Source of the DNA: Clostridiales bacterium
GTDB lineage: Bacteria > Bacillota > Desulfotomaculia > Desulfotomaculales > VENG01
Assembly: GCA_016278505.1 (NCBI GenBank)
Contig: JADQBQ010000015.1
Span: 35,936-99,935, forward strand
Direction of reading: 5' to 3'
Length of the DNA: 64,000 nucleotides
The notes beneath the pieces were generated by a model. The model did no database searches. It had not been told where the DNA came from and saw only the letters and a program-made list of their open reading frames with translations. Shown one piece after another: positions 1 through 64,000 of this stretch. How positions within the stretch are numbered: the first letter of the stretch is position 1; each line of letters opens with the position of its first letter. Both the position numbers and the translations under genes were made by a program.

Positions 1-2342
1 GTTTCAATCCACACTCCCGTACCGGGAGTGACCTGTCCGAGGTGGCCATGGCCACCATTGATATTAAGTTTCAATCCACACTCCCGTACCGGGAGTGACA
101 TTATTGACCACCACCCAACATTGGAAGCCAGGAGTTTCAATCCACACTCCCGTACCGGGAGTGACGTTGGTTATGATGTTGAGGTACTACCTCCGGAAAA
201 GTTTCAATCCACACTCCCGTACCGGGAGTGACATAAACCTCCAGAGCTTAGGGTAAAATCCATCGGTGTTTCAATCCACACTCCCGTACCGGGAGTGACA
301 CCCTGAGAACTGGCTACGCACCAAGCTACTGCCGTTTCAATCCACACTCCCGTACCGGGAGTGACAGGATTGTAAAACTGATTATTACTATCTGGATCAG
401 TTTCAATCCACACTCCCGTACCGGGAGTGACTTTTTACACCGTTCCGGTATATGTCATAACTGGCGTTTCAATCCACACTCCCGTACCGGGAGTGACTGG
501 GGAGGGAGTGGGTTTTGGTATTGATTTCTATGGTTTCAATCCACACTCCCGTACCGGGAGTGACCCATCATATGGCGTCTACCGCGACAAAGACCGTGTT
601 TCAATCCACACTCCCGTACCGGGAGTGACCAGGAAGAAATAGAAACCAACGAACAGATTCGGGTTTCAATCCACACTCCCGTACCGGGAGTGACAAGACC
701 ATATGGGCTGATGCTATTGAACATCGCGTTTCAATCCACACTCCCGTACCGGGAGTGACAGGGCAGGGATAAGTACCCTGCCCACGGGAGGTGTTTCAAT
801 CCACACTCCCGTACCGGGAGTGACCAATAACGGCTGCCGGGGTATGTCTGCCCTGATAGTTTCAATCCACACTCCCGTACCGGGAGTGACGCCTTGTAGG
901 AGCAGCAAAGATAAATCCGTTAAAGTTTCAATCCACACTCCCGTACCGGGAGTGACTCTTTGCGGTCGAGCCACTTGGGCGCCTGGCGCTGTTTCAATCC
1001 ACACTCCCGTACCGGGAGTGACGTAAGGTGCTCTGCTACTACCAGCAAATCTTTAGGTTTCAATCCACACTCCCGTACCGGGAGTGACGATCAATTCGGC
1101 CATCACTTTGACTTGAAAAAGGAGTTTCAATCCACACTCCCGTACCGGGAGTGACGTGCTACTTTCATTGACGCATTCCACAGCCACTGTTTCAATCCAC
1201 ACTCCCGTACCGGGAGTGACATGTTTAACGTAATAGGTTTCCCTAACCTTTCTGGTTTCAATCCACACTCCCGTACCGGGAGTGACCTCGTTATACAGAC
1301 ACCGAAATAAAAGCCGCCCTGTTTCAATCCACACTCCCGTACCGGGAGTGACATCCGGAAGTTTATCCGGTATTGCCAGATGAAGTTGTTTCAATCCACA
1401 CTCCCGTACCGGGAGTGACTTCTAAGGGGTGAAGGGTTATTCGCTGATTCACATGTTTCAATCCACACTCCCGTACCGGGAGTGACGCCCAATTAGGACA
1501 GAGCATCCAAAGTCAGGGTGTTTCAATCCACACTCCCGTACCGGGAGTGACATCTAACACACAAAGGCAGGATTCTTGGACATATGTTTCAATCCACACT
1601 CCCGTACCGGGAGTGACAAGTTCGGGCGCAAGGGACGTACAAAGGGAGTTAAGTTTCAATCCACACTCCCGTACCGGGAGTGACGCCAATAACCCAACTA
1701 TATTAACGATTAAAAACGTGTTTCAATCCACACTCCCGTACCGGGAGTGACTAAATCAAAGGAATTTGAAAGATGTTGGTGGAGTGTTTCAATCCACACT
1801 CCCGTACCGGGAGTGACATTCTCCGGTGTAGACAACCCACCCTTACTCCTGGGTTTCAATCCACACTCCCGTACCGGGAGTGACGGTTGATAAATTTAAA
1901 AATTTCACCTGTCAAATGTTTCAATCCACACTCCCGTACCGGGAGTGACTCAGGGTATAGACTGGATGCTGTAGGGGATGCCGGTTTCAATCCACACTCC
2001 CGTACCGGGAGTGACCCAATTGTGAGTGGTGCAACGTCAGGAAATCATGTTTCAATCCACACTCCCGTACCGGGAGTGACACCTTTTCCATACCTTGTTT
2101 GGTTCGGCTACTGTGTTTCAATCCACACTCCCGTACCGGGAGTGACATATATGACATAGCACAAGAGATGGGACTACATAGTTTCAATCCACACTCCCGT
2201 ACCGGGAGTGACGTAATTCTCCATTCCATGTATTAGCAACTTTTTGTTTCAATCCACACTCCCGTACCGGGAGTGACCTTGCCATTGTGTTTTCTTGACC
2301 GCTATTGTTTGTTTCAATCCACACTCCCGTACCGGGAGTGAC
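1..2342 (-). CRISPR. Type I-C CRISPR array, 36 repeats and 35 spacers, continues past the left edge
   Basis: A 32-bp repeat (plus strand begins GTTTCAATCC and ends CCGGGAGTGAC, with an internal ACTCCCGTACCGGGAGT palindrome) recurs every 65-68 bp from position 1 to 2342. I counted 36 copies by eye and saw no base change between them; spacers are 33-36 bp and all differ. Read on the minus strand the repeat ends in GTGGATTGAAAC, the usual 3' handle of type I-C repeats. Transcription is therefore leftward, away from cas2, with the leader at 2343-2509. The first base of the window is already a full repeat, so the oldest end lies outside. Uniform repeats suggest recent maintenance. Confidence 0.98.
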
Positions 2343-2509
2343 AGTACCCCATTGGAATCCTTTATCAACAAGGATTCCAACTGGGGTTTCCGCGAATCTC
2401 TTTTTAGTAGCGATAAAAATAATCTGTTTTTAAATCAAAAAGCTTACAAAGGCTTATCATTGCTACACCGCGAACCTCCCAGGAAAATCATGGGCGCTTG
2501 AGGTTCGCG
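2343..2509 (-). promoter_or_regulatory. CRISPR leader between cas2 and the first repeat
   Basis: 167 bp without a gene between the cas2 stop and the newest repeat. It is AT-rich in the middle, as leaders are. Two inverted repeats are visible: GCGAACCTC pairing with GAGGTTCGC at about 2470-2508 next to the cas2 stop, and a pair with arms TTGGAATCC / GGATTCCAA flanked by CCCCA / TGGGG at about 2345-2388, touching the first repeat. The first may end the cas transcript; the second may be a leader-anchoring signal for spacer acquisition. The array promoter should lie here, but I cannot place it with confidence. Confidence 0.75.
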
Positions 2510-2800
2510 TTAAACCATGATCACTCCTTCAGGATCGTAGGTTGCTTTGGCACCCACATGCTCAACCCGGCGTTTCCAGTTAGCGCCTAAAAAATAGTAT
2601 CGTAAACTGTCCTTTTCATTATCGATAATTGCTTCCAATTTTTTGCGTAGCTGGGCAAATTGCACAGGATCAACCAAGCATTCAAAAACGGAGTTTTGCA
2701 CTCTTTGCCCGTAATCTTTGCATTGTTTGGCCACTTTTCGCAGACGCTTTTTACCCCCTTCCGACTCTGTACTAACATCGTACGTCACTAAAACCATCAT
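2510..2800 (-). CDS. cas2: CRISPR-associated endonuclease Cas2
   Basis: 96 residues, normal for Cas2. The N-terminus MVLVTYDVST carries the conserved Asp of the ferredoxin-like fold (the first beta strand ends in YDV), followed by an Arg/Lys-rich helix and RVQNSVFEC, a typical Cas2 pattern. Cas2 is the dimeric bridge of the Cas1-Cas2 integrase that inserts new spacers. Two Met codons open the frame, so the start could be 2800 or 2797. It is the last gene of the cas operon, 11 bp after cas1 and directly before the leader. Confidence 0.96.
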   Translation of the reverse strand: MMVLVTYDVSTESEGGKKRLRKVAKQCKDYGQRVQNSVFECLVDPVQFAQLRKKLEAIIDNEKDSLRYYFLGANWKRRVEHVGAKATYDPEGVIMV

Positions 2801-2811
2801 TTTTATTCACC

Positions 2812-3843
2812 CTATTTCATTAGAAATGGCGGATACGCTTCCAGATCACCTCGCAGGTGTCTGGCTAACAACAGCGCTTGCGCATACGGTATTAATCCGA
2901 TAGCAATTTTTTCTCCTAAAAAGGGATGCGTCACTTTTTCTTGTTTCCGTTTTTGCCAGGCTGTGATAACATTTTTACGGGTCTCATCAGTCATGATTAC
3001 TCCACCGGATTCTTTTTTAACAAAGCCGGTCGGGTCAAGCTGGCGGTTATTAATCATTGCCAAAACAAACCGGTCCACCAGATATGGCCTCAACTCTTCC
3101 ATCAGGTCCAAAGCGAGACTGGGCCTGCCGGGACGTTCCCGGTGCAAAAAACCAACCTGGGGATCGAGTCCTACAGTCTCTGAGGCTGCCGTACAATCAT
3201 GGGCCAACAACGTATATAAAAACGAAAGCAAAGCGTTCACCGGATCTGATGGCGGGCGGCGACTTCGCCCGGAGAAATAGAAAATCTCTTTTGACTCCAA
3301 GATTAAATTGTTGAAAACACCATAATATATCCGCGCCCCTTCGCCTTCGACGCCACGCAGCTTCTCTAAGCAAGAACTGTCACTTACTTTCTGTAATCGA
3401 TTAGTTAACATTTTTATCCCGTCCTGCATACCCGGTACGTCGCCTTTGCCCCCGTGGTCACGTAAAAAACGCTGCAATACGCATTTACAGTTGAATATTT
3501 TCCCCAGAACAAATCCTTGAGCCAATTTTAGCGCTTCACCGGGGTTATCGGTCTGGCGGTATTGCTTACGTCGCAGCAGCACATTCCCGCTCACTCGCCC
3601 GCTAATTCTGGCCAAGAATTTCCCGTTTTCCGATAAAAAAGATAGGGCCACACCCCGTTCCGCACAGAGATGCATTAAGGCGGGGCTGGCTCCGGTATAT
3701 CCAAAGCAGACGATTCCTTCCAAATTATGAATGGGGATCCTCAGCTTGACCTCCTCATCCATCAAGACCAGGACCGTCTCCCCTTCTTTACCAAGATAGG
3801 CCTCGGGAGAGGTTACATACAGCACATTTAATAATTTTCGCAT
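2812..3843 (-). CDS. cas1: CRISPR-associated endonuclease Cas1 (type I-C)
   Basis: 343 residues, full length for type I-C Cas1, the integrase that joins new spacers to the array. An N-terminal beta domain (about 1-80) is followed by the helical catalytic domain. Metal ligands can be placed at Glu166 (GVEGEGA), His234 (GFLHRERPGRPSLALDL) and an acidic residue near 246-250 (DLMEEL). It is 57 bp downstream of cas4; that gap holds a CRISPR-repeat-like sequence. Base composition is closer to cas4 and cas2 than to the AT-rich effector genes, which suggests cas4-cas1-cas2 and the array are the original native unit. Confidence 0.97.
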   Translation of the reverse strand: MRKLLNVLYVTSPEAYLGKEGETVLVLMDEEVKLRIPIHNLEGIVCFGYTGASPALMHLCAERGVALSFLSENGKFLARISGRVSGNVLLRRKQYRQTDNPGEALKLAQGFVLGKIFNCKCVLQRFLRDHGGKGDVPGMQDGIKMLTNRLQKVSDSSCLEKLRGVEGEGARIYYGVFNNLILESKEIFYFSGRSRRPPSDPVNALLSFLYTLLAHDCTAASETVGLDPQVGFLHRERPGRPSLALDLMEELRPYLVDRFVLAMINNRQLDPTGFVKKESGGVIMTDETRKNVITAWQKRKQEKVTHPFLGEKIAIGLIPYAQALLLARHLRGDLEAYPPFLMK

Positions 3844-3854
3844 TTATTTATTTT

Positions 3855-3885
3855 ATTCCACACTCCTTCCTATATGGGGATTGAC
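3855..3885 (-). repeat. Degenerate solitary CRISPR-repeat-like sequence between cas4 and cas1
   Basis: Read on the minus strand it begins GTCAATCCC and continues to GGAGTGTGGA, matching the array repeat (GTCACTCCC ... GGAGTGTGGA) at 8 of 9 and 10 of 10 positions. The middle of the palindrome differs and is a few bases longer. Orientation is the same as in the array. It does not sit at ribosome-binding distance from the cas1 start. Chance similarity is possible but two separate matching blocks in the right order make relatedness likely. Confidence 0.5.
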
Positions 3886-3900
3886 AGCCGTTCCAGTCGC

Positions 3901-4569
3901 TCATTTCTTGTCCATGAACGCCTCCTCTAGATATCGACGGACCGAGCGCCGAACACCGGCTTTGGGCAGGCAGATCTCCACCAAAGAACAACTCTTGCAC
4001 GCCACAATATATTCAGCCGGTGGAGTAACGCCCCGTTCAAAAAATTCATGCATCCCGGCGGCCAGCGCCCGCACCCGCTCCTTGAGGGCCGCGTCAAACT
4101 CTACCAGCCGGCGGCGGCGAGTCCGGCCATAAAACAGATCCCCCGCTGCAACCAGTGCACCGAACATCTCCTCCAAGCAGATCCCTTGCGCGCAGAGTTG
4201 GACGATATCACGGTCGTCCGGTTTGGGTTTGCCGTACTTATATTCCACCGGATGCGGCCGCCAGCGGCCCTGGCGGTGGTCAAGAGTGATTCCGTTTTCA
4301 TCGCGGTAAAATTCTACCACATCCGCCACCCCGTACAGACCTAATGTTCGTGAGACTAACGATAGGGACCGGGTAACCAGCACCGTTCCCCGGGATTCGG
4401 TAAAAAAGGGATCGTCGGCCCGCTCGTGCAGATCCCGGCCGTTAAAGGTGAGCAGATTCTCTTGCCATTGCTGTTCAATATGGATCAAAGCCCACTGCCT
4501 GCGACAAAAGGCGAAATGCTGGATGCCGGAGAGCATAAGGAGGTCGTCGTCAGAATAAAAGATGGTCAT
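3901..4569 (-). CDS. cas4: CRISPR-associated exonuclease Cas4 (type I-C)
   Basis: 222 residues, normal size. Cas4 trims prespacers and selects the PAM during adaptation. It has the four Cys of the Cas4 iron-sulfur cluster: Cys22 (FCRRQW) and a C-terminal set in CKSCSLVEIC. RecB-nuclease motifs include GVADVVEF and HPVEYKYGKPK. The gene is visibly GC-richer than cas3, cas7 and cas8 upstream. It lies 63 bp after cas3 and 57 bp before cas1, both unusually wide for this operon, consistent with a junction between the native adaptation genes and an acquired effector block. Confidence 0.96.
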   Translation of the reverse strand: MTIFYSDDDLLMLSGIQHFAFCRRQWALIHIEQQWQENLLTFNGRDLHERADDPFFTESRGTVLVTRSLSLVSRTLGLYGVADVVEFYRDENGITLDHRQGRWRPHPVEYKYGKPKPDDRDIVQLCAQGICLEEMFGALVAAGDLFYGRTRRRRLVEFDAALKERVRALAAGMHEFFERGVTPPAEYIVACKSCSLVEICLPKAGVRRSVRRYLEEAFMDKK

Positions 4570-4632
4570 CGTTTAAAATAGGACATAATATTTAATATTG
4601 AATCTAACATATTTAAAATCCACCTCTCATTG

Positions 4633-6864
4633 TTAAAATATCAATACTTGCGTATTTCCGATTAAATCAAGTTCTAATATTGCTTTCATATATCCTAAAA
4701 ACTCAGGATCATATCCATTATCAAACCAGCGATATATCTCTTGATATCCACCAACTGGAGCCAAGCCTAATTGATCAATCTTTTGTGCCCAAACTTGAAC
4801 ACTATTTTTTATCAGTTGAATTGAGCTTATTTTATCGCCATTTTCAAGCATTCTGATGATTTCAGGATCCATAACAACCAATCGTGTATCTGAATCTATT
4901 ATTTTGCAAATCTCAGCCACATCTGGATATTCATGACTTCTTTCGTATTTCAAAATCTTTTCTATCTTTTCGCTGCGATCTTCCTTTAATTCTCGCTTCA
5001 AAGTCTCTGTCACCAATTCAGTGATGTTTAATTCATTAATTAAGTTATCTTCAATCATTTGTCTAAATACTTTTTGTGAAGTTTTGAAACCGGGATGCGT
5101 TTTTAAATTTGGATCATTGACAGTAAAACACCACATTTCCGAACCCTGATACTCTCCATCACGGTTAACCCTGCCATCTATCTGTAGATAGCTCTGTAAC
5201 GAACGCAATTGGGCAAATCCATTTCGAAAAGAAAAATTTAACCCCGCCTCAGCACAGCTTGTCGCCACGAGTGTCCAATCCGGATTATACTTCAGTTTCT
5301 TTGTTTTTTCATCTCTTTTCAGTCTTCCATAAATTGTTTCAATTATCGGTTCTCTATCTTTTGGAGTCAATGATGTTGATAGATGCAATGCATCAAGACC
5401 CCGTTTTTTCATTCGATTCGCTAGAAAGGCCGCAGAAAACACCGTATTCATAATCACCAATCTTGGGCCTTCCTTAGTAAGCATAAAATCAATTAAATCA
5501 TCCACCGTGTCAAACGCTATAGGGCTATTTAAATGGGAAAGAGTTGGATTTGTCACTTTAAGTTCAACTCTTTTTTGTTCGTACTCGCAAGCTTGCTTTC
5601 TTAACTCTTCGGGTACTAATTCAGGAATCCGGACCGGTTCATCGATAAAATCTCCTATTTCCCAAAATTTCCCTGTTGTCCCCGATGCCAATATCAAATG
5701 ACAACCCCATTCCATTGTCAAGTTCTGAAGCCATTTCCATGCCTGCGGCCATAACCATGTAGGAATCGCGGCATGGCATTCATCAATAAATATCCCTGAC
5801 CCAGGTAGTTCATGCAGTTTTCTCAACCGGGTAGGATTATTGCTTCCAAGCGTTTCAAAGAACTGAACAGCCGTTGTAACAATAATCGGGGCATTCCAGA
5901 GAGCTGCAAGTTCCCTTGCTTCAAAAGAGGAAAAGTCAGCTTGATGATCATGCTCCGCCACAATCAATTCCGGGTCTTCACCGTCTAAAACCAAAGCTTC
6001 CCGATAAATTTTTACCGACTGCGTAATAATATTGGTAAACGGTAAAACAATAATAATATGACGTAATTGTTTTTGAATAGCTGCTTGAAGTAAATACGCC
6101 ATTACAGCCGTAGTTTTTCCCGTACCAACCGGGCTGTCACAGTAATAAACCGGTGAAGCTGTATCTCCATCTCTACAAGCAAAATAGATCGCATTCCGGA
6201 GTTCATTTCGCTTACTTTTTTCGTTTCTTTCATACGCATTGTGGACATACTCATCAAGCTTTTTTAATCGTTCTTCCCATCTTCCTTGGTAATCAGGTCT
6301 CTCATAACGGGCAGTGTCGCTATGATCGGCGTCAACCAAACAAGAAAGCGCTAATCTACGCGATAAACCATCTGCAATATTCAATTGTTGTGAGTCATCT
6401 AAATTCAGATTAACTTCTCTTTGATGCAACGACAAATATTCATTTAATCTATCATCCGTCTTGTCTATAATCGCTTGATCCCGAAACGGAAACAACCGAT
6501 CCATCTCCTTGGGTATCGAACATAATCCATGGTGGTGAGATAATACAAGAAAAGCTGCTTCCAGCTTATTCTCTCTTTCTTTTAAATAAGCCACCCCGGC
6601 GTCCACATGGTTAACCGGCAAATGCTTGGCTTTCTTTTTACCATTTAATACTTCCTGGTTTTCCTTCTCAATCTTCCCAAGATCATGAAAGCAAGCGGCC
6701 CATAGTACTATGGACCGAAAAGTTGTCACCAGAGCCGCCTGCGCATAGAGTAACATTTCTTCCACATTAGCTTGGGCGCGTCGAAAGACACCAAGTATAT
6801 GCTCCTGATAAGTCTGCTCTTGTAAGCCTTTTTTAGGTTGTGCGCTATGGGCTAATAATCGCAT
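4633..6864 (-). CDS. cas3: CRISPR-associated helicase/nuclease Cas3
   Basis: 743 residues; complete Cas3 that unwinds and degrades target DNA after Cascade binding. N-terminal HD nuclease: His60-Asp61 (CFHDLGK), VNHVDAG near 85-91, His110-112 (SHHHGL). Superfamily 2 helicase: Walker A SPVGTGKTT at 244-252, DECH box 361-364, SGTT 394-397, motif VI QIDGRVNRDG 561-570. In ordinary type I-C operons cas3 comes first, before cas5; here it lies between cas7 and cas4, while a broken copy of the usual first-position cas3 remains at 10516-10899. AT-rich like cas5-cas8-cas7, so it probably arrived with them. Its start directly follows the cas7 stop. Confidence 0.95.
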   Translation of the reverse strand: MRLLAHSAQPKKGLQEQTYQEHILGVFRRAQANVEEMLLYAQAALVTTFRSIVLWAACFHDLGKIEKENQEVLNGKKKAKHLPVNHVDAGVAYLKERENKLEAAFLVLSHHHGLCSIPKEMDRLFPFRDQAIIDKTDDRLNEYLSLHQREVNLNLDDSQQLNIADGLSRRLALSCLVDADHSDTARYERPDYQGRWEERLKKLDEYVHNAYERNEKSKRNELRNAIYFACRDGDTASPVYYCDSPVGTGKTTAVMAYLLQAAIQKQLRHIIIVLPFTNIITQSVKIYREALVLDGEDPELIVAEHDHQADFSSFEARELAALWNAPIIVTTAVQFFETLGSNNPTRLRKLHELPGSGIFIDECHAAIPTWLWPQAWKWLQNLTMEWGCHLILASGTTGKFWEIGDFIDEPVRIPELVPEELRKQACEYEQKRVELKVTNPTLSHLNSPIAFDTVDDLIDFMLTKEGPRLVIMNTVFSAAFLANRMKKRGLDALHLSTSLTPKDREPIIETIYGRLKRDEKTKKLKYNPDWTLVATSCAEAGLNFSFRNGFAQLRSLQSYLQIDGRVNRDGEYQGSEMWCFTVNDPNLKTHPGFKTSQKVFRQMIEDNLINELNITELVTETLKRELKEDRSEKIEKILKYERSHEYPDVAEICKIIDSDTRLVVMDPEIIRMLENGDKISSIQLIKNSVQVWAQKIDQLGLAPVGGYQEIYRWFDNGYDPEFLGYMKAILELDLIGNTQVLIF

Positions 6865-6865
6865 G

Positions 6866-7744
6866 CTACATCTCCAACATCAAATCTCTAATTCCTTTAG
6901 TCTTCTCTTTAATCTTTGCCGTTAATTGGTCAATTTGGCTCTTTAATCCTTCAGAATCATAGTCATTCCACAAAGTCGAAGAACTCTCAGGATCACCAAT
7001 TCTCTTTGGTGTCAATTCTTCAATAATCTCAAAATCGTTATACTTCCCGACCGGCGAATTATGCTCAACATAAAATGCATGCCTGATATTTACCTGCGGG
7101 CGAATGTATGAGGCGGTATGAGTATATGCATAGGGTATGATCTGTAATAACAACTCAATATCTTTGGCAGTGCACTTTGTTTTGCTTGCCGCTGTGGCAT
7201 TAATGAAAAATGGCATGCAATAAACACCATGTTCTACAATACGAAAACCCAGCGGCGCCATGCCTCGGCTTTTATCCTCTTGCACCGGTGCCATCTTAGT
7301 TGTGGTCATTCGTTCAATTCTGACCGGCGAAATCGATACCGCCAGCGCAAACTGGGCAACCCCGGTTTGAATTCGGTCGGACAAGTCATCTTCGAGAAAT
7401 GTATTGCCAAAAACCCGAGCATCCCAGTATTTTTCAAGAAACTTATTTTCTTGTATCTCTTTAACAATAGTTTGCCGGTTGATATCTCTTTTCTCCAGTA
7501 AATCATATTTCGAGAAATCACTTACTTTAATATCCAATTTTTTACTGACTTCTTTCCATACTGGCCCTTCTTTATGCAATACTAAGTCGCGCACCTTCCT
7601 TTTAAAGGATACGGGTGAAATTTCTCCCCTTCCATCATGTCTTTGTCGGGGATCGCTTTCCTGGTCGGGATTGCCGTTTGGATTTGAATTGATTACCTCT
7701 ACCACCAACAGACCGGTCCCCCGATTGATAACATCTCCCATCAT
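6866..7744 (-). CDS. cas7: Cascade backbone protein Cas7 (Csd2/Csh2 family)
   Basis: 292 residues. Cas7 polymerises along the crRNA to form the Cascade backbone. The N-terminal VVEVINSNPNGNPD at about 14-27 matches the NPNGDPD signature of Csd2/Csh2, followed by SFKRKVRDLV. GVAQFALAVSISPV and the later MAPLGFRIVEHGVY fit the RRM-like fold. It is divergent from textbook type I-C Cas7, so the exact subtype label is less certain than the family. It starts 12 bp after cas8c and is followed without a gap by cas3. Confidence 0.9.
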   Translation of the reverse strand: MMGDVINRGTGLLVVEVINSNPNGNPDQESDPRQRHDGRGEISPVSFKRKVRDLVLHKEGPVWKEVSKKLDIKVSDFSKYDLLEKRDINRQTIVKEIQENKFLEKYWDARVFGNTFLEDDLSDRIQTGVAQFALAVSISPVRIERMTTTKMAPVQEDKSRGMAPLGFRIVEHGVYCMPFFINATAASKTKCTAKDIELLLQIIPYAYTHTASYIRPQVNIRHAFYVEHNSPVGKYNDFEIIEELTPKRIGDPESSSTLWNDYDSEGLKSQIDQLTAKIKEKTKGIRDLMLEM

Positions 7745-7756
7745 TATACTCCCCCT

Positions 7757-8110
7757 TTAGTCTTTTTCGATATTAGCAAGGTAACCTAATAATACCTGTG
7801 CCCGCTCCACTTCTTTGAAACTTTCCGGGATCTCCTTTTCACTCAACTCATGCGCCGTATCAGCCATATTTTTAACAGCCCATTTTGCAAGGCGGGCATC
7901 TTTAGCCGTATCTGCCCATGCCTTATAAATCCTAATTCTTTCTTGTAATAAATTCAACGCTCTATGTGGAAATTCGACCGCTGTAGGCATAATCGCATTT
8001 CCAATTAACTGAGGTGGTATATCACCTTTCCGAACATTTAGGCAATACTCCCGATGCAATACATCGGATAACATCATTAGACGTCCAATGTTAAAAGCCA
8101 CGCTATGCAT
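7757..8110 (-). CDS. cas11c: Cas11c small subunit from an internal start within cas8c
   Basis: An in-frame ATG at 8110 inside cas8c is preceded by AAAAGGAGGTTTAC, a nearly perfect Shine-Dalgarno sequence with ideal spacing. Translation from it gives a 117-residue protein starting MHSVAFNIGR, mostly helical, identical to the Cas8c C-terminus. In type I-C systems the Cascade small subunit Cas11c is known to be made in this way from an internal start of cas8c, with a similar size. The signal is seen directly; that it is used is inferred. Confidence 0.75.
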   Translation of the reverse strand: MHSVAFNIGRLMMLSDVLHREYCLNVRKGDIPPQLIGNAIMPTAVEFPHRALNLLQERIRIYKAWADTAKDARLAKWAVKNMADTAHELSEKEIPESFKEVERAQVLLGYLANIEKD

Positions 8111-9793
8111 GTAAACCTCCTTTTGATAATTCAGTTTGTAAAGCAATATCGATAATAAAGAAACCGCTAGGCAATGGTCGTATATAGCGTTTTTATTGAT
8201 TTCAAAGAGTCGCTTTCGATTGTAACTATGGCCAATATTGATCATTAAGTTTTGACTTAGCCGACAAACTTTTAATAATAACCGTGCACATAATTCTTCC
8301 TCATTCCTCAAAGGAATGAAAATATCATAAATTTCTTTTAAAGAGATTCCCGGAGTTTTTTCAAACTTTAGGTCTCGTTTACCATTTTTTATCTCCCATT
8401 TCCATTGCTTTTTCATGAAATTAAGAATCTGGCCCGGATACGGGCAAAAAGGTTTAATGGTTATTTCTTCTTGCTTATTCTTGACGTAATACTGGATATT
8501 TGGAGAGTTCTTAGAAGCCTTCTGCCATTCGGTAGTACCTGAAATAATCTCATTCACACTATAAGTTTCAGATAGTAAAACTTGTTTTCGTCCGTCATCA
8601 ACTTTATTGATGACGATGACTTTAATCTTGGCATTTGGATTTCTTTCCGTTTTTTCTTTTAAACCACCACATACCTGTTCAGTTAAGTTTTCAAATCGAA
8701 TCACCTCTTGCTCAAAATTAGGCGCATCACCCAACATTTTTGCCAATTCATCGTCCATTTCCGGATAATCTTCAACATAAGCAATAAGCAAATTCAATTC
8801 TTTGTCTTTGCTTCCCGGCACCTTGACCCAAGTTTTATATTCCCTTTCGTTTGCGATGAGAAAATCAAGTGCATTATTGATTTCACCAATAATTTTTTTA
8901 CCAACCTTAAAAGCTTGTAAACTCTTCATACCATAACGAGTTAAACAGGGAATATCTTTATTATTAGAATATAAATATGTTTTTCCTAAATTTTGCAATT
9001 TAGGATCGGGATATTTCCCCGTTTCAACCACATGACGCTCCCCAGTCAACTGGCAATTATCCGTTTCCAAAGCTTCTCTTGCAATATCGTCGCGATGATT
9101 TAATTGCCGGATTAAAACATTTTTAAGTTTTAGATCTTTTACTTTATATTTAAATTGATAAGCGTCATAAATATCAAAAGCGATTTGGGTACTGGAAAAA
9201 AATCCATCTTTCTTTTCATCCCACTTGCCAATTAAAATATCCTTCGTTAGTTCCAGCATAGGTTCTTCAAATATTACTAACTGCTTTTTAATCAAGCTGA
9301 GAAAAGCCATATAAAATTCCTTTTGCTCCTTTTGATTCTTCGGAAATCTGTAGATTAATGCATGTAAAGATCCTAATTCTAAAATACCATCACAAGCGGG
9401 TAAAAGCTGTTCAATAGTCCATTGCGAAATTACAATATCATCGCTATTTGGGTTATAGTTATCAAAATCCAATTTTGATAGAACTTTGACTTTTTCCTCT
9501 TTGTTTTTTATTTGCTTCCAAGTCTTATCAAAATCTTTTGGCAAATCATGTTTGAGCATCGCCCTTTGAATACGAATAATAGGAAAACTCTTATGATTAC
9601 CTTTACTGTGCTTCCACATTTTCGGAAAGTTCTCTTTAGAAATATACTCTATACACTTAGGGTTTTTATCTTGATCAATTTCAACGTAAATTCCTGCATT
9701 TTGAGCCGGTTCACTAATATTTTTATAAATAGTAACTTGAAGAAGACTCTTTTCTTTCAATGCCCGTGTCATCGTATATAATTCATTAATCAT
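7757..9793 (-). CDS. cas8c: Cascade large subunit Cas8c (divergent Csd1)
   Basis: 678 residues, AT-rich. Cas8c recognises the PAM and holds the non-target strand. Recognition rests on position (between cas5 and cas7), size, and two blocks resembling Csd1: a central segment with LTRYGMKSLQAFKVG, aligning with the usual F-x-SYG-x-x-QGLNAPV region, and a C-terminal part with NIGRLMMLSDVL, IPPQLIGNAIMPTAVEFP and a final LLGY, like the GRLLAVLE/TP/LGYY pattern of Csd1. Overall similarity is weak by eye. The start overlaps the end of cas5 by 8 bp. The last 117 codons can also be translated alone (see cas11c). Confidence 0.8.
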   Translation of the reverse strand: MINELYTMTRALKEKSLLQVTIYKNISEPAQNAGIYVEIDQDKNPKCIEYISKENFPKMWKHSKGNHKSFPIIRIQRAMLKHDLPKDFDKTWKQIKNKEEKVKVLSKLDFDNYNPNSDDIVISQWTIEQLLPACDGILELGSLHALIYRFPKNQKEQKEFYMAFLSLIKKQLVIFEEPMLELTKDILIGKWDEKKDGFFSSTQIAFDIYDAYQFKYKVKDLKLKNVLIRQLNHRDDIAREALETDNCQLTGERHVVETGKYPDPKLQNLGKTYLYSNNKDIPCLTRYGMKSLQAFKVGKKIIGEINNALDFLIANEREYKTWVKVPGSKDKELNLLIAYVEDYPEMDDELAKMLGDAPNFEQEVIRFENLTEQVCGGLKEKTERNPNAKIKVIVINKVDDGRKQVLLSETYSVNEIISGTTEWQKASKNSPNIQYYVKNKQEEITIKPFCPYPGQILNFMKKQWKWEIKNGKRDLKFEKTPGISLKEIYDIFIPLRNEEELCARLLLKVCRLSQNLMINIGHSYNRKRLFEINKNAIYDHCLAVSLLSILLYKLNYQKEVYMHSVAFNIGRLMMLSDVLHREYCLNVRKGDIPPQLIGNAIMPTAVEFPHRALNLLQERIRIYKAWADTAKDARLAKWAVKNMADTAHELSEKEIPESFKEVERAQVLLGYLANIEKD

Positions 9794-10388
9794 AATTCAG
9801 CACCCCTTCAACTATTTGGACATCTTGTTTGAATGAAGGCTGTATTTTACCATTACCTGGTTTATCAAACATACTGTATAACATAGAGGGGATTATCAGA
9901 TTGATTGATTTGTCAACGGTTGTTGAATCACGAAGTGGACCAAAGTAGGAAGGTATAAATTCCCTCCATCCAAGGCACGGAGTATAATGAGATCTTCCTT
10001 GTTTTATACGCCTGATAAACATTTCTTGAAGCGCATGAAGGTGGTTATTGCCATAAGGAGCTTTAGTAATCTCTTCAACTACTCCATATATTTTGTAACA
10101 AACATCGACCAAAATAGTTGCTGCCAATGGAAAATTTGGTGTGCCACTTTTCCGTAAAGGGCCGCGATAATTATTGAAATAACGATGATATATAATGGGA
10201 GAACATATTTCTATTTTTACTGGCTTAATATACGCGGATTTAATTCTAGCAACGGATTCAAACATACCTTTTGCGGCTGAAAAAGTAGGGGCTGGGTATG
10301 ATATTGGAGCAGAACCTGTATCTGGTCGAGTAAACATTGCCGCATGGCCTTGAACTTCAAATTCAATAGGGTAACTTTTAGCAATCAA
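9786..10388 (-). CDS. cas5c: Cas5c (Cas5d) Cascade subunit and probable crRNA-processing nuclease
   Basis: About 200 residues. In type I-C, Cas5 replaces Cas6 and cuts pre-crRNA at the repeat; no cas6 is present, which agrees. FEVQGHAAMFTRPDTGSAPI and PAPTFSAAKGMFESV match the Cas5d N-terminus (WGDYALFTRPE, TPSAARGILEA), and GRSHYTPCLGWREF matches its YLGCREF block. I choose a TTG start at 10388, because GAGGAGGAAGAAAG lies just upstream and the product then begins like other Cas5d. A GTG at 10439 would add 17 residues but has no ribosome-binding site. The catalytic residues cannot be fixed without an alignment. Confidence 0.88.
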   Translation of the reverse strand: MIAKSYPIEFEVQGHAAMFTRPDTGSAPISYPAPTFSAAKGMFESVARIKSAYIKPVKIEICSPIIYHRYFNNYRGPLRKSGTPNFPLAATILVDVCYKIYGVVEEITKAPYGNNHLHALQEMFIRRIKQGRSHYTPCLGWREFIPSYFGPLRDSTTVDKSINLIIPSMLYSMFDKPGNGKIQPSFKQDVQIVEGVLNYD

Positions 10389-10515
10389 CTTTCTTCCTCC
10401 TCGTATAACATCCTCAACTTTGGGTTCCAACTTTCCCACCTAAAAGGAAGTCTTTCTACAATAGTCACATAAATCTTGGGCTTCACCTTCGCCACCTGGC
10501 CGGATACAATATCTA

Positions 10516-10899
10516 ATGACCGGCAATACACTACGCTAAAACTCTTCCAAGCCCTTTACCAAAAAGCTCTTCAACCAATTTAGCGCCGTGAACGGCATGA
10601 GGCATTTTCCCGGATTTGCCCTCTAAATGAGCTTCTTCATCAAAAAAACCACTTTTATAACGAAGATAGTTTTGCCAAACTAACCTTCCTTTACCTGCAT
10701 CATGGCCTAACCCGGCCGCTTTTCCCCATTGTCCGGAATGAAACTTTGTTGCGAAAGACTCTGCTAATCTTGCTGTTTCGACCAAATGCTCCGATAAAAA
10801 ATGAGGAGTTGCCCAAGTACCGTCATCATTTTTTCGCACATGCGCGATAAATTTCGGATTAACATTGGATTGTTCCTTGCTTTGTCCGTGATCCATCAT
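10516..10899 (-). pseudogene. Remnant of a type I-C cas3 (HD domain only, amber stop, helicase lost)
   Basis: 122 codons encode the start of a standard type I-C Cas3: FIAHVRKNDDGTWATPHFL, the HD pair His66-Asp67 (LGHDAGKG), WQNYLRYK, and PHAVHGAKLV. The frame then reads RVLA-stop-CIAGH: a TAG stands where intact Cas3 proteins have Tyr in the AYCIAGHHAG stretch, and a second stop follows after GH. No helicase sequence follows; cas5 begins about 130 bp on. Its position, first in the operon before cas5, is the normal place of cas3 in type I-C. I read it as the stump of the original cas3, left when the effector genes were replaced. A separately working HD nuclease is possible but less likely. Confidence 0.85.
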
Positions 10900-11007
10900 A
10901 CTCCCCCAAACTGCTTGTCCATTATACTTTTACTTTACCACCCCATACCGTCACATATTGTCGGTCTGGAAAATAATTTAATTCCCATCTTTCAAAACAA
11001 AAGCTTC

Positions 11008-12000
11008 TCACTTCTCAACCCCGTAAATCTTCCCCATCTTTATAAGCTCTTCCCGGATCTCCTCCCGTAGCTCCGCCGGTTCCAGTACCTTGGCATGACT
11101 ACCGAATCCCATAATCCACCGCTTGATCTCCATGAGCCCACTGACCGCTGTCTCCAGTATTACCGCACCGTCAGCCGACTCCTCCAGCCGCTCGCCGTTA
11201 CGCAGTGGTCGCTCCCGAATCCAGCGGGCCTGGTGGTTATCAAACGAAATCTTGACATGATAATAACGGCCCCGCATAATTCCCCAAACACCGTTCAAAT
11301 ATTCATCAATCTTGAAGTCAACCGGATATTCAAATATCGCTCCGGTTATCCTCAAAGTTTCAATCCGGTCCACCGCAAAAATACGTACTTCATGATGGAT
11401 CAGACAATAACCAATCAAATACCAGGCGCCATCGTAAAATCTCAGATGATAGGGATGGACTTGACGTTTTCGCTTTTCGCCGGCGGATATTGAGTTATAG
11501 ATAATCTCCACCTGTTGGCGTTGAAACACGGCCTCTCGCAACTTAGCTAGATTTTTAGCAACCCGCCAATCTTCACCGCGTATAGGCGCAATTCCGAAAG
11601 AAACCGCCTCTTCCAAATCCTTATTTGAACACAGGCTTTCTTCTCCCAACAGACATTCCAACTTATCACGAAGATTGCGAAATACCTGGCCTGCTAGCAA
11701 ACCCTCCATCTGTAAAAGTAGTTTTTGACCGATAATAATTGATACAATTTCACCCTCGGTAAAACGAATGGGAGGTAGAATATATTCCTCACTAAAATAA
11801 TAACCCCGATGCATCCTATCATAGACAATGGGCGCCTGCATCTGATCACGCAGTTGCTCAATGTCGCGTTCGATAGTTCTTAGGCTGACTTCCAATTGGT
11901 CTGCAAGCTGCCTGACATCGGGGTAGTTAGAATATTTTATCAAGTTATAAATGCGCCAAATTCTCACCATGGTGCTTCGACCGGTTCGTAATTTACCCAT
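11008..12000 (-). CDS. HTH-WYL domain transcriptional regulator, CRISPR-associated
   Basis: 330 residues. An N-terminal helix-turn-helix of the DeoR-like kind (about 10-65: IYNLIKYSNYPDVRQLADQLEVSLRTIERDI) is followed by a WYL domain (about 145-230, with YHLRFYDGAWYLIGYC) and a WCX-like C-terminal part. WYL domains sense nucleic-acid or nucleotide ligands, and such regulators often stand first in type I-C loci. It is encoded upstream of and in the same direction as the cas genes, 108 bp before the cas3 remnant, so control of cas expression is a reasonable inference. AAGGAAAT precedes the chosen ATG. Confidence 0.88.
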   Translation of the reverse strand: MGKLRTGRSTMVRIWRIYNLIKYSNYPDVRQLADQLEVSLRTIERDIEQLRDQMQAPIVYDRMHRGYYFSEEYILPPIRFTEGEIVSIIIGQKLLLQMEGLLAGQVFRNLRDKLECLLGEESLCSNKDLEEAVSFGIAPIRGEDWRVAKNLAKLREAVFQRQQVEIIYNSISAGEKRKRQVHPYHLRFYDGAWYLIGYCLIHHEVRIFAVDRIETLRITGAIFEYPVDFKIDEYLNGVWGIMRGRYYHVKISFDNHQARWIRERPLRNGERLEESADGAVILETAVSGLMEIKRWIMGFGSHAKVLEPAELREEIREELIKMGKIYGVEK

Positions 12001-12066
12001 TCTATTTCCTTCTTTAACCAGATTTATTATTTTACATAATTCTATTTTTTTAGTTTCGTTTCCTGC

Positions 12067-12101
12067 AAAAAAGAGGAACTCCCACTTATAAATGGGAGTT
12101 C
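12067..12101 (-). terminator. Intrinsic terminator after the DUF169 gene
   Basis: Inverted repeat with arms GAACTCCCA / TGGGAGTTC (12076-12101) followed, on the minus strand, by CTCTTTTTT. It lies 27 bp after the DUF169 stop and separates that gene from the WYL regulator. Confidence 0.85.
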
Positions 12102-12127
12102 AAAGACTTGGGTTAAACAGCTCAAAA

Positions 12128-12907
12128 CTATTTGTTACGATCCTTAACTTTTAACCAGGGCTCCTGTTCCAGGAAACTTCCTTCTACGTTATTCTCCATT
12201 TCTTCAAACATTTTGAAAGGAACGCTGAAGGACAAAATGTCTTTATCAACCTTGGGCCGGGACGTGATATCGAACATACCGATTACAGCTTTAGGTGTCT
12301 CTTTCTCACCTTCACTGGCCGGGAAAATACCAAAGGTATGACATCCAGCCCCCATGGGAGCTGTAACATTATAATTTACCCCTCTTCCATAGTTGGCAAG
12401 TACCACCAGTGCAGATAGCTGGTCAGGCTTAACCAGGAAAACCACCGTCTTTGGCTCTTCACTACTACTAACCTGATCGACTGGCTTTAGAACTATATAT
12501 TCATTAGGAATGTCCATAATAGGGAGAGAATCAACAAACTTCGTTGCTGTTTCAGGTGACTTAAAGTACCTCTCACCGTGTTCCAAGTGCGGCAGGCCCT
12601 TAGCAATGTTTTTGCCCATCTCTGTCTGGCAGAACTCAGGGTTGCCCGTAGATAAGAAGTATTCAATCCCACCGGGAAAATAAACGTACTGGTTGCCAAA
12701 GCCAAGGCCGGTGCCTCCGCCCGGGCAACCAAACGTTTTGCGATCAAAAACCGCTGTCTTGCCTTTAGCTGCGGCAGTAAGCATGGCTACCACACAGGCC
12801 CTTAAACCTTCTTTAAACTGTAATGCCCCTTCAGGCTTTTCGTCTGTCCAGATTACCGCCACCGGTGAGTAATTCATATCTATCGCCTTAGCAATTTTGC
12901 TCTCCAT
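12128..12907 (-). CDS. DUF169 family protein
   Basis: 259 residues, cytosolic, no signal peptide. The glycine-rich FGCPGGGTGLGFG near 60-72 and LANYGRGVNYNVTAPMGAGC near 170-190 are characteristic of DUF169 proteins, common in anaerobes and of unknown biochemical role. Several Cys (CVVAML, FGCPGG, FCQTEM, GAGCHT) could bind a metal or cluster, though this is not shown. A single-gene unit with its own terminator; neighbours on both sides are unrelated. ATG start with GGAGGGACAATAA upstream. Confidence 0.85.
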   Translation of the reverse strand: MESKIAKAIDMNYSPVAVIWTDEKPEGALQFKEGLRACVVAMLTAAAKGKTAVFDRKTFGCPGGGTGLGFGNQYVYFPGGIEYFLSTGNPEFCQTEMGKNIAKGLPHLEHGERYFKSPETATKFVDSLPIMDIPNEYIVLKPVDQVSSSEEPKTVVFLVKPDQLSALVVLANYGRGVNYNVTAPMGAGCHTFGIFPASEGEKETPKAVIGMFDITSRPKVDKDILSFSVPFKMFEEMENNVEGSFLEQEPWLKVKDRNK

Positions 12908-13017
12908 TTATTGTCCCTCCTTTATATTTATTCTTGTCCCGTTTAGTTAGTTATCTGATAATCATTATAATAAAAACCGCACCGTCTTGGCAATAAACGT
13001 ACTTAGCTTTTATAATA

Positions 13018-13647
13018 TCACAGGCGCAATTTCTGTAGCTGCTTATCCGCTATCTGGTTTACTTTATGTCCCCAAGGAGTTAAACAAAAAGTATGCCAGG
13101 CAATTCCGGTGAGTGCAGATGCCATAAAAACCCGGCTCTGTAAACTCATGATATGGAAATATGACAGATATAATATTACAGCAAGCCAGGCAAAGAGAAC
13201 AGTAATGGCCATGCTCCTTAATTTTCTCCCGTGGGCATAGGAATTAAGGGGCTTTTTATGGGTAGTGGCATAGCCGTATTTGAATATTGCTGCTGTAGCC
13301 AGCACGGCAATAGAAATTCCTAAAGACAAAAAAAAGGCGGTAGAGGTAAAAAAAGATAAGGTGACGGCTATTCTCCCCAGGATTAAAAACACTAACGTAC
13401 CAAAAACAGCACACCGCAGAGGAGAAGATGAGTGTGAACCGCCGGAAAAAATCCTTAGCGAAGACGACGCCAAAGCGGCAAGTATAGCGTGAGGGAAAAC
13501 TTGGAGAATAAATGCTAATAGGGCTAATGCGGCGTAGTTAAATATCAAGCCCATGAAGCTTTGCAGTCCGAACAAAATAACACCCGCGTCATTATACCTT
13601 GTTTCCCTGGAAATCTTTTGGGCAAAATTTTGCATTAATTTACTCAT
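13018..13647 (-). CDS. agrB: AgrB-like peptide-processing membrane protease
   Basis: 209 residues with several hydrophobic helices. AgrB cuts the AgrD precursor and forms the thiolactone ring at the membrane. The catalytic pair is visible as His72 and Cys79 in FSGGSHSSSPLRC, with the same seven-residue spacing as His77/Cys84 of Staphylococcus aureus AgrB. HKKPLNSYAHGRKLR is the usual cytosolic loop. It lies 73 bp downstream of the small peptide gene, with a terminator hairpin between them. No agrA-like response regulator was found near it. Confidence 0.9.
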   Translation of the reverse strand: MSKLMQNFAQKISRETRYNDAGVILFGLQSFMGLIFNYAALALLAFILQVFPHAILAALASSSLRIFSGGSHSSSPLRCAVFGTLVFLILGRIAVTLSFFTSTAFFLSLGISIAVLATAAIFKYGYATTHKKPLNSYAHGRKLRSMAITVLFAWLAVILYLSYFHIMSLQSRVFMASALTGIAWHTFCLTPWGHKVNQIADKQLQKLRL

Positions 13648-13678
13648 AATAACAAACCTCGATTATATCACAAAATTC

Positions 13679-13704
13679 AAAAAAAATTGGCCGATTTAAC
13701 GGCC
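13679..13704 (-). terminator. Terminator hairpin between agrD and agrB
   Basis: GGCCG-TTAAAT-CGGCC on the minus strand followed by AATTTTTTTT. It sits after the agrD stop and before the agrB start, so most transcripts might end after agrD, giving more peptide than protease message. Confidence 0.7.
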
Positions 13705-13720
13705 TAATAATACCATTTAA

Positions 13721-13861
13721 TTAATCGTATTTTTTGGCCAGCGCATCCGGTAATTCAGGCTGATAATGGAACACACCACAAGCACCGGCGGCAGTGATAT
13801 TGGCCAGCAATGTAACAACAGTCAATACACCCAGGAAAAGCAAGCATTTAATTTTATTCAT
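13721..13861 (-). CDS. agrD: AgrD-like cyclic autoinducer precursor peptide
   Basis: 46 residues, too short for usual gene callers. ATG at 13861 follows GGAGGGAAAAA. An amphipathic hydrophobic N-terminus (MNKIKCLLFLGVLTVVTLLA) leads to NITAAGACGVFHYQPELP and a charged tail (DALAKKYD). This is the layout of clostridial AgrD peptides: a Cys, four residues, then YQPELP. By analogy the mature signal would be a five-residue thiolactone CGVFH with a short N-terminal tail. It lies between the sensor kinase and agrB genes on the same strand. Confidence 0.88.
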   Translation of the reverse strand: MNKIKCLLFLGVLTVVTLLANITAAGACGVFHYQPELPDALAKKYD

Positions 13862-13947
13862 TTTTTCCCTCCTTATTAGTTTTTTTAAAAAAACAGCAAT
13901 AAGCTGTTTTTAGTGTTTGGTTAGGTGGCCATAGGCTCACGAGAAAC

Positions 13948-14820
13948 TTAAATAGAAATTTTAAAGTTTGTTCCCAGGTGCTCACTACTTTCCACATCAA
14001 TATTTCCGTTATATTTATTCTTAACCAAGTCGTTGACTATATATAAACCGGAGCCCGAACCCTTGTCACCCTTGGTTGTGAAACCGTAGTTAAAAATTTG
14101 TTTTGTATCAGGGATAAAGCTGCCGGAATTGAAGATCTCTATACATAATGTCTCCCCAATTTTATCAACAACTACATTGATAGTTTTTTGAACCGCATCA
14201 CCGGCCTCTTTAAGCTCGTATATGGCGTTGTCAATTAAATTTGATAAAATTCTAACCAGATCATATTCTTTTATTCTTACATTAGAGAGATCGGATTTAA
14301 GGTCGTAATTAAACTGAATATTGTACTTGGCCGCTTCTTCCCTTTTGGCCAGGAGGAGCACCGACGCCTCCGGCATATTGAGGCCGCTTATCACCCTGAT
14401 GCCCCTCAGGTTTTGATTTATTTCCTGGATGTATTTTGCCGCTTTGTTTCCTTTACCCATCTGAATATAACCAGAGATAACCTGCAGGTGGTTCAGAAAG
14501 TCATGCCTTTGACACCTCAACAGGCGAAGGTTTTGCTCCGTTAATTCCTGGGTCGCTTTTTTATTGGCCAGCTCCACTTCAATTTTTGACATTTTAGATA
14601 ATTCATAGGTGAGGTAAATACCAAGAGATAGCAAAGAAATACTAAGGAATATTAATACGGTCACTGCTTGTTTGATGGGAATAATGGTAATTCCAAATAG
14701 CTCATTTATTCCCTGACTGGATAAAAAGATATGCAAAGATACGCCAAAAACAAGAAACATTTGCAGAACAAAAACACAAACTAGACCATTCCTAAGTTGC
14801 CTTTTCCTCTCGAGCAGCAT
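13948..14820 (-). CDS. AgrC-type sensor histidine kinase (GHKL family)
   Basis: 290 residues. Two N-terminal membrane helices (about 10-33 and 48-70), a short coiled region, then the dimerisation box RHDFLNHLQ with the phosphorylatable His106. The ATPase part has ILSNLIDNAIYEL near 191-203 (N box) and GDKGSGSGLYIV (G box). This pattern is shared by AgrC and Spo0B-like kinases. It probably detects the peptide made by agrD and agrB just downstream. Its start overlaps the preceding membrane-protein gene by 29 bp, suggesting translational coupling. The cognate response regulator is not in this stretch. Confidence 0.88.
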   Translation of the reverse strand: MLLERKRQLRNGLVCVFVLQMFLVFGVSLHIFLSSQGINELFGITIIPIKQAVTVLIFLSISLLSLGIYLTYELSKMSKIEVELANKKATQELTEQNLRLLRCQRHDFLNHLQVISGYIQMGKGNKAAKYIQEINQNLRGIRVISGLNMPEASVLLLAKREEAAKYNIQFNYDLKSDLSNVRIKEYDLVRILSNLIDNAIYELKEAGDAVQKTINVVVDKIGETLCIEIFNSGSFIPDTKQIFNYGFTTKGDKGSGSGLYIVNDLVKNKYNGNIDVESSEHLGTNFKISI

Positions 14821-15256
14821 AGTTTCCTCTCACCTTCTTTATTAGAAAAGAAGCTAGCAATAAAACTACTATGTGGGGAATTCCCGTCAAAACCCAAACA
14901 GAAATGAAACTAAAAAACTTTAGGAGAGACTGGGTGGCGTAAACATATGATATAGCTTCAACTGTTGATAGAATAAATAGCACAAAGATAGATGATATCC
15001 AAACACGTACTCCCGTTATCCCGGTAAAAAACCAAATAATGGCTACAGTGCTTATACCACAAAATAAGGATATAATAAAGTAATCCCCGGGGAAAATGGC
15101 TCTGATAGCCAATGTGAAGAAAAATCCAACCAAAGCGGCAATAATTAAATCCATCTTTTTCATTCCAATACCCGATGCACAGCAGACAAACTCCAGAATA
15201 ACAATTCTTTCTACAAACCCGTAGGGTATCATCACCCAGTATGGCACTACCTCCAA
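14792..15256 (-). CDS. Small integral membrane protein of the agr locus
   Basis: 154 residues with about four to five hydrophobic segments (around 8-28, 35-52, 58-78, 86-108, 115-138) and a basic C-terminus. I do not recognise a family. It overlaps the kinase gene, and AgrC proteins normally have five to seven membrane helices whereas the kinase here has only two, so this could be the separated N-terminal sensor half of the receptor. The start is uncertain: the frame opens with TTG at 15256, and GTG or ATG codons a few residues later are alternatives. Confidence 0.6.
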   Translation of the reverse strand: MEVVPYWVMIPYGFVERIVILEFVCCASGIGMKKMDLIIAALVGFFFTLAIRAIFPGDYFIISLFCGISTVAIIWFFTGITGVRVWISSIFVLFILSTVEAISYVYATQSLLKFFSFISVWVLTGIPHIVVLLLASFLIKKVRGNYAAREEKAT

Positions 15257-15462
15257 AAAATGGCACCCCTTCTACTTTTTTAAATTATAAAGGACAAGCT
15301 CTAAATCACGTGTCGATTTGTGTTGCCAATCAGGCGATTTTTTTGTCAGTTTAGCTCGCCTGGGGCAAAAAAAACGGGCTCATCATAAGAAGAGCATAAA
15401 AAAGGTCATACAAAAAGAGCACCCGGCAGTTGCGGATACTCTTTTTGTTAATTTGATATACA

Positions 15463-17463
15463 TTAATGAGAACACCGGTAAACCCTACACAGGCAGTCGT
15501 AGTAACATGACCCGCTGCCCAGATCAGATACGGCATCCGGGGTGAGAAAATTCACTCCCCCGTTCTGGCTCGCCCAGCGTCCCTGGTAAATGCGGACCAC
15601 ACCCGGCCGCATATCATCCACAGTACAAACGATACCTTGAAGTCGTCCTTGCGGGGATTCTACCCAGACCCTATCACCGGCATTAACTCCTGTACCGGCA
15701 GCAGTTTGGGGATGCATTTCTACCGCAGGCAGTGAACCCAATGTTTCATCGGGTATAAGGTTCCAAAACTGCGAATGTATGGTCCTCCCGCTATGCGGCG
15801 TTAGCAAGTACAGCGGGAAATTTTCTGTTTTCCGGCTTAACATTTGCGGCGGCACATAAGTTGGTAGAGGCTCTAAACCCTTTTCCACCGCCTTTTCCGA
15901 GTATAGCTCATACTTTCCGCTGGGTGTGGAAAATTTACGGTCCCCCCAGGCCACTCTGGGTGCAGCCGGGTTACGTGCCGGTCCTTCTTTTAGCCGTTCT
16001 AAATCTATGCCGTCACCTGCTGCCCGGGACAAGGCTCGCTCCAGCCACTCCTGAGAACTGTGGAAGCCGAAGTCCAAAAACCCCATCCTACTGGCCAGTG
16101 CTGTAAATATGTCCATATCTGACTTACTTTCTCCCAGTGGCTCAATTACCCTGGGCATATAGGAAACATAATTGTTCCAGGAAGATACCACCACGTCCTC
16201 ATCCTCCAAGAAAGTGGTGCAGGGAAGGAAGAGATCTGCCTCGGCAGCGGTATCATTGATAAAGAAATCAATGGCCACCACAAAGTCTACTGCCCTGAAC
16301 GCCTGCAGTACTTTATTAGTGTCCGGCAGTTGCGTTACCGGATTAGAACGCGTAACTACAATAGAGCGAACCGGCGGGTCATCCGCCTCCATAACGCGGC
16401 GTGCCAGCGCCGGCCAGGGAAAAGTACGGCCTGCCCGGGCAAATTCTGCTCCTGAAAGGTCGGTAAAAAAATCCTTCCAGTGCTGGTGCACGTAATTGGC
16501 TCCGCCTCCGGGTACGCCTATATTACCGGTAATGGCTGCCAGGGCATCAATACACCGTACCGTTCGGCCTGAATTAGTGTAGCGCTGCATGCCGTAACCG
16601 AACATGATGGCAGAGGGTCCCCCGCCGGCATATGTCCTGGCCAGTAACTTTATTTCTTCTGCCGGTATGTCGCAAATACCGGCAACCTTTTCAGGTGGGA
16701 ACTCCTTCACCAAGGCGGCAAATTCAGCGTAACCCTTTGTATATTTTTCCACAAAAGCCTTGTCAATCAGACCCTCTGCAATTATTTCATGAGTCATCCC
16801 CAGGGCCAGGGCTCCATCCGTGCCTGGTCTGGGATAGACATGCCGGGTGCCGGGCACACCCGTCTGCACCCGCACGGGATTAACGGATATAACCCGCGCA
16901 CCTTTTGCTGCTGCCCGTTTCAGGTATTGCAGCAGGTGTATGTTGGTGCGGCCCGGGTCACGTCCCCAGAGAAATATGTTGCGGGAGTTTTCCAGGTCAT
17001 CCCACTCATGGGCCTGGTGACCACCGAAATCCACAGCCTGTGCTGCCTTACCGCTGGCCCAGCATAAACTGCCCTCGGGTACGGAAACTCCACCGTAAAC
17101 ATTAAAAAAACGAGACCCCAGTCCCCTCAAAACGCCGTTAGAGCCGCTGGCATCATGGTATAACACTGCGCCGGTTCCATACTGCCTTTTTATTTCTTCT
17201 AACTTGCGGGCCCAAAAGTCTAAAGCCTCGTTCCACTGGATACGCCGCCAATCACGGCCCTCTTTTACCATAGGATAAAGTATACGCTCCGGGCTGTAGA
17301 GTCTCTCCAGGTGTTTGCGCGCTTTACCACAAACCTTTCCCCTGGTAAGAGGGTGCTCGGGATCACCTTTTATCCCTGTTACTCTTCCGTTTTCAGTATA
17401 TATAAGCAACCCACAGGATGCATAACAGTCCAGCGGACAGGCAGAACGGTAAATCTTTTTCAT
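15463..17463 (-). CDS. Molybdopterin-dependent oxidoreductase (DMSO reductase family)
   Basis: 666 residues, single-chain catalytic subunit. Cys9, Cys13, Cys17 and Cys45 form an N-terminal 4Fe-4S site. SLCWASGKA places Cys134 as the likely Mo/W ligand. GRDPGRTNIH and the C-terminal VEMHPQTAAGTGVNAGDRVWVESPQGR are cofactor-binding regions. No Tat or Sec signal is visible, so it is probably cytosolic. Formate dehydrogenase, thiosulfate/polysulfide reductase or a hydratase-type relative are all possible; the substrate cannot be read from sequence. No iron-sulfur or membrane partner subunit is adjacent, which is unusual. ATG start. Confidence 0.85.
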   Translation of the reverse strand: MKKIYRSACPLDCYASCGLLIYTENGRVTGIKGDPEHPLTRGKVCGKARKHLERLYSPERILYPMVKEGRDWRRIQWNEALDFWARKLEEIKRQYGTGAVLYHDASGSNGVLRGLGSRFFNVYGGVSVPEGSLCWASGKAAQAVDFGGHQAHEWDDLENSRNIFLWGRDPGRTNIHLLQYLKRAAAKGARVISVNPVRVQTGVPGTRHVYPRPGTDGALALGMTHEIIAEGLIDKAFVEKYTKGYAEFAALVKEFPPEKVAGICDIPAEEIKLLARTYAGGGPSAIMFGYGMQRYTNSGRTVRCIDALAAITGNIGVPGGGANYVHQHWKDFFTDLSGAEFARAGRTFPWPALARRVMEADDPPVRSIVVTRSNPVTQLPDTNKVLQAFRAVDFVVAIDFFINDTAAEADLFLPCTTFLEDEDVVVSSWNNYVSYMPRVIEPLGESKSDMDIFTALASRMGFLDFGFHSSQEWLERALSRAAGDGIDLERLKEGPARNPAAPRVAWGDRKFSTPSGKYELYSEKAVEKGLEPLPTYVPPQMLSRKTENFPLYLLTPHSGRTIHSQFWNLIPDETLGSLPAVEMHPQTAAGTGVNAGDRVWVESPQGRLQGIVCTVDDMRPGVVRIYQGRWASQNGGVNFLTPDAVSDLGSGSCYYDCLCRVYRCSH

Positions 17464-17605
17464 TTACTAACCCCCCTAAATATGCCCTTGGAAACATAAC
17501 ATCTTTGTCTTTTTTGCTTTAACTTTATGTATCACAAGGAATCTTCTACAAACTTAGCAACATTCCTTGGTCAGGCCCCCAACTTATTAACTTATTGTTG
17601 CAAGA

Positions 17606-17634
17606 TAAAAAAACCCCGGCTATAAAAACCAGGG
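17606..17634 (-). terminator. Terminator after the TAXI-TRAP operon
   Basis: Hairpin CCCTGG...CCGGGG on the minus strand followed by seven T, 42 bp beyond the stop of the TRAP permease gene. Confidence 0.8.
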
Positions 17635-17675
17635 ATAACATTTCACCAATGAATAAATTTTTATTTTATAGCCCT

Positions 17676-19937
17676 TTAGGAACCAAGGTTTAGCTTTGAG
17701 TTCTTACGAGACACAAACTTTTGATGTACATAAATCCCGATGAATACCAGCAAACCGATTACATCTGAGTATATACCTACATATAAGAGCCCCAACCCGG
17801 AGGCTAACAACAAGAAACGCTCCAACCAGCTTAAATTCCTGTCAATGTAACCTACCACGGCCGTCCCCAGGCTAAACATACCCAAGATAGCAGTACCAAA
17901 GGCCAAAGAAAAAGTTCCGACGGTTGCATCGACCATTAATAATTCCGGATTTAATACAAACATGTAAGGAACCAGAAAGGCGCCTATGGCAATCCGAACT
18001 GCTTGAAATGAAGTTTGCATGGGATTACTTTGGGCCAGGCCCGAACCTGCATAGGCAGCCAAAGCCACCGGTGGGGTAATGTCCGCCACTATACCAAAGT
18101 AAAACACAAACAGGTGTGCCGCAATGACCGGTACTCCATCAAACGCCAAAAGGGCCGGCGCGGCCATGGTGGCAGTGATTACGTAGTTAGCGGTGGTGGG
18201 CAGCCCCATACCCAAAATAATACTGGCAATCATGGTGAAAAACATGGTCAAAAGCAGTTTGTTGTTGGCCAGATCTAAGATGCCACCGGAGATTCTTAAT
18301 CCCAAACCCGTCAAAGTAATAACCCCAACAATGACGCCCGCTGCCGCACAGGCAGCAATCACGGGCAGAGCCACGCGGGCAGATTCAATCAAAATCTCCA
18401 TAAACCTGGCCGGAGTTAATTTATACTCCAGCTCTCCGTATTTACCCAGTAAGTAGGCAATAAGCAATACGGCCAAGTTCATAAACACCGAGGTAGCTAT
18501 TCCCATTAGCGCGGCACGCATGGCTGATTGCCCACTGGATAGAATAGCTATAATTACAACAATAGGAAGCAGCAGGTACCCCTGGCGGGTCAATAATTTA
18601 GTAACACTGGCCAGTTGACTGCGGGGAACACCCATAATTCCGACCCGTTTCGACTCAAAGTGAACCACAATGAACTGCCCCACAAAGAATAGCAGCGCAG
18701 GAATTATGGCCGCTTTCATTATTGCACCATATTCAAGACCGGTAAACTCAATCATCAAAAAGGCGGCCGAGCCCATGATCGGTGGGGTAATCTGCCCCCC
18801 GGTGGAAGAAGCGGCCTCCACCGCAGCTGCAAACTCCGGTTTATAACCGGAGCGCTTCATCATGGGAATGGTAAATGCACCGTTCCCCACGGTATTGGCA
18901 ACCGAACTGCCGGTAATCATGCCCGAAAAAACACTGGTTAGTACTCCAACCTTAGCAGTACCACCGGTCATCCAGCCGGTTAAGGACATGGCCAGATCGG
19001 TAAAAAACTTTTCCAAGCCTGTTTTCTGTAAAATAACACCGAACATTAAAAACAAGAATATAAATGTAGTAGAAATGGCAATGGGGATGCCGAATATACC
19101 TTCCAAACTAAGAAATGAGTGCGAAATAATTCTTTCAATGCTGAATCCTCTTTGCTGGAAAAAGGCCGGCATATACGGCCCCACATGGGCATATAGAAGC
19201 AGCATAGAAGCCAGTATTACGATGGGCAGACCCACAGCCCTGCGCGCTGCCTCCAGTACCAGTAAGACTCCCATACCCGCCATTAAATAGTCTAAGTTAT
19301 TGTACATGCCCACCCGGTGAATAATGGCATCATAAAAGAAAAATTGGTATAAACCGGTGCTAAAACCGAGCAAGGCTAATATAATATCCGGGAGAGGTAC
19401 TCCCTGATAGCTTTTCTTAAAATATTTGCTTAGTTGAAACAAAAGTGTAATGACGATGGCACCCAAGGTAACGGGTAAAGCAATTCTACCGTCATAGTAA
19501 AAGAACCCCGCCAGAATCAGTATTACTGCGGTGGGTACCCAACTTCGCCAGGTAACCTTGGTATCAGTCCTTATATTGGCGGGATATAGAAGGAATATCA
19601 ACCCCAGAGCCATAGCCACGTGAAAGCCCCGCTGCTGATTCGATATCAGCGTACCGAAGATAGCAGTATAAAGCTGAAAAACGCTTAAAGTAATACAAAT
19701 AGCAGAAATAACCCAATACCACCACTGGCCCAACATCGTTTTTTTACGATAATTGGCCCCGGTATCATATTTTTCCACCATTTCCTGCGCTTTGGCCTCG
19801 TACTCCTCTATGTTATCCCCGGCAATTATTTTTGCATACCTATCCTCTTGCTGCCACTCAGAATCGGCTACCAGGTTCTCTTGTTTTTCAGGCAAATCTT
19901 GGTTCCGGTTCTTTAAATTGTGATCATTATTCGTCAT
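17676..19937 (-). CDS. TRAP transporter fused 4TM/12TM permease (DctQM, TAXI type)
   Basis: 753 residues, more than fifteen hydrophobic segments after a hydrophilic N-terminal stretch of about 65 residues. Fused small and large permease subunits are typical of TAXI-type TRAP importers, which use ion gradients to take up organic acids or amino acids caught by an extracellular binding protein. Conserved loops include GGQITPPIMGSAAFLM, MGLPTTANYVI and VADITPPVALAAY. It is the third gene of an operon with the binding protein and a DUF1850 protein; a 173-bp gap with two hairpins separates it from them. Confidence 0.93.
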   Translation of the reverse strand: MTNNDHNLKNRNQDLPEKQENLVADSEWQQEDRYAKIIAGDNIEEYEAKAQEMVEKYDTGANYRKKTMLGQWWYWVISAICITLSVFQLYTAIFGTLISNQQRGFHVAMALGLIFLLYPANIRTDTKVTWRSWVPTAVILILAGFFYYDGRIALPVTLGAIVITLLFQLSKYFKKSYQGVPLPDIILALLGFSTGLYQFFFYDAIIHRVGMYNNLDYLMAGMGVLLVLEAARRAVGLPIVILASMLLLYAHVGPYMPAFFQQRGFSIERIISHSFLSLEGIFGIPIAISTTFIFLFLMFGVILQKTGLEKFFTDLAMSLTGWMTGGTAKVGVLTSVFSGMITGSSVANTVGNGAFTIPMMKRSGYKPEFAAAVEAASSTGGQITPPIMGSAAFLMIEFTGLEYGAIMKAAIIPALLFFVGQFIVVHFESKRVGIMGVPRSQLASVTKLLTRQGYLLLPIVVIIAILSSGQSAMRAALMGIATSVFMNLAVLLIAYLLGKYGELEYKLTPARFMEILIESARVALPVIAACAAAGVIVGVITLTGLGLRISGGILDLANNKLLLTMFFTMIASIILGMGLPTTANYVITATMAAPALLAFDGVPVIAAHLFVFYFGIVADITPPVALAAYAGSGLAQSNPMQTSFQAVRIAIGAFLVPYMFVLNPELLMVDATVGTFSLAFGTAILGMFSLGTAVVGYIDRNLSWLERFLLLASGLGLLYVGIYSDVIGLLVFIGIYVHQKFVSRKNSKLNLGS

Positions 19938-19987
19938 AGAATCACCTTGTAGTCTTTTCTTTTTAGTAAGGGGAATAAAGAAGACTT

Positions 19988-20089
19988 GGTTCAGGTGGGG
20001 TTTTTACCCCATCTGAACCTTAGTCGCACTTATTTCGAGCTTACAGCCTGTTAATCCCCGACCTAACAGGGCGGGGTCTTACAGGCTGT
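19988..20089 (-). promoter_or_regulatory. Two strong stem-loops in the TAXI-TRAP intercistronic gap
   Basis: Two inverted repeats in tandem: arms GGTTCAGGTGGGGT / ACCCCATCTGAACC (19988-20019) and ACAGCCTGTTAATCCCCG / CGGGGTCTTACAGGCTGT (20043-20089). Neither is followed by a clear T-run on the minus strand. They may set the ratio between binding-protein and permease messages by partial termination or by protecting the upstream message. Confidence 0.65.
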
Positions 20090-20110
20090 GCGAAGATAAG
20101 GCGGGGCCAA

Positions 20111-20632
20111 CTACATCAACACACTTTCGAAGAATGGTAGAACATAAAAATCCACATAACAGCCGCCCTCGGTAACGTCCAACAGGCGTAGACTGGTACC
20201 GTCACCAAAAATTAAGGTATGATCAGCCACTACCTGACCCACTCTTAATGGTACACGCTCAAACGTACGATTCTCATATACAATCTTATAAAAACCTTCT
20301 TCAACAATAAAGGATGTCTTTTCATGGGCTAATTTTTCGGGTCCCACCGGAAGGTTAGACCCGAAAGAGTCATAATACATCTCCTTCAGCGCCAGTGTTT
20401 TTTTATCCTTAACGTAATAAATCTCCTGTACCGGCTGTTTAGTAATGGAATGAATATACTCAAGGGTAAAAGTTTCTCCCATCTCCACTCCTTCTTCAAA
20501 CAAAACTTTACCGGTTTGGTGCTCCTGAACGATAATAACAGCCGGTGGTGCCGCCAGCAAAGCTGTAGACACCACCAGTAATACACCCAATAATATCCAT
20601 AAACAGGCCCTTAGATTAGGCCGCTTTAGCAT
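20111..20632 (-). CDS. DUF1850 domain protein of the TAXI-TRAP operon
   Basis: 173 residues with one N-terminal membrane segment (LWILLGVLLVVSTALLAAP) and a beta-rich exported domain containing FTLEYIHSITKQPVQEIYYV, the DUF1850 hallmark (an HS-x-x-x-x-P-V-x-E pattern). DUF1850 genes regularly sit between TAXI binding proteins and fused TRAP permeases; their function is not known. Here it starts 2 bp after the binding-protein stop. Confidence 0.88.
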   Translation of the reverse strand: MLKRPNLRACLWILLGVLLVVSTALLAAPPAVIIVQEHQTGKVLFEEGVEMGETFTLEYIHSITKQPVQEIYYVKDKKTLALKEMYYDSFGSNLPVGPEKLAHEKTSFIVEEGFYKIVYENRTFERVPLRVGQVVADHTLIFGDGTSLRLLDVTEGGCYVDFYVLPFFESVLM

Positions 20633-20634
20633 TT

Positions 20635-21645
20635 TTATTCAAGGAGCCCCTGCTCTTGGAAGTACTTTTCAGCACCAGGATGCAGCGGGACCGGAGCAAA
20701 TCCCTTTACCGCATTATCCAAAGTGATTTGGTTGCCGCGATTGTGGGCCTGAGCAATGGTCTCCACGCTTTCATACATTTGTTTGGTGAGATTGTAAACC
20801 AGCTCTTCATCCATGTCGGCAGGTACATACAATGATGCCCACTGGGCAACTGTATAGCCAACTTCATCTTCACCTTCATAAGTCCCGGCAGGAATTTCAA
20901 AGGCACTAAAAGCAGGTGCTTCTTCCAGCAGCTTATCCAGCCCGTCCCCTTTAATATCAACAATGTTGACCGGGGTAGCCGTGGTAATGTCTATAATGTT
21001 AGCGGCAGGAACCGCTAATACGGCAAATGCGGCATCAAGATTACCGTCTTTAATCTTCCTCGCGGCATCGCCAAAAGTGTCCTGGAATTTCTCAATATCA
21101 CTGTCAGGGTCAATACCATAAGCCTGCAGGATCTTAATTGCAGACGATGCAGTACCGCTGCCTACGGGACCAATAGATACGCGCTTACCCTTGAGGTCTG
21201 CAATTGTTTCAATTCCGGCATCCTTAGCAGCAACAACTTGCATGATCTCAGGATAAATAACACCGGCACCGGCAATGTTATCCACAGCATTACCTTCAAA
21301 GTCCCCTTCGCCTTTCCAGGCAGCCTGGGCAATACCGTTCATGGCCATGGCCAAGTCTGTTTCTCCACTGGACAGAAGACGAATATTCTCCACAGAGGCA
21401 CCCGTGGATTGCACTGTTGCTTTAACATTGTCAATGTTGTCTGTCCAAACTGCGGCGATGGCTCCTCCAAGAGGATAATATGTGCCACCGGTACCACCCG
21501 TGGCCATCAGCAGATTATTAACCTCACCACCACTTTGTTCCTCTCCGCCTCCGTCTTCACCTTCACCACCGGCACCACCACATCCTGTGGCAACCAGCGA
21601 CACTGCTAATACCAGCGCTAACATCAGTACCCACAACTTTTTCAC
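20635..21645 (-). CDS. TAXI family TRAP transporter solute-binding lipoprotein
   Basis: 336 residues. A lipoprotein signal with lipobox VATGC near residue 22 is followed by an acidic glycine-rich linker. The domain begins LLMATGGTGGTYYPLGGAIA, the signature of TAXI binding proteins; related proteins bind glutamate or other small organic anions. TIADLKGKRVSIGPVGSGT is a further conserved block. It leads an operon with DUF1850 and the TRAP permease. A 28-bp palindrome lies 39 bp upstream. Adjacent glutamate-handling genes make an amino-acid-like ligand plausible, but this is inference. Confidence 0.92.
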   Translation of the reverse strand: MKKLWVLMLALVLAVSLVATGCGGAGGEGEDGGGEEQSGGEVNNLLMATGGTGGTYYPLGGAIAAVWTDNIDNVKATVQSTGASVENIRLLSSGETDLAMAMNGIAQAAWKGEGDFEGNAVDNIAGAGVIYPEIMQVVAAKDAGIETIADLKGKRVSIGPVGSGTASSAIKILQAYGIDPDSDIEKFQDTFGDAARKIKDGNLDAAFAVLAVPAANIIDITTATPVNIVDIKGDGLDKLLEEAPAFSAFEIPAGTYEGEDEVGYTVAQWASLYVPADMDEELVYNLTKQMYESVETIAQAHNRGNQITLDNAVKGFAPVPLHPGAEKYFQEQGLLE

Positions 21646-21683
21646 TTCAACAACCTCCTTATTTACTCATCTTTTTTTGAATA

Positions 21684-21711
21684 TTGACTAAATTATTAAA
21701 TATTTAGTCAA
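21684..21711 (-). promoter_or_regulatory. Palindromic operator candidate upstream of the TAXI-TRAP operon
   Basis: Perfect 10-bp arms TTGACTAAAT / ATTTAGTCAA around 8 AT bases, 39 bp upstream of the binding-protein start. Too AT-rich for a terminator and placed where a repressor site would be. The binding protein is unknown. Confidence 0.5.
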
Positions 21712-21762
21712 TTAAAACCCCATTGTACCTGCACCCCTCAATATGCAGGCTGTAAAAATTTT

Positions 21763-23013
21763 TTACAGCTTACCGTTGGGATAACGAAATACTTCTCCTT
21801 CCCAGGTTCTAAACATTACATAGTCGGGCCCTATAGAAAGAAGGTATTGCGGAACCAAAGGAGTCTTTCCCTTTCCACCCGGTGCGTTAATAATATACCA
21901 GGGGACGGCAAGACCGGATGTATACCCACGTAAATGTTCCATAATATCCAGCCCGTCCTGCACTGTAGGTATAAAATGCGTAGTTCCTTTAACCGCCTTG
22001 GCATGGAAAATGTAATACGGCCGAACGTGAATTTTAAGTAACTCGTGGTTCAATTTTTTCATTACATGCTTGTCATTATTAATGCCCTTAAGGAGCACAG
22101 ACTGGTTGCCCAATGGAATGGCCGCCTTGGCTAAAAGCCGTGTTGCCTGCAGTGCCTCCCGGGTTACTTCCTTGGGGTGGTTAAAATGAGTATTTACATA
22201 CAGGGGATGGTGTTTTTCCAGCATATTGCACAATTCCGGTGTAATGCGCTGCGGCATTGTAACCGGAGTCCGGCTGCCGATACGCTTTATCTCTACATGT
22301 TCGATTTTATCTAATTCAGAAAGGATCCAGTCCAAACGGTCATCGGTAAGCGTGAAGGGGTCGCCTCCTGTAATCAAAACATCCCGTACCTCAGGACTCT
22401 TGCGGATGTAATCAATGGCAGCTTCAATTTCCAGCACCGGTGACGATTTATCCACTTCCCCGATATCCCGCCTGCGCTGACAGTGCCGGCAAAACATGGC
22501 ACATTGGTTGGTAACATTAATAATTAGACGGTCTGCATAACGCCTTGTTATTCTTGGAGCGGGTGAAGTATACTCTTCTCCCATAGGATCATGCTCACCT
22601 GTAGAGTCCTGAATTTCACGAATACTGGGAATTGCCTGCATTCGTACCGGACAATTCGAATCCTCGGGATCCATAAGGCTAAGGTAATAAGGTGAAACCG
22701 CCCAACGACATGTTTTACTTACTTCAGCAAGCTGCTTTACTTCTTCATCGCTGAGAAGTAGAAACTTTTGAAGAATTTGCACATCACTTATGCGGTTTTG
22801 AATCTGCCAGTGCCAATCCTTCCAATCCTTTTCGGTAGCATTAAAGAAAGCTAAAATCTTTATCTTCCTGGCAGCATATTCACTTTCCAACTTGAACCCC
22901 GTGGGAATGTCTTTTGACGCTTCCCTATATTCATTAATTCGACTTTTAAGCTCGTCAGACCTGTCCACAGCCAACTTCTTTTTTTTGCTATTAGAAGAAA
23001 CCATAAAAATCAC
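21763..23013 (-). CDS. eam: Glutamate 2,3-aminomutase (KamA family radical SAM/PLP enzyme)
   Basis: 416 residues, full length for the lysine 2,3-aminomutase family. Radical SAM Cys171-x3-Cys175-x2-Cys178 (CAMFCRHC), and the PLP lysine in GGKGKTP (Lys383). Substrate residues decide the call: Clostridium lysine aminomutase has Asp293 (YQCD) and Asp330 (VDAPGG); here they are Lys339 (FHAK) and Asn376 (INAPGG), as in glutamate 2,3-aminomutase (Lys332 and Asn369 in the Clostridioides difficile enzyme, a constant offset of 7). It would convert L-glutamate to beta-glutamate, a known compatible solute. A separate unit 438 bp downstream of the fused mutase gene. Confidence 0.85.
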   Translation of the reverse strand: MIFMVSSNSKKKKLAVDRSDELKSRINEYREASKDIPTGFKLESEYAARKIKILAFFNATEKDWKDWHWQIQNRISDVQILQKFLLLSDEEVKQLAEVSKTCRWAVSPYYLSLMDPEDSNCPVRMQAIPSIREIQDSTGEHDPMGEEYTSPAPRITRRYADRLIINVTNQCAMFCRHCQRRRDIGEVDKSSPVLEIEAAIDYIRKSPEVRDVLITGGDPFTLTDDRLDWILSELDKIEHVEIKRIGSRTPVTMPQRITPELCNMLEKHHPLYVNTHFNHPKEVTREALQATRLLAKAAIPLGNQSVLLKGINNDKHVMKKLNHELLKIHVRPYYIFHAKAVKGTTHFIPTVQDGLDIMEHLRGYTSGLAVPWYIINAPGGKGKTPLVPQYLLSIGPDYVMFRTWEGEVFRYPNGKL

Positions 23014-23451
23014 CCCCGTTTCCTAAAAACTACAGGCAATCTTTCTCATACACAAAGTTGGAGTTATATTATATATATTCATCGCCCTTAATTTAAATCC
23101 TCCTCAAAGGACAAATATTTTAGTTTACATATCTATAAACCTATCCTCATTGCATAGCATGCCAAATCTCGTATATATTATAAAATTTAACGTTTTCCTA
23201 TTTAAACCATAACACCGCTACCAGCCATAAATTAACATGAATTTTCCTCCCATCTCAACATTCTTTTTAAATTTCGTTTCCCCATATTAAGGTTATTTGA
23301 CAGCCTTTACAATTATTAGTTTTTGTTCATAGAAAGTCTTTTCGACATCGTTTTGTGAAGAGAAATGCCCCTACGTCGGTACGTTTTGACCAACACAGGG
23401 GCAATGCACTAAATAAAATATTCTATGGGGTTAATCATGTCGGAACAATAA
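23014..23451 (-). other. Long intergenic region with a stem-loop at 23366-23403
   Basis: 438 bp without a supported gene, strongly AT-rich. A hairpin with arms TGCCCCT / AGGGGCA extended by wobble-paired TGTTGGT / ACCGACG lies 49 bp after the mutase stop and probably ends that transcript, though no clean T-run follows. The aminomutase promoter should be in the remainder; ATATATTATAAAAT near 23172-23185 is a possible -10 region on either strand. I see nothing else. Confidence 0.5.
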
Positions 23452-26400
23452 TCAGTTCTTAACCTGCAGCGGCTTGAGGTATTGCTTCATTAAATGAAGA
23501 GCCCGTTCGGGGTCCAGCCGCCCATACAAGCCTCCTAAAATTGATACTAAATAAGAAGCATCCAAAAGCACTTTTCCTCCGGGCCGCAGCCGTTTTCCAT
23601 CCCCGGCAGAATAAAGTGCGCCCGAAGCAATTAATTTTAAGTCATCATAATGGTAATCCAACCCCTCGCTGCACTTATGATAAATAGTGCCTCCTATGAG
23701 AAGTGTAGTACACTCCTCGGTTAAGAAATTTACCCCGTATTGCAGAAAATAAGTATCGGTTTCATCCACGTATCCCACATTATTGCCGGTGGCAATGGAC
23801 ATTATTTCCTTGGCCAGCAAAGAATATACCGCCACCCACTCTCTTTCGGTGGGCATATAATGCGGATTTTTATGAATCCAGATAAGCATATTCTCCAGGT
23901 CTATACTCCTATTACCCTTTGGTCCGGAGGCAAACTGGTTAAAGGATTCTCCACCCGGCTCATAATCAGGGAATTTGGCATTAAAGAATTCATTTAGTTC
24001 TTTCTGCAATTCCCCGCTGCGATAGCGCTCCAATTCCATAAGGTTTTCTGCATTATAGCTAAGCCCGTATTTACCTTCTACCCTCCGGTAAGCCAGCGGT
24101 GCATTGGGAGTCTTTAATATGGTTCGCTTTACTTTACGGAATTCATCTTTTCCGTCATAAATATAAAGGGGGTTTTCTGCCACGTTGGCATAAAAATCTG
24201 TGGTACACCCGCCTATGTCCAGGGCGACAATGTTTCCTAAACCTTTTTCTCTGCCATACCCCTTGGCCAAAAGATTAATTCCAAGGAAAGCAGCACGCGG
24301 GGTGGGTAAAAACTTGGCGGTCATATATTCCTCCACCACGTCAAAACCCTTACCGCGAATAATAATGGTTTGGAAAAGCTCACGTATTGTTTCGTTGACG
24401 GCCTCAATGTGAAAGTTATTCACTTCGGGCATAACATTTTCCGTAACCCTGGCATCCACACCGGCCTGTTCGAATATAGACTTCACATCTCCGGCAACAT
24501 CCCGGTTGCCGGCGTAAACCACGGGCACACCGTACCGGGCATAAGTTGCGTGCCCGGCATACCCGGACAGTAAACGGGCATTGTGGAGCTGAGTCTCAGT
24601 TTCACCCCCGTTATCCACACCTCCGGTCAATAAAATAATTTCAGGCTGATCAATTTCGTAAATGGCCTTGGCCTGTTCCGAAGTCAATTTACCGTCATAG
24701 CTGTTGAGCAATTTGGCCCCTGCCGTGAGAGCGGCCAACTCGGCAGCAAAACCACTTTCTTCCTTAACCAGGGAAACAGTAACAACCTTTAAACCGCCTT
24801 TGGCACTGCTGCAGGGAAGCTTTATATCAAATTCCTGCATTTTTTCATCCAGGGGTTTCCAACTCCCCTTTTTCTTGCACTCTTCCCGAACCCCAAGCCC
24901 GTCGGCCAAACCTTCGCGCAAGTCATCAGGAGTAGTGGGGACATACTTTAGGCTGAATTCATCCGTGGACGTATCCAAAACGCCTACCTTGGTAAATGTG
25001 CTGCCAAAGTCGGCTACCAACACTTTTTTGTTAGCAAAATCAGTAATCCCCAATTCTTTGCGAAACTCCTGCACTACTTCTTCAGTATCCTCGGCTAATT
25101 CTGAAATATATGACTCGTCATCAGCCCTGCTGACATCTTTAAGGAAGTACCACGGTACCCTTTGACGCACCCTGTCTACCCTGACTAATTCATTTTCCAC
25201 CTTATGCCCGTTAAATTCATCAATGCTACACATACCGTCAATTACTTTGGTGCGGCACTTACCCACCATTTCATATCTTTTATCCAAAACAGTAATCTGC
25301 GGCGCTTGGAACAGCCCTACCTGAAGTCCCAGATCCAACGTATCACCACTAATCATCCCACAGTGCCCGGTGGGATAATTATCTTCATTAATTAAATCTA
25401 AAAGCATGGTTTCATAGTTTTGGCTTACAGCATAGTCCATGAAATTCTCTAAGGTAATAACACCATCATATCCACCCATCAAGGCCAGGTGAAAAATATT
25501 ATACATCACGCCACGTTTAAGCTCTTCTTTACGGTGGCAAAAACGTGTGTCATCGGTTATATCCGGTAGAGCACCCCGGTAGTAATTCCTAAAGACCTGT
25601 TTTACTATGTCACAGCTTTCGATAATATCCCTGGCCCTTGCTTCGTGGTGGGCCTCGGGGTAACTTACCACGTGCACAATGTCAGGCTCCATGTACATCT
25701 GCCATAAGGTACTTACGGAAAGATGCCCCTTGGCCTCATCAAGATTGGGCGGAAAGCTGGAGAGACCTCCCCGGGTTTCTTTAATAATATGAAAGTCAAA
25801 ATGCCGGGTAAGCGGTTCCAGTAGCTCATAGGCCGCCGACATTTTGGCCAGGTCGTAAAGCGGTGCAATTTCAGGTGGCAGATCAAACATAAGCTGCATA
25901 ATATAATTCTTAATGCCCGCTTTAAGGGCCACAATACCGGCTACAATATGATCCACCACGTACATGTCATCCGAACAATTCCTGAGCTGCCACTGGTGGG
26001 GGTCATTTATTTCCAACGGTTTATTTTGTTCGGCCCACCAGCGGATTACTTCAAAGTGCTCATCGATACCTTCCCTGATAGCGATGGGACCGCGACCGTC
26101 CAGCTTATTATAGAAAAATATGGGGACAGCGGGGAAGGGCATGTTAAATGCCTCTTCGAATAATCGGGCCACCTCCAAAAGCTCGTCAGTGCCGGAATAA
26201 ATACGTGTAGTGGGCCAATTGCCCCGGCGGGAAGCTTCTTTAAGCCGCCACAGGTCTTCTTTGCTGCGTATGGGTGTACCACCCTGCCCCTTAAGATACT
26301 TGTCCGGATCTTCCTCACCGCGCACAAATTTTGCCAGGTAGGCCTGGCAGGGCTGATCCGGGGCTAAAGATACTATTTCCAGGGCCCCGGCATCGCACAC

Positions 26401-27060
26401 TTTTTCTATATCCTTTATGGTATCATCAATGCTTTCCGAAGCCACTCCTATATGGGCCCTGATTATGGGTCTATTTTCGCGTTCTCGTACTTCCTTTATC
26501 CTCTGCAGCAGGTCATCTGACCATGTCATTTCTTCCGGCTTTTCCGGCGGCAGCCCCCTGGCAAAACGCTCCAACTCTTCCATGGTCACATAGTCATCTA
26601 CTATAAGCTCGAAGAAACTCTTAAATTTTTCCTTATTCCTGTATTCTAGTGCAATCTTATCCAGGTCATAATTGCGGTCTTCCGGTGGTGAAAACTTATC
26701 CTCAATCGCCGGCTTACCGGTCATAGCCCTAACCAGGTTGGCTGCCGGGCGCAGCCCCCCAAAACAATAGCGGATACCGCTGGTTTGAGGATCAAGCTCG
26801 TGCCGGCAAGCCAATTCCACAAACTCACTGATCAATTTATCAACGTGTAAATCACCCAGCCGGCTGGAGATACCGACAACGGCCGGCCGGGCTTCCTTAA
26901 TCTTATTAATAACATCTGAAATGGCCACGGCCGGGCCCAGTTTTACAGCAACATAGTTGTACCCCTTATCTTCCATCCACTCAGCGAATGTCTCCACTCC
27001 CAGGGAGTGCACGCAGTCACCTATGGAGCCAACCATTACCCTGTTTTTCTTTTCGGTCAT
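23452..27060 (-). CDS. Fusion of B12-dependent glutamate-mutase-like enzyme with its GlmL/MutL-type reactivase
   Basis: 1202 residues, three units that are normally separate proteins. Residues 1 to about 140: cobalamin-binding Rossmann domain with GSIGDCVHSLG (His18 the likely Co ligand; one residue more than usual between Asp and His). About 180-620: a TIM-barrel mutase domain like methylaspartate mutase E, including SLAPDQPCQAYL, DGRGPIAIREG and INDPHQWQLRNCSDDM. About 675-1202: an ASKHA ATPase like GlmL/MutL, with VADFGSTFTKVGVLD at 682-696, LTGGVDNGG 811-819 and DIGGCTTDFYA 948-958. GlmL-type proteins are thought to service the cobalamin of their mutase. Substrate unknown. AGGAGG precedes the ATG; 17 bp after the opine dehydrogenase-like gene. 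Confidence 0.85.
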   Translation of the reverse strand: MTEKKNRVMVGSIGDCVHSLGVETFAEWMEDKGYNYVAVKLGPAVAISDVINKIKEARPAVVGISSRLGDLHVDKLISEFVELACRHELDPQTSGIRYCFGGLRPAANLVRAMTGKPAIEDKFSPPEDRNYDLDKIALEYRNKEKFKSFFELIVDDYVTMEELERFARGLPPEKPEEMTWSDDLLQRIKEVRERENRPIIRAHIGVASESIDDTIKDIEKVCDAGALEIVSLAPDQPCQAYLAKFVRGEEDPDKYLKGQGGTPIRSKEDLWRLKEASRRGNWPTTRIYSGTDELLEVARLFEEAFNMPFPAVPIFFYNKLDGRGPIAIREGIDEHFEVIRWWAEQNKPLEINDPHQWQLRNCSDDMYVVDHIVAGIVALKAGIKNYIMQLMFDLPPEIAPLYDLAKMSAAYELLEPLTRHFDFHIIKETRGGLSSFPPNLDEAKGHLSVSTLWQMYMEPDIVHVVSYPEAHHEARARDIIESCDIVKQVFRNYYRGALPDITDDTRFCHRKEELKRGVMYNIFHLALMGGYDGVITLENFMDYAVSQNYETMLLDLINEDNYPTGHCGMISGDTLDLGLQVGLFQAPQITVLDKRYEMVGKCRTKVIDGMCSIDEFNGHKVENELVRVDRVRQRVPWYFLKDVSRADDESYISELAEDTEEVVQEFRKELGITDFANKKVLVADFGSTFTKVGVLDTSTDEFSLKYVPTTPDDLREGLADGLGVREECKKKGSWKPLDEKMQEFDIKLPCSSAKGGLKVVTVSLVKEESGFAAELAALTAGAKLLNSYDGKLTSEQAKAIYEIDQPEIILLTGGVDNGGETETQLHNARLLSGYAGHATYARYGVPVVYAGNRDVAGDVKSIFEQAGVDARVTENVMPEVNNFHIEAVNETIRELFQTIIIRGKGFDVVEEYMTAKFLPTPRAAFLGINLLAKGYGREKGLGNIVALDIGGCTTDFYANVAENPLYIYDGKDEFRKVKRTILKTPNAPLAYRRVEGKYGLSYNAENLMELERYRSGELQKELNEFFNAKFPDYEPGGESFNQFASGPKGNRSIDLENMLIWIHKNPHYMPTEREWVAVYSLLAKEIMSIATGNNVGYVDETDTYFLQYGVNFLTEECTTLLIGGTIYHKCSEGLDYHYDDLKLIASGALYSAGDGKRLRPGGKVLLDASYLVSILGGLYGRLDPERALHLMKQYLKPLQVKN

Positions 27061-27077
27061 GCTAACCCTCCTCGGTT

Positions 27078-28310
27078 TTATCCGATTGCATTTAAACCGG
27101 TGGAATCAAGCTTGCCCTGCAAGAGCAGTCCTCTTAAGCCACTAATGTCATTGATTCCATAGTTTTGGGGAATACGCCCCTCAACAATGTCCTTCCCGGT
27201 CAAAAAACCGTTTTTCATATATTCCTTACCCATCCACCGGGAAGCAACGGAAATTACTCTATCTATAACAGGGGTAGACACACCTACCAGGCGACCCAGG
27301 GCAGCAGTTACAAGTAACCCCGTAGGCACGTCTTCCACCAGATACCGGCTTTTAAAATCCGGCACATATCTTTTACCGTCCAGCCTTTTCACTGGAACTT
27401 TTAACCCTTTATAAGCACGGTTTGTTCTAAAAGCCAGAGCCAGGGTGCTGTTGTCTTCTATTTGTCCTGCATAAGACTGCAGAAGCCATTCTTCCACGGT
27501 GGGTATGTCCTTCATGCTTATGTCCGGCCCCAGTTTACACTGCAGCTCATTTTTCACCAGCTGCACTTCACCGCTCAATTCGTGCAGCACAGCAGCAGTG
27601 CTTTCGCTAACACCGCCGTAAAAAAGTGGAATGTGGTCCTGACTGAAGGATTCGCCGGTATAATCCCTGAACAAACCGTACATGATACCGGGATGTATAA
27701 TCTGTCCCACATTGGCCAGGCTCAAAGCCAGCATGTTGGAGTAGGGATAGACATTTACTCCCAGCATTTGACCCAAAAGATCACACAACGGCTCTGTTTT
27801 GTTTTGGGGTAAAGCGGCCGCCCCCACCCCCTCTTTTATGCCCAGTATTTGCACTTCCCCGCCGGGTTCCTTCAACCGGCAGGCCCAGGGTAAAGTTTGC
27901 AGGCCGAAAACCGTAAATTCCTTGGGTCCCAAATCAGTTAAAATACGCCAGGCCTGGTACTTGAAACCACTGCGGGATGGCATGGCACCCACCGTTACCC
28001 TCTCCGGCAGATAAGGTGCCAGTTGGGTCAGGATTCTCCCATGGGCAAAGGCGGGTAGTACCATGATAACCATGTCCACATTCTCTGCCGCCCGGGCGGG
28101 GTCACATGTCACCAGCTGTGGTCTAAACCTCTCAATTGCCAGCGCGCCGCTGGTACAAATGCCGCCACTGGCTTCCAGCCGGTTATTTAAAAGAGCAGCC
28201 TCTTTATCAAAAGGTGTATATACCACTACGTCACATGTCAAATTACGTGCAGCAACCGGTACCATAACATGCGTACCGTTTCCGCCACCACAAATTAGAA
28301 GTTTTTGCAT
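27078..28310 (-). CDS. Opine (octopine/nopaline) dehydrogenase family protein
   Basis: 410 residues. An N-terminal Rossmann fold begins LLICGGGNGTHVMVPVAA (NAD(P)-binding glycine motif), and the C-terminal half is the helical octopine/nopaline dehydrogenase domain, with NVGQIIHPGIMYGL and the catalytic-type His in IIHPG. Such enzymes make or split N-carboxyalkyl amino acids (opines) reversibly with NAD(P)H. It is the first gene of a unit with the fused mutase, behind a GntR-type operator at 28351-28364. It could use an opine-like substrate, but members of this family also act in metallophore synthesis and other routes; substrate not assigned. Confidence 0.82.
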   Translation of the reverse strand: MQKLLICGGGNGTHVMVPVAARNLTCDVVVYTPFDKEAALLNNRLEASGGICTSGALAIERFRPQLVTCDPARAAENVDMVIMVLPAFAHGRILTQLAPYLPERVTVGAMPSRSGFKYQAWRILTDLGPKEFTVFGLQTLPWACRLKEPGGEVQILGIKEGVGAAALPQNKTEPLCDLLGQMLGVNVYPYSNMLALSLANVGQIIHPGIMYGLFRDYTGESFSQDHIPLFYGGVSESTAAVLHELSGEVQLVKNELQCKLGPDISMKDIPTVEEWLLQSYAGQIEDNSTLALAFRTNRAYKGLKVPVKRLDGKRYVPDFKSRYLVEDVPTGLLVTAALGRLVGVSTPVIDRVISVASRWMGKEYMKNGFLTGKDIVEGRIPQNYGINDISGLRGLLLQGKLDSTGLNAIG

Positions 28311-28350
28311 CCCTTTAATGCCATAAACCCCCTTCTTGGATATGTCATAT

Positions 28351-28364
28351 CAGGTAATGACCAG
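28351..28364 (-). promoter_or_regulatory. GntR-type operator upstream of the opine dehydrogenase-mutase unit
   Basis: CAGGTAATGACCAG, matching CTGGTAATGACCAG at 35189 in 13 of 14 positions, with the shared 5' context ATAT. It lies between the C26 hydrolase stop and the opine dehydrogenase start. The GGT-N4-ACC core is that of HutC/YvoA-type GntR regulators. Confidence 0.7.
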
Positions 28365-28378
28365 TTATTTCGAGCTAA

Positions 28379-29140
28379 TCACCTTTTCCTACACCCTTTC
28401 CTATAATCAAGTGCTGCATATATTAATTTGTTATACACGTTTAAGGACTGATTAGTTGGCAACATCATTTCCGGGTGAAATTGAACCCCTACTACAAAAC
28501 TATGCTGCCTGCTTTCTATGGATTCGGCTATTCCGTCAGTACTATAAGAAGATATCACAAACCCGGGCGCCGGTTGATCAATTGCCTGCCGGTGGAAACT
28601 GTTAACCCACATTTCTTCGATGTGAACAGAGAAAATTTCCTTGAGAGAGGCATCCCTTGTAAATCTTATAAGGTGGGTGGGTATGGCCATGTTTTCCTGC
28701 TGCCGGTGCTCCCAGCGAGTCACCCGGCTTAAATTTAAAATCATAGTCCCCCCGGCAGCCTCATTCAATGTCTGGTGCCCCCGACAAATACCCAATACCG
28801 GCATATCTCTCTCCAGCGCCATGACACAAAGAGCCAAATCAAAGGCATGACGACGGGGGTTTTGAGTTTTTAGATCAGGCAAATTAACATTACAGCCTCC
28901 CCGTGCCGTTTTCTCCACTGTCATTGCCCTGTATTCAGGATCACCTCCGGTCATTAAAAGACCGTCAATACGGCGGAACATTTCTCTCAGTAAATCCATT
29001 TCTTCCACCACCGGCATCAATACCGGCATGCCGCCCGCCTTAATAACAGCCTGCATATAGGCTGCACGCAGGTATAATGCATCATCCAGGGTAGTCTCCC
29101 CGGGGCGGAAACAGAGATTGATACCAATTGCCGGTTTCAT
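28379..29140 (-). CDS. Class I glutamine amidotransferase-like gamma-glutamyl hydrolase (peptidase C26)
   Basis: 253 residues. Catalytic Cys119 in LGICRGHQ and the His222/Glu224 pair in QFHPEM complete the triad. Size and motifs match gamma-glutamyl-GABA hydrolase PuuD and relatives, which split gamma-glutamyl amides to glutamate and an amine. It is encoded 6 bp after the last importer gene and is probably cotranscribed, so an imported gamma-glutamyl compound may be cleaved here. The exact substrate is not known. Confidence 0.88.
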   Translation of the reverse strand: MKPAIGINLCFRPGETTLDDALYLRAAYMQAVIKAGGMPVLMPVVEEMDLLREMFRRIDGLLMTGGDPEYRAMTVEKTARGGCNVNLPDLKTQNPRRHAFDLALCVMALERDMPVLGICRGHQTLNEAAGGTMILNLSRVTRWEHRQQENMAIPTHLIRFTRDASLKEIFSVHIEEMWVNSFHRQAIDQPAPGFVISSYSTDGIAESIESRQHSFVVGVQFHPEMMLPTNQSLNVYNKLIYAALDYRKGCRKR

Positions 29141-29146
29141 AAAATT

Positions 29147-30163
29147 TTACTCCCCCTGCGCTTCACCGGTATAATGATGGCATGCCACCCAGTGTTCGGG
29201 TGCCACCTCTCGCCAGGCCGGCTCTTTCTCATTGCAGCAACCACCCCTCTTGTTAAAACAGCGGGTATGAAAACGACACCCTGGTGGTGGATTAATGGGG
29301 CTTGGAACTGTGCCTGACAAAATCATGCGATCCCTTCGCGCCTCCCTGTCCACTACCGGAATGGCGGATAGAAGAGCCTGTGTATAAGGGTGCAGCGGGT
29401 GTTCAAATAATTCCCTGGTAGAAGCCATTTCTACGATCTTACCTAAATACATTACCGCTACTGCATCACTGATATAAAATATAACACTCAGATCGTGGGC
29501 AATAAAAAGATAAGTTAAGTCAAACTCATCTTGCAGTTCTTCCAGCAGATTAATAATTTGCGCCTGTACAGATACATCCAGAGCGGAAACAGGTTCATCC
29601 GCTACAATGAACTCAGGCTGCATAGCCAGCGCCCTGGCTATGCCTATACGCTGCCTTTGGCCGCCGCTAAACTGGTGCGGATACAGATTTATATGGCGAG
29701 GACTTAAACCCACTTTCTGCAGCAAGTCATATACAATCTCTTCTCGCCTCATGGGCTCTTTGACCCCACGATTTTTAAGTGGTATTCCAACTATGTCTCT
29801 TACTGTCTTACGGGGATTTAGGGAAGCGTACGGATTTTGAAACACCATCTGCATCTTATGCCTGTATTGGTTTAACTGCTCTCCGTGCAACTTGGTAACA
29901 TCTTCCCCGTCATATATAATCTGTCCCTGAGTAGGGTCTTGAAGGCGAATAATGGTACGCCCCAGGCTGGTTTTGCCACACCCGGATTCTCCCACCAGGC
30001 CAATGGTTTGCTTTTTCCCCACCCGTAGATTAATACCATCCACCGCCTGCACACTTATATCTTTATGCCTGGTGAGCAGTTTTGTTAAGTAACTCTGTTT
30101 AATGGTGTAATACTTGTGTAGATTTTTTACCTCCAGCAATACCTCCTGCTGCGGGTTAGTCAC
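29147..30163 (-). CDS. Peptide/opine-type ABC transporter ATPase (DppF/OppF)
   Basis: About 338 residues. Walker [13 protein letters not shown], signature FSGGQRQRIGIARAL, Walker B IVADEPVSALD, and a C-terminal oligopeptide-transporter extension with PGCRFHTRCF. It drives uptake with its partner ATPase upstream. I prefer the GTG start at 30163, which follows AGGCGGTGATACG and lies just after the upstream stop; a start at 30232 would overlap that gene by 50 bp and add 23 atypical residues. Confidence 0.92.
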   Translation of the reverse strand: MTNPQQEVLLEVKNLHKYYTIKQSYLTKLLTRHKDISVQAVDGINLRVGKKQTIGLVGESGCGKTSLGRTIIRLQDPTQGQIIYDGEDVTKLHGEQLNQYRHKMQMVFQNPYASLNPRKTVRDIVGIPLKNRGVKEPMRREEIVYDLLQKVGLSPRHINLYPHQFSGGQRQRIGIARALAMQPEFIVADEPVSALDVSVQAQIINLLEELQDEFDLTYLFIAHDLSVIFYISDAVAVMYLGKIVEMASTRELFEHPLHPYTQALLSAIPVVDREARRDRMILSGTVPSPINPPPGCRFHTRCFNKRGGCCNEKEPAWREVAPEHWVACHHYTGEAQGE

Positions 30164-30182
30164 CGTATCACCGCCTGTCACT

Positions 30183-31169
30183 TTACTGATAAATGGCACA
30201 CCGCACCTGGTGCCCTTCCAATAACTCAACAATATCTACAGCGCAAAGGCATTTATCATGTGCCTGGGAACAACGCGGATAAAAAGAACAACCTTCCGGC
30301 AAATCCGCCAGGTCAGGCACTGTTCCCATTATCGGTAAAAGTTTTTGCTTTTGCGTGGTTATCTTGGGGATGGAATGCAAAAGTCCATCTGTATACGGGT
30401 GTTGAGGATTCTCAATAACATCCTGGGTTTTACCCATCTCCACAATCTCACCGGCATACATCACGGCAATCCGGTGGCAAAACTCAGCAGCCAGGGCTAA
30501 ATCATGCGTAACCAGAATAATGCCTGTACCGCGCTCCTGATTAATTTGTTTAAGTAAGGCCATTATCTGCGCCTGGATAGTTACATCCAGCGCCGTGGTG
30601 GGCTCATCGGCCAGCAATAAGTCAGGCCGGCAGGACAAGGCCAGTGCAATTAGAGCCCGCTGCTGCATACCGCCGCTATATTGATGGGGAAATTCATGAT
30701 AACGCGACTCTTCGGATGGAATACCAACTTCCTGCATCAACTTCAGGACCATTTCCATTTCCTTTCTTTTTCGCGCCCCGTCAAGAAAAGGAATACTTGA
30801 GTTGGAAGCCACCATTTCGTGAATGCGCAAGGATTCTCTTACCTGCTCACCCACTTTAAAAACAGGGTTAAGGGTAGTCATAGGATCCTGAAAGATCATG
30901 GAAATCTTTTGTCCCCGCAGGCGGCGCATCTCCCGTCCTGGCTTGGTTAGAATGTTTTCCCCGTCAAGTTTTATCTGACCGTACTTTATCTTCCCCGGGT
31001 ACGGTATCAAGCGCATAATAGTCAAAAGCATAGCACTTTTACCACAGCCGGATTCGCCTACCAGCCCCAATATTTCACCTTGATCCAGTTTAAGGCTTAC
31101 GTTTTGTATGGCCTTAACCGGCTTTTTAGCCGTATCATAATACATAGATAGGTTTTCAATCTCTAACAT
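30183..31169 (-). CDS. Peptide/opine-type ABC transporter ATPase (DppD/OppD)
   Basis: 328 residues. Walker [12 protein letters not shown], signature [15 protein letters not shown], Walker [12 protein letters not shown], and the C-terminal Cys-rich end (CSFYPRC, KCLC) found in DppD/OppD proteins. Start at ATG 31169, preceded by AAAGGGTG; a GTG at 31178 is a weaker choice. Third from last in the importer operon. Confidence 0.92.
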
Positions 31170-31181
31170 GTGATACACCCT

Positions 31182-32114
31182 TTACTGATCAGTTCGCAAG
31201 CGAGGATCCAATATATCGCGCAGTCCTTCTCCCAACATATTAATGGCCAAAACCAGTGTCAGCAGGAAAAGTCCCGGGAAGGTGGAAATCCACCAGGCAT
31301 TCATCATATAGTCCTTACCCGCTTTAATCATGGAACCCCAGGCGGCCTGGTCCTGAATCCCCAAACCCAGGTAGCTCAAAGATGCTTCCATGATTATCAT
31401 AAAGCCCATACGCAGCGTTGCTAATACAATAACAGAATGGATAATATTAGGTAACACCTCGGAAACCATGATGGCAAAGTTTCTCTGTCCTGTTATCTTT
31501 GCAGCCTCTACATATTCTTTTGTCTTTTCGGAAAGCATCTCGCCCCGGACCAGGCGGAAGAATTCAACCCAGCCCTTAAAAGTTAGGGCAAAAACAAGGT
31601 TGCCGAAACCGGGACCGGTAGCTGCCATCATACCAATGGCAAAAATAAGAAAAGGAAACGCCAGTAAAAGGTCCCCAAAGCGAGATACAATATTATCAAA
31701 CCAGCCGCGGTAATAACCGGCTATTACCCCAAAAAGAATACCTAAAGTGACTGAAATCCCCACCGTAACAAAACCCACCAATAAAGAGATACGGATTCCG
31801 TATATAATCCTGCTTAAGAGATCTCGTCCCAGCTCATCTCCCCCAAAAATGTGCGCCGAAGTACCCCCTTCCATCCAAGCCGGCGCTAAAAGGCGATTAT
31901 CCAGCGTCCCCTCATCCGGGCCGTAAGGAGCTAAGTAAGGAGCAAAAATTGCCATCAGGATAAAGATCATAATTACTACAGCCCCAAACAAAGCGGTGGG
32001 GTGCCTGACGAGCTTGGAGCCAAATTCTTTCCAAGCATTCCACCACAGTTTGAGCCGCAGCATAAGGTAATAGGAATGCCGGTTGCGCGGTTCTATTTGT
32101 AACGCTCCCTTCAT
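31182..32114 (-). CDS. Peptide/opine-type ABC transporter permease (DppC/OppC)
   Basis: About 310 residues, six membrane helices. An N-terminal OppC-type segment (WNAWKEFGSKLVRHPTALFG) leads into FGGDELGRDLLSRIIYGIRIS, characteristic of DppC. The EAA-loop EYVEAAKITG contacts the ATPases. Start ATG at 32114 follows AGGAGTGAGCAC, 10 bp after the dppB stop; an earlier Met at 32168 would overlap dppB and lacks a site. Confidence 0.92.
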   Translation of the reverse strand: MKGALQIEPRNRHSYYLMLRLKLWWNAWKEFGSKLVRHPTALFGAVVIMIFILMAIFAPYLAPYGPDEGTLDNRLLAPAWMEGGTSAHIFGGDELGRDLLSRIIYGIRISLLVGFVTVGISVTLGILFGVIAGYYRGWFDNIVSRFGDLLLAFPFLIFAIGMMAATGPGFGNLVFALTFKGWVEFFRLVRGEMLSEKTKEYVEAAKITGQRNFAIMVSEVLPNIIHSVIVLATLRMGFMIIMEASLSYLGLGIQDQAAWGSMIKAGKDYMMNAWWISTFPGLFLLTLVLAINMLGEGLRDILDPRLRTDQ

Positions 32115-32124
32115 GTGCTCACTC

Positions 32125-33144
32125 CTAAAGGCTGATCTTGGGATTAATATAAGTATATAAGACATCAACTACCAGGTTAGCTATTACATAAGTAAGTGCA
32201 TAAATCATTACCACTCCCTGAACAAGTGGGTAATCCCTGGAAAAAATAGCGTCCACAGCCAACCTGCCTAAGCCAGGCCACCCAAAAACCGTTTCCACAA
32301 TCATATTTCCGCCCAGCAGCACCCCTATTTGAATCCCCACCACGGTAACGGTAGGAATCAGAGCATTGCGCAGAGCATGCTTTACAACTACTCTGAATTC
32401 GTTTAAACCTTTTGCCCTGGCCAGAATAACATAATCCTGCCGGAGCACTTCCAGCATACTGGAGCGAATAACCCTGGCCACAATGGCTGCCATGGCCGCC
32501 CCCAGAGTTACCGCAGGTAAAAACAAATGCTTTACGCTGCTTACAAATGCCGGCCAGTTACCTGTAAGTATACTGTCAATAACATAAAAACCGGTAGTAT
32601 AATGCAGTTCCATGCCGTAATCGATTCTGCCGGCCACCGGAAACATTTTCAACTTCACCGCAAAGATTAAGATCAGCACAATGCCAAGCCAAAAGTTAGG
32701 CATGGAAATTCCCAGAAAGGATCCACCCATGGCCACCCGATCAAGCACGGAATACTGGCGTACAGCAGAAATAATGCCTATGGGCATAGCAATTAACAAT
32801 GCCAGCACCGTAGCCGCAAGGGCAAGTTCTATGGTTGCCGGTAATGTCTGCCAAATAATATCCGCAACCGGCTGACGGCGGGTAAAAGAATTGCCCAGGT
32901 CTCCCCGCGCCATACCTGAAAGAAAGTATCCCATCTGTACATAAAGCGGTTTATCCAGATTAAACTCTTCCCGCAATGCTTCCTCTTCCTCCTGCGTAAC
33001 ACTGCCGCTGTCACCCATCATAAGATCCACGGGGTCACCCGGCGTAAGACGCATAAACATAAACACAATAATAGCAACACCGAGCATGATGGGAATGGCT
33101 ATCAATACACGTTCCAAAATTTTAACAAACCTCACATATCTCAC
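32125..33144 (-). CDS. Peptide/opine-type ABC transporter permease (DppB/OppB)
   Basis: 339 residues, six membrane helices. N-terminal helix followed by FMRLTPGDPVDLMMGD, the DppB/OppB hallmark, and the EAA loop VILARAKGLNE. It follows the binding-protein gene after a 336-bp gap that holds a mobile-element-like repeat and two hairpins, so message levels of binding protein and membrane complex are probably set separately. Confidence 0.93.
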   Translation of the reverse strand: MRYVRFVKILERVLIAIPIMLGVAIIVFMFMRLTPGDPVDLMMGDSGSVTQEEEEALREEFNLDKPLYVQMGYFLSGMARGDLGNSFTRRQPVADIIWQTLPATIELALAATVLALLIAMPIGIISAVRQYSVLDRVAMGGSFLGISMPNFWLGIVLILIFAVKLKMFPVAGRIDYGMELHYTTGFYVIDSILTGNWPAFVSSVKHLFLPAVTLGAAMAAIVARVIRSSMLEVLRQDYVILARAKGLNEFRVVVKHALRNALIPTVTVVGIQIGVLLGGNMIVETVFGWPGLGRLAVDAIFSRDYPLVQGVVMIYALTYVIANLVVDVLYTYINPKISL

Positions 33145-33182
33145 CTCCTTGCTTCCACCCGACTCCCTTAAAACTGTTTTGA

Positions 33183-33208
33183 ACGGGGAGAGATTAATCT
33201 CTCCCCGT
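33183..33208. terminator. Perfect GC-rich palindrome on the dppB side of the repeat element
   Basis: 26-bp perfect palindrome with half-site ACGGGGAGAGATT. A related hairpin (GGAGAGA / TCTCTCC, 33454-33471) lies on the other side of the 211-bp element. Together they look like one intercistronic stem-loop that was split or duplicated by insertion. Confidence 0.5.
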
Positions 33209-33230
33209 TTGTTGAAATACCAGCTTGTCT

Positions 33231-33441
33231 AACCTGCCTTTTGCGCCCGCTCATTCAGTGAATCTCGCAGGCCAGGCTAAGGCTCAACCGGACACTCCAG
33301 CGGGATACCCGCCCCATTCGCCGTCCTGGCTCAAGGGGCGGCCTCGCACGTCCTGTGCTCGGTCCCGCTTCCGCTTACCGTCTTCGCCAAGTCTGGCTAA
33401 CTGCTCGATTCAATTCATTCGCTATACACAAAAGGCAGGTT
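33231..33441. mobile_element. MITE-like repeat, copy 1, with 13-bp terminal inverted repeats
   Basis: 211 bp beginning AACCTGCCTTTTG and ending CAAAAGGCAGGTT, exact inverted complements. It is nearly identical over its whole length to 55709-55921 in the same orientation. GC-rich inside, with short internal inverted repeats and no credible gene. No clear target-site duplication. It sits within the importer operon, between the binding-protein gene and dppB. Confidence 0.8.
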
Positions 33442-33480
33442 TTTCGTAGTCTTGGAGAGAGTAATCTCTCCCCTTAATAA

Positions 33481-35055
33481 TTACTCGATAGCTACGTCGT
33501 GCAGGTTGATACGACTGTCCGGGCTGGGTTCCCAATTTTGCACACCGGCTGTACATGCTTCAATCACATCGGTACCGTAGCCGAAGACCCAGGCAGCATC
33601 ATCATAAACAATCTGCTGCACCTGCTTATACTTCTCCGCCCGCTCTTCCTGGTCCACAATGGATTCCGCTTCTTTAAGCAACCTATCCACTTCTTGATTA
33701 CTGTAACAAGCATAGTTACCCCGGCCCCCGGTAAGGAACTGCGGGTTTAAAATTCCATATGGATCCAGGGTGGAATTGCCCCAGTCCTCTACTACCATTG
33801 AACGCTCACCGTTCAATAGTTTCGGTCCTAATACGCCCCAATCCCATACACGCACACTGGCGTCAACCCCCACTTTTCTAAGCTGGCTGGCTACCGCATC
33901 TGCAATCTCTTTCAAAGACTCTTTACAATCGATGATTAACGGGAAACCATCCTCATATCCCGCCTCGGCCAGTAATTGCTCTGCTTTTTCAGCATCGTAT
34001 CCATATGGGTTTAACTGATCATTATGGGCAAAGGCCTCCGGGAGAAGAGGACCGGCTAGTGCCTGGCCGTTACCGCCCAAAATAGCCTCTACAATTTTCT
34101 CCATATCCACTGCATAGTTCATAGCCTTTCTTACCTTCACATCGTCAAAAGGCTCTTTGGTAGTATTCATGGCGATAAAATGTACCGTTGTTCCAATACA
34201 GCGCTTAACCTGAACATTTTGATCACTCTCCAGTTGACTGATCATATGCGAAGGAACTTCCTGAATGATATGGGCTTCTCCACGCTGCAAGGATGCGATG
34301 CGTGAAGATGTTTCCGGCATAATTTTAAACACAACTTGAGATGCCGGTGCCGGGCCAACAGGCTCAATTTCAGGTGACCCACCGTAGTATTCCTCAAAGC
34401 GCTCCATAATAATTTCTCCGCTAAGATCACCGCTGACAAATTTAAATGGACCTGCCCCCACGGGATTTTCAGCAAAATACTGGTCGCCTTTTTCAGTAAT
34501 ATAATCTTTTGGTACTATCTGCTGGTGTGGCAGCATTTTCAAAAATACCGGCCAGGGTTCGGAAAGGATAAATTTAACTGTATAATCGTCCACCTTTTCC
34601 ACTGCTTCCACTGTACCTAAAAGCCCCTTACGTGGTGACGTTTGTCCGTCAATAGCCTCTTCGGTTAAAATACGGCTAAAAGTAAAAGCAACGTCTTCAG
34701 CATCCAGTTTCTCTCCATTATGGAAAGTGACACCTTCTCTGATTTTAAAGATCCATTCGGTGGGGCTTGTTGCCTCCCACGATTCTGCAAGTTCAGGTAC
34801 AATTTCCATGTCCGTAGTCCTTGTTACCAGTCCGTCAAACATATTGCGAATAACGGTCTCCGTTTCCCTGTCACGGTGCATAGCGGGATCCAGTGTCAAA
34901 ATACTGTTCTTCATCCCTACCACCAAAGTATAATCCGTTTGCTGCTCACCGTCGGCTGACTGCTTCTCTCCCTCGCCTCCGCCACCACAACCCGCAAGCA
35001 GCAGGCTGAAAAGGACAACTACCAAAACAATAAACACCGATTTTTTAATTTTCAA
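33481..35055 (-). CDS. Peptide/opine-type ABC transporter substrate-binding lipoprotein
   Basis: 524 residues, SBP family 5. Lipoprotein signal with lipobox LLAGC near residue 23, then a glycine/glutamate-rich linker. Family blocks: TLDPAMHRDRETETVIRNMFDGL, PTEWIFKIREGVTFHNGEKLDAEDVAFTF split over residues of about 90-130, and VRKAMNYAVDMEKIV. It captures peptides, opines or similar solutes outside the membrane and is first in the operon. A GntR operator and a promoter-like sequence lie upstream. Confidence 0.92.
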   Translation of the reverse strand: MKIKKSVFIVLVVVLFSLLLAGCGGGGEGEKQSADGEQQTDYTLVVGMKNSILTLDPAMHRDRETETVIRNMFDGLVTRTTDMEIVPELAESWEATSPTEWIFKIREGVTFHNGEKLDAEDVAFTFSRILTEEAIDGQTSPRKGLLGTVEAVEKVDDYTVKFILSEPWPVFLKMLPHQQIVPKDYITEKGDQYFAENPVGAGPFKFVSGDLSGEIIMERFEEYYGGSPEIEPVGPAPASQVVFKIMPETSSRIASLQRGEAHIIQEVPSHMISQLESDQNVQVKRCIGTTVHFIAMNTTKEPFDDVKVRKAMNYAVDMEKIVEAILGGNGQALAGPLLPEAFAHNDQLNPYGYDAEKAEQLLAEAGYEDGFPLIIDCKESLKEIADAVASQLRKVGVDASVRVWDWGVLGPKLLNGERSMVVEDWGNSTLDPYGILNPQFLTGGRGNYACYSNQEVDRLLKEAESIVDQEERAEKYKQVQQIVYDDAAWVFGYGTDVIEACTAGVQNWEPSPDSRINLHDVAIE

Positions 35056-35145
35056 CAGATACCCCCCTGTGTAAAATGGATTTGTTCTAAATTAAAAGTT
35101 CAATTACATTATTTTCACCTCCGCATCATTCGCCTTTTTCTAAGC

Positions 35146-35174
35146 AATATGAAAACATTTTAAACTTTTGACAA
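35146..35174 (-). promoter_or_regulatory. Probable SigA promoter of the importer operon
   Basis: On the minus strand TTGTCA, 17 bp, CATATT, about 90 bp upstream of the binding-protein start. The GntR-type site lies 14 bp upstream of the -35 box. Confidence 0.5.
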
Positions 35175-35188
35175 ATAAACTATCATAT

Positions 35189-35202
35189 CTGGTAATGACC
35201 AG
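35189..35202 (-). promoter_or_regulatory. GntR-type operator upstream of the importer operon
   Basis: CTGGTAATGACCAG, a perfect 5-bp inverted repeat around AATG. Near-identical copies precede the gntR gene and the opine dehydrogenase gene. Confidence 0.75.
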
Positions 35203-35300
35203 TAGTAATAACGTTGCAGATTTATATACTAGGTTGAGCTCAAATATCCTGCCCGCAAATTGAAAATATTTTGAATTTATTTAATATTCTAATCCAAGCA

Positions 35301-35340
35301 AAACCCACAGGCGGGTTTCTCACATAACCCCTGTGGGTTT
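35301..35340 (-). terminator. Terminator overlapping the gntR stop
   Basis: AAACCCACAGG / CCTGTGGGTTT hairpin with a loop of about 18 bases, followed on the minus strand by TTTTGCTT. Confidence 0.75.
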
Positions 35341-36092
35341 TATACGTGTTTGCGGCTCACAGTAAACTTGAACTTATCCCCACGGTAATGAACTTCCTTG
35401 TATTCAACCGGTGTATTATCTTCGGCATGCGTGGTTGAAGTTACTTTAAATATGGGACTCCCCAAGGGCAACCTTAAGATTTGAGCCATGTCGTTGTCTG
35501 TCAAGACGGCCTCGAAAGTTTGATAGGTAACAATGGGACTCATGCCGTCACGTCCGGCGTAAAGTTGATAGGTTGAAAACGATCGCCCCTCTTCGGCCCA
35601 CATATGTGCCGTGGCAGAGGCAATTTTACCGATGGGTACGGGCATATAGGAGTGATAATATGCAACCGGTTCGTTGTCGGCATAACCCAATAGCACCAGG
35701 TGCACCACGTCTTCATTAACTCCCAGGTTAAGCGCTTTGGCAACGTTAAAATCAGCCGGAAATATTTCTTCATAGAGAACTTTTGTATAAGGATTCATAC
35801 CCCTTAGCTTGACTGTATCTTCAAAAGAGGAAATATTAAACAAACCTTGGTCAATCTTGGGCTTGGCCACAAATGTACCTTTTCCGGGCACGCGGTATAA
35901 AATACCCTCATTAACGGCATCGTTCACAGCCTGCCGCACGGTAGTCCTACTTACATCGTAAAGTTCACACATTTCTCTTTCCGAAAGAATCTGTTGGTCG
36001 GGCATTAGCTCGCCCTGCATAATCATATGCCGTATTAAAACTTTTACTTGTTTATAAAGGGGCGTGGAGGTTCTATGATTGATCATTTCCAC
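35340..36092 (-). CDS. GntR family transcriptional regulator (HutC subfamily, UTRA ligand domain)
   Basis: About 250 residues. N-terminal winged helix with PLYKQVKVLIRHMIMQGEL and LSEREMCELYDVSRTTVRQAV, then a UTRA effector domain from about 85 on, ending HYRGDKFKFTVSRKH. Starts: a GTG at 36092 follows AGAAAGGATTTTTGCT and gives the usual short lead before PLYKQV; a TTG at 36125 is possible but poorly served. A GGTnnnnACC operator of the kind used by this subfamily lies 61 bp upstream and recurs before the importer operon and the opine dehydrogenase-mutase unit, so it very likely controls all three and itself. Confidence 0.9.
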   Translation of the reverse strand: MEMINHRTSTPLYKQVKVLIRHMIMQGELMPDQQILSEREMCELYDVSRTTVRQAVNDAVNEGILYRVPGKGTFVAKPKIDQGLFNISSFEDTVKLRGMNPYTKVLYEEIFPADFNVAKALNLGVNEDVVHLVLLGYADNEPVAYYHSYMPVPIGKIASATAHMWAEEGRSFSTYQLYAGRDGMSPIVTYQTFEAVLTDNDMAQILRLPLGSPIFKVTSTTHAEDNTPVEYKEVHYRGDKFKFTVSRKHV

Positions 36093-36152
36093 AGCAAAAA
36101 TCCTTTCTGAGATATAATTTTCCAAAAAAATCTTCTAATAACAATGTTATAC

Positions 36153-36166
36153 CCGGTTATTACCAG
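36153..36166 (-). promoter_or_regulatory. GntR-type operator upstream of gntR (autoregulation)
   Basis: Reads CTGGTAATAACCGG on the minus strand, 12 of 14 identical to the site at 35189. TATAAC just downstream could be the -10 box. Confidence 0.65.
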
Positions 36167-36184
36167 TATGAATATAATACTAGC

Positions 36185-36220
36185 TGCATTTTCAAAACTC
36201 CTGCCTGAGTTTTGAAAATG
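36185..36220 (-). terminator. Stem-loop after the sigma-54 activator gene
   Basis: Perfect 15-bp arms GCATTTTCAAAACTC / GAGTTTTGAAAATGC around six bases, 40 bp after the activator stop. T-run is weak; terminator is the simplest reading. Confidence 0.6.
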
Positions 36221-36259
36221 CACGCTAAATTAGTTCCCTGCAATATAAATAATAGCCTT

Positions 36260-38056
36260 TCACTTATTGTGTCTCTCATTTAACTGGTATTTATTTATCT
36301 TCCTGTAAATGGTCGCCCTGCCAATGCCCAACGCCACAGCAGCACGTTTTTTCCCTTCATCCGTCCAACCGTAGCTGTCCAGGGCATTGCTTATTGCCTC
36401 TTTTTCCAGCTGTTCTAAAGGCTTTATCTCCACCGGGTGAACAGGCAGCGATTGGCTCTCCTTGGTATGCCGTATGCGCGGAGGAAGACTTTCCGGTAAT
36501 ATTAACCTCTCTTCTTCCAGGTTAATGGCGTATTCAACGGCATTAATCAATTCCCTTATATTCCCCGGCCAGTGGTATTCCTGACATATTTGCATAGCTT
36601 CACCACTGAATCCCTGTATATTTTTGCCCAACAACCGATTAAAACGGCGCATATTATGATTAAGAAGCAAGGGAATGTCCTCGGCGCGTTCCCTAAGGGG
36701 GGGGATGACCAGGGGAATAACACTTAACCGGTAATACAAGTCCTCACGAAAGCGCCCCTTAATCACCATTTCCTGCAGATCGTTGTTGGTGGCGGCTATC
36801 ACCCTTATATCCACCGACAGCATCTGAGTACCACCAACCCTTTCAATTTGTCTCTCCTGCAGCACCCGGAGCAGCTTTGCCTGCAGGTACAAAGACATAT
36901 TACCTATTTCATCCAGAAAAATAGTTCCCCCGTTGGCCAGTTCAAATTTTCCGGGCTTACCGCCCCTCCTGGCTCCGGTAAAAGCACCTTCCTCGTAGCC
37001 AAACAATTCACTTTCCAAAAGGTGTTCCGGAATAGCCCCACAATTAATGGGCACAAAAGGCTTCTGGCTTTCCGCGCCGTCGGTATGAATAGCCCGGGCA
37101 AAAAGCTCCTTTCCCGTACCGCTTTCTCCCACGATGAGCACGGTGGAGTTACTGCGGGCAATTTTCGCTGCCTTAAACTTTACTTCGTTGATAGCCTCGC
37201 TGTCACCGATAATATCATTGAACCCCATTGCCTCCTGGGTGGTAACAATCTGGTAAGCTAATTTTTGTGCTTCTCGAAAATCTCTGAACGTAGCCACAAC
37301 ACCGGCAGAGCCGTCTTCTTCGGAACGTATATGTTTAGCCGTTATCCAAAAGTGTAGCTTTTTCCCACCAAAATTTATAAAATATTCCTTGGATTTAAAA
37401 CCTTTGCCTTCTTTGAGCACATCTAACAAAGGCATATTAGTGCCAAACATATCCTGGATGGCCTTACCAAGCACTTTATTCTTCTTTATCCCCAACATAC
37501 GCTCGGCGGAGCGGTTAAAATGTGTAATGCTTCCCTGTTCATCTATAGCCAGAACTCCTTCATAAACAGAGTCCACAACAGCTTCCAGCCGGTTGGCCAT
37601 AATTATTCTTTCTTTAACCATTTCCTGCTCGGTCACCTTGGCTGTTATTAGGTCAGCCATGCGTCCCACAAAATCAACCAATGTTTCTGTATTGTTGGTC
37701 AAGGTTTTCTTTTGCTCCGCATCGAAGGCCACCAAGCTGATAGTTCCTATTACTTTATCTTCAGCACACAGTGGATATACAATATACGCCAGGTAAAAAC
37801 AATCTCTGGAAAGCGGGCAGGACCGGCAGATAGGATGATTTCCCGGATCGCTGATAACCACATGCTTACCGGTTTGTAAAACATGTTTATTTACCAGGCC
37901 CCGCAGCAGGCGGTCTCCCACTCCTGCACGTACTTTGCCTGTTCCCGCCACCCGCACCAAATTAGAATCAATTATCTCTACCTCCACTTTTAAGGCAGAG
38001 GCTATGGCATCGGATATGCGCTGTTCAGTTTCCTTAACCCGCATCAGGCTGAGCAT
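36260..38056 (-). CDS. Sigma-54-dependent activator with GAF-like, PAS, AAA+ and Fis domains
   Basis: 598 residues. N-terminal sensor (about 1-150) with four Cys: Cys77-x2-Cys80-x5-Cys86-x10-Cys97, a possible metal or Fe-S site. PAS domain about 160-265. AAA+ core: Walker A GESGTGKE, the sigma-54 contact motif GAFTGA, Walker B GGTIFLDEIG. C-terminal Fis HTH (GIGRATIYRKINKY). GGAGGTAAACGA precedes the ATG. The only sigma-54-type promoter found lies before korDABC just upstream, so that operon is its likely target. A terminator-like hairpin in its leader separates it from korC. Confidence 0.93.
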   Translation of the reverse strand: MLSLMRVKETEQRISDAIASALKVEVEIIDSNLVRVAGTGKVRAGVGDRLLRGLVNKHVLQTGKHVVISDPGNHPICRSCPLSRDCFYLAYIVYPLCAEDKVIGTISLVAFDAEQKKTLTNNTETLVDFVGRMADLITAKVTEQEMVKERIIMANRLEAVVDSVYEGVLAIDEQGSITHFNRSAERMLGIKKNKVLGKAIQDMFGTNMPLLDVLKEGKGFKSKEYFINFGGKKLHFWITAKHIRSEEDGSAGVVATFRDFREAQKLAYQIVTTQEAMGFNDIIGDSEAINEVKFKAAKIARSNSTVLIVGESGTGKELFARAIHTDGAESQKPFVPINCGAIPEHLLESELFGYEEGAFTGARRGGKPGKFELANGGTIFLDEIGNMSLYLQAKLLRVLQERQIERVGGTQMLSVDIRVIAATNNDLQEMVIKGRFREDLYYRLSVIPLVIPPLRERAEDIPLLLNHNMRRFNRLLGKNIQGFSGEAMQICQEYHWPGNIRELINAVEYAINLEEERLILPESLPPRIRHTKESQSLPVHPVEIKPLEQLEKEAISNALDSYGWTDEGKKRAAVALGIGRATIYRKINKYQLNERHNK

Positions 38057-38087
38057 TCGTTTACCTCCAAGTGCAGCGATGCAAATA

Positions 38088-38119
38088 TTAAAAAACGGAG
38101 GCTTATCTTTAAGCCTCCG
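38088..38119 (-). terminator. Terminator or attenuator between korC and the activator gene
   Basis: CGGAGGCTTA / TAAGCCTCCG hairpin followed on the minus strand by TTTTTT. It ends only 31 bp before the activator start, leaving little room for a promoter after it, so the activator message may pass through this hairpin. Confidence 0.8.
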
Positions 38120-38202
38120 CTAATACCCTTTATCTATTATTAAATCATATCCTGGTAAATATTCAATATTTAATTATTTACATAATAACATATTACTAAA
38201 AT

Positions 38203-38751
38203 TTAATGTAGCGCTTTTTCTGCCATCTGCCAGCCCAAATCCAACGCCCTGCGGTTCAATTCCTCGGTTCCCGGGGGAATACGGGAAAGAAGAGCATCCG
38301 TCAGTGCCTCGCGGGTAACAATACCCGTTATCCTAGCCATGGCGCCCAGTGCTACTACGTTAGCCACCATCTCCCGGCCTACCTGCTCCCGGGCCGTCAC
38401 ACTTATGGGTAAATTATAAACTGCGCCTTCAACCTCGGGTAAATTCTCCACATAAGAAGAATCGGCTATAACAATGCCCCCTTTTTCTAAGTCCGCAGCG
38501 TATTTATCACTTGCCTCCTGGCTCATTACCAAAAGCACATCCGGGTGCGACACCTTGGGGTAATCTATCTCATCATCATTTATTATTACCTCGGCCTTGC
38601 TTGCACCTCCCCGGGCTTCAGGACCATATGACTGGGATTGGATAGAATTCTTGCCATCCCTGATGGCAGCATCGGCAATAATTATTCCGGCCAATATAAG
38701 TCCCTGTCCCCCGGTACCGCTTAATCGCAGCTCCCTGTTGCTACCCATCAT
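38203..38751 (-). CDS. korC: 2-oxoacid:ferredoxin oxidoreductase gamma subunit
   Basis: 182 residues. LSGTGGQGLILAGIIIADAA and SQSYGPEARGGASKAEVIINDDEID are the hallmarks of the gamma domain of 2-oxoacid oxidoreductases. With the other three subunits it would oxidise a 2-oxo acid to its acyl-CoA and reduce ferredoxin. Last gene of the operon, 10 bp after korB. The order ferredoxin-alpha-beta-gamma points to 2-oxoglutarate oxidoreductase, though branched 2-oxo acids are not excluded. Confidence 0.9.
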   Translation of the reverse strand: MMGSNRELRLSGTGGQGLILAGIIIADAAIRDGKNSIQSQSYGPEARGGASKAEVIINDDEIDYPKVSHPDVLLVMSQEASDKYAADLEKGGIVIADSSYVENLPEVEGAVYNLPISVTAREQVGREMVANVVALGAMARITGIVTREALTDALLSRIPPGTEELNRRALDLGWQMAEKALH

Positions 38752-38761
38752 TCCACCCCCG

Positions 38762-39613
38762 TTAATTTCCCTTTAGAGGCGTGACCGAGCCACCCCCGGC
38801 CTGCTGCATCACTCTAGCTATTAAATTATCATACATAGCTGTATATTCCGGCGCCTCTTGTTTATGCAGTTCACCAACAACTATTTTCCCTTCCAGTTCT
38901 TCAGGGGACATCTGCGCAGCCTTTTTTATATTAACGGCGTTTTCTTTTTGCCACATTATCATGTCTGCTCCGCCCTTCATCTTATTACGGCGGCCAAAGG
39001 CAGTGGGGCACGCCGCCACAGCTTCTACCAGGCTAAAACCCTTATTCTCGATACCGCTCTTAATAAGACCCTTAAGCAGACCGGTGTGATATGTGGTACC
39101 TCTACCCACATAACTTGCCCCGGCACTGCGAGCCAGTTCCGATATGTCAAAGCTAGGCTCAATAGTGCCGTACGGGGCGGTGGTAGCTTTACTGTTGGCC
39201 GGTGTTAAGGGAGAATACTGTCCTCCGGTCATACCGTATATATTATTGTTGAATAAAAGAACGGTTAAATCAATGTTCCGGCGAGCGGCATGAATAAAAT
39301 GGTTGCCGCCTATGGCAGTAGCGTCCCCATCTCCTGTAATTACTATTACATTAAGCTCCGGTCTAGCCAATTTTATACCGGTGGCATAGGCAAGTGCCCG
39401 CCCGTGGGTAGTATGCAAAGTATTGAAATCCAAGTATCCTACAGCCCGTGACGAACATCCGATTCCACCAACTATGACCGTACGGTCCTGATCCAGTTCC
39501 AATTCATTTATGGCCTGCAGCAAGGATCTCAGTACAATTCCGTTACCACAGCCCGGGCACCACATATGAGGGAATTTATCCATCCGTAAGTACGAGTCCA
39601 ATTCACGTGTCAC
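38762..39613 (-). CDS. korB: 2-oxoacid:ferredoxin oxidoreductase beta subunit (thiamine diphosphate-binding)
   Basis: 283 residues. MWCPGCGNGIVL at the N-terminus supplies Cys for the cluster region. ITGDGDATAIGGNHFIHAARRN and NNNIYGMTGGQ carry the GDG...NN motif of thiamine diphosphate enzymes. It starts directly after the alpha-subunit stop, as in many korAB pairs. Confidence 0.93.
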   Translation of the reverse strand: MTRELDSYLRMDKFPHMWCPGCGNGIVLRSLLQAINELELDQDRTVIVGGIGCSSRAVGYLDFNTLHTTHGRALAYATGIKLARPELNVIVITGDGDATAIGGNHFIHAARRNIDLTVLLFNNNIYGMTGGQYSPLTPANSKATTAPYGTIEPSFDISELARSAGASYVGRGTTYHTGLLKGLIKSGIENKGFSLVEAVAACPTAFGRRNKMKGGADMIMWQKENAVNIKKAAQMSPEELEGKIVVGELHKQEAPEYTAMYDNLIARVMQQAGGGSVTPLKGN

Positions 39614-40756
39614 TTATACCACCTCCAGGATGGTATCATATATTTCACCGGGTTTTATCAACTCTCCGTGTACACGGTTAACGCCTTTAACCTGGCAGTG
39701 CTTACCAACTACTCTCTCTACCTCCAGCCTATATTGACCCATATTCATTTCAGGTACAATAATGGTTTTGGCCTTTTTTGCTATCTCCAGCACCTTTTGT
39801 TCCGGAAAAGGCCACAAAGTAAGCGGGCGGTATAATCCTGCTTTTAACCCTTGCCGCCGGGCTTCCTTTACAGCATGCCGAGCAGAGCGAGCTGTGGAGC
39901 CATAGGCCAAAACAATAATTTCTGCGTCGTCCAGGAAGCGGGAATCATCAATGATAATATCCGCCAGGTTATCTGAAATTTTATTATGCAAACGATGAAT
40001 TAGCTCCTCAGCTACCACCGGGCTATTATTAGGTGCACCCGTTTCATCGTGGGCCAGCCCTGTCACGTGATGGCGGTACCCATCACCGAAATTTGCCATG
40101 GGCGGCACTCCCTTTGCACCGGAGGTGTAAGGAATAAAACTTTCCGGTGGTGTCTCAGGACCCTGGCGGTTTAGAACATCAATCTGTTCCTGCGCCGGCA
40201 GTACAACCTTTTCCCGTAAATGTCCCACTACTTCGTCTAAAAGCAAAATTACCGGCACCCGGTATTCCTCAGCCAAATTTACAGACTTAACTGCCAGATC
40301 GTAGGCCTCCCTGACAGATGAGGGACTAAGCACAATCACAGGGTGGTCACCATGGGTACCCCAGCGCGACTGCATTACATCCCCCTGAGCCGGAGCAGTG
40401 GGCATACCTGTACTGGGACCGCTGCGCTGAACATTAACAATCACACAGGGCACTTCAGCCATGGCAGCAAAGCCCAGGTTCTCCTGCATTAGCGAAAACC
40501 CGGGCCCGCTGGTGGCAGTCAAGGATTTTAAACCGGCTAGCGAAGCACCTATAATTGCAGCTATGCTGGCAATTTCATCTTCCATCTGTATAAATTTACC
40601 TCCCACTTGGGGAAGCTTATTGGACATTATTTCGGCAATCTCAGTAGAAGGAGTAATGGGATAACCGGCAAAGAATCGCACACCCGCTGCCAGTGCACCT
40701 TCAGCAACGGCCTCGTTTCCCTGCATTAGCCGGCCCATTTCCAACACGTTACTCAT
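39614..40756 (-). CDS. korA: 2-oxoacid:ferredoxin oxidoreductase alpha subunit
   Basis: About 380 residues. QGNEAVAEGALAAGVRFFAGYPITPSTEI is the pyrimidine-domain start of alpha subunits, and TATSGPGFSLMQENLGFA and the C-terminal transketolase-like domain are typical. I prefer ATG at 40756 because AGGAGGTGGTCGGA lies directly upstream; a GTG three codons earlier is weaker. A 147-bp gap separates it from the ferredoxin gene. Confidence 0.93.
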   Translation of the reverse strand: MSNVLEMGRLMQGNEAVAEGALAAGVRFFAGYPITPSTEIAEIMSNKLPQVGGKFIQMEDEIASIAAIIGASLAGLKSLTATSGPGFSLMQENLGFAAMAEVPCVIVNVQRSGPSTGMPTAPAQGDVMQSRWGTHGDHPVIVLSPSSVREAYDLAVKSVNLAEEYRVPVILLLDEVVGHLREKVVLPAQEQIDVLNRQGPETPPESFIPYTSGAKGVPPMANFGDGYRHHVTGLAHDETGAPNNSPVVAEELIHRLHNKISDNLADIIIDDSRFLDDAEIIVLAYGSTARSARHAVKEARRQGLKAGLYRPLTLWPFPEQKVLEIAKKAKTIIVPEMNMGQYRLEVERVVGKHCQVKGVNRVHGELIKPGEIYDTILEVV

Positions 40757-40903
40757 TCCGACCACCTCCTCCGAAAAGCGGATATTTGAGGTTAGAAATT
40801 GGAAGTTGGATAAAACAAGTACCTTAAAATTAAACCGTTACCCGGTTAACAATAATATTCTTTATATTAATAGCTTTTGCTATACGGGCTATATATAATA
40901 TAA

Positions 40904-41152
40904 TTAGGACTTGGCACCGACTTCTTGACGCTTAGTTACAGAACGCTCAACTGAAATGGCAAAATCGGGACAGTGACTCTCACATTTGCCGCATCCTACA
41001 CAAGACAAGGGGTTTGCAACTACAACTTTACCCCGGTTATCCAGCAGGAGAACATTATGATCACAAAGAGCGGTACAGATGCCACAACCCTTACACCATT
41101 CTTTCTTAACTTCTATTTTGTTGTTAATATAATTGGAAGCTGCCTTAGCCAC
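40904..41152 (-). CDS. korD: 2-oxoacid:ferredoxin oxidoreductase delta subunit (2x4Fe-4S ferredoxin)
   Basis: About 82 residues with two 4Fe-4S motifs: CKGCGICTALC and CVGCGKCESHC. It passes electrons from the oxidoreductase to ferredoxin. GTG at 41152 is preferred: GGGAG precedes it and a sigma-54 promoter at 41195-41210 then leaves a leader of about 30 bases. The ATG pair at 41170 has no ribosome-binding site and would leave only about 14 bases. Confidence 0.9.
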   Translation of the reverse strand: MAKAASNYINNKIEVKKEWCKGCGICTALCDHNVLLLDNRGKVVVANPLSCVGCGKCESHCPDFAISVERSVTKRQEVGAKS

Positions 41153-41194
41153 GGAAACCACTCCCATCATGGAATATCTTTTATTATTACATCA

Positions 41195-41210
41195 TGCAAC
41201 TGATATGCCA
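41195..41210 (-). promoter_or_regulatory. Sigma-54 (-24/-12) promoter of korDABC
   Basis: TGGCAT-N5-TTGCA on the minus strand, one mismatch from TGGCAC-N5-TTGCA with the required GG-N10-GC spacing, 43 bp before the preferred korD start. A sigma-54 activator gene closes the neighbourhood downstream. Confidence 0.85.
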
Positions 41211-41391
41211 GTGTTGGGGGGACATCCTTTGCAAACTACCTCAGACCCTTTGCGCCCCTTATATGGCAGGGTGTCGGCCTTTTTAATGCTAATATTTTTG
41301 TACCCTGAAGGCATAGGGCCAAAACCAGTATTTTATATCAAAACGATACGTGAAACTCCGCGGGCTAACAGCGAGAGGCGCACTCTCAGTT

Positions 41392-41405
41392 TGATACAAG
41401 TATCA
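41392..41405. promoter_or_regulatory. Candidate upstream activator site for the sigma-54 activator
   Basis: TGATACAAGTATCA, a perfect 6-bp inverted repeat, about 180 bp upstream of the -24 element, the usual distance for enhancer-binding proteins. A weaker half-related TATCAAAACGATA lies at about 41336-41348. The rest of 41171-41484 contains no credible gene. Confidence 0.5.
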
Positions 41406-41484
41406 TTGTGAGACGTAAATATTCAAAAACCAGCCATTTAACCGGATTTTAATTTAATTTTGGTGTTTTGATTAAATTTATTCC

Positions 41485-41534
41485 ATGAACAAGAGCCCGT
41501 GCAGCTAAATCCGGCTGCACGGGCTCTTGTTCAT
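41485..41534 (-). terminator. Large stem-loop ending the amino-acid ABC operon
   Basis: 21-bp perfect arms (ATGAACAAGAGCCCGTGCAGC and its complement at 41514-41534) around eight bases, 13 bp after the ATPase stop. No T-run follows, but strength and position fit a terminator. Confidence 0.75.
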
Positions 41535-41547
41535 AAGGTAACTAAGG

Positions 41548-42369
41548 TTAATTTACCGCTTCTTCCAATTGATAGTCATTGGAACCTTTTTGCTTAGAAG
41601 GGAGTCTTTTCACTTTTTCGGAACTTTGTTGCAATGCCTGGTTAGGATTAAGCACCCGGGCTAAAAACTCGCGCGTTCTTTCTTCCCTGGGGTTTTCGAA
41701 AATCTGTTCAGGCTTGTCGGCCTCGACAATTTTACCGTCATCCATGTAAATAACCTTTTCTGCCACTTCCCTGGCAAAAGCCATCTCGTGGGTAACTACG
41801 ATCATGGTCATCCCTTCACTGGCCAGCTGCTTCATTACCTCTAACACTTCACCTACAAGTTCCGGGTCCAGGGCCGAAGTGGGCTCATCAAAGAGCATTA
41901 TCTTCGGTTTCATGGCCAGAGCCCTGGCAATAGCGACCCGCTGTTTCTGACCCCCGGAAAGTTGACTGGGATAAGTATATGCTTTGTCCCCAAGACCAAC
42001 CTTTTCCAATAGGGATAACCCTTCTTTTTGTGCTTCCTCCTTGCGGATACCTTTAACCATTATTGGAGCCTCAATAACGTTGCCCAGAACGGTCTTATGG
42101 GGAAACAGGTTGAATAGCTGGAAAACCATACCCACTTCCGCCCGTATATCATTAAGATCATGATTCTTTCTATCTATTTTCTCTCCGTCTATCAGGATTT
42201 CCCCGTCCTGAGCCCTTTCCAGGAAATTAATACACCGTAATAGGGTGCTTTTACCGGAACCACTGGCACCGATCAAACAAACAACTGCACTTCTGTTTAT
42301 CTCCAGGTCTATTCCTTTTAACACGTGTAAGGAACCAAAATATTTTTGTAGGCCCTTAATTTTAATCAC
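41548..42369 (-). CDS. Polar amino-acid ABC transporter ATPase (GlnQ type)
   Basis: 273 residues. Walker [11 protein letters not shown]-loop [10 protein letters not shown], signature [15 protein letters not shown], Walker [15 protein letters not shown]. The length over 245 is due to a charged C-terminal tail ending [10 protein letters not shown], of unknown use. Last gene of a binding protein-permease-ATPase operon controlled by a c-di-AMP riboswitch. Confidence 0.95.
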
Positions 42370-42383
42370 TACACAAAACCCTC

Positions 42384-43064
42384 CTAGACAGAACCATCAT
42401 TGGCTTCATCAACGTTTAGCTTCTTTTCTAATTTAGAAACTAAGAAGCTAAACATAATCACCATGACCAAATAATAAAGGCCGGCAATTGCATACATTTC
42501 TAAATCAGCCAAAGTTGCAGCCGCCCGGCGCATAGAAATAGCAAACAGCTCCGGTGCCGTTACAAAGGCCGCCAATGATGAATCTTTTAGCCCGATAATA
42601 AACTGGTTACCTAGTGGCGGAACGACCCGTTTAAACGCCTGGGGCAATATTATCCGGCGCATGGCCAAGGGATAAGGCATCCCCAGAGACCGGGCGGCTT
42701 CCATCTGGCCTTTGTCAATAGACTGTATACCACCACGGAATATTTCAGCTATATAAGCGCCGTTGTGTATGGCCAGTGCAATGGCCGGGGACCAAAAGGG
42801 ACCAAAATCATAGACACGGGCCAGGCCGAAGTAAATAGCAAAAATTTGCACAATCAGCGGAGTTCCCCGGATAACTGTTATATACAGATTGGCAATGCCG
42901 CTTAAAATTCGCTTATTGGATATCTTGAGCAGCGCGAAGAATAGCCCAATCACGACACCCAAGATAAGGGCAGCAAATGTTAACTTGATAGTTAACCAAG
43001 CTGCTGCGGCAAAGATGGGCGCATCTTTGACTAAATAGTGCAGTAATTCCTGCAAGAATTCCAT
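42384..43064 (-). CDS. Polar amino-acid ABC transporter permease (HisM/GlnP type)
   Basis: 226 residues, about five membrane helices. [21 protein letters not shown] and the EAA loop [26 protein letters not shown] are diagnostic of the HEQRO amino-acid permeases. Between the binding protein and ATPase genes. Confidence 0.95.
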
Positions 43065-43117
43065 TTCTGTCGTCTAAACCCCCAATATTTGTGCACGCAG
43101 CATTTTTTAGTAAAGCA

Positions 43118-43912
43118 TCAGTCCCCGCTAATGTCCATACCTACATACTTATTGGAAATGGTTTCATAAGTGCCGTCGGCTTTAATATCCTTCAAAGCCT
43201 GGTTTATCTTGGTGACCAGCTCATCATTACCTTTTTTAACTGCAATACCAATATTTTCCGACATTAAAAGGTCACCCACCGCCTTAATGTCCCAGCCACC
43301 TTTTTTAGCGTTAGCCATACCCACGTTCTGGTCAGTAATAACAGCATCGATGCGCTCTAAATCAAGGTCATGTAAAGCCGTTACATCGCTGTCATAGTAT
43401 TTTAGGTTATCGGTATATTCTTTAGCCAGATCTTCATAAACGCTTTGCATCAGTACACCTACCGGCGTCTCCTTGGTTAAATCACCCGCGCCGGCAATGT
43501 CTGAGTTATTGCGTACAAACAGTTTAGGACCGGAAACATAATACGGATCAGAGAAATTTACTTTTTCCTTGCGCTCATCAGTGATAGTCATGCTGCCGAT
43601 AATAGCATCATACTTATCAGCCTGCAGACCGGATATAAGTGACTGCCACGGAGCGGTAACCGGATCGGGCTCCATACCCATGGCCTCCGCCAGAGCTGTA
43701 CCAATCTCTACGTCAAAACCAACCAGCTCATTTGTATCTTCATCATAATAACTAAAAGGGTAATATGCACCTGAACTGGCAAAAGATAATGTCTCCTTTG
43801 CGTCGTTACCTGATTCCTGGCCCTCGGGAGTATCTTGACCGCCGCACCCTGCAGCAAGCAGAGCCAGACCTAAAATACACACCATCAATAACAAACCATA
43901 TTTCTTCCTCAA
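43118..43912 (-). CDS. Polar amino-acid ABC transporter substrate-binding lipoprotein
   Basis: 264 residues, SBP family 3. Lipobox LLAAGC near residue 23, then FSYYDEDTNELVGFDVEIG and DKYDAIIGSMTITDERKEKVNFSDPYY. Ligand class is polar or charged amino acids; the exact one is not readable. First gene after the c-di-AMP riboswitch, so uptake is probably tied to osmotic or second-messenger state. Confidence 0.94.
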   Translation of the reverse strand: MRKKYGLLLMVCILGLALLAAGCGGQDTPEGQESGNDAKETLSFASSGAYYPFSYYDEDTNELVGFDVEIGTALAEAMGMEPDPVTAPWQSLISGLQADKYDAIIGSMTITDERKEKVNFSDPYYVSGPKLFVRNNSDIAGAGDLTKETPVGVLMQSVYEDLAKEYTDNLKYYDSDVTALHDLDLERIDAVITDQNVGMANAKKGGWDIKAVGDLLMSENIGIAVKKGNDELVTKINQALKDIKADGTYETISNKYVGMDISGD

Positions 43913-43990
43913 AAAAATTCGCCTCCATTCAATTTGCTAACTTCAGTGACTGCATACCCCCAACGCATAGAAAGCCCATAAAGAGAAATA

Positions 43991-44012
43991 CCCCGGGAAT
44001 CAATTCCCAGGG
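43991..44012 (-). terminator. Expression-platform terminator of the c-di-AMP riboswitch
   Basis: CCCTGGGAAT / ATTCCCGGGG hairpin followed by TATTTCTCTTTAT on the minus strand, between the aptamer and the binding-protein start. Confidence 0.7.
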
Positions 44013-44078
44013 CTAAAGTCGCAGAAGAAGGATTAAAAACGGGCACAACTACCCGCTACACAATTATCCCCTCTTTCT

Positions 44079-44206
44079 ACGCTTACGAGGTTAGCTGACG
44101 GATTCGGGTCGAAAGATGACCCTACCCCGAACTTAAAGATTCGGTGATTCACCCCAGGAATTGTGGTTCCCCCGTTCTTAAATTAAAAGACTCAGCGTTA
44201 CGAGGC
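44079..44206 (-). ncRNA. ydaO/yuaA-type c-di-AMP riboswitch
   Basis: The minus strand carries the conserved core of this riboswitch class in order: ACGGGGGAACCA, GGGGTGAATC, GGGTAGGGTC, CCGAATCCGTCAGCTAACC, TCGTAAGCG. These blocks match the Bacillus subtilis ydaO aptamer closely. The class turns genes off when c-di-AMP is bound; potassium, osmolyte, amino-acid transport and cell-wall genes are common targets. It precedes the binding protein-permease-ATPase operon by about 170 bp and is followed by a terminator hairpin. Confidence 0.93.
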
Positions 44207-44378
44207 ACTACTATGGATTTTAATGTATTATACTCCGTTGAAGCTAAACAGCGCAAACAACTTGGAACCTGTATATGATGTGTTGGCACTAATCCAGTAC
44301 CATATATATACCCACTTCCCCTGTGTGCACAAAATAACTCCTTTATACTCTTTTAATTAGGTTACTCCTGTTAAGAAC

Positions 44379-45335
44379 TTACTCAATTTGAGAAATTTCC
44401 GCTGCTTCTCTTCCCACCGGTTTGTCATGCCGCCGGGTAAAATGGTTTGTACCCCACACCCCTAAAAGAATCAGTAACCCCCCGCCAACCTGCCAACTTC
44501 CCAACTGCTCATTAAGAAACAGAATACCGGCTAATACCGAAACCACAGGTATTAAATTTAGAAATACGGCGGCACGGGAAGCAGACAGGTACGACAAAGT
44601 ATAGTTAAGCAGGAAAAAGGCTATTACCGAAGATAAAATTCCTAAATACAGAATCCCCGTTACCACCGGCAGGTTATGCCATACATTAATATAATTTCCA
44701 AGCTGTCCGGTCCAATAACTTTGTACTAAACCAACAATATTAAAGATAACAGCCCCCAGCCACATCATGACGAAAGTAATATCCAGCGGTGCGTGGACAG
44801 CTGAAGCACGGCGCGAAAAGATACTGTAAAAGGCAGCGGCCAAAACGGCGCCAAAGAGTAGAAAGACTCCCAGCAGATGACGGGATTCACCCTCCAGACC
44901 GGCGGCTGGATTACCCAGCGCCATCAGCATTACTCCCAGAACTGCTGCATTAATGAACAGCCCCTGCCACAGGGTTATTTTTTCTTTCAGGATAAACACG
45001 GAAAGTATCGCGGTAGCGACAGGTACAAGGGCGATTATTACCCCTGATTCCGAAGCGGAAGTATATTTTACACCATAAGTTTCGCAAATGAAGTATAACA
45101 CCGGCTGCCAAAAGGCTATTTTCAAAAGCCCGCCCAAGTGCCGCGGTCGGATGTTTAGTTTTATAACCTTCAATACTACTAAAGCAGTTAGACTAATTGC
45201 AGCCAGTGCAAATCGGAGCCCTATAAGCTGAAAAGGGCTCAAATAGAATAACGCCGCTTTGGTAAAAAGAAAAGAAAAACCAAAAATAACGGCCACCGAT
45301 AAGGCAGCCAACGTAGGATATGCATCTTTGAACAT
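44379..45335 (-). CDS. EamA/DMT family transporter
   Basis: 318 residues with ten hydrophobic helices arranged as two EamA repeats (second repeat from about 160; VVSVLAGILFLNEQL is the usual end of a repeat). The family exports amino acids or metabolites; the substrate is unknown. A single gene with the riboswitch operon downstream and the DUF1540 gene divergent. Confidence 0.9.
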   Translation of the reverse strand: MFKDAYPTLAALSVAVIFGFSFLFTKAALFYLSPFQLIGLRFALAAISLTALVVLKVIKLNIRPRHLGGLLKIAFWQPVLYFICETYGVKYTSASESGVIIALVPVATAILSVFILKEKITLWQGLFINAAVLGVMLMALGNPAAGLEGESRHLLGVFLLFGAVLAAAFYSIFSRRASAVHAPLDITFVMMWLGAVIFNIVGLVQSYWTGQLGNYINVWHNLPVVTGILYLGILSSVIAFFLLNYTLSYLSASRAAVFLNLIPVVSVLAGILFLNEQLGSWQVGGGLLILLGVWGTNHFTRRHDKPVGREAAEISQIE

Positions 45336-45511
45336 AGATTTAATTATCCTTTTTTAACTATAGTATTTGTTTCTTCCCTTAACTTAAGTTCGCGCTGGAA
45401 AAGCTTTTTCCTATTTACCTTGCCTAAAATTTAATCGAGGAATAATTTCTTACTTTTGGTGAAAAATATGTGTGGAAAAGCTAAATAAAATCAAAGGAGG
45501 GAGATTAAAAA

Positions 45512-45760
45512 ATGGCCCAACATATTCATTGTATTGTGAGCGACTGTCATTATTATGCTCAGGGCAACTTATGCAAAGCAAATGAAATTCTGGTGGCCAC
45601 GGATGCCTTTGGAGAAAAACAGCCTGACCAGATTGATGCCACCATGTCCAGTCAGTATACTGCCGAACAGGCCGGCACCTGTATGGCTACCTGCTGCAAA
45701 TCGTACGTGCCCAAAGGTTCTAACATGACAACCCAAGACGGCGTTAAAAAGATGTCCTAG
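45512..45760 (+). CDS. DUF1540 domain protein
   Basis: 82 residues. IHCIVSDCHYYAQGNLCKANEI contains the Cys spacing of DUF1540 (C-x5-C...C), and a second Cys group occurs in GTCMATCC. Such small Cys-rich proteins are common in clostridia and probably bind a metal; function unknown. A strong site AAAGGAGGGAGAT precedes the ATG. Confidence 0.85.
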   Translation: MAQHIHCIVSDCHYYAQGNLCKANEILVATDAFGEKQPDQIDATMSSQYTAEQAGTCMATCCKSYVPKGSNMTTQDGVKKMS

Positions 45761-45769
45761 AAAACCTGA

Positions 45770-45790
45770 GCCCGGCTTATTTAGCCGGGC
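45770..45790. terminator. Bidirectional terminator between the DUF1540 and LysR genes
   Basis: GCCCGGCT-TATTT-AGCCGGGC hairpin at the point where the two convergent genes meet; it overlaps the LysR stop. Confidence 0.8.
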
Positions 45791-46682
45791 TGTTATTTAA
45801 CGACTTTCTTAAAAAATTAACAAAGGCAAGCACCGATGGGTAATAGTGCTGAACCTTCGTAGAAACAATGAAAGTATTTATGGGAAGTGTTATTGAAATA
45901 TTCAATGCCTTAAGTTTGCAAACTGACAGTTCTAAAACTATAGCTGTTCTCGGAATAAAGGCGACTCCCATTCCTGTCATGATCATACGTTTAATTGTTT
46001 CGGTATCACTAATTTCCATTGTCTTCTTAAATTTAAGATCCTGGTCATTCAAAAAATTCTCCGTTAAAGCACGTACTGCAGAGCCCCTTTCCCTCCAGAA
46101 CAGAGTTTCTCCCATAAGGTCTTTTAAGCAGACCTTTTTTTTATCTGCAAGGGGATATTCCGGGGATATTACCATTACCAGTTCATCGTAAAAATATGGT
46201 TCAACATGAAGGGCAGTATTTTTAATGGAGCCACTTACCAAACCGATATCTACTTCCCCATCCAATACAAGTTGCTCAATGGCTGTGCTGTTCCCAAGGT
46301 GTATTATAGTATCTATCTTAGGATGTTTTTCATAAAACTCCTGCATAATAGGTGGGAGCAGGTAGCAGCTAATATTGGTGCTGGTCCCAATGATAAGCCG
46401 GCCGCGCTCCAAATCTTTAAATTGCTCCATGACCCGCTCTGCCTCAACTGCAAGATCAAATATTCTATCGGCATATTCAAAGAGACTGCGCCCGGCATCG
46501 GTAAGCGTAATTTGTCTCCCACGACGGACAAAAAGTTTTAAATCCAAGCTTTTTTCCAGGCCCGATACCTGTCGTGAAACAGCAGGCTGGCTTAAAGCTA
46601 ATTCTTCCCCCGCCTTCGAATAATTAAGGAGCCTGGCAACACTATAAAAAACTCTTAGTTGATATAAGTTTAATTCGGACAT
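45777..46682 (-). CDS. LysR family regulator next to selD
   Basis: 301 residues. N-terminal winged HTH (LRVFYSVARLLNYSKAGEELALSQPAVSRQV), then a periplasmic-binding-type effector domain of the CysB/CysL kind (LIIGTSTNISCYLLPPIM). It is divergent from selD and shares with it a 120-bp region with a LysR-type palindrome. The genome context suggests control of the selenium block; the inducer is unknown. Confidence 0.9.
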   Translation of the reverse strand: MSELNLYQLRVFYSVARLLNYSKAGEELALSQPAVSRQVSGLEKSLDLKLFVRRGRQITLTDAGRSLFEYADRIFDLAVEAERVMEQFKDLERGRLIIGTSTNISCYLLPPIMQEFYEKHPKIDTIIHLGNSTAIEQLVLDGEVDIGLVSGSIKNTALHVEPYFYDELVMVISPEYPLADKKKVCLKDLMGETLFWRERGSAVRALTENFLNDQDLKFKKTMEISDTETIKRMIMTGMGVAFIPRTAIVLELSVCKLKALNISITLPINTFIVSTKVQHYYPSVLAFVNFLRKSLNNSPAK

Positions 46683-46714
46683 GCCCCCACCTCATCGCAA
46701 ACTTGTTATTACTT

Positions 46715-46746
46715 AAATGCATAATAACTATGTCAATTATGCATTT
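46715..46746. promoter_or_regulatory. LysR-box palindrome between lysR and selD
   Basis: Perfect 11-bp arms AAATGCATAAT / ATTATGCATTT around ten bases; contains the T-N11-A pattern of LysR sites. A TATAAT at 46751-46756 directly downstream would be the selD -10 box, so the site overlaps its -35 region. Confidence 0.65.
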
Positions 46747-46802
46747 GTATTATAATACCCATCGTGCTATTCTGTAAATAATTCAAAACCCGAAAGGAAG
46801 AA

Positions 46803-47846
46803 ATGTTGATTATGAATATTAGCCTTACATCGTATTCTCCCGGTTCCGGCTGAGCCTGTAAAATAGGTCCGGCGGACCTGGAGCAAATGTTGCGCTGCCT
46901 GCCTTCCATAAAAGACCCTGCAGTTTTAACAGGGCGGGAAGAAAATGCAGCCATTTACAAACTAAATGAAGAACAGGCCATTATTCAAACTGTAGATTAT
47001 ATCACACCGGTAGTAGATGACCCTTATCAATTCGGGATGATTGCGGCGGCAAACGCTTTGAGTGATGTTTACGCCATGGGTGGGAAACCGGTAATTGCCC
47101 TCAACCTGGTAGGGTTCCCCAACCAGAGTATCCCACTAACTATCATGGAAGAAATCATGCAGGGCGGGGCGGAAAAAGCTGCCGAGGCTGGTGTCACTGT
47201 AGTAGGTGGACACTCAGTCACCGATCATGCTCCCAAATACGGCCTGGTGGTAACCGGTTTCGTAGACCCGCACAAAATGGTTACCAAGCGCGGAGCCAAG
47301 CCCGGTGATGCCCTGATCCTTACCAAGCCGCTGGGCATCGGCGCCATTACCACCGGCATTGACCACAAGTTGGTAAATGCTGCACTAATAGAACAGGTTA
47401 CGAAAATTATGGTTACCTTAAATAAGAGGGCGGCTGAAATAATGCAGGAGGTGGGGATAAACGCCTGCACTGATGTAACAGGATTCGGTTTGCTGGGACA
47501 TTTACGGGAAATCCTTAACTCCAGTGGAGTTGGAGCGCGAATAACCGCTTCCCAAATACCGGTTATTCCGGAAACCGAAAAATTAATACAGGCCGGGGCA
47601 GTGGCAGGAGGCACCCACAATAATTACCGGTACCTGCGGGATCAGGTAAACTGGGATTCAAACTTATCCAAGGAAATGCGACTTATTCTGTGTGATCCCC
47701 AAACTTCAGGCGGCCTTTTAATGGCGGTACCTCCGGAAAACAAAAAAACTTTAATTAACGCCATGGAAAAGGAAAAAGATATTTTGACAGTTTCTGAAAT
47801 AGGGCAAATCATTGAGATTTCGGGCGAGATAAAAGTTATGGCGTGA
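46803..47846 (+). CDS. selD: Selenide, water dikinase SelD, itself a selenoprotein (UGA-coded Sec17)
   Basis: 347 residues when the TGA at 46851 is read as selenocysteine. Upstream, MNISLTSYSPGSG leads to the TGA, and ACKIGPADLEQ follows in frame, matching the SelD active site (G-[C/U]-x-C-K). Reading only from the ATG at 46887 would remove the catalytic residue. Downstream blocks are standard: QTVDYITPVVDDPYQFG, GGHSVTDHAPKYGL, DVTGFGLLGHL. SelD makes selenophosphate from selenide and ATP, needed for Sec-tRNA. A hairpin 11 bases after the TGA can serve as the SECIS. GGAAG precedes the ATG. Confidence 0.95.
46865..46879 (+). promoter_or_regulatory. Bacterial SECIS candidate in selD
   Basis: AGGTCC-GGC-GGACCT: six perfect pairs with a G in the loop, 11 bases after the UGA, where bacterial SECIS elements sit. 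Confidence 0.7.
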
Positions 47847-47911
47847 ATAGTTCAAGAAGCAATCAAATGACGAGAATCACTAACTAACTGTCTAATCGGG
47901 AGTGAAACTAC

Positions 47912-49303
47912 TTGCATTCTGCTACATCCAAAAAAGTCACCGCTATAAAAAAAGACCGCCCGGAAATTTTTTTAGAATTGACCCGCAGTCTATGTCCCGC
48001 GTGCCGAAAAATAATAGATGCTGATGTACTGGTTAGGGACAACAAAGTTTTTATGCATAAATATTGCCCGGAGCACGGCTGGTTTGATGCCCTGGTATCC
48101 AACGACTTTGAGCATTACCGGGCCGGTCTGCAATTTAATAAGCCGGGTACTATCCCGCTCACCTTTAATTCCGAAGTTAAAAAAGGTTGCCCTCAAGACT
48201 GCGGCCTGTGCCCGGAACACAAACAGCATACCTGCCTGGGCATTCTCGAAATCACCGACGCCTGCAACCTGCGATGCCCTAACTGTTTTGCGGGTGCCGG
48301 GGGAAACAGTTTCCTAAGTGTTGACCAAGTGAAAAATATGCTTGAACTGCTTATGACCAGCGAAGGAAATCCTGAGGTAATTCAACTGAGTGGCGGAGAA
48401 CCCACACTGCACCCCGAACTGTTTAGCATTATTGCCTTAGCTCAACAGATGGGGATAAAGGTGGTCCAACTTAATACCAACGGTATCCGCATTGCACAAG
48501 ATGATGCTTTCCTGGAGCAACTCACCCGGCTTAAACCTTCTATTTACCTTCAATTTGACGGGTTTACTTCTGATGTTTACCTGCAGCTCAGGGGGCAGGA
48601 TTTGCTGGAGACCAAGCTAAGAGCTATTGACCGGCTGGCCGAACAGGGTTTTAACATTGTACTGGCCGCTACGGTTATCCAAGGACTCAATGACAGCCAG
48701 TTAGGACAAATAGCGGAATTTGCCGTAAAACACAAGTCTATTCGTGGTGTAATGTTTCAGCCTGTTACTTATACCGGAAGGCATCAGGACTTTGACCCCA
48801 TGCATCGAACCACCCTGCCGGATGTGCTGTCGGCGCTGGATGCACAGACAGCAGGACTTTTAACCAAAAAAGATTTCATACCTGTTCCATGCCCTTACCC
48901 CACGTGTTCCGCCATTACCTATGTTTACAATGACGGTAACGAGATTACTACCCTGCCCCGTCTGGTAAACGTTGAGGATTATTTAGATTATTTTAAGAAC
49001 CGGTTCATCACTGACCTTTCTCCCCTCACCCAGGGAGCGTTGGAGGGGCTGTGGTCAGCCTGTGCCACACCCGGTTCCGATGATGTGAACAATAATTTTG
49101 CCGGCTGTTGCGGTTTTTCAACGGAAAGCATCAAAGAGCTGGAAGAGGAAATAACCATGGTGGGTGTTCACGCTTTCATGGATCCCTATAATTTTGATCT
49201 CAAGCGGGCCAAGAAATGCTGTATCCACCAGGTTCTCCCTGAAGGAAAACTGGTTCCGTTCTGCGTTTACAATAACCTGAAGCGGGGTTGTCAGCATGGA
49301 TAA
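47912..49303 (+). CDS. Radical SAM protein (MJ0619-like), first gene of a selenoprotein operon
   Basis: 463 residues. N-terminal Cys groups (Cys28/31, Cys52, Cys93/97/100) precede the radical SAM motif Cys118-x3-Cys122-x2-Cys125 (DACNLRCPNC), then VIQLSGGEPTLHPE. C-terminal Cys (GCCGF, KCCIH, FCVYNN) may hold further clusters. Relatives include MJ0619-type radical methylases and tetraether synthases, so radical alkyl or methyl transfer is possible; the substrate is unknown. TTG start at 47912 with GGGAGTG upstream. It overlaps the methyltransferase gene by 8 bp, so the two are translationally coupled. Confidence 0.85.
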   Translation: MHSATSKKVTAIKKDRPEIFLELTRSLCPACRKIIDADVLVRDNKVFMHKYCPEHGWFDALVSNDFEHYRAGLQFNKPGTIPLTFNSEVKKGCPQDCGLCPEHKQHTCLGILEITDACNLRCPNCFAGAGGNSFLSVDQVKNMLELLMTSEGNPEVIQLSGGEPTLHPELFSIIALAQQMGIKVVQLNTNGIRIAQDDAFLEQLTRLKPSIYLQFDGFTSDVYLQLRGQDLLETKLRAIDRLAEQGFNIVLAATVIQGLNDSQLGQIAEFAVKHKSIRGVMFQPVTYTGRHQDFDPMHRTTLPDVLSALDAQTAGLLTKKDFIPVPCPYPTCSAITYVYNDGNEITTLPRLVNVEDYLDYFKNRFITDLSPLTQGALEGLWSACATPGSDDVNNNFAGCCGFSTESIKELEEEITMVGVHAFMDPYNFDLKRAKKCCIHQVLPEGKLVPFCVYNNLKRGCQHG

Positions 49304-50078
49304 CACCAAGTGTTCCTGTGTTAACTTTTATGAAAATGATATGACCCAATTCCTGCTGGGTGATGTTTTCCACCCCGGCGGGCTGGAACTTACCGCCAGA
49401 ATGGCCCGGGAATTAGGTCTAAACGAAAAGGATTTGGTTCTGGACGTTGCCTGCGGCCAAGGTACCACGGTAAATTACCTGGTGCAAAACTTTGGGTGCC
49501 GGGCCCTGGGTATTGACCTGAGCGAAGCAAACCTTTCCACAGCTCGCTCAAAGGCAGCCGATCAAGAGACGAAGGATAGATTAACCTTTCGCGCAGGGGA
49601 TGCAGAACAACTCCCGGTAGAAGACAAGACCTGCAGCGTTGTAATTTCCGAATGTGCTTTTTGTACATTTTCTGATAAAAATACTGCCGCATCCGAAATG
49701 TTCAGAGTTTTAAGGCCCGGAGGGAGACTAGGTCTTTCCGACATGACCGTAGACCAGGCCAGGCTTCCTTTAGAAATGCAAACTCTTCTTTTTCATGCCG
49801 CATGTGTGGCAGACGCACGTACAGCCGGAGAGTACAGAGAAATACTGGCCCGGTCCGGATTCAAAGGGCTTAAAGAAATAGATTGCAGTGAAACATTGTT
49901 AGAGCTGACCGGTAACATTCGCAAGCGCCTTTTGATGGCTGAGCTGGCGGTGAAGCTAAAGAAAATGGACCTGGGTGAAGTTGATTTTGAGCAGGGCAAA
50001 AAGTGGTTAAACATGGCGGAAGAGTTAATCCGCACGCAAGTGATCGGATATGTAATGCTAACAGGTTTTAAAGACTAA
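49296..50078 (+). CDS. SAM-dependent methyltransferase, ArsM-like
   Basis: 260 residues, class I fold. VLDVACGQGTTVNYL near 48-62 is motif I, GIDLSEANLSTA motif II, and the rest includes FRAGDAEQLPVEDKTCSVVISECAFCTF. The Cys-bearing start (KCSCVNFYEND...LLGDVFHPGGLELT) recalls arsenite methyltransferases and relatives that methylate soft elements. The Cys in SECAFC may bind such a substrate. The partner genes (radical SAM, ferredoxin membrane protein, selenoprotein) suggest work on a metal, metalloid or selenium compound; this is inference. Confidence 0.82.
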   Translation: MDNTKCSCVNFYENDMTQFLLGDVFHPGGLELTARMARELGLNEKDLVLDVACGQGTTVNYLVQNFGCRALGIDLSEANLSTARSKAADQETKDRLTFRAGDAEQLPVEDKTCSVVISECAFCTFSDKNTAASEMFRVLRPGGRLGLSDMTVDQARLPLEMQTLLFHAACVADARTAGEYREILARSGFKGLKEIDCSETLLELTGNIRKRLLMAELAVKLKKMDLGEVDFEQGKKWLNMAEELIRTQVIGYVMLTGFKD

Positions 50079-50121
50079 ATAGTTAGTTGTTTTAGGATAA
50101 CCGTAAAGGGGTAGGTTTGGA

Positions 50122-51228
50122 ATGGGCAATAAAAAGATTAACTGGGCCAAGTTATTCAGCATTCTGGGTCTTATATGGCTGGCATCAAGTTTCATTCACC
50201 CGCTTCATGTTTCCTTAGGCGGGAAAATGGTACAAATAAACGCTTATCCCGAAATATATCTCATTCCCCTATTTGGTATTTGGCGACTGCGTACCGAAAA
50301 GCAGCCTTACCAGAGAACCAGGATAAAGTGGATGATGGGGCTATTTTTCCTGTACTGGGTGCTGCTGTTTAACCTTTATCCCCAAGTTCCCTTTGTGGAC
50401 GGTACAACCCATACCACATACCTGGCTGTACACATGGTAGGCTCCCTTCCCTTTTTCCTTATGCTCATTGCGGTTGCATTCATGGGCAAAAGGGCGGACT
50501 GCGGCTGGAACTGCCCATGCGTATTTGACAGGGAAACCATTGGCTTTGCCTTTCGTGATGCTACCCTTAAAGGTGACTTTTGGTGGCGCTTCCGCCATAT
50601 TAAATGGATTGGCATGATTATCGTGTGGGGTTACTTTATTTACATGCTGTTAGACCCGGCCCATGCTTACCAGCGTTTCGGGGAAACTATGTACGAGACA
50701 ATATTATGGGCATATTACCTTAGCTTTTTAATCATTCCATTTACCGGGCACAGGAGCTTTTGCCGCTGGGGCTGCCCGTGGGCAGCTACATGGGGTGTTT
50801 TAAATCTGGCCGGCTTTTATAAAATAAAGGCCGATGCAGAAAAATGTATAGATTGCGGCCTTTGCGAACGCGAGTGTGACATGGGAGTACCCATTCGGAA
50901 TTTAATCAGTGAAAAAGGGATGATACGTTCCACCGAATGCATGGGCTGTGGACGCTGCGTCCAGGTCTGCCCAAAGGAGGTGTTAACTTTCCACGATTAT
51001 AAAGATGTATTTAAGAGTCGTAATTTGAGTCCCCTGGAGCGGAATATCCGCCTGGCCGGTGGTTTGACGGTGGCCGGACTGATAGTGCTGGAACCCGGTT
51101 CACCTTGGGGCTACCTGGGATTAGCCTTCTTTTTCACCGGTCTATTCGGATTCTGTCCCACCTATGCAGTGATCGGCACCGTGGTTAAAAAAGTAAAGCC
51201 ACCAGCGGGCCGTTCCAAGGACCAATAG
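50122..51228 (+). CDS. NapH/CcoG-like membrane 4Fe-4S protein with C-terminal DUF2892-like domain
   Basis: 368 residues. About five membrane helices with GWNCPCVFD and FCRWGCPWAATW (the C-x3-CP loops of NapH/CcoG-like proteins). Two ferredoxin sites follow at about 245-295: CIDCGLCERECDMGVP and CMGCGRCVQVCPKEV. The C-terminus (LSPLERNIRLAGG...TGLFGFCPTYAVIG) resembles the two-helix DUF2892 domain; this fusion is unusual. It would carry electrons between membrane quinol and cytosolic partners, perhaps the selenoprotein encoded next. Confidence 0.85.
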   Translation: MGNKKINWAKLFSILGLIWLASSFIHPLHVSLGGKMVQINAYPEIYLIPLFGIWRLRTEKQPYQRTRIKWMMGLFFLYWVLLFNLYPQVPFVDGTTHTTYLAVHMVGSLPFFLMLIAVAFMGKRADCGWNCPCVFDRETIGFAFRDATLKGDFWWRFRHIKWIGMIIVWGYFIYMLLDPAHAYQRFGETMYETILWAYYLSFLIIPFTGHRSFCRWGCPWAATWGVLNLAGFYKIKADAEKCIDCGLCERECDMGVPIRNLISEKGMIRSTECMGCGRCVQVCPKEVLTFHDYKDVFKSRNLSPLERNIRLAGGLTVAGLIVLEPGSPWGYLGLAFFFTGLFGFCPTYAVIGTVVKKVKPPAGRSKDQ

Positions 51229-51253
51229 AATTTAACTGAGGAGGTATTTGTAA

Positions 51254-51517
51254 ATGATTAAAATTAAAGTTTATTCAAACCGTCCTGCCGGACCCGGTTG
51301 AAGGGGACTATGCAATTTGGCCGGGCAGGTCAAAGAAAAGTTTCCCGATGACGTAGAGGTTGAAACTGTTTACTCCGGTTTTATTGGTTTGGGCCATAAA
51401 GGAGATAGTATAAAACCTCCTAATATAACGGTTGATGACGAAACATTAGGAGGTAAGGTGTCCTACGAGGAACTTGAAAAAAAGGTATTAGAAAAAAAGG
51501 AACATAAAAAGCGATAA
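51254..51517 (+). CDS. Small selenoprotein with a UxxxC redox motif, thioredoxin-like
   Basis: 87 residues when the TGA at 51299 is read as Sec. ATG at 51254 follows GAGGAGG; the product begins MIKIKVYSNRPAGPG, Sec16, RGLC (Cys20), then NLAGQVKEKFPDDVEVE. A beta strand, a U-x3-C turn and a helix fit a thioredoxin-like fold. The frame continues openly for 72 codons past the TGA, with normal protein composition. A SECIS-like hairpin lies 14 bases on. Ordinary calling would give only a 66-residue remnant from 51317. Last gene of the radical SAM operon. Family not recognised with certainty. Confidence 0.85.
51316..51334 (+). promoter_or_regulatory. Bacterial SECIS candidate in the small selenoprotein gene
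   Basis: TTTGGCC-GGGCA-GGTCAAA: seven pairs (one G-U) with a G-rich loop, 14 bases after the UGA. Confidence 0.65.
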
Positions 51518-51527
51518 AGAGCTTTTT

Positions 51528-52295
51528 CTACCCTAAAATCTTACTGAGAAACTCTCTGGTACGAGGGTGTTGTGGGCTGGTAAAAATCTGCTGCGGGCTG
51601 GATTCTTCCACGATGCTTCCGTTGTCCATGAATATTACCCTGTCCGCCACTTCACGGGCAAAACCCATTTCGTGGCTGACCACCACCATGGTCATACCCT
51701 CTCGTGCCAGGTCTTTGATTACCGCCAGCACACCGCCCACCAGTTCCGGGTCTAAAGCACTGGTGGGCTCATCAAAGAGCATAGCCTTGGGCTGCATAGC
51801 CAGCGCCCTGGCTATGGCCACCCGCTGTTTTTGTCCGCCGGAAAGCTGGATGGGGTAAGCATCGGCCTTGTCTGCCAGTCCTACTTTTTCCAACATCAGC
51901 TCAGCTTTCTTGCGTGCCTCTGAAACCGCAGTTTTACAAACAGTTACAGGCCCCTCCATAACGTTTTCCAGGGCCGTCTGGTGCGGGAAAAGGTTAAACT
52001 GCTGAAACACCATACCGATGGTACTGCGCAGCCGGTATATATTTTTACGGCTGTCATCCACCAAGCGCCCACCGGCTGTTTTCTTTTTGCCCACCTGCCG
52101 GCCGTCCACTACAATATAACCGTCATTAATGGGTTCTAAATAATTGAGACAACGTAAAAATGTACTTTTACCGGAGCCGCTGGGACCGATAATAACTACC
52201 ACTTCTCCTGGGTTAACGGTCAGACTGACATCCTTTAATACATGCAAACTGCCGAACCATTTGTTTATATTATGGGCTTGTATCATGGCTATCAC
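51528..52295 (-). CDS. Polar amino-acid ABC transporter ATPase (GlnQ type), second system
   Basis: 255 residues. Walker [10 protein letters not shown], signature [15 protein letters not shown], Walker [16 protein letters not shown] lysine-rich insert ([19 protein letters not shown], about 66-84) between strands is longer than usual. Convergent with the selenoprotein operon; last gene of its own operon. No riboswitch was seen before this second importer. ATG at 52295 or 52286. Confidence 0.95.
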
Positions 52296-52304
52296 ACCTT
52301 CCCG

Positions 52305-52976
52305 TTAATCACCGTCGGATATGGCCAGTCGTTTTTCCAGTCGGCCGATCAAACAAATAAATATAGTTGTTAGAAATAGGTATATGGCAGCAACCGTAAG
52401 AAATATTTCCATGGACCGGAACGTGGAATTACTCAATAATTTACCCTGGCGCAACAATTCCGTCATGGTGATAATTGAAACCAGGGAAGAGTCCTTCATC
52501 AGGGTTATAAATTCATTACCCATGGGCGGCAGCAGCCTGCGGTAAGCCTGGGGGAGTATAACACGCCTGAAAGCCTGAGCATAAGACATCCCCAGGGAAA
52601 GGGCGGCTTCCATCTGCCCCTTGTCGATGGATTGGATGCCTGCCCTTATTATTTCAGCTATGTATGCACCCCCGCAAATACTAAGCCCTGCCACTGCTGC
52701 CGTATGTGCGCTTAGCTCAATTCCCACCTGGGGCAGCCCGAAATAAAGAATGTACAGCTGCACAAGAAGGGGGATTCCCCGGATCATCCAGGTATAAATC
52801 CCCCCAGTTATTGCCAGTACCTTAAAGCGCGAAATTTTAGCCAGGGCTACAAAAAGCCCTATAATGGTCCCGAAAAAGATTGCTAAAAGAGTTAGCTCTA
52901 CGGTCAGTATTGCTCCCTTAAGCAGCAGAGGCAAAATTTGAAGCAGGAACTCTACGTCGATAGGACCCAATTGCAT
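52305..52976 (-). CDS. Polar amino-acid ABC transporter permease, second system
   Basis: 223 residues, about five membrane helices. YTWMIRGIPLLVQLYILYFGL and GQMEAALSLGMSYAQAFRRVILPQAY are the family hallmarks. 9 bp before the ATPase gene, 23 bp after the binding-protein gene. Confidence 0.95.
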   Translation of the reverse strand: MQLGPIDVEFLLQILPLLLKGAILTVELTLLAIFFGTIIGLFVALAKISRFKVLAITGGIYTWMIRGIPLLVQLYILYFGLPQVGIELSAHTAAVAGLSICGGAYIAEIIRAGIQSIDKGQMEAALSLGMSYAQAFRRVILPQAYRRLLPPMGNEFITLMKDSSLVSIITMTELLRQGKLLSNSTFRSMEIFLTVAAIYLFLTTIFICLIGRLEKRLAISDGD

Positions 52977-52999
52977 GGCTTACACTCCGTTGAAAAAAT

Positions 53000-53842
53000 T
53001 TATTCTTGCGGGATTACGTTATCACCGAACCACTTCATAGAAATTTCAGTAAGGGTACCGTCTTCCATCATTTCCGTTAAAGCGTCGTCAATAGCTTTCT
53101 TTAACTGTTCATCTTCTTTACGGATACCAATGGCGTAAGGTTCGTATACTAAACGTTCACCAACCACTTTATATGTATCCGGCTTTTTGCTTACATAGTG
53201 GGCAGCAGTGGTAACGTCCACAATTACCACGTCAACGCGTCCAATGGCCAAATCCTGGAATGCTTCCGGATAAGCATCATACAGCTTAACACCTTCCAGT
53301 CCCAGGTCTTTGCAAGCAGTTTCACCGGAACTGTTAGTTTGAGTGGCAATATTTTCCTCGTCCATACTTGCCAGGTCCTCAGCATTAGTAATATCGGCAT
53401 TATCTTTTCTAACCACCATACCGATACCGGCATTAACATAGTTTTTGGAGAAATTAATAACTTCTTTTCGATCATCGGTAACACTCATACCTGAAATAAT
53501 AACGTCAAACTTTTTGGCCTTTAAGGCAGCAATTACTCCGTCCCAGGCAGTGGGCTTCCACTCTATTTCTACACCCAAACGCTTGCTCAATTCAGCTCCC
53601 ATGTCGATATCAAATCCAATTAACTCATTTGTTTCCGCATCACGATAACCCATGGGGGCAAAACCATCATCCAGACCGGCCACCAAAACTCCCTCTTCCT
53701 GGATGGTCTCCCAGGTTGTCTTTTCTGCATCCGCCTGCTGACCGGACTCTTCGGGTGCTTGTTCACCACCACCGCACCCCGTTACTGCCAGCGCCAAACC
53801 CAATACTAACAGCGTTACCCACAGATACTTTCTCTTGCCCAC
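53000..53842 (-). CDS. Polar amino-acid ABC transporter substrate-binding lipoprotein, second system
   Basis: About 280 residues, SBP family 3. Lipobox AVTGC near residue 23 of the preferred product, then MGYRDAETNELIGFDIDMG and KFDVIISGMSVTDDRKEVINFS. GTG at 53842 follows GGGGAGGACGAAAA and gives a normal signal peptide; a start at 53866 adds eight basic residues without a site. Ligand not readable. Confidence 0.93.
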   Translation of the reverse strand: MGKRKYLWVTLLVLGLALAVTGCGGGEQAPEESGQQADAEKTTWETIQEEGVLVAGLDDGFAPMGYRDAETNELIGFDIDMGAELSKRLGVEIEWKPTAWDGVIAALKAKKFDVIISGMSVTDDRKEVINFSKNYVNAGIGMVVRKDNADITNAEDLASMDEENIATQTNSSGETACKDLGLEGVKLYDAYPEAFQDLAIGRVDVVIVDVTTAAHYVSKKPDTYKVVGERLVYEPYAIGIRKEDEQLKKAIDDALTEMMEDGTLTEISMKWFGDNVIPQE

Positions 53843-53930
53843 TTTTCGTCCTCCCCTTCGACACAAATATATTATTTTCTTCTCTCTAATAGTTTAACTA
53901 ACTAAAGAAATGAAGTCAAGCAAAAAGTAA

Positions 53931-53954
53931 ACGGGCCCCACAAAGGGGGCCCGT
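53931..53954 (-). terminator. Terminator after the D/Y-rich secreted protein gene
   Basis: ACGGGCCCC / GGGGCCCGT hairpin with T-rich flanks; 24 bp after the stop of the secreted-protein gene. Confidence 0.85.
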
Positions 53955-53977
53955 CTTTTAAAAGAGGTACTATATGA

Positions 53978-54406
53978 CTAATTGCTTACAACTTTAGTGC
54001 GGGAATACTGGGTATTACCATACTCATCCACATAGCTCTGGTAATTCCAATCATTGTCGTCGTCATCATCGAAAAAATAACGGGTTACACCGTTATCATC
54101 CTTATAGTGGTACCATTCACCGTCAACGTCATCATGGTAACGGTCCCAATTATCATACCGATCAAAATCCATGTCGTAGCGCCAATCATAATAGCTACCT
54201 AAAACGCGTACATGATCGTAATAGCTGTCCCAGTCAACAACCACCCGGTCACCAAAATCTCCGGACCAGTATTGACCGTGGTAACCATCACTTACCCAAC
54301 CACTGTTACCGACGATGTATACATCTCCGCTTGAATGCGCCAATGCAACAGGGGTTAAGCTAAATACAAACAACATAGCCAAAATAATTACAATAGATTT
54401 ACGCAA
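53978..54406 (-). CDS. Secreted Asp/Tyr-rich protein of unknown function
   Basis: 142 residues. A clear Sec signal peptide (MRKSIVIILAMLFVFSLTPVALA, cut after ALA) leads to a domain extremely rich in Asp, Tyr and Trp: repeated short units such as WDSYYDHV, YYDWRYD, DRYDNWDRYHDD and a run FDDDDDND. No Cys. The composition suggests calcium or cation binding, or surface adhesion. I do not recognise a family. Monocistronic with its own terminator, divergent from the SIR2 gene. Confidence 0.75.
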   Translation of the reverse strand: MRKSIVIILAMLFVFSLTPVALAHSSGDVYIVGNSGWVSDGYHGQYWSGDFGDRVVVDWDSYYDHVRVLGSYYDWRYDMDFDRYDNWDRYHDDVDGEWYHYKDDNGVTRYFFDDDDDNDWNYQSYVDEYGNTQYSRTKVVSN

Positions 54407-54574
54407 ATTAATGCATCTCCCTTCTGTCTAAAAGCCAATGATGTCTTCTATTAAATTATAATATACAGCTATCTTTTGAGACAACAGCAATCCGTACATA
54501 TTACTCATGTACCTTTTTGTAAATCTGTCTTTCTTTAACTACTTTGGACATTTTCTTATTTGGAGTGGAAAATT

Positions 54575-55669
54575 ATGAAGCAAATCGCCCGGCAAGTTCA
54601 TGGATTCCCGGAGCGACGTGATATAGTTTTCGTTTTTGGGGCGGGGGCCTCGTACGCTGACGGTGCTCCCCTACAGAAAGAAATACTGCCTATTATCATG
54701 TCAGGCAAGGTGCCGGATATAGAAAACTCACCAACAGGTAAGATGGTGAGCGAGTTTATTACCGACAATTTTGCCTGGGATGCACGAACAAGGGCTTATC
54801 CCACCCTGGAAACTGTTTTCGGCTTTTTGGATTACTTTATTACCCAGGATGAACACTTGAACTCTAAATATTCGAACAGCGTGATCCGTGCCATCAAGGA
54901 AGGTTTGATAAAGCTTATCCACTTTGTGATTAGTGAAAAAACAAACCGTCAGGCCAAAGTTTACCATACTTTTTGGGACACCATTATGGAGCATAATCCC
55001 AATATTTCCATATTAACACTGAATTATGATACTCTACTGGAAGAGGCATTTAAATCCTCATACCCGGAAGCAGGTTATATAGACTACGGCATTTATTTCA
55101 TCAATTATGAAATGCAAGAAGAAAACGACTGGGTAAGGCCCAACAGGGTGCAAAACCCGGCACCGGTTAAAATTATGAAAGCACACGGGAGTCTAAACTG
55201 GAAGTACTGCAATTGCTGTAACCAGGTACTGCTCACACCCTGGGACACTAAAATCAATTTATTGGCAGGGGGGTTACCCGGTAATCATGTGCCGTCTGCC
55301 GGCTCAAATAAATACCACTGCCCCATCGACGGGTCGTACTTGGAAACACTTATCATACCGCCGTCACATATTAAAAAAATATCACATCCTATTGTCTCCC
55401 AGGTACTGAATCAAGCACTGCGAGAAATCAGACTATGCCGTAAAGTTATTTTTGTCGGTTATTCCTTCCCTGATGCAGACGTACATTTTAAAGCCCTTTT
55501 CAAGAAAAGCCTCTTAAGCCAAAAAGAATTAGTTGTGGTAAACAGAAGTATCTCCGACAATTTAAAATTCAATTATAAATCACTGTCTCCCGAAGTACGC
55601 TTTACACAGTCATCCTTTGCCGATTTTGTTGGCAATGGCGGCATCACACAGGAGCTGAGTGCGGTATAA
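54575..55669 (+). CDS. SIR2-like domain protein
   Basis: 364 residues. NAD-binding GAGAS at 22-26, LNYDTLLEEAF with Asn150/Asp152, and catalytic-type His204 in KAHGSLNW. Cys212, Cys214, Cys215 and Cys249 may bind zinc. C-terminal VIFVGYSFPDADVHFK completes the SIR2_2-type fold. Many bacterial proteins of this type deplete NAD in phage defence; others have no known role. No TIR, Argonaute or helicase partner is adjacent. Start ATG 54575 with GGAGTGG upstream; a TTG at 54560 is less likely. A 213-bp repeat element follows 39 bp on. Confidence 0.88.
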   Translation: MKQIARQVHGFPERRDIVFVFGAGASYADGAPLQKEILPIIMSGKVPDIENSPTGKMVSEFITDNFAWDARTRAYPTLETVFGFLDYFITQDEHLNSKYSNSVIRAIKEGLIKLIHFVISEKTNRQAKVYHTFWDTIMEHNPNISILTLNYDTLLEEAFKSSYPEAGYIDYGIYFINYEMQEENDWVRPNRVQNPAPVKIMKAHGSLNWKYCNCCNQVLLTPWDTKINLLAGGLPGNHVPSAGSNKYHCPIDGSYLETLIIPPSHIKKISHPIVSQVLNQALREIRLCRKVIFVGYSFPDADVHFKALFKKSLLSQKELVVVNRSISDNLKFNYKSLSPEVRFTQSSFADFVGNGGITQELSAV

Positions 55670-55708
55670 AACCGAACCTGGTTAGGTTGTAACAAAGCTG
55701 TGTACCTT

Positions 55709-55921
55709 AACCTGCCTTTTGCGCCCGCTCATTTCAATTCATCTCGCAGGCCAGGCTAAGGCTCAGCCGGACACTCCAGCGGGATACCCGCCCCAATCGC
55801 CATCCATGGCTCAAGGGGCGGCCTCGCACGTCCTATGCTCGGTCCCGCTTACGCTTACCGTCTTCGCCAAGCCTGGCTAGCTGCTCGATTCAATTCATTC
55901 GCTATGCACAAAAGGCAGGTT
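55709..55921. mobile_element. MITE-like repeat, copy 2
   Basis: 213 bp with the same 13-bp terminal inverted repeats (AACCTGCCTTTTG / CAAAAGGCAGGTT) and nearly identical interior as 33231-33441, same orientation. It differs by scattered substitutions and small indels, e.g. CATTCAGTGAATC versus CATTTCAATTCATC near the left end. It lies between convergent SIR2 and MacB-type genes. Confidence 0.8.
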
Positions 55922-55965
55922 TGTCATTATCTTGCTCGGGTGCAGTTTTACCGGGCGTAACCTCC

Positions 55966-57147
55966 TTACCTCCTCAGCGCCTCTATAGGATCAAGCTTGG
56001 AGGCTTTGTTGGCCGGGTAAATACCGAAAAACACACCCACAGCGGCTGAAAAACCGAAAGCCACCAGGACCGTCCACCATGAAACAAGGGGAGGCCAATG
56101 AGCAAGCTTGGCTATCAATAGGGCACCGCCATAGCCCAGCATAGTACCAATAATTCCACCTAAAACACAGAGCACAACCGACTCTATTAAAAATTGCACC
56201 AGTATGTCTTTACGCCTTGCCCCTAAGGCCATACGGATACCTATTTCCCGCGTGCGTTCGGTAACTGAAACCAGCATAATATTCATGACCCCGATACCCC
56301 CCACCACTAATGAAATACCCGCAATGAAGCTAATTACCAGCGTCATAATACCGGTTATTTTATTAGCGGACTGCATTTCTTGCTCCATGCTGTGAGCAGT
56401 ATAATGTGCGGGAGCATTGTGTCGTCTTTCCATTATACTTGTGGCCCGGTCCATGGCCCGGTAAACATCCTCTTTGGAAGCAGCACTGCCCACCAGTTCG
56501 TGAATAAAGTTGGAGCGGGTTACCTGCTGCAGGAAGGAAAGCGGCACATATACCGTTTGCTGCGAATTAAACCCCAGCACCGATTCCTGCTCTTCCAAAA
56601 CACCCACCACCACCGCGGGATTCCCGTTGATCACAACCCGCTCTCCCACAGGATTACCCCGTCCAAACAAATCTATGGCCAGCGCCCCGTCCAGTACAGC
56701 CACCCGGCGCCCCACCGCATTATCATCTTCGCTGAAAAAACGCCCCCAACTGGTATTAAAATTCTTAATCCTGGCAAAATCGGCCGTGGTACCCACCACC
56801 TGCGCCGAACTTTCATTTTGGTTGCCCCTTAAGGTCATATTGGAATACCTCACCGGGGCCATATATTTTACTTCCGGTACCACCTGCTTAATCACCCGGG
56901 CGTCAACTTCTCTGAAATCACCTAATCTGGTACTTTCGCCCTCACGGAAGTTAACAAAGACATAAAAAATGTTGGTGCCAAACTTTTCCATTTCCTGCAT
57001 TAACATGGCCCGTCCACCCTGTCCTATAGCCACCACGCAAATAACCGCAGCTATGCCAATCACTATGCCAAGGGTGGTTAAAAAGGAACGCAGCTTATTG
57101 CTGCGAATACTTTCCAGGGCAACAGTCACCGATTCCCACAAGTTCAT
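55966..57147 (-). CDS. MacB-type ABC transporter permease (FtsX family)
   Basis: 393 residues. N-terminal helix after [25 protein letters not shown], an extracellular MacB core domain (about 45-245), then three helices with [27 protein letters not shown], typical of MacB/LolC-type mechanotransmission transporters. With the ATPase and adaptor upstream it forms an export or envelope-stress system. In a Gram-positive cell it would act without an outer-membrane channel. Confidence 0.93.
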
Positions 57148-57878
57148 ATGTCACTCACCTCTTTGACTGAAGAAGCAAGCGTTTGACCGGCATCCACGGG
57201 GTTTTCCACTATCTCATCCCCCACCAGCAGCCCATCCCGAAAATACAATATACGACTGGCATGCGCAGCAATTTCCTGCTCGTGTGTTACCAGAACTATG
57301 GTGACCCCTTTCCGGTGCAGTTCCTGAAAAATATGCATTATCTCCACCCCGGTACGGCTGTCCAATGCCCCGGTTGGCTCGTCGGCTAAAATAATAGCCG
57401 GATCATTAACCAGCGCCCGTGCAATAGCCACACGCTGGTTCTGCCCCCCTGATAATTCATTGGGATGGTGGCACATGCGATCCTCCAGGCCAACCTGCTG
57501 CAGTGCCGTCATCGCCCGGGATTTTCTTTCTACGGGTTTTACGCCTGCATAAAGCAGCGGCAACTCCACGTTTTTAAGCGCAGTCATTTTGGGCAGCAGG
57601 TTAAAAGTTTGAAAAACAAAGCCTATTTTTTGGTTACGCATACCTGCAAGCTCATTATCACTAAGTTCTGATACTCCCACATTATCTAGCACGTAAGTTC
57701 CGGAGGAAAAGCGGTCCAAAAGCCCCAGTAAGTTCATAAGGGTTGATTTTCCTGAACCGGAAGGGCCCATCACCGCAACAAATTCATTGGGCCTTATATG
57801 TACAGACACTCCCCGCAGAGCTTTAACCTCAACCGTTCCGGTGTGATACGTTTTTCTGGCCTCATTTATCCTGATCAT
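57144..57878 (-). CDS. MacB-type ABC transporter ATPase
   Basis: 244 residues. Walker [10 protein letters not shown], signature [15 protein letters not shown], Walker [14 protein letters not shown]. It overlaps the permease gene by 4 bp and the adaptor gene by 4 bp, so all three are translationally coupled. Confidence 0.95.
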
Positions 57879-59161
57879 CTGATTTCTCCTGCATCTGCAA
57901 TGGTTACCTCTTGCCCGTCTTTAATGAGAGGCGGGGGATTAATAATTACTTGTTCGCCGTCTTTAAGCCCGGACGTGATTATATCATTTAGCTCATTGCC
58001 CTGCTCTGTATCGACCGTGCGCTCCCTGGCCACACCATTTTGCACTACATAGACAATTTTGTGCCCGTCTTTATTGACCAAGGCTTCAAAAGGCACCGTT
58101 AATACATTTTTTCTGGTCATAGTGGTAACGGCCAAATCAACAGTATAGCCAAGTTTTAAATTTTCGGCATTTCCCTGCAGTTGTATGGTTACCGGCACGC
58201 TCACCATATCACCGGCACTTGTCTGCTGTGAAATAGCGGCAGCGGCAACACGCTTTACTTCACCTTCATACTTCTCACCGGGCAAAGCAGCACAGGTTAT
58301 TTGCACCGGTTGGCCCACCTCCAGGTTGCCGGCATCTATTTCGTTAACACCGGTGGTCACTTCCAGTTCATCATCACTGCCAACCACCAGCAAACGGGTT
58401 CCTTCCTGGACACGGTTGCCTTTTTCCTCCCCCACAAAAAGAACAACACCGCTCTTTTCAGCAACAAAAGTGGCCAAATCCAACCTTTCCTTAGTCTGGG
58501 CTACCTCCTGGCGGGCTAAAGCAACCTGGGCCTCCAATGAGGATACTTCTTTGGCAGCAGCACCTTCTTTGACTTTAATTTGGGCTTTTTGATATTCAGT
58601 ATCTGCCCTGGCTAAGTCAACACGGGCAGACTCCAATTCTTCTGTGGTAACAGCACCCTGCTCATGCAAAAAAGCGATTCTCTCCAGATGATTTTTAGCC
58701 TGATCATACTGGGCCTTGGTCTGTTTCAAAGTAAGGTCATCCCTTACAGCCTTTCCCGCAGCCAGCGCCGCCTGTTTCCCGGCCAGTTCGGCCTTTGCCT
58801 GCTCGTAGCGGCGGCCCAGCTCCAAAGTATCAAGCCTACCCAGGAATTGCCCCTTTTTCACTCTGTCCCCGACCTCAACAGCTAATTCCATAAGGGTACT
58901 GTCCACCGGTGCAAAAAACTCCTGCTTGTCCACAGCCTCCAGGCGCCCGCTGGCAACCACGTTTCTCTCTATATCCTGTTTTTGTATGTTTATAACGTTA
59001 ACCGGCAGAGAGTTGCCGGACAATCTGGGCACTGCCGCCGCCGCGGCAGTGCCCAGCAATATCACTATACACAATGCCCATTTAAGCCATCGAGGCCATC
59101 CTTTTATCTTTTGCCTGAGACCACTCTGTTGGTGAGACTCCTGCTGTAATTCTGACTCCAT
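57875..59161 (-). CDS. MacA-like membrane-fusion adaptor (HlyD/RND type)
   Basis: 428 residues. One N-terminal membrane helix ([18 protein letters not shown]), then a biotinyl-lipoyl-like half domain with [19 protein letters not shown], a long alpha-hairpin (about 115-215, heptad-rich), and beta-barrel domains ending with [20 protein letters not shown]. Adaptor of the MacAB-type exporter, first gene of the three-gene operon. Confidence 0.93.
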
Positions 59162-59233
59162 TTTGCAATACCTCCACGTATTAGTTCTATATACTTAGAC
59201 GCAACCAATTAACTAATTATTTCACATTTAACC

Positions 59234-59299
59234 AAAAAAAAATCAATAAAAAGCAATAAGTTAACGCATGGTGCCAGGCACCATGCGTTAACTTATTGC
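59234..59299 (-). terminator. Terminator with a 47-bp near-perfect palindrome
   Basis: 23-bp perfect arms with a single central base (59253-59299; the centre reads GGTGCCAGGCACC), followed on the minus strand by a T-rich tract of about 18 bases. It ends the aminotransferase transcript 19 bp after its stop. Confidence 0.9.
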
Positions 59300-59317
59300 A
59301 TGAACTCCATGTCTTGG

Positions 59318-60436
59318 CTAAATCTTTTCCCGCACATATTCGACTAACTTTTCCAGACCCTCGGACATATTTTTTCGACCATAGCCAATTCTGAAGTTCC
59401 TGTTTCCGTAATCATAATAATTACCGGGGAGTAATAGTACGCCCTTGGATTCAATCAGATCAATACAAAAGTCTTCCACATCCTGATTCCATCTAATGCC
59501 CGGGAAAGCAATAGGGCCTGCCTTGGGTCTGTGCCATACAAACAGGTGAGCAAACTCCGAGAAAAACCCGTCCAGTAGATTTAGATTATCTTTAATAATG
59601 TTCAAATTTCGGCGTGCAAGATAATCCCCGTGCTTAAGGGCCAATGCAGCCAAAAACTCACTGGGGGCACTATTACATATGGAAGTGTAATCCTTAAATG
59701 CCGCCATTTTTTTATAAATACCGGTATTCCTTGTGGCTACCCAGCCAATACGCAGCCCGGCCAGGCCGTAAGTTTTGGACATTACACCAAGAGAGACTGC
59801 ATTTTCATATCTATCACAGGCGGCATCCACACGGTCAGCTTGATTGTATTCCAATGACCGGTAGACTTCATCGGAAAAGACAAGGATATCTCTGCTGCCG
59901 GCAAGATTAAGTATATATTCCATCTGTTCCTGCGTTATCAAATAACCGGTAGGATTGTGGGGTGAATTAATAATTATGGCCCGGGTATTATCTTTTATGT
60001 TAGCGGCAAGAAACTCCATATCCGGTTCCCAGTTGTTCTCTTCTTTCATTTCCCACCTTGTTACTTCACAGCCGATTGCTCTGGCCACCTCCAGCAACGA
60101 CTGGTAGCAGGGGTATTGAACAATAACGTGATCCCCCCGTTGAAGCGCAACGTTCATAAAAATGAATATGGCTTCTTCCGCGCCGGAAGTAACCAACACG
60201 TCACTTTCCTTTATGTTTTCATATTGCATGGCTATATGCCTTTGCAATTCAGGGCTCCCGGTGGATTCTGTATAGCCCAGCCACAAATTATGAAACTTCG
60301 CAAAGGATCCTTCACCTTCTAACTCCAAAATCTCCTGCACCGAAAAAGATTCGCAGTCAGAACAGCACAATAAGTAAGGGGTTTTAAACTCGTATTTAGC
60401 AAAAAACCTTTCCAATTTAAAATCTTGTACTTTCAT
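59318..60436 (-). CDS. Class I/II aminotransferase (PLP-dependent)
   Basis: 372 residues. SPHNPTG at 158-164, and the PLP lysine Lys221 in MSKTYGLAGLRIGW; YRS and RIGYGR near the end are usual fold I positions. Length is a little short of 390-400 but no domain is missing. Substrates cannot be assigned; aspartate-like amino acids are common for this group. Monocistronic. Confidence 0.9.
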   Translation of the reverse strand: MKVQDFKLERFFAKYEFKTPYLLCCSDCESFSVQEILELEGEGSFAKFHNLWLGYTESTGSPELQRHIAMQYENIKESDVLVTSGAEEAIFIFMNVALQRGDHVIVQYPCYQSLLEVARAIGCEVTRWEMKEENNWEPDMEFLAANIKDNTRAIIINSPHNPTGYLITQEQMEYILNLAGSRDILVFSDEVYRSLEYNQADRVDAACDRYENAVSLGVMSKTYGLAGLRIGWVATRNTGIYKKMAAFKDYTSICNSAPSEFLAALALKHGDYLARRNLNIIKDNLNLLDGFFSEFAHLFVWHRPKAGPIAFPGIRWNQDVEDFCIDLIESKGVLLLPGNYYDYGNRNFRIGYGRKNMSEGLEKLVEYVREKI

Positions 60437-60487
60437 AATGCACGTCCTTTTTTCTTGTAATAACCGGAAGCGGCCGTAGACAACCCC

Positions 60488-60682
60488 TTAATCTTCTTTA
60501 AGCTGGTCTTTTATTTTTTGAATCTTTTCCTCCAACACCCGGATTTGTTCTTCAAACTGGTTTTTGGCGGAACCGGGAACATGAATGTTTGTCTTTTCCA
60601 ACATAAAATGCATTTCTTCCTTAACGTCTTCAAGTTCTTCCTGCAACTGTACTAATTCCTTCTCCAATTTTTCTCTTTCCAT
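60488..60682 (-). CDS. Small coiled-coil protein
   Basis: 64 residues, nearly all charged helix: EREKLEKELVQLQEELEDVKEEM and EEQIRVLEEKIQKIKDQLK, two heptad segments around a loop with HVPGSAKNQ. Antiparallel dimer likely. No family recognised. A good ribosome-binding site (GGGAGGAGAG) precedes the ATG, which supports it being real. Confidence 0.65.
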   Translation of the reverse strand: MEREKLEKELVQLQEELEDVKEEMHFMLEKTNIHVPGSAKNQFEEQIRVLEEKIQKIKDQLKED

Positions 60683-60885
60683 AACATCTCTCCTCCCAAT
60701 CTTTTGTTATAAATCCCTTTATTGGGAATAAAATTGAACTGAGTGTGCTTGGACCTCTGATTTCTATTATAACGAAAAAAAGTAAGCACTGTGTATAAAA
60801 TTTTATGAAACAAAATCCATGGGTGCAGAGTCTCTATTTATATAGGACAAGTTACTATTGACTCTTTTTTTAGGGGGGGATATAT

Positions 60886-60972
60886 TTGAAAAAAAGAGGA
60901 ACTGATATATTATTGATCTTAATGATGCTATGTTTTGTTATCGGTACTATTGCGATGACAACTTCTACTTAG
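60886..60972 (+). CDS. Possible 28-residue membrane peptide
   Basis: TTG at 60886 follows AGGGGGGGATATA, a strong ribosome-binding site. The product MKKRGTDILLILMMLC and FVIGTIAMTTST is one membrane helix after a basic start. Size and layout fit small spore or membrane peptides, but a signal-like helix of this length can arise by chance. The remainder of 60683-61053 holds no other supported feature. Confidence 0.45.
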   Translation: MKKRGTDILLILMMLCFVIGTIAMTTST

Positions 60973-61053
60973 AGGAGTATATAGACAAGATTGCATAAAC
61001 AACCGCCCATGGGCTAAAATAGCAACTCAAATAACATTTTAAGAGGTGACAGG

Positions 61054-61821
61054 ATGCGCATATCAACAAAGTGGATTATAGCGGTGACACTGGTTTGTAC
61101 GGTATTATTTGCCGGGTGCGCCGGCAATACCCCGGACAACTCACAACCAAACACTAACGGTGAAACAAAAAAAACAGATGCGCCAAATACTTCCTATCCC
61201 CAGGAAGTTAATCAGGCCCTGGAAGCAATTAAGGCATTAAAAGTTGGAACTTCGGTAATAGTCAACAACAAAACTTATGTGATCGCAAGTTTTGGCCAGC
61301 AGCCCACTGCCGGCTATGAAGCCCACATAACAAATGTAGAATTGGAAGGAAATAAAGCAATAGCAACGGTAGGCTTAGAACCTCCACAGGGTGATGCCGC
61401 CGCCACCGTTGTTACTTATCCCCAGACAGTTAAAGTGCTGGAAGGAAGTTACGAAAACGTTGCATTTGTTAAAGAAGGCGATTACATGCCCCAGATCGTA
61501 GGGCTTCAGAAACCTCTAAAGAAGACAAAGTATGCATCAGAAAACATTAGAGTAATTGATTATAACCCCTCTACTGCCGAGATAGCGGGTATTGCCAGGG
61601 TTTTCGAGGCTGTCGTAAGTTACCAAATGCGAGACGCACAGGGCAAAGTACTGAAAAGAGGAAACATAATGGCTCTTTCAGGGGCTCCTGACTGGGGATA
61701 CTTTGAACTAGAGTTAGACAAAATTCCCCAAGAGGCGTCGGAAATAATTCTATACCAGTCCAGTGCCAAAGACGGTTCTCTGCAGGATGAAGTTCACCTA
61801 CCGGTGAAAAGTAGTAGTTAA
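61054..61821 (+). CDS. Lipoprotein with PrcB_C-like and Gmad2-like domains
   Basis: 255 residues. Lipobox LFAGC near residue 22, a Thr/Asn-rich linker, then a PrcB_C-like domain (about 65-140: VIASFGQQPTAGYEAHI, TVVTYPQTVKVLE) and an immunoglobulin-like Gmad2 domain (about 165-255: IRVIDYNPSTAEIAGIARVFEA, SGAPDWGYFELEL). Gmad2 is found in spore-germination and cell-surface proteins. It probably sits outside the membrane. AGAGGTGACAGG precedes the ATG. Confidence 0.85.
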   Translation: MRISTKWIIAVTLVCTVLFAGCAGNTPDNSQPNTNGETKKTDAPNTSYPQEVNQALEAIKALKVGTSVIVNNKTYVIASFGQQPTAGYEAHITNVELEGNKAIATVGLEPPQGDAAATVVTYPQTVKVLEGSYENVAFVKEGDYMPQIVGLQKPLKKTKYASENIRVIDYNPSTAEIAGIARVFEAVVSYQMRDAQGKVLKRGNIMALSGAPDWGYFELELDKIPQEASEIILYQSSAKDGSLQDEVHLPVKSSS

Positions 61822-61835
61822 ACTTTTTGTCCGAG

Positions 61836-61869
61836 AAAAGACTGCTGCCAAGATCGGCAGCAGTCTTTT
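61836..61869. terminator. Bidirectional terminator between the lipoprotein and betaine importer genes
   Basis: AAAAGACTGCTGCC / GGCAGCAGTCTTTT hairpin with T-runs on both strands, between convergent genes. Confidence 0.92.
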
Positions 61870-61883
61870 TCAGTCTACAACAA

Positions 61884-62831
61884 TTATTTAATGAATCCAT
61901 TTTCTGTCAAGAAATCAGCAGCAATTGTTTCCGGGTTATCACCGTCAATGTCATGGCGGTAATTCATGGCGGACATTTCTGCATTATCAATCTCACCGCT
62001 GATTTTTTCCAGGATGTTCTTAAGCTCCGGGTAATCATCCAGTATTCCCTGGCGTACTACATAGGCACCATTATAAGCAGGGAAGTATTCCTTGTCGTCT
62101 TCCAACATTACCAGATCCAGCTTTTTAATCCTGGCATCAGTGGAATAAGCGGCTGCAACATCAACCTCAGCTTGGTCAATGGCTCTGTAAATAACTCCGT
62201 ACTGCATGGGCAGAACCTCTTTAAATTCTATCCCATACTCTTTGGACCAGCCGGGATAAGCGTCGGGCAGCACGTTAAAATTGTCATCACCGGCCAACTT
62301 CCAGTCAGCAGCATATTCAGCCAGGTCAGATTGCTTTTCCAAATTGTACTTTTCAGCTAATTCCCTTTTAACTGCCATGGTATAGGTATTGTTAAAGCCA
62401 AAGGGCTTCATCCAGGTCATGTTAAAATTCTCTTCGAAACCCTGCTTAACCTTTTCAAAAGACTCCTGGCTACTCAATTTAGGACCTTCGTACCTGAGCA
62501 CGCCATGCAGTTGAGTGCCTGTCCAGGTAGGATAAATGTCCACTTCTTTACCGGTCATGGCCTGGTGTAAAATAGCCGAACCGGTGAAGTCAACATTAAC
62601 GCTGGCTTCAAGGCCGGTATATTCTTCAATCAAAAGCTTGGCCATATTTGCCAGAATCATAGTCTCGTTGACATTCTGGGCAGCTACCTTAATTTCTCCC
62701 TGGTAGTCCATGGGGTCTGCCGCAGCAGAATTAGTGTCGTTTTTTTCCTCTTGCCCGCCGCATCCCACGACGCCCAACATCATTATTGAGACTAGCAGAA
62801 CAGTTACCAACCATTTTCCGTATTTTTTCAC
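61884..62831 (-). CDS. Glycine betaine/choline-type ABC transporter substrate-binding lipoprotein (OpuAC/OpuC type)
   Basis: 315 residues. Lipobox GVVGC near residue 24, then IKVAAQNVNETMILANMAKLL and DIYPTWTGTQLHGVL, typical of quaternary-amine binding proteins (OsmF/OpuC). Last gene of the operon, overlapping the permease by 4 bp. It would bind a compatible solute. Confidence 0.92.
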   Translation of the reverse strand: MKKYGKWLVTVLLVSIMMLGVVGCGGQEEKNDTNSAAADPMDYQGEIKVAAQNVNETMILANMAKLLIEEYTGLEASVNVDFTGSAILHQAMTGKEVDIYPTWTGTQLHGVLRYEGPKLSSQESFEKVKQGFEENFNMTWMKPFGFNNTYTMAVKRELAEKYNLEKQSDLAEYAADWKLAGDDNFNVLPDAYPGWSKEYGIEFKEVLPMQYGVIYRAIDQAEVDVAAAYSTDARIKKLDLVMLEDDKEYFPAYNGAYVVRQGILDDYPELKNILEKISGEIDNAEMSAMNYRHDIDGDNPETIAADFLTENGFIK

Positions 62832-63544
62832 GCTTTTATTGTCTCCTTTCGCTCAGTTATTAATTTTTTTTCCATCTTACGATTAAGCCTGGCCACCCGC
62901 CTTTGGGGACTTGCCATTTCTTGTAGATATTTTAATAATTGGTCAACTAACAGAGCAAGAATGGTTGCCGGCAGCGCCCCGGCCAAAATCACTTCATCAC
63001 GCACCGCAGATATACCTGAAAAAATTAACCTTCCCAGTCCACCTCCCCCTATGGCGGCAGCCAGGGTAGCAGTACCGATAATCCATACCGCAGCCACCCG
63101 GATGCCGGCAACTATAACCGGTCTGGCCAGAGGCAATTGTACCAGTCTGAGAATTTGGAATTCTGTCATACCCACGCCCCGCCCGGCCTCGATAAGAGAT
63201 TCCGATACGCTCTTGATACCGGTGTAGGTGTTCTGAATAACCGGAAGCATAGCGTACAAGACAAGAGCTATAATAGCATTATCCTTACCTATGCCCACCA
63301 CGAACATCAGGAAGCCTAAAAGGGCCAGACTCGGGATGGTCTCAAAAATATTGGCCAAACCAATAACATAAGGCGCCAGTTTTTCATTTCTGGTCAGGTA
63401 AATTCCTGTAGGTACACAGATAGCTATTGTGATTGTCAAGGCCACAAAAGATATAAAAATATGCTCCCAGGTCAAAAGCAAAATTTGAACGTATTCCCTT
63501 TGCACGTATTCTATAAAATTAACCCATAGGCCCGCGTCACTCAC
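62828..63544 (-). CDS. Glycine betaine-type ABC transporter permease (OpuB/ProW type)
   Basis: 238 residues, about five membrane helices. ETIPSLALLGFLMFVVGIG and EAGRGVGMTEFQILRLVQLPLA (EAA loop) identify the OpuB/ProW permeases. It starts right after the ATPase stop. Confidence 0.94.
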   Translation of the reverse strand: MSDAGLWVNFIEYVQREYVQILLLTWEHIFISFVALTITIAICVPTGIYLTRNEKLAPYVIGLANIFETIPSLALLGFLMFVVGIGKDNAIIALVLYAMLPVIQNTYTGIKSVSESLIEAGRGVGMTEFQILRLVQLPLARPVIVAGIRVAAVWIIGTATLAAAIGGGGLGRLIFSGISAVRDEVILAGALPATILALLVDQLLKYLQEMASPQRRVARLNRKMEKKLITERKETIKA

Positions 63545-64000
63545 TTAGCTTCCCCCTTCTTCCTGTTTAGCCGTCTGCCGCTGCAGACGGCTTACAGTCA
63601 GCTTGGCGATTCCGTTGTGGGTCACCAGCCCCAATAATTTTTTATCTTTATCTACTACGGGAATAGGCAGGTCGATGTCGTCAAGCATGACTGCAGCATC
63701 GCGCAGCGTAGCGTCTTCGACCGGCAGTTTACGATCGACCTTAAGCACTTGTTTTAACGACAGCTTCCGGCGGGACGCGCGCTTTACTTGCGCAATGGTT
63801 ACCATACCCGCCCAATAGCCGTTCCTGTCCAGAACCTGGGCTGAATCATAGCCAAGGTCTTCAAGTTCATCTAAAATCCTGCCGGGCTTGTGGTCCATCT
63901 TGAACACCAGCGGGGCCTCTTCCATAATCATTTTTACCGGGGAATCAGCGTCAATGGCAGAAAGCCGGTCCTGGCCAATAAAGTCCTTTACAAAATCATT
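63545..64000 (-). CDS. Glycine betaine-type ABC transporter ATPase, C-terminal part only
   Basis: The last about 150 codons of an OpuAA/ProV-type ATPase; the frame is open through the right edge. Before the internal Met at 63931 it reads NDFVKDFIGQDRLSAIDADSP, the usual DFVRDFVG link from ATPase to regulatory part. Two CBS motifs follow (AQVLDRNGYWAGMVTI; LPIPVVDKDKKLLGLVTHNGI), which sense ionic strength in OpuA. Walker motifs lie outside the window. Confidence 0.9.
   Translation of the reverse strand, partial: NDFVKDFIGQDRLSAIDADSPVKMIMEEAPLVFKMDHKPGRILDELEDLGYDSAQVLDRNGYWAGMVTIAQVKRASRRKLSLKQVLKVDRKLPVEDATLRDAAVMLDDIDLPIPVVDKDKKLLGLVTHNGIAKLTVSRLQRQTAKQEEGGS

Follow-up and report, generated by a model that had tools for sequence, protein, structure and literature searches.

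The gene examined here lies in a 64,000-nucleotide stretch of a Clostridiales bacterium contig (the window) and appears to hold a B12-dependent mutase and its reactivating ATPase in a single polypeptide. This raises the questions of whether the fusion is real, which reaction the protein would catalyze and on what compound. The gene is a single open reading frame, from ATG to stop, of 1202 residues, and its product consists, in order, of a B12-binding domain, a glutamate-mutase-E (GlmE)-like barrel and a MutL/GlmL-type ATPase (Table 1). Six full-length homologues with 64–75% identity keep this single-chain architecture intact, and two further genomes (G178 and G671) have the fused form, which makes nine genomes in all; in a tree, the fused proteins were monophyletic, yet scattered across unrelated phyla. 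Because the same architecture is shared by nine genomes, a frameshift or a sequencing or assembly join was ruled out as the source of the fusion. The open reading frame, domain searches and homologues all agreed with the three-part protein described in the initial annotation; in Pfam, the MutL (PF13941) and B12-binding (PF02310) domains were matched and the barrel was not.

Table 1. The fused gene, its parts and the surrounding features, numbered from the first nucleotide of the window.
Feature	Coordinates	Strand	Basis or remark
Fused B12 mutase-MutL protein (P0001)	23452..27060	(-)	1202 aa ORF and homologues
Cobalamin-binding domain, residues 1-115	26716..27060	(-)	PF02310 at 7-102; profile matches of unfused relatives
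B12 motif GDCVHSLG, residues 14-21	26998..27021	(-)	His18, Gly21 invariant; Cys16 at usual Asp position
Glutamate-mutase-E-like segment, residues 160-650; TIM barrel ~200-464	25111..26583	(-)	AF2 models, Foldseek, profile comparison
MutL/GlmL-type ATPase domain, residues 680-1195	23476..25023	(-)	PF13941; motif scan
Probable intrinsic terminator, 15 pairs, directly 3' of fused gene	23366..23403	(-)	
Opine (octopine/CENDH-family) dehydrogenase	27078..28310	(-)	PF02317; 17 bp upstream of fused gene
Peptidase C26 (gamma-glutamyl hydrolase/PuuD-type amide hydrolase)	28379..29140	(-)	PF07722 2e-51
Dpp/Opp-type ABC transporter ATPase (DppF-like)	29147..30232	(-)	
Dpp/Opp-type ABC transporter ATPase (DppD-like)	30183..31178	(-)	
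Dpp/Opp-type ABC permease (C)	31182..32168	(-)	
Dpp/Opp-type ABC permease (B)	32125..33144	(-)	
Family 5 solute-binding protein	33481..35055	(-)	PF00496
GntR-UTRA regulator, first gene of cluster	35340..36125	(-)	55% identity to L021 7516-8418

The PF02310 match to the N-terminal domain had an E-value of 5e-6, which is under the curated cut-off, and a PDB sequence search with the fused protein alone returned nothing beyond weak matches to this domain. The B12 part of a profile of unfused relatives matched corrinoid proteins in the PDB, OraE and GlmS, and the best sequence matches of the domain were corrinoid proteins of methyltransferase systems. The motif GDCVHSLG had been read as carrying an extra residue between Asp and His. 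We rejected this inserted residue, as a 67-row alignment showed no insertion: Cys16 occupies the Asp position of DxHxxG, the motif of base-off B12-dependent mutases and methyltransferases, where 60 of the 67 sequences have Cys and 6 have Asp. Every sequence has H18 and G21, whereas the residue before the Cys, D15 here, varies. Because the motif Asp is replaced, base-off cobalamin binding is not assured from the sequence. The window genome encodes two CobA-type adenosyltransferases and no PduO-type enzyme that we could find, and Rfam searches detected no cobalamin riboswitch within the 64-kb window.

The middle segment had no Pfam match even at an E-value of 1, save one at chance level, and the window protein was not matched by PF06368 (Met_asp_mut_E). 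In a Foldseek search, the top PDB match of an AF2 model of the barrel alone (pTM 0.72) was glutamate mutase E (1cb7_B; E-value 7e-8, TM 0.60 in both directions), with ornithine and lysine aminomutases and methylmalonyl-CoA mutase as the next matches; a longer model matched the same mutase families. Among the unfused relatives, two exceeded the PF06368 cut-off, with E-values down to 1e-7, most of those tested stayed below it, some at 2e-4 to 2e-3, and the hhalign match to GlmE was collinear with a probability of 83–85%. A profile of the fused barrels only had no significant match to GlmE. Taken together, the two AF2 models and the profile comparison put the barrel closest to glutamate mutase E.

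The substrate-binding arginines of GlmE (the "arginine claw") are R66, R100 and R149. In an alignment that is itself uncertain, these correspond to H203, Q239 and Y288, which are conserved in 66–67 of 67 sequences, and E330 of GlmE corresponds to the invariant E469. As all three claw positions are replaced, the substrate is probably not glutamate, in keeping with the earlier suggestion of a distinct mutase with its own substrate. Confidence in the two AF2 models is low to medium (pLDDT 59 and 63) and the fused barrel has no significant profile match to GlmE, so these residue-level statements depend on a weak alignment.

PF13941 covered the C-terminal domain over the full profile (E-value 5e-78, 263 bits vs. 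a cut-off of 27), and the NCBIfam GlmL equivalog (NF040745; 7e-80, 269 bits) fell below its cut-off of 475. A motif scan located DFGSTFTK (684–691), DIGGCTTDF (948–956) and IGGTIYHK, and Pfam found no GTPase domain of the P-loop G-protein chaperone type in the chain. This ATPase probably exchanges cobalamin that is damaged or inactive in the active site of the same protein. Keeping enzyme and repair factor at 1:1 had been put forward as the reason for the fusion, and is no more than plausible since MutL, judged by gene content, is not obligatory for the mutase family: only 6 of the unfused loci that were fetched have a MutL gene next to the mutase gene, and 18 of the 60 genomes that carry an unfused mutase lack any above-cut-off MutL. 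Derivation of the fusion from an operon with an adjacent MutL gene was unsupported, as the fused clade was not nested among such loci in the barrel tree or a quick MutL tree.

The initial annotation had also contrasted the fusion with known glutamate mutase systems, whose parts are separate proteins (GlmS, GlmE, GlmL). A mutase-chaperone fusion is not unprecedented, however, because IcmF (isobutyryl-CoA mutase fused) is a natural AdoCbl example (PMC10481361, which cites Cracan 2010 for the fusion). In both, the mutase and its own chaperone domain share one natural chain, whereas IcmF combines a MeaB-type P-loop GTPase with an acyl-CoA mutase barrel and the present protein a MutL-type ATPase with a GlmE-type barrel. 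Just as IcmF opened G-protein chaperones to study, the fused form would offer a natural one-chain system in which the MutL/GlmL ATPase, itself poorly understood, and its client can be examined together.

The closest neighbor of the fused gene encodes an opine dehydrogenase (PF02317 Octopine_DH, E-value 5e-34), whose family profile matched 3c7a (7e-91) and 1bg6 (6e-89) over the full length. Its H206, R322 and D327 align with His212, Arg324 and Asp329 of OcDH (3c7a), the catalytic His, the Arg sensor and the catalytic Asp, and the positions aligned with His212 and Asp329 were conserved in 13 of 13 sequences. In the full-length match and the conserved His-Asp and Arg sensor, it resembles octopine and N-(1-D-carboxylethyl)-L-norvaline dehydrogenases; unlike known octopine/CENDH-family enzymes, it is tightly linked to a bacterial B12 mutase gene. 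The family is broad, and the substrate here may not be an opine.

The proposal of a GntR regulon held in part: a GntR-UTRA-like gene lies upstream on the same strand, its reference in L021 is GntR plus UTRA by Pfam, and such a gene is present in four fused loci, so that the gene stands and the regulon is putative. A glutamate 2,3-aminomutase gene lies next to the fused gene, set apart by the strong 15-pair terminator-like hairpin and promoter-like sites. It and the TRAP-TAXI genes were set aside as operon members because these elements lie between. No other fused locus carries the aminomutase either, so its presence argues only weakly for a substrate of the glutamate type. The neighbors had been thought to indicate a glutamate-like or opine-like compound; the opine part fits, the dehydrogenase being the tightest neighbor, and the glutamate part gains little from the aminomutase.

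Among the genomes sampled, roughly 84 of 398 from Bacillota and 12 of 251 from Chloroflexota had an unfused B12-barrel relative, and viral contigs searched with the unfused profile gave no match. Our neighborhood survey showed that both forms pair with an opine dehydrogenase gene, which adjoins the fused gene in each of the eight fused loci whose sequence covers that position and the unfused gene in nearly all fetched loci, and that their other neighbors differ. Dpp-type ABC genes were present in 7 of 8 fused loci, with TRAP-TAXI in the eighth; TAXI-type TRAP recurred in three fused loci. Amide hydrolases (C26, AAT/C45 or GGT) were found in 8 of 9; the fused locus of UASB270 (L025) has a TRAP transporter without an evident amide hydrolase. 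For the unfused loci, whose counts include related lineages and are not independent, 24 of 70 had an amide-forming enzyme within 2.5 kb, either AsnB-like (13/70, none farther away) or a D-Ala-D-Ala-ligase-like ATP-grasp ligase (11/70), never both; 46 of 70 had no amide-forming neighbor within that distance, and C26 was present in none of the 70. One fused contig (L123) carries class III aminotransferase, BKACE and CoA-transferase-like genes, and a G208 region with BKACE and aminotransferase genes is too distant from the fused gene to count as linked.

With somewhat better than even confidence, we interpret the fused protein as an AdoCbl-dependent radical mutase of an unnamed GlmE-like family, joined to a MutL/GlmL ATPase and encoded by the last gene of a catabolic operon for an opine or amide. 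The peptide-type ABC importer would take up an opine-like derivative of an amino acid that contains an amide or peptide linkage, and the C26 hydrolase would cleave the amide bond. The opine dehydrogenase and the mutase would then catalyze neighboring steps, the former splitting or making a secondary amine with NAD(P) and the latter rearranging the amino-acid skeleton via a 5'-deoxyadenosyl radical, and the product would feed fermentation. Sequence and models give the architecture, the fold class, the opine dehydrogenase pairing, the enzyme classes of the neighbors and the loss of the glutamate-binding arginines; AdoCbl use, mutase activity, the direction and order of the steps, the substrate and the repair role of MutL are inferred from these.

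In unfused loci, the mutase-dehydrogenase pair together with an amide-forming enzyme may use this chemistry for synthesis, the two kinds of loci being a candidate make/break pair for one opine- or amide-type metabolite. More speculatively, and in our judgment possible though somewhat doubtful, this is a widespread non-glutamate B12 mutase family in which unfused loci of many Bacillota and Chloroflexota, with an opine dehydrogenase and an amide synthetase, build the metabolite and a horizontally spread fused operon enables other bacteria to import and consume it. The family is widespread and apparently undescribed: neither Pfam nor NCBIfam has a model dedicated to it, we found no description of it in the literature, and searches there for a fused GlmL, for a mutase together with an opine dehydrogenase and for methylaspartate mutase together with an opine returned nothing relevant. 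To our knowledge, few AdoCbl carbon-skeleton mutases are known so far. The family's presence in about one-fifth of sampled Bacillota genomes and its link to an opine dehydrogenase would make it a considerable omission from B12 biochemistry and would point to an undiscovered amino-acid-like metabolite that some bacteria may make and others use up.

We consider it quite unlikely that the protein is a plain glutamate mutase, with fused subunits and GlmL, converting C26-released glutamate to 3-methylaspartate. GlmE is the nearest fold by Foldseek, the MutL domain is GlmL-like, the next gene is glutamate 2,3-aminomutase, and the AsnB-like neighbors of unfused relatives would fit an aspartate analogue, e.g., methylaspartate. 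However, the three GlmE substrate arginines are replaced by residues that are invariant, or nearly so, family-wide, the genes examined around fused loci included no methylaspartate ammonia-lyase, the aminomutase is absent from other fused loci and lies behind the hairpin, and at least one genome (G123) has a GlmE alongside the unfused form. The protein shares with GlmES/MutES plus GlmL the barrel fold, a B12-binding Rossmann domain, a MutL-family ATPase and probably AdoCbl radical chemistry; it differs in being one chain instead of three proteins, with the B12 domain N-terminal, in having His/Gln/Tyr for the claw and Cys for the motif Asp, and in its opine dehydrogenase partner. A corrinoid methyltransferase, in which the barrel removes a methyl group from an N-methylated amino acid or a betaine, the B12 domain accepts it and the ATPase is a RACo/RamA-like corrinoid activator, appears very unlikely. 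TIM barrels are used by both corrinoid methyltransferases and B12 mutases, and RACo-type activators are ATPases of the actin-like class, so the barrel and ATPase classes fit this arrangement as well, as do the sequence matches of the B12 domain. Foldseek nevertheless placed glutamate mutase, ornithine/lysine aminomutases and acyl-CoA mutases first, with no corrinoid methyltransferase barrel among the 50 matches listed for the barrel-only model; the ATPase belongs to the MutL family, Pfam found no ferredoxin-like domain, and the PF06368 matches of unfused relatives are to mutase E.

A mutase paired with a dedicated dehydrogenase is a known pattern, and ornithine aminomutase/2,4-diaminopentanoate dehydrogenase and lysine aminomutase/3,5-diaminohexanoate dehydrogenase could serve as models for an oxidation-rearrangement system whose substrate would be a free amino acid, with no opine or amide involved. 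The L123 genes noted above resemble lysine fermentation. This explanation is nonetheless unlikely: the opine dehydrogenase His, Asp and Arg sensor are conserved, with a very strong whole-length octopine dehydrogenase match, it offers no role for the peptide-type importers and amide hydrolases, and the fused chain shows no sign of a PLP-binding part at Pfam family level. The ornithine aminomutase system comes with a product dehydrogenase and with Or-4, a protein related to GlmL. OraSE (D-ornithine 4,5-aminomutase) and KamDE (lysine 5,6-aminomutase) are the next-best fold matches of the barrel, and OraE likewise has its B12 domain and barrel on one chain. Unlike OraE/KamDE, which have a PLP-binding lysine in the B12 domain, the fused chain had no Pfam match to a PLP-related family; its domain order is the opposite of that in OraSE/KamDE, and the neighboring dehydrogenase is of another family.

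The fused gene is a single intact open reading frame of 1202 residues. A domain search recovered a MutL domain at residues 680-1195 of the window protein (Pfam, E 5e-78) and, as a weak match, a B12-binding domain at residues 7-102, and it left the barrel segment with no noteworthy Pfam match, threshold E 1 included. Six full-length homologues, each one chain, were 64-75% identical to the window protein end to end. Their genomes are labelled Clostridiales PH28_bin88, UBA993, a 'Desulfovibrio' MAG, an Ardenticatenales MAG, UASB270 and a SAR324 MAG; these MAG labels are possibly wrong, that of locus L023 above all. Whole-genome searches added two further fused genomes (G178 and G671), and the fused genomes number nine with the window included, locus L021 and genome G208 being one contig. 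In a maximum-likelihood tree all nine fused proteins formed one clade (support 100/100) on a long stem, in which the SAR324 protein was the sister of the window protein. Since the fusion was also found in none of 99 genomes sampled from the window organism's own order, the fused gene has probably been transferred between phyla.

The barrel was modelled with AlphaFold as residues 1-671 (pLDDT 59) and by itself (pLDDT 63, pTM 0.72). Both models displayed TIM-barrel strand/helix alternation and had glutamate mutase E (GlmE) as top Foldseek match (barrel-only model against 1cb7_B, E 7e-8, TM 0.60 normalised to either length), followed by ornithine 4,5-aminomutase, lysine 5,6-aminomutase and methylmalonyl-CoA mutase. 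In profile comparison the fused form by itself had no sequence link to GlmE. Its unfused relatives matched PF06368 (best 1e-7, two exceeding the cut-off) and gave a collinear hhalign alignment to GlmE that spanned about 390 columns, with a probability of 83-85% and E values of about 6e-6 to 9e-6. The Foldseek ranking and these matches uphold the GlmE-like barrel of the initial annotation, and the models, the intact frame, the MutL and B12 domains and the one-chain homologues likewise uphold its three-part single protein. The best reading is that the protein works like a GlmE-type AdoCbl mutase.

In glutamate mutase, R66, R100 and R149 bind the substrate carboxylates. The weak hhalign alignment places these opposite H203, Q239 and Y288, positions that vary little or not at all in 67 sequences, and E330 of GlmE opposite the invariant E469. 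As this alignment is weak, a substrate other than glutamate is indicated by it, short of proof. The fused protein is not classed as a glutamate mutase: in this alignment it has other residues opposite the three arginines, and it gave no PF06368 match above the cut-off. Across the 67 aligned relatives, H18 and G21 were invariant, the Asp position of DxHxxG was occupied by Cys in 60 sequences and by Asp in 6, and the preceding residue was variable. The B12 motif, as aligned, therefore reads as a Cys-for-Asp replacement common to most of the family, and not as the extra residue between Asp and His proposed earlier. The most divergent unfused relative, at locus L060, had the canonical Asp and a very long branch, and may represent a subfamily of its own.

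In a set of 398 genomes sampled evenly across Bacillota, 86 strongly matched a profile of the B12 domain and barrel. Three had the fused form (G000, G178 and G208) and about 84, by hand count, an unfused protein about 550 residues long, G208 having both. Matches were found in 14 of 251 genomes of Chloroflexota, the phylum of genome G485 (2 fused, 12 unfused). Fused and unfused barrels were 32-45% identical. Apart from its B12 domain and a weak match to GlmE, the unfused protein was covered by no NCBIfam or Pfam model, and no description of the family was found in open-access papers. Among 60 genomes encoding the unfused protein, 42 had a MutL above cut-off somewhere, and MutL adjoined the unfused gene in 6 of the loci fetched. 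The other 18, essentially complete genomes among them, were below cut-off; MutL is thus a frequent yet non-obligatory partner of the unfused form.

The best pointer to function is the pairing with a dehydrogenase, rather than the fusion. An octopine-dehydrogenase-family gene adjoined the mutase at each of the eight fused loci where sequence was available there (17 bp away in the window) and in nearly all unfused Bacillota loci; nearly all Chloroflexota unfused loci had it on the gene's opposite side. A profile of 13 such dehydrogenases matched Pecten octopine dehydrogenase (7e-91) and CENDH (6e-89) from end to end. All 13 kept the residues aligned with His212, Arg324 and Asp329 of octopine dehydrogenase, the last numbered from the alignment; that enzyme has a His-Asp dyad, with Arg324 as NADH sensor (PMC2924402). 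The neighbours were read initially as pointing to a glutamate-like or opine-like compound. From the GntR-UTRA regulator through the fused gene, genes run in the same direction, mostly a short distance apart or overlapping. Directly after the fused gene is a terminator-like hairpin of 15 pairs, and promoter-like sites precede the glutamate 2,3-aminomutase (above NCBIfam cut-off); on these signals the aminomutase and the TRAP-TAXI genes that follow it probably form a separate unit, which may handle beta-glutamate. In G208 a similar TRAP-TAXI system was paired with class III aminotransferase, BKACE and CoA-transferase-like genes.

Coordinates of features in the window and at three homologous loci
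Feature	Sequence	Position	Strand
Type I-C CRISPR-Cas operon-like region	window	2812-10899	-
TRAP-TAXI system	window	17676-21645	-
Glutamate 2,3-aminomutase	window	21763-23013	-
Promoter-like sites	window	23097; 23206	
Terminator-like hairpin	window	23403-23366	
Fused gene	window	23452-27060	-
Opine dehydrogenase	window	27078-28310	
Peptidase C26 amide hydrolase	window	28379-29140	
GntR-UTRA regulator	window	35340-36125	
Sigma-54-type regulator and oxidoreductase-like set	window	36260-40765	-
Polar amino-acid-type ABC transporter	window	41548-42369; 42384-43064; 43118-43912	
c-di-AMP (ydaO/yuaA) riboswitch	window	44064-44207	-
Ala_racemase_N protein, by fused mutase	L024	3969-5060	
Divergent unfused relative	L060	7021-8862	
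Ala_racemase_N protein, by unfused mutase	L114	7927-8988	

The neighbourhoods of 70 unfused loci, in which related genomes make the counts non-independent, were surveyed at up to 2.5 kb and at 2.5-8 kb. AsnB-like asparagine synthetases were within 2.5 kb in 13 loci, every one on the same strand, with none at 2.5-8 kb; D-Ala-D-Ala-ligase-like ATP-grasp proteins were within 2.5 kb in 11 and further out in three places. No locus of the 70 had both close by, and none had a C26 hydrolase. Hits were spread over many families, so the amide-forming link is no accident of one lineage. At fused loci, C26 was present in the window, L021, L022, L023 and L042 (in L042 by 42% identity to the window C26), an AAT/C45-type amide hydrolase in L135 and L129, and a gamma-glutamyltranspeptidase with an Amidohydro_3 protein in L024; no amide hydrolase was seen at L025 (UASB270). 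Dpp/Opp-type ABC genes were present in the window, L021, L023, L042, L026 and L135, and partially in L024, with TRAP-TAXI in their place in L025. Based on this gene context, we hypothesize that unfused systems build an amide- or peptide-linked opine-type compound and that fused ones import and degrade it. Ala_racemase_N-family proteins near one unfused and one fused mutase hint at a D-amino acid step. A small membrane-like protein of about 200 aa recurred close to the unfused mutase-dehydrogenase pair at five loci (L137, L139, L140, L142 and L056).

By family resemblance, the N-terminal domain would hold AdoCbl over the barrel, where radical generation and then rearrangement would occur. As is inferred for GlmL, the MutL domain, whose motifs (DFGSTFTK, DIGGCTTDF and IGGTIYHK) were intact in a motif scan, would hydrolyse ATP, opening the enzyme and releasing damaged cobalamin; reloading could proceed via one of the two CobA-type adenosyltransferases encoded in the genome. 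IcmF is a known chain carrying its own chaperone, a role taken there by a G-protein (PMC10481361), whereas the fused protein has MutL.

Elsewhere in the window, a sigma-54-type regulator was seen by eye beside a set of three genes resembling a 2-oxoacid:ferredoxin oxidoreductase, which may serve as a sink for a 2-oxo acid; these genes were not kept at other fused loci, except for a PrpR-type sigma-54 regulator in genome G487. The region resembling a type I-C CRISPR-Cas operon had, by eye, cas1-, cas4-, cas3-, cas7-, cas8c- and cas5-like starts, and the riboswitch (100.5 bits) lies upstream of the ABC transporter.
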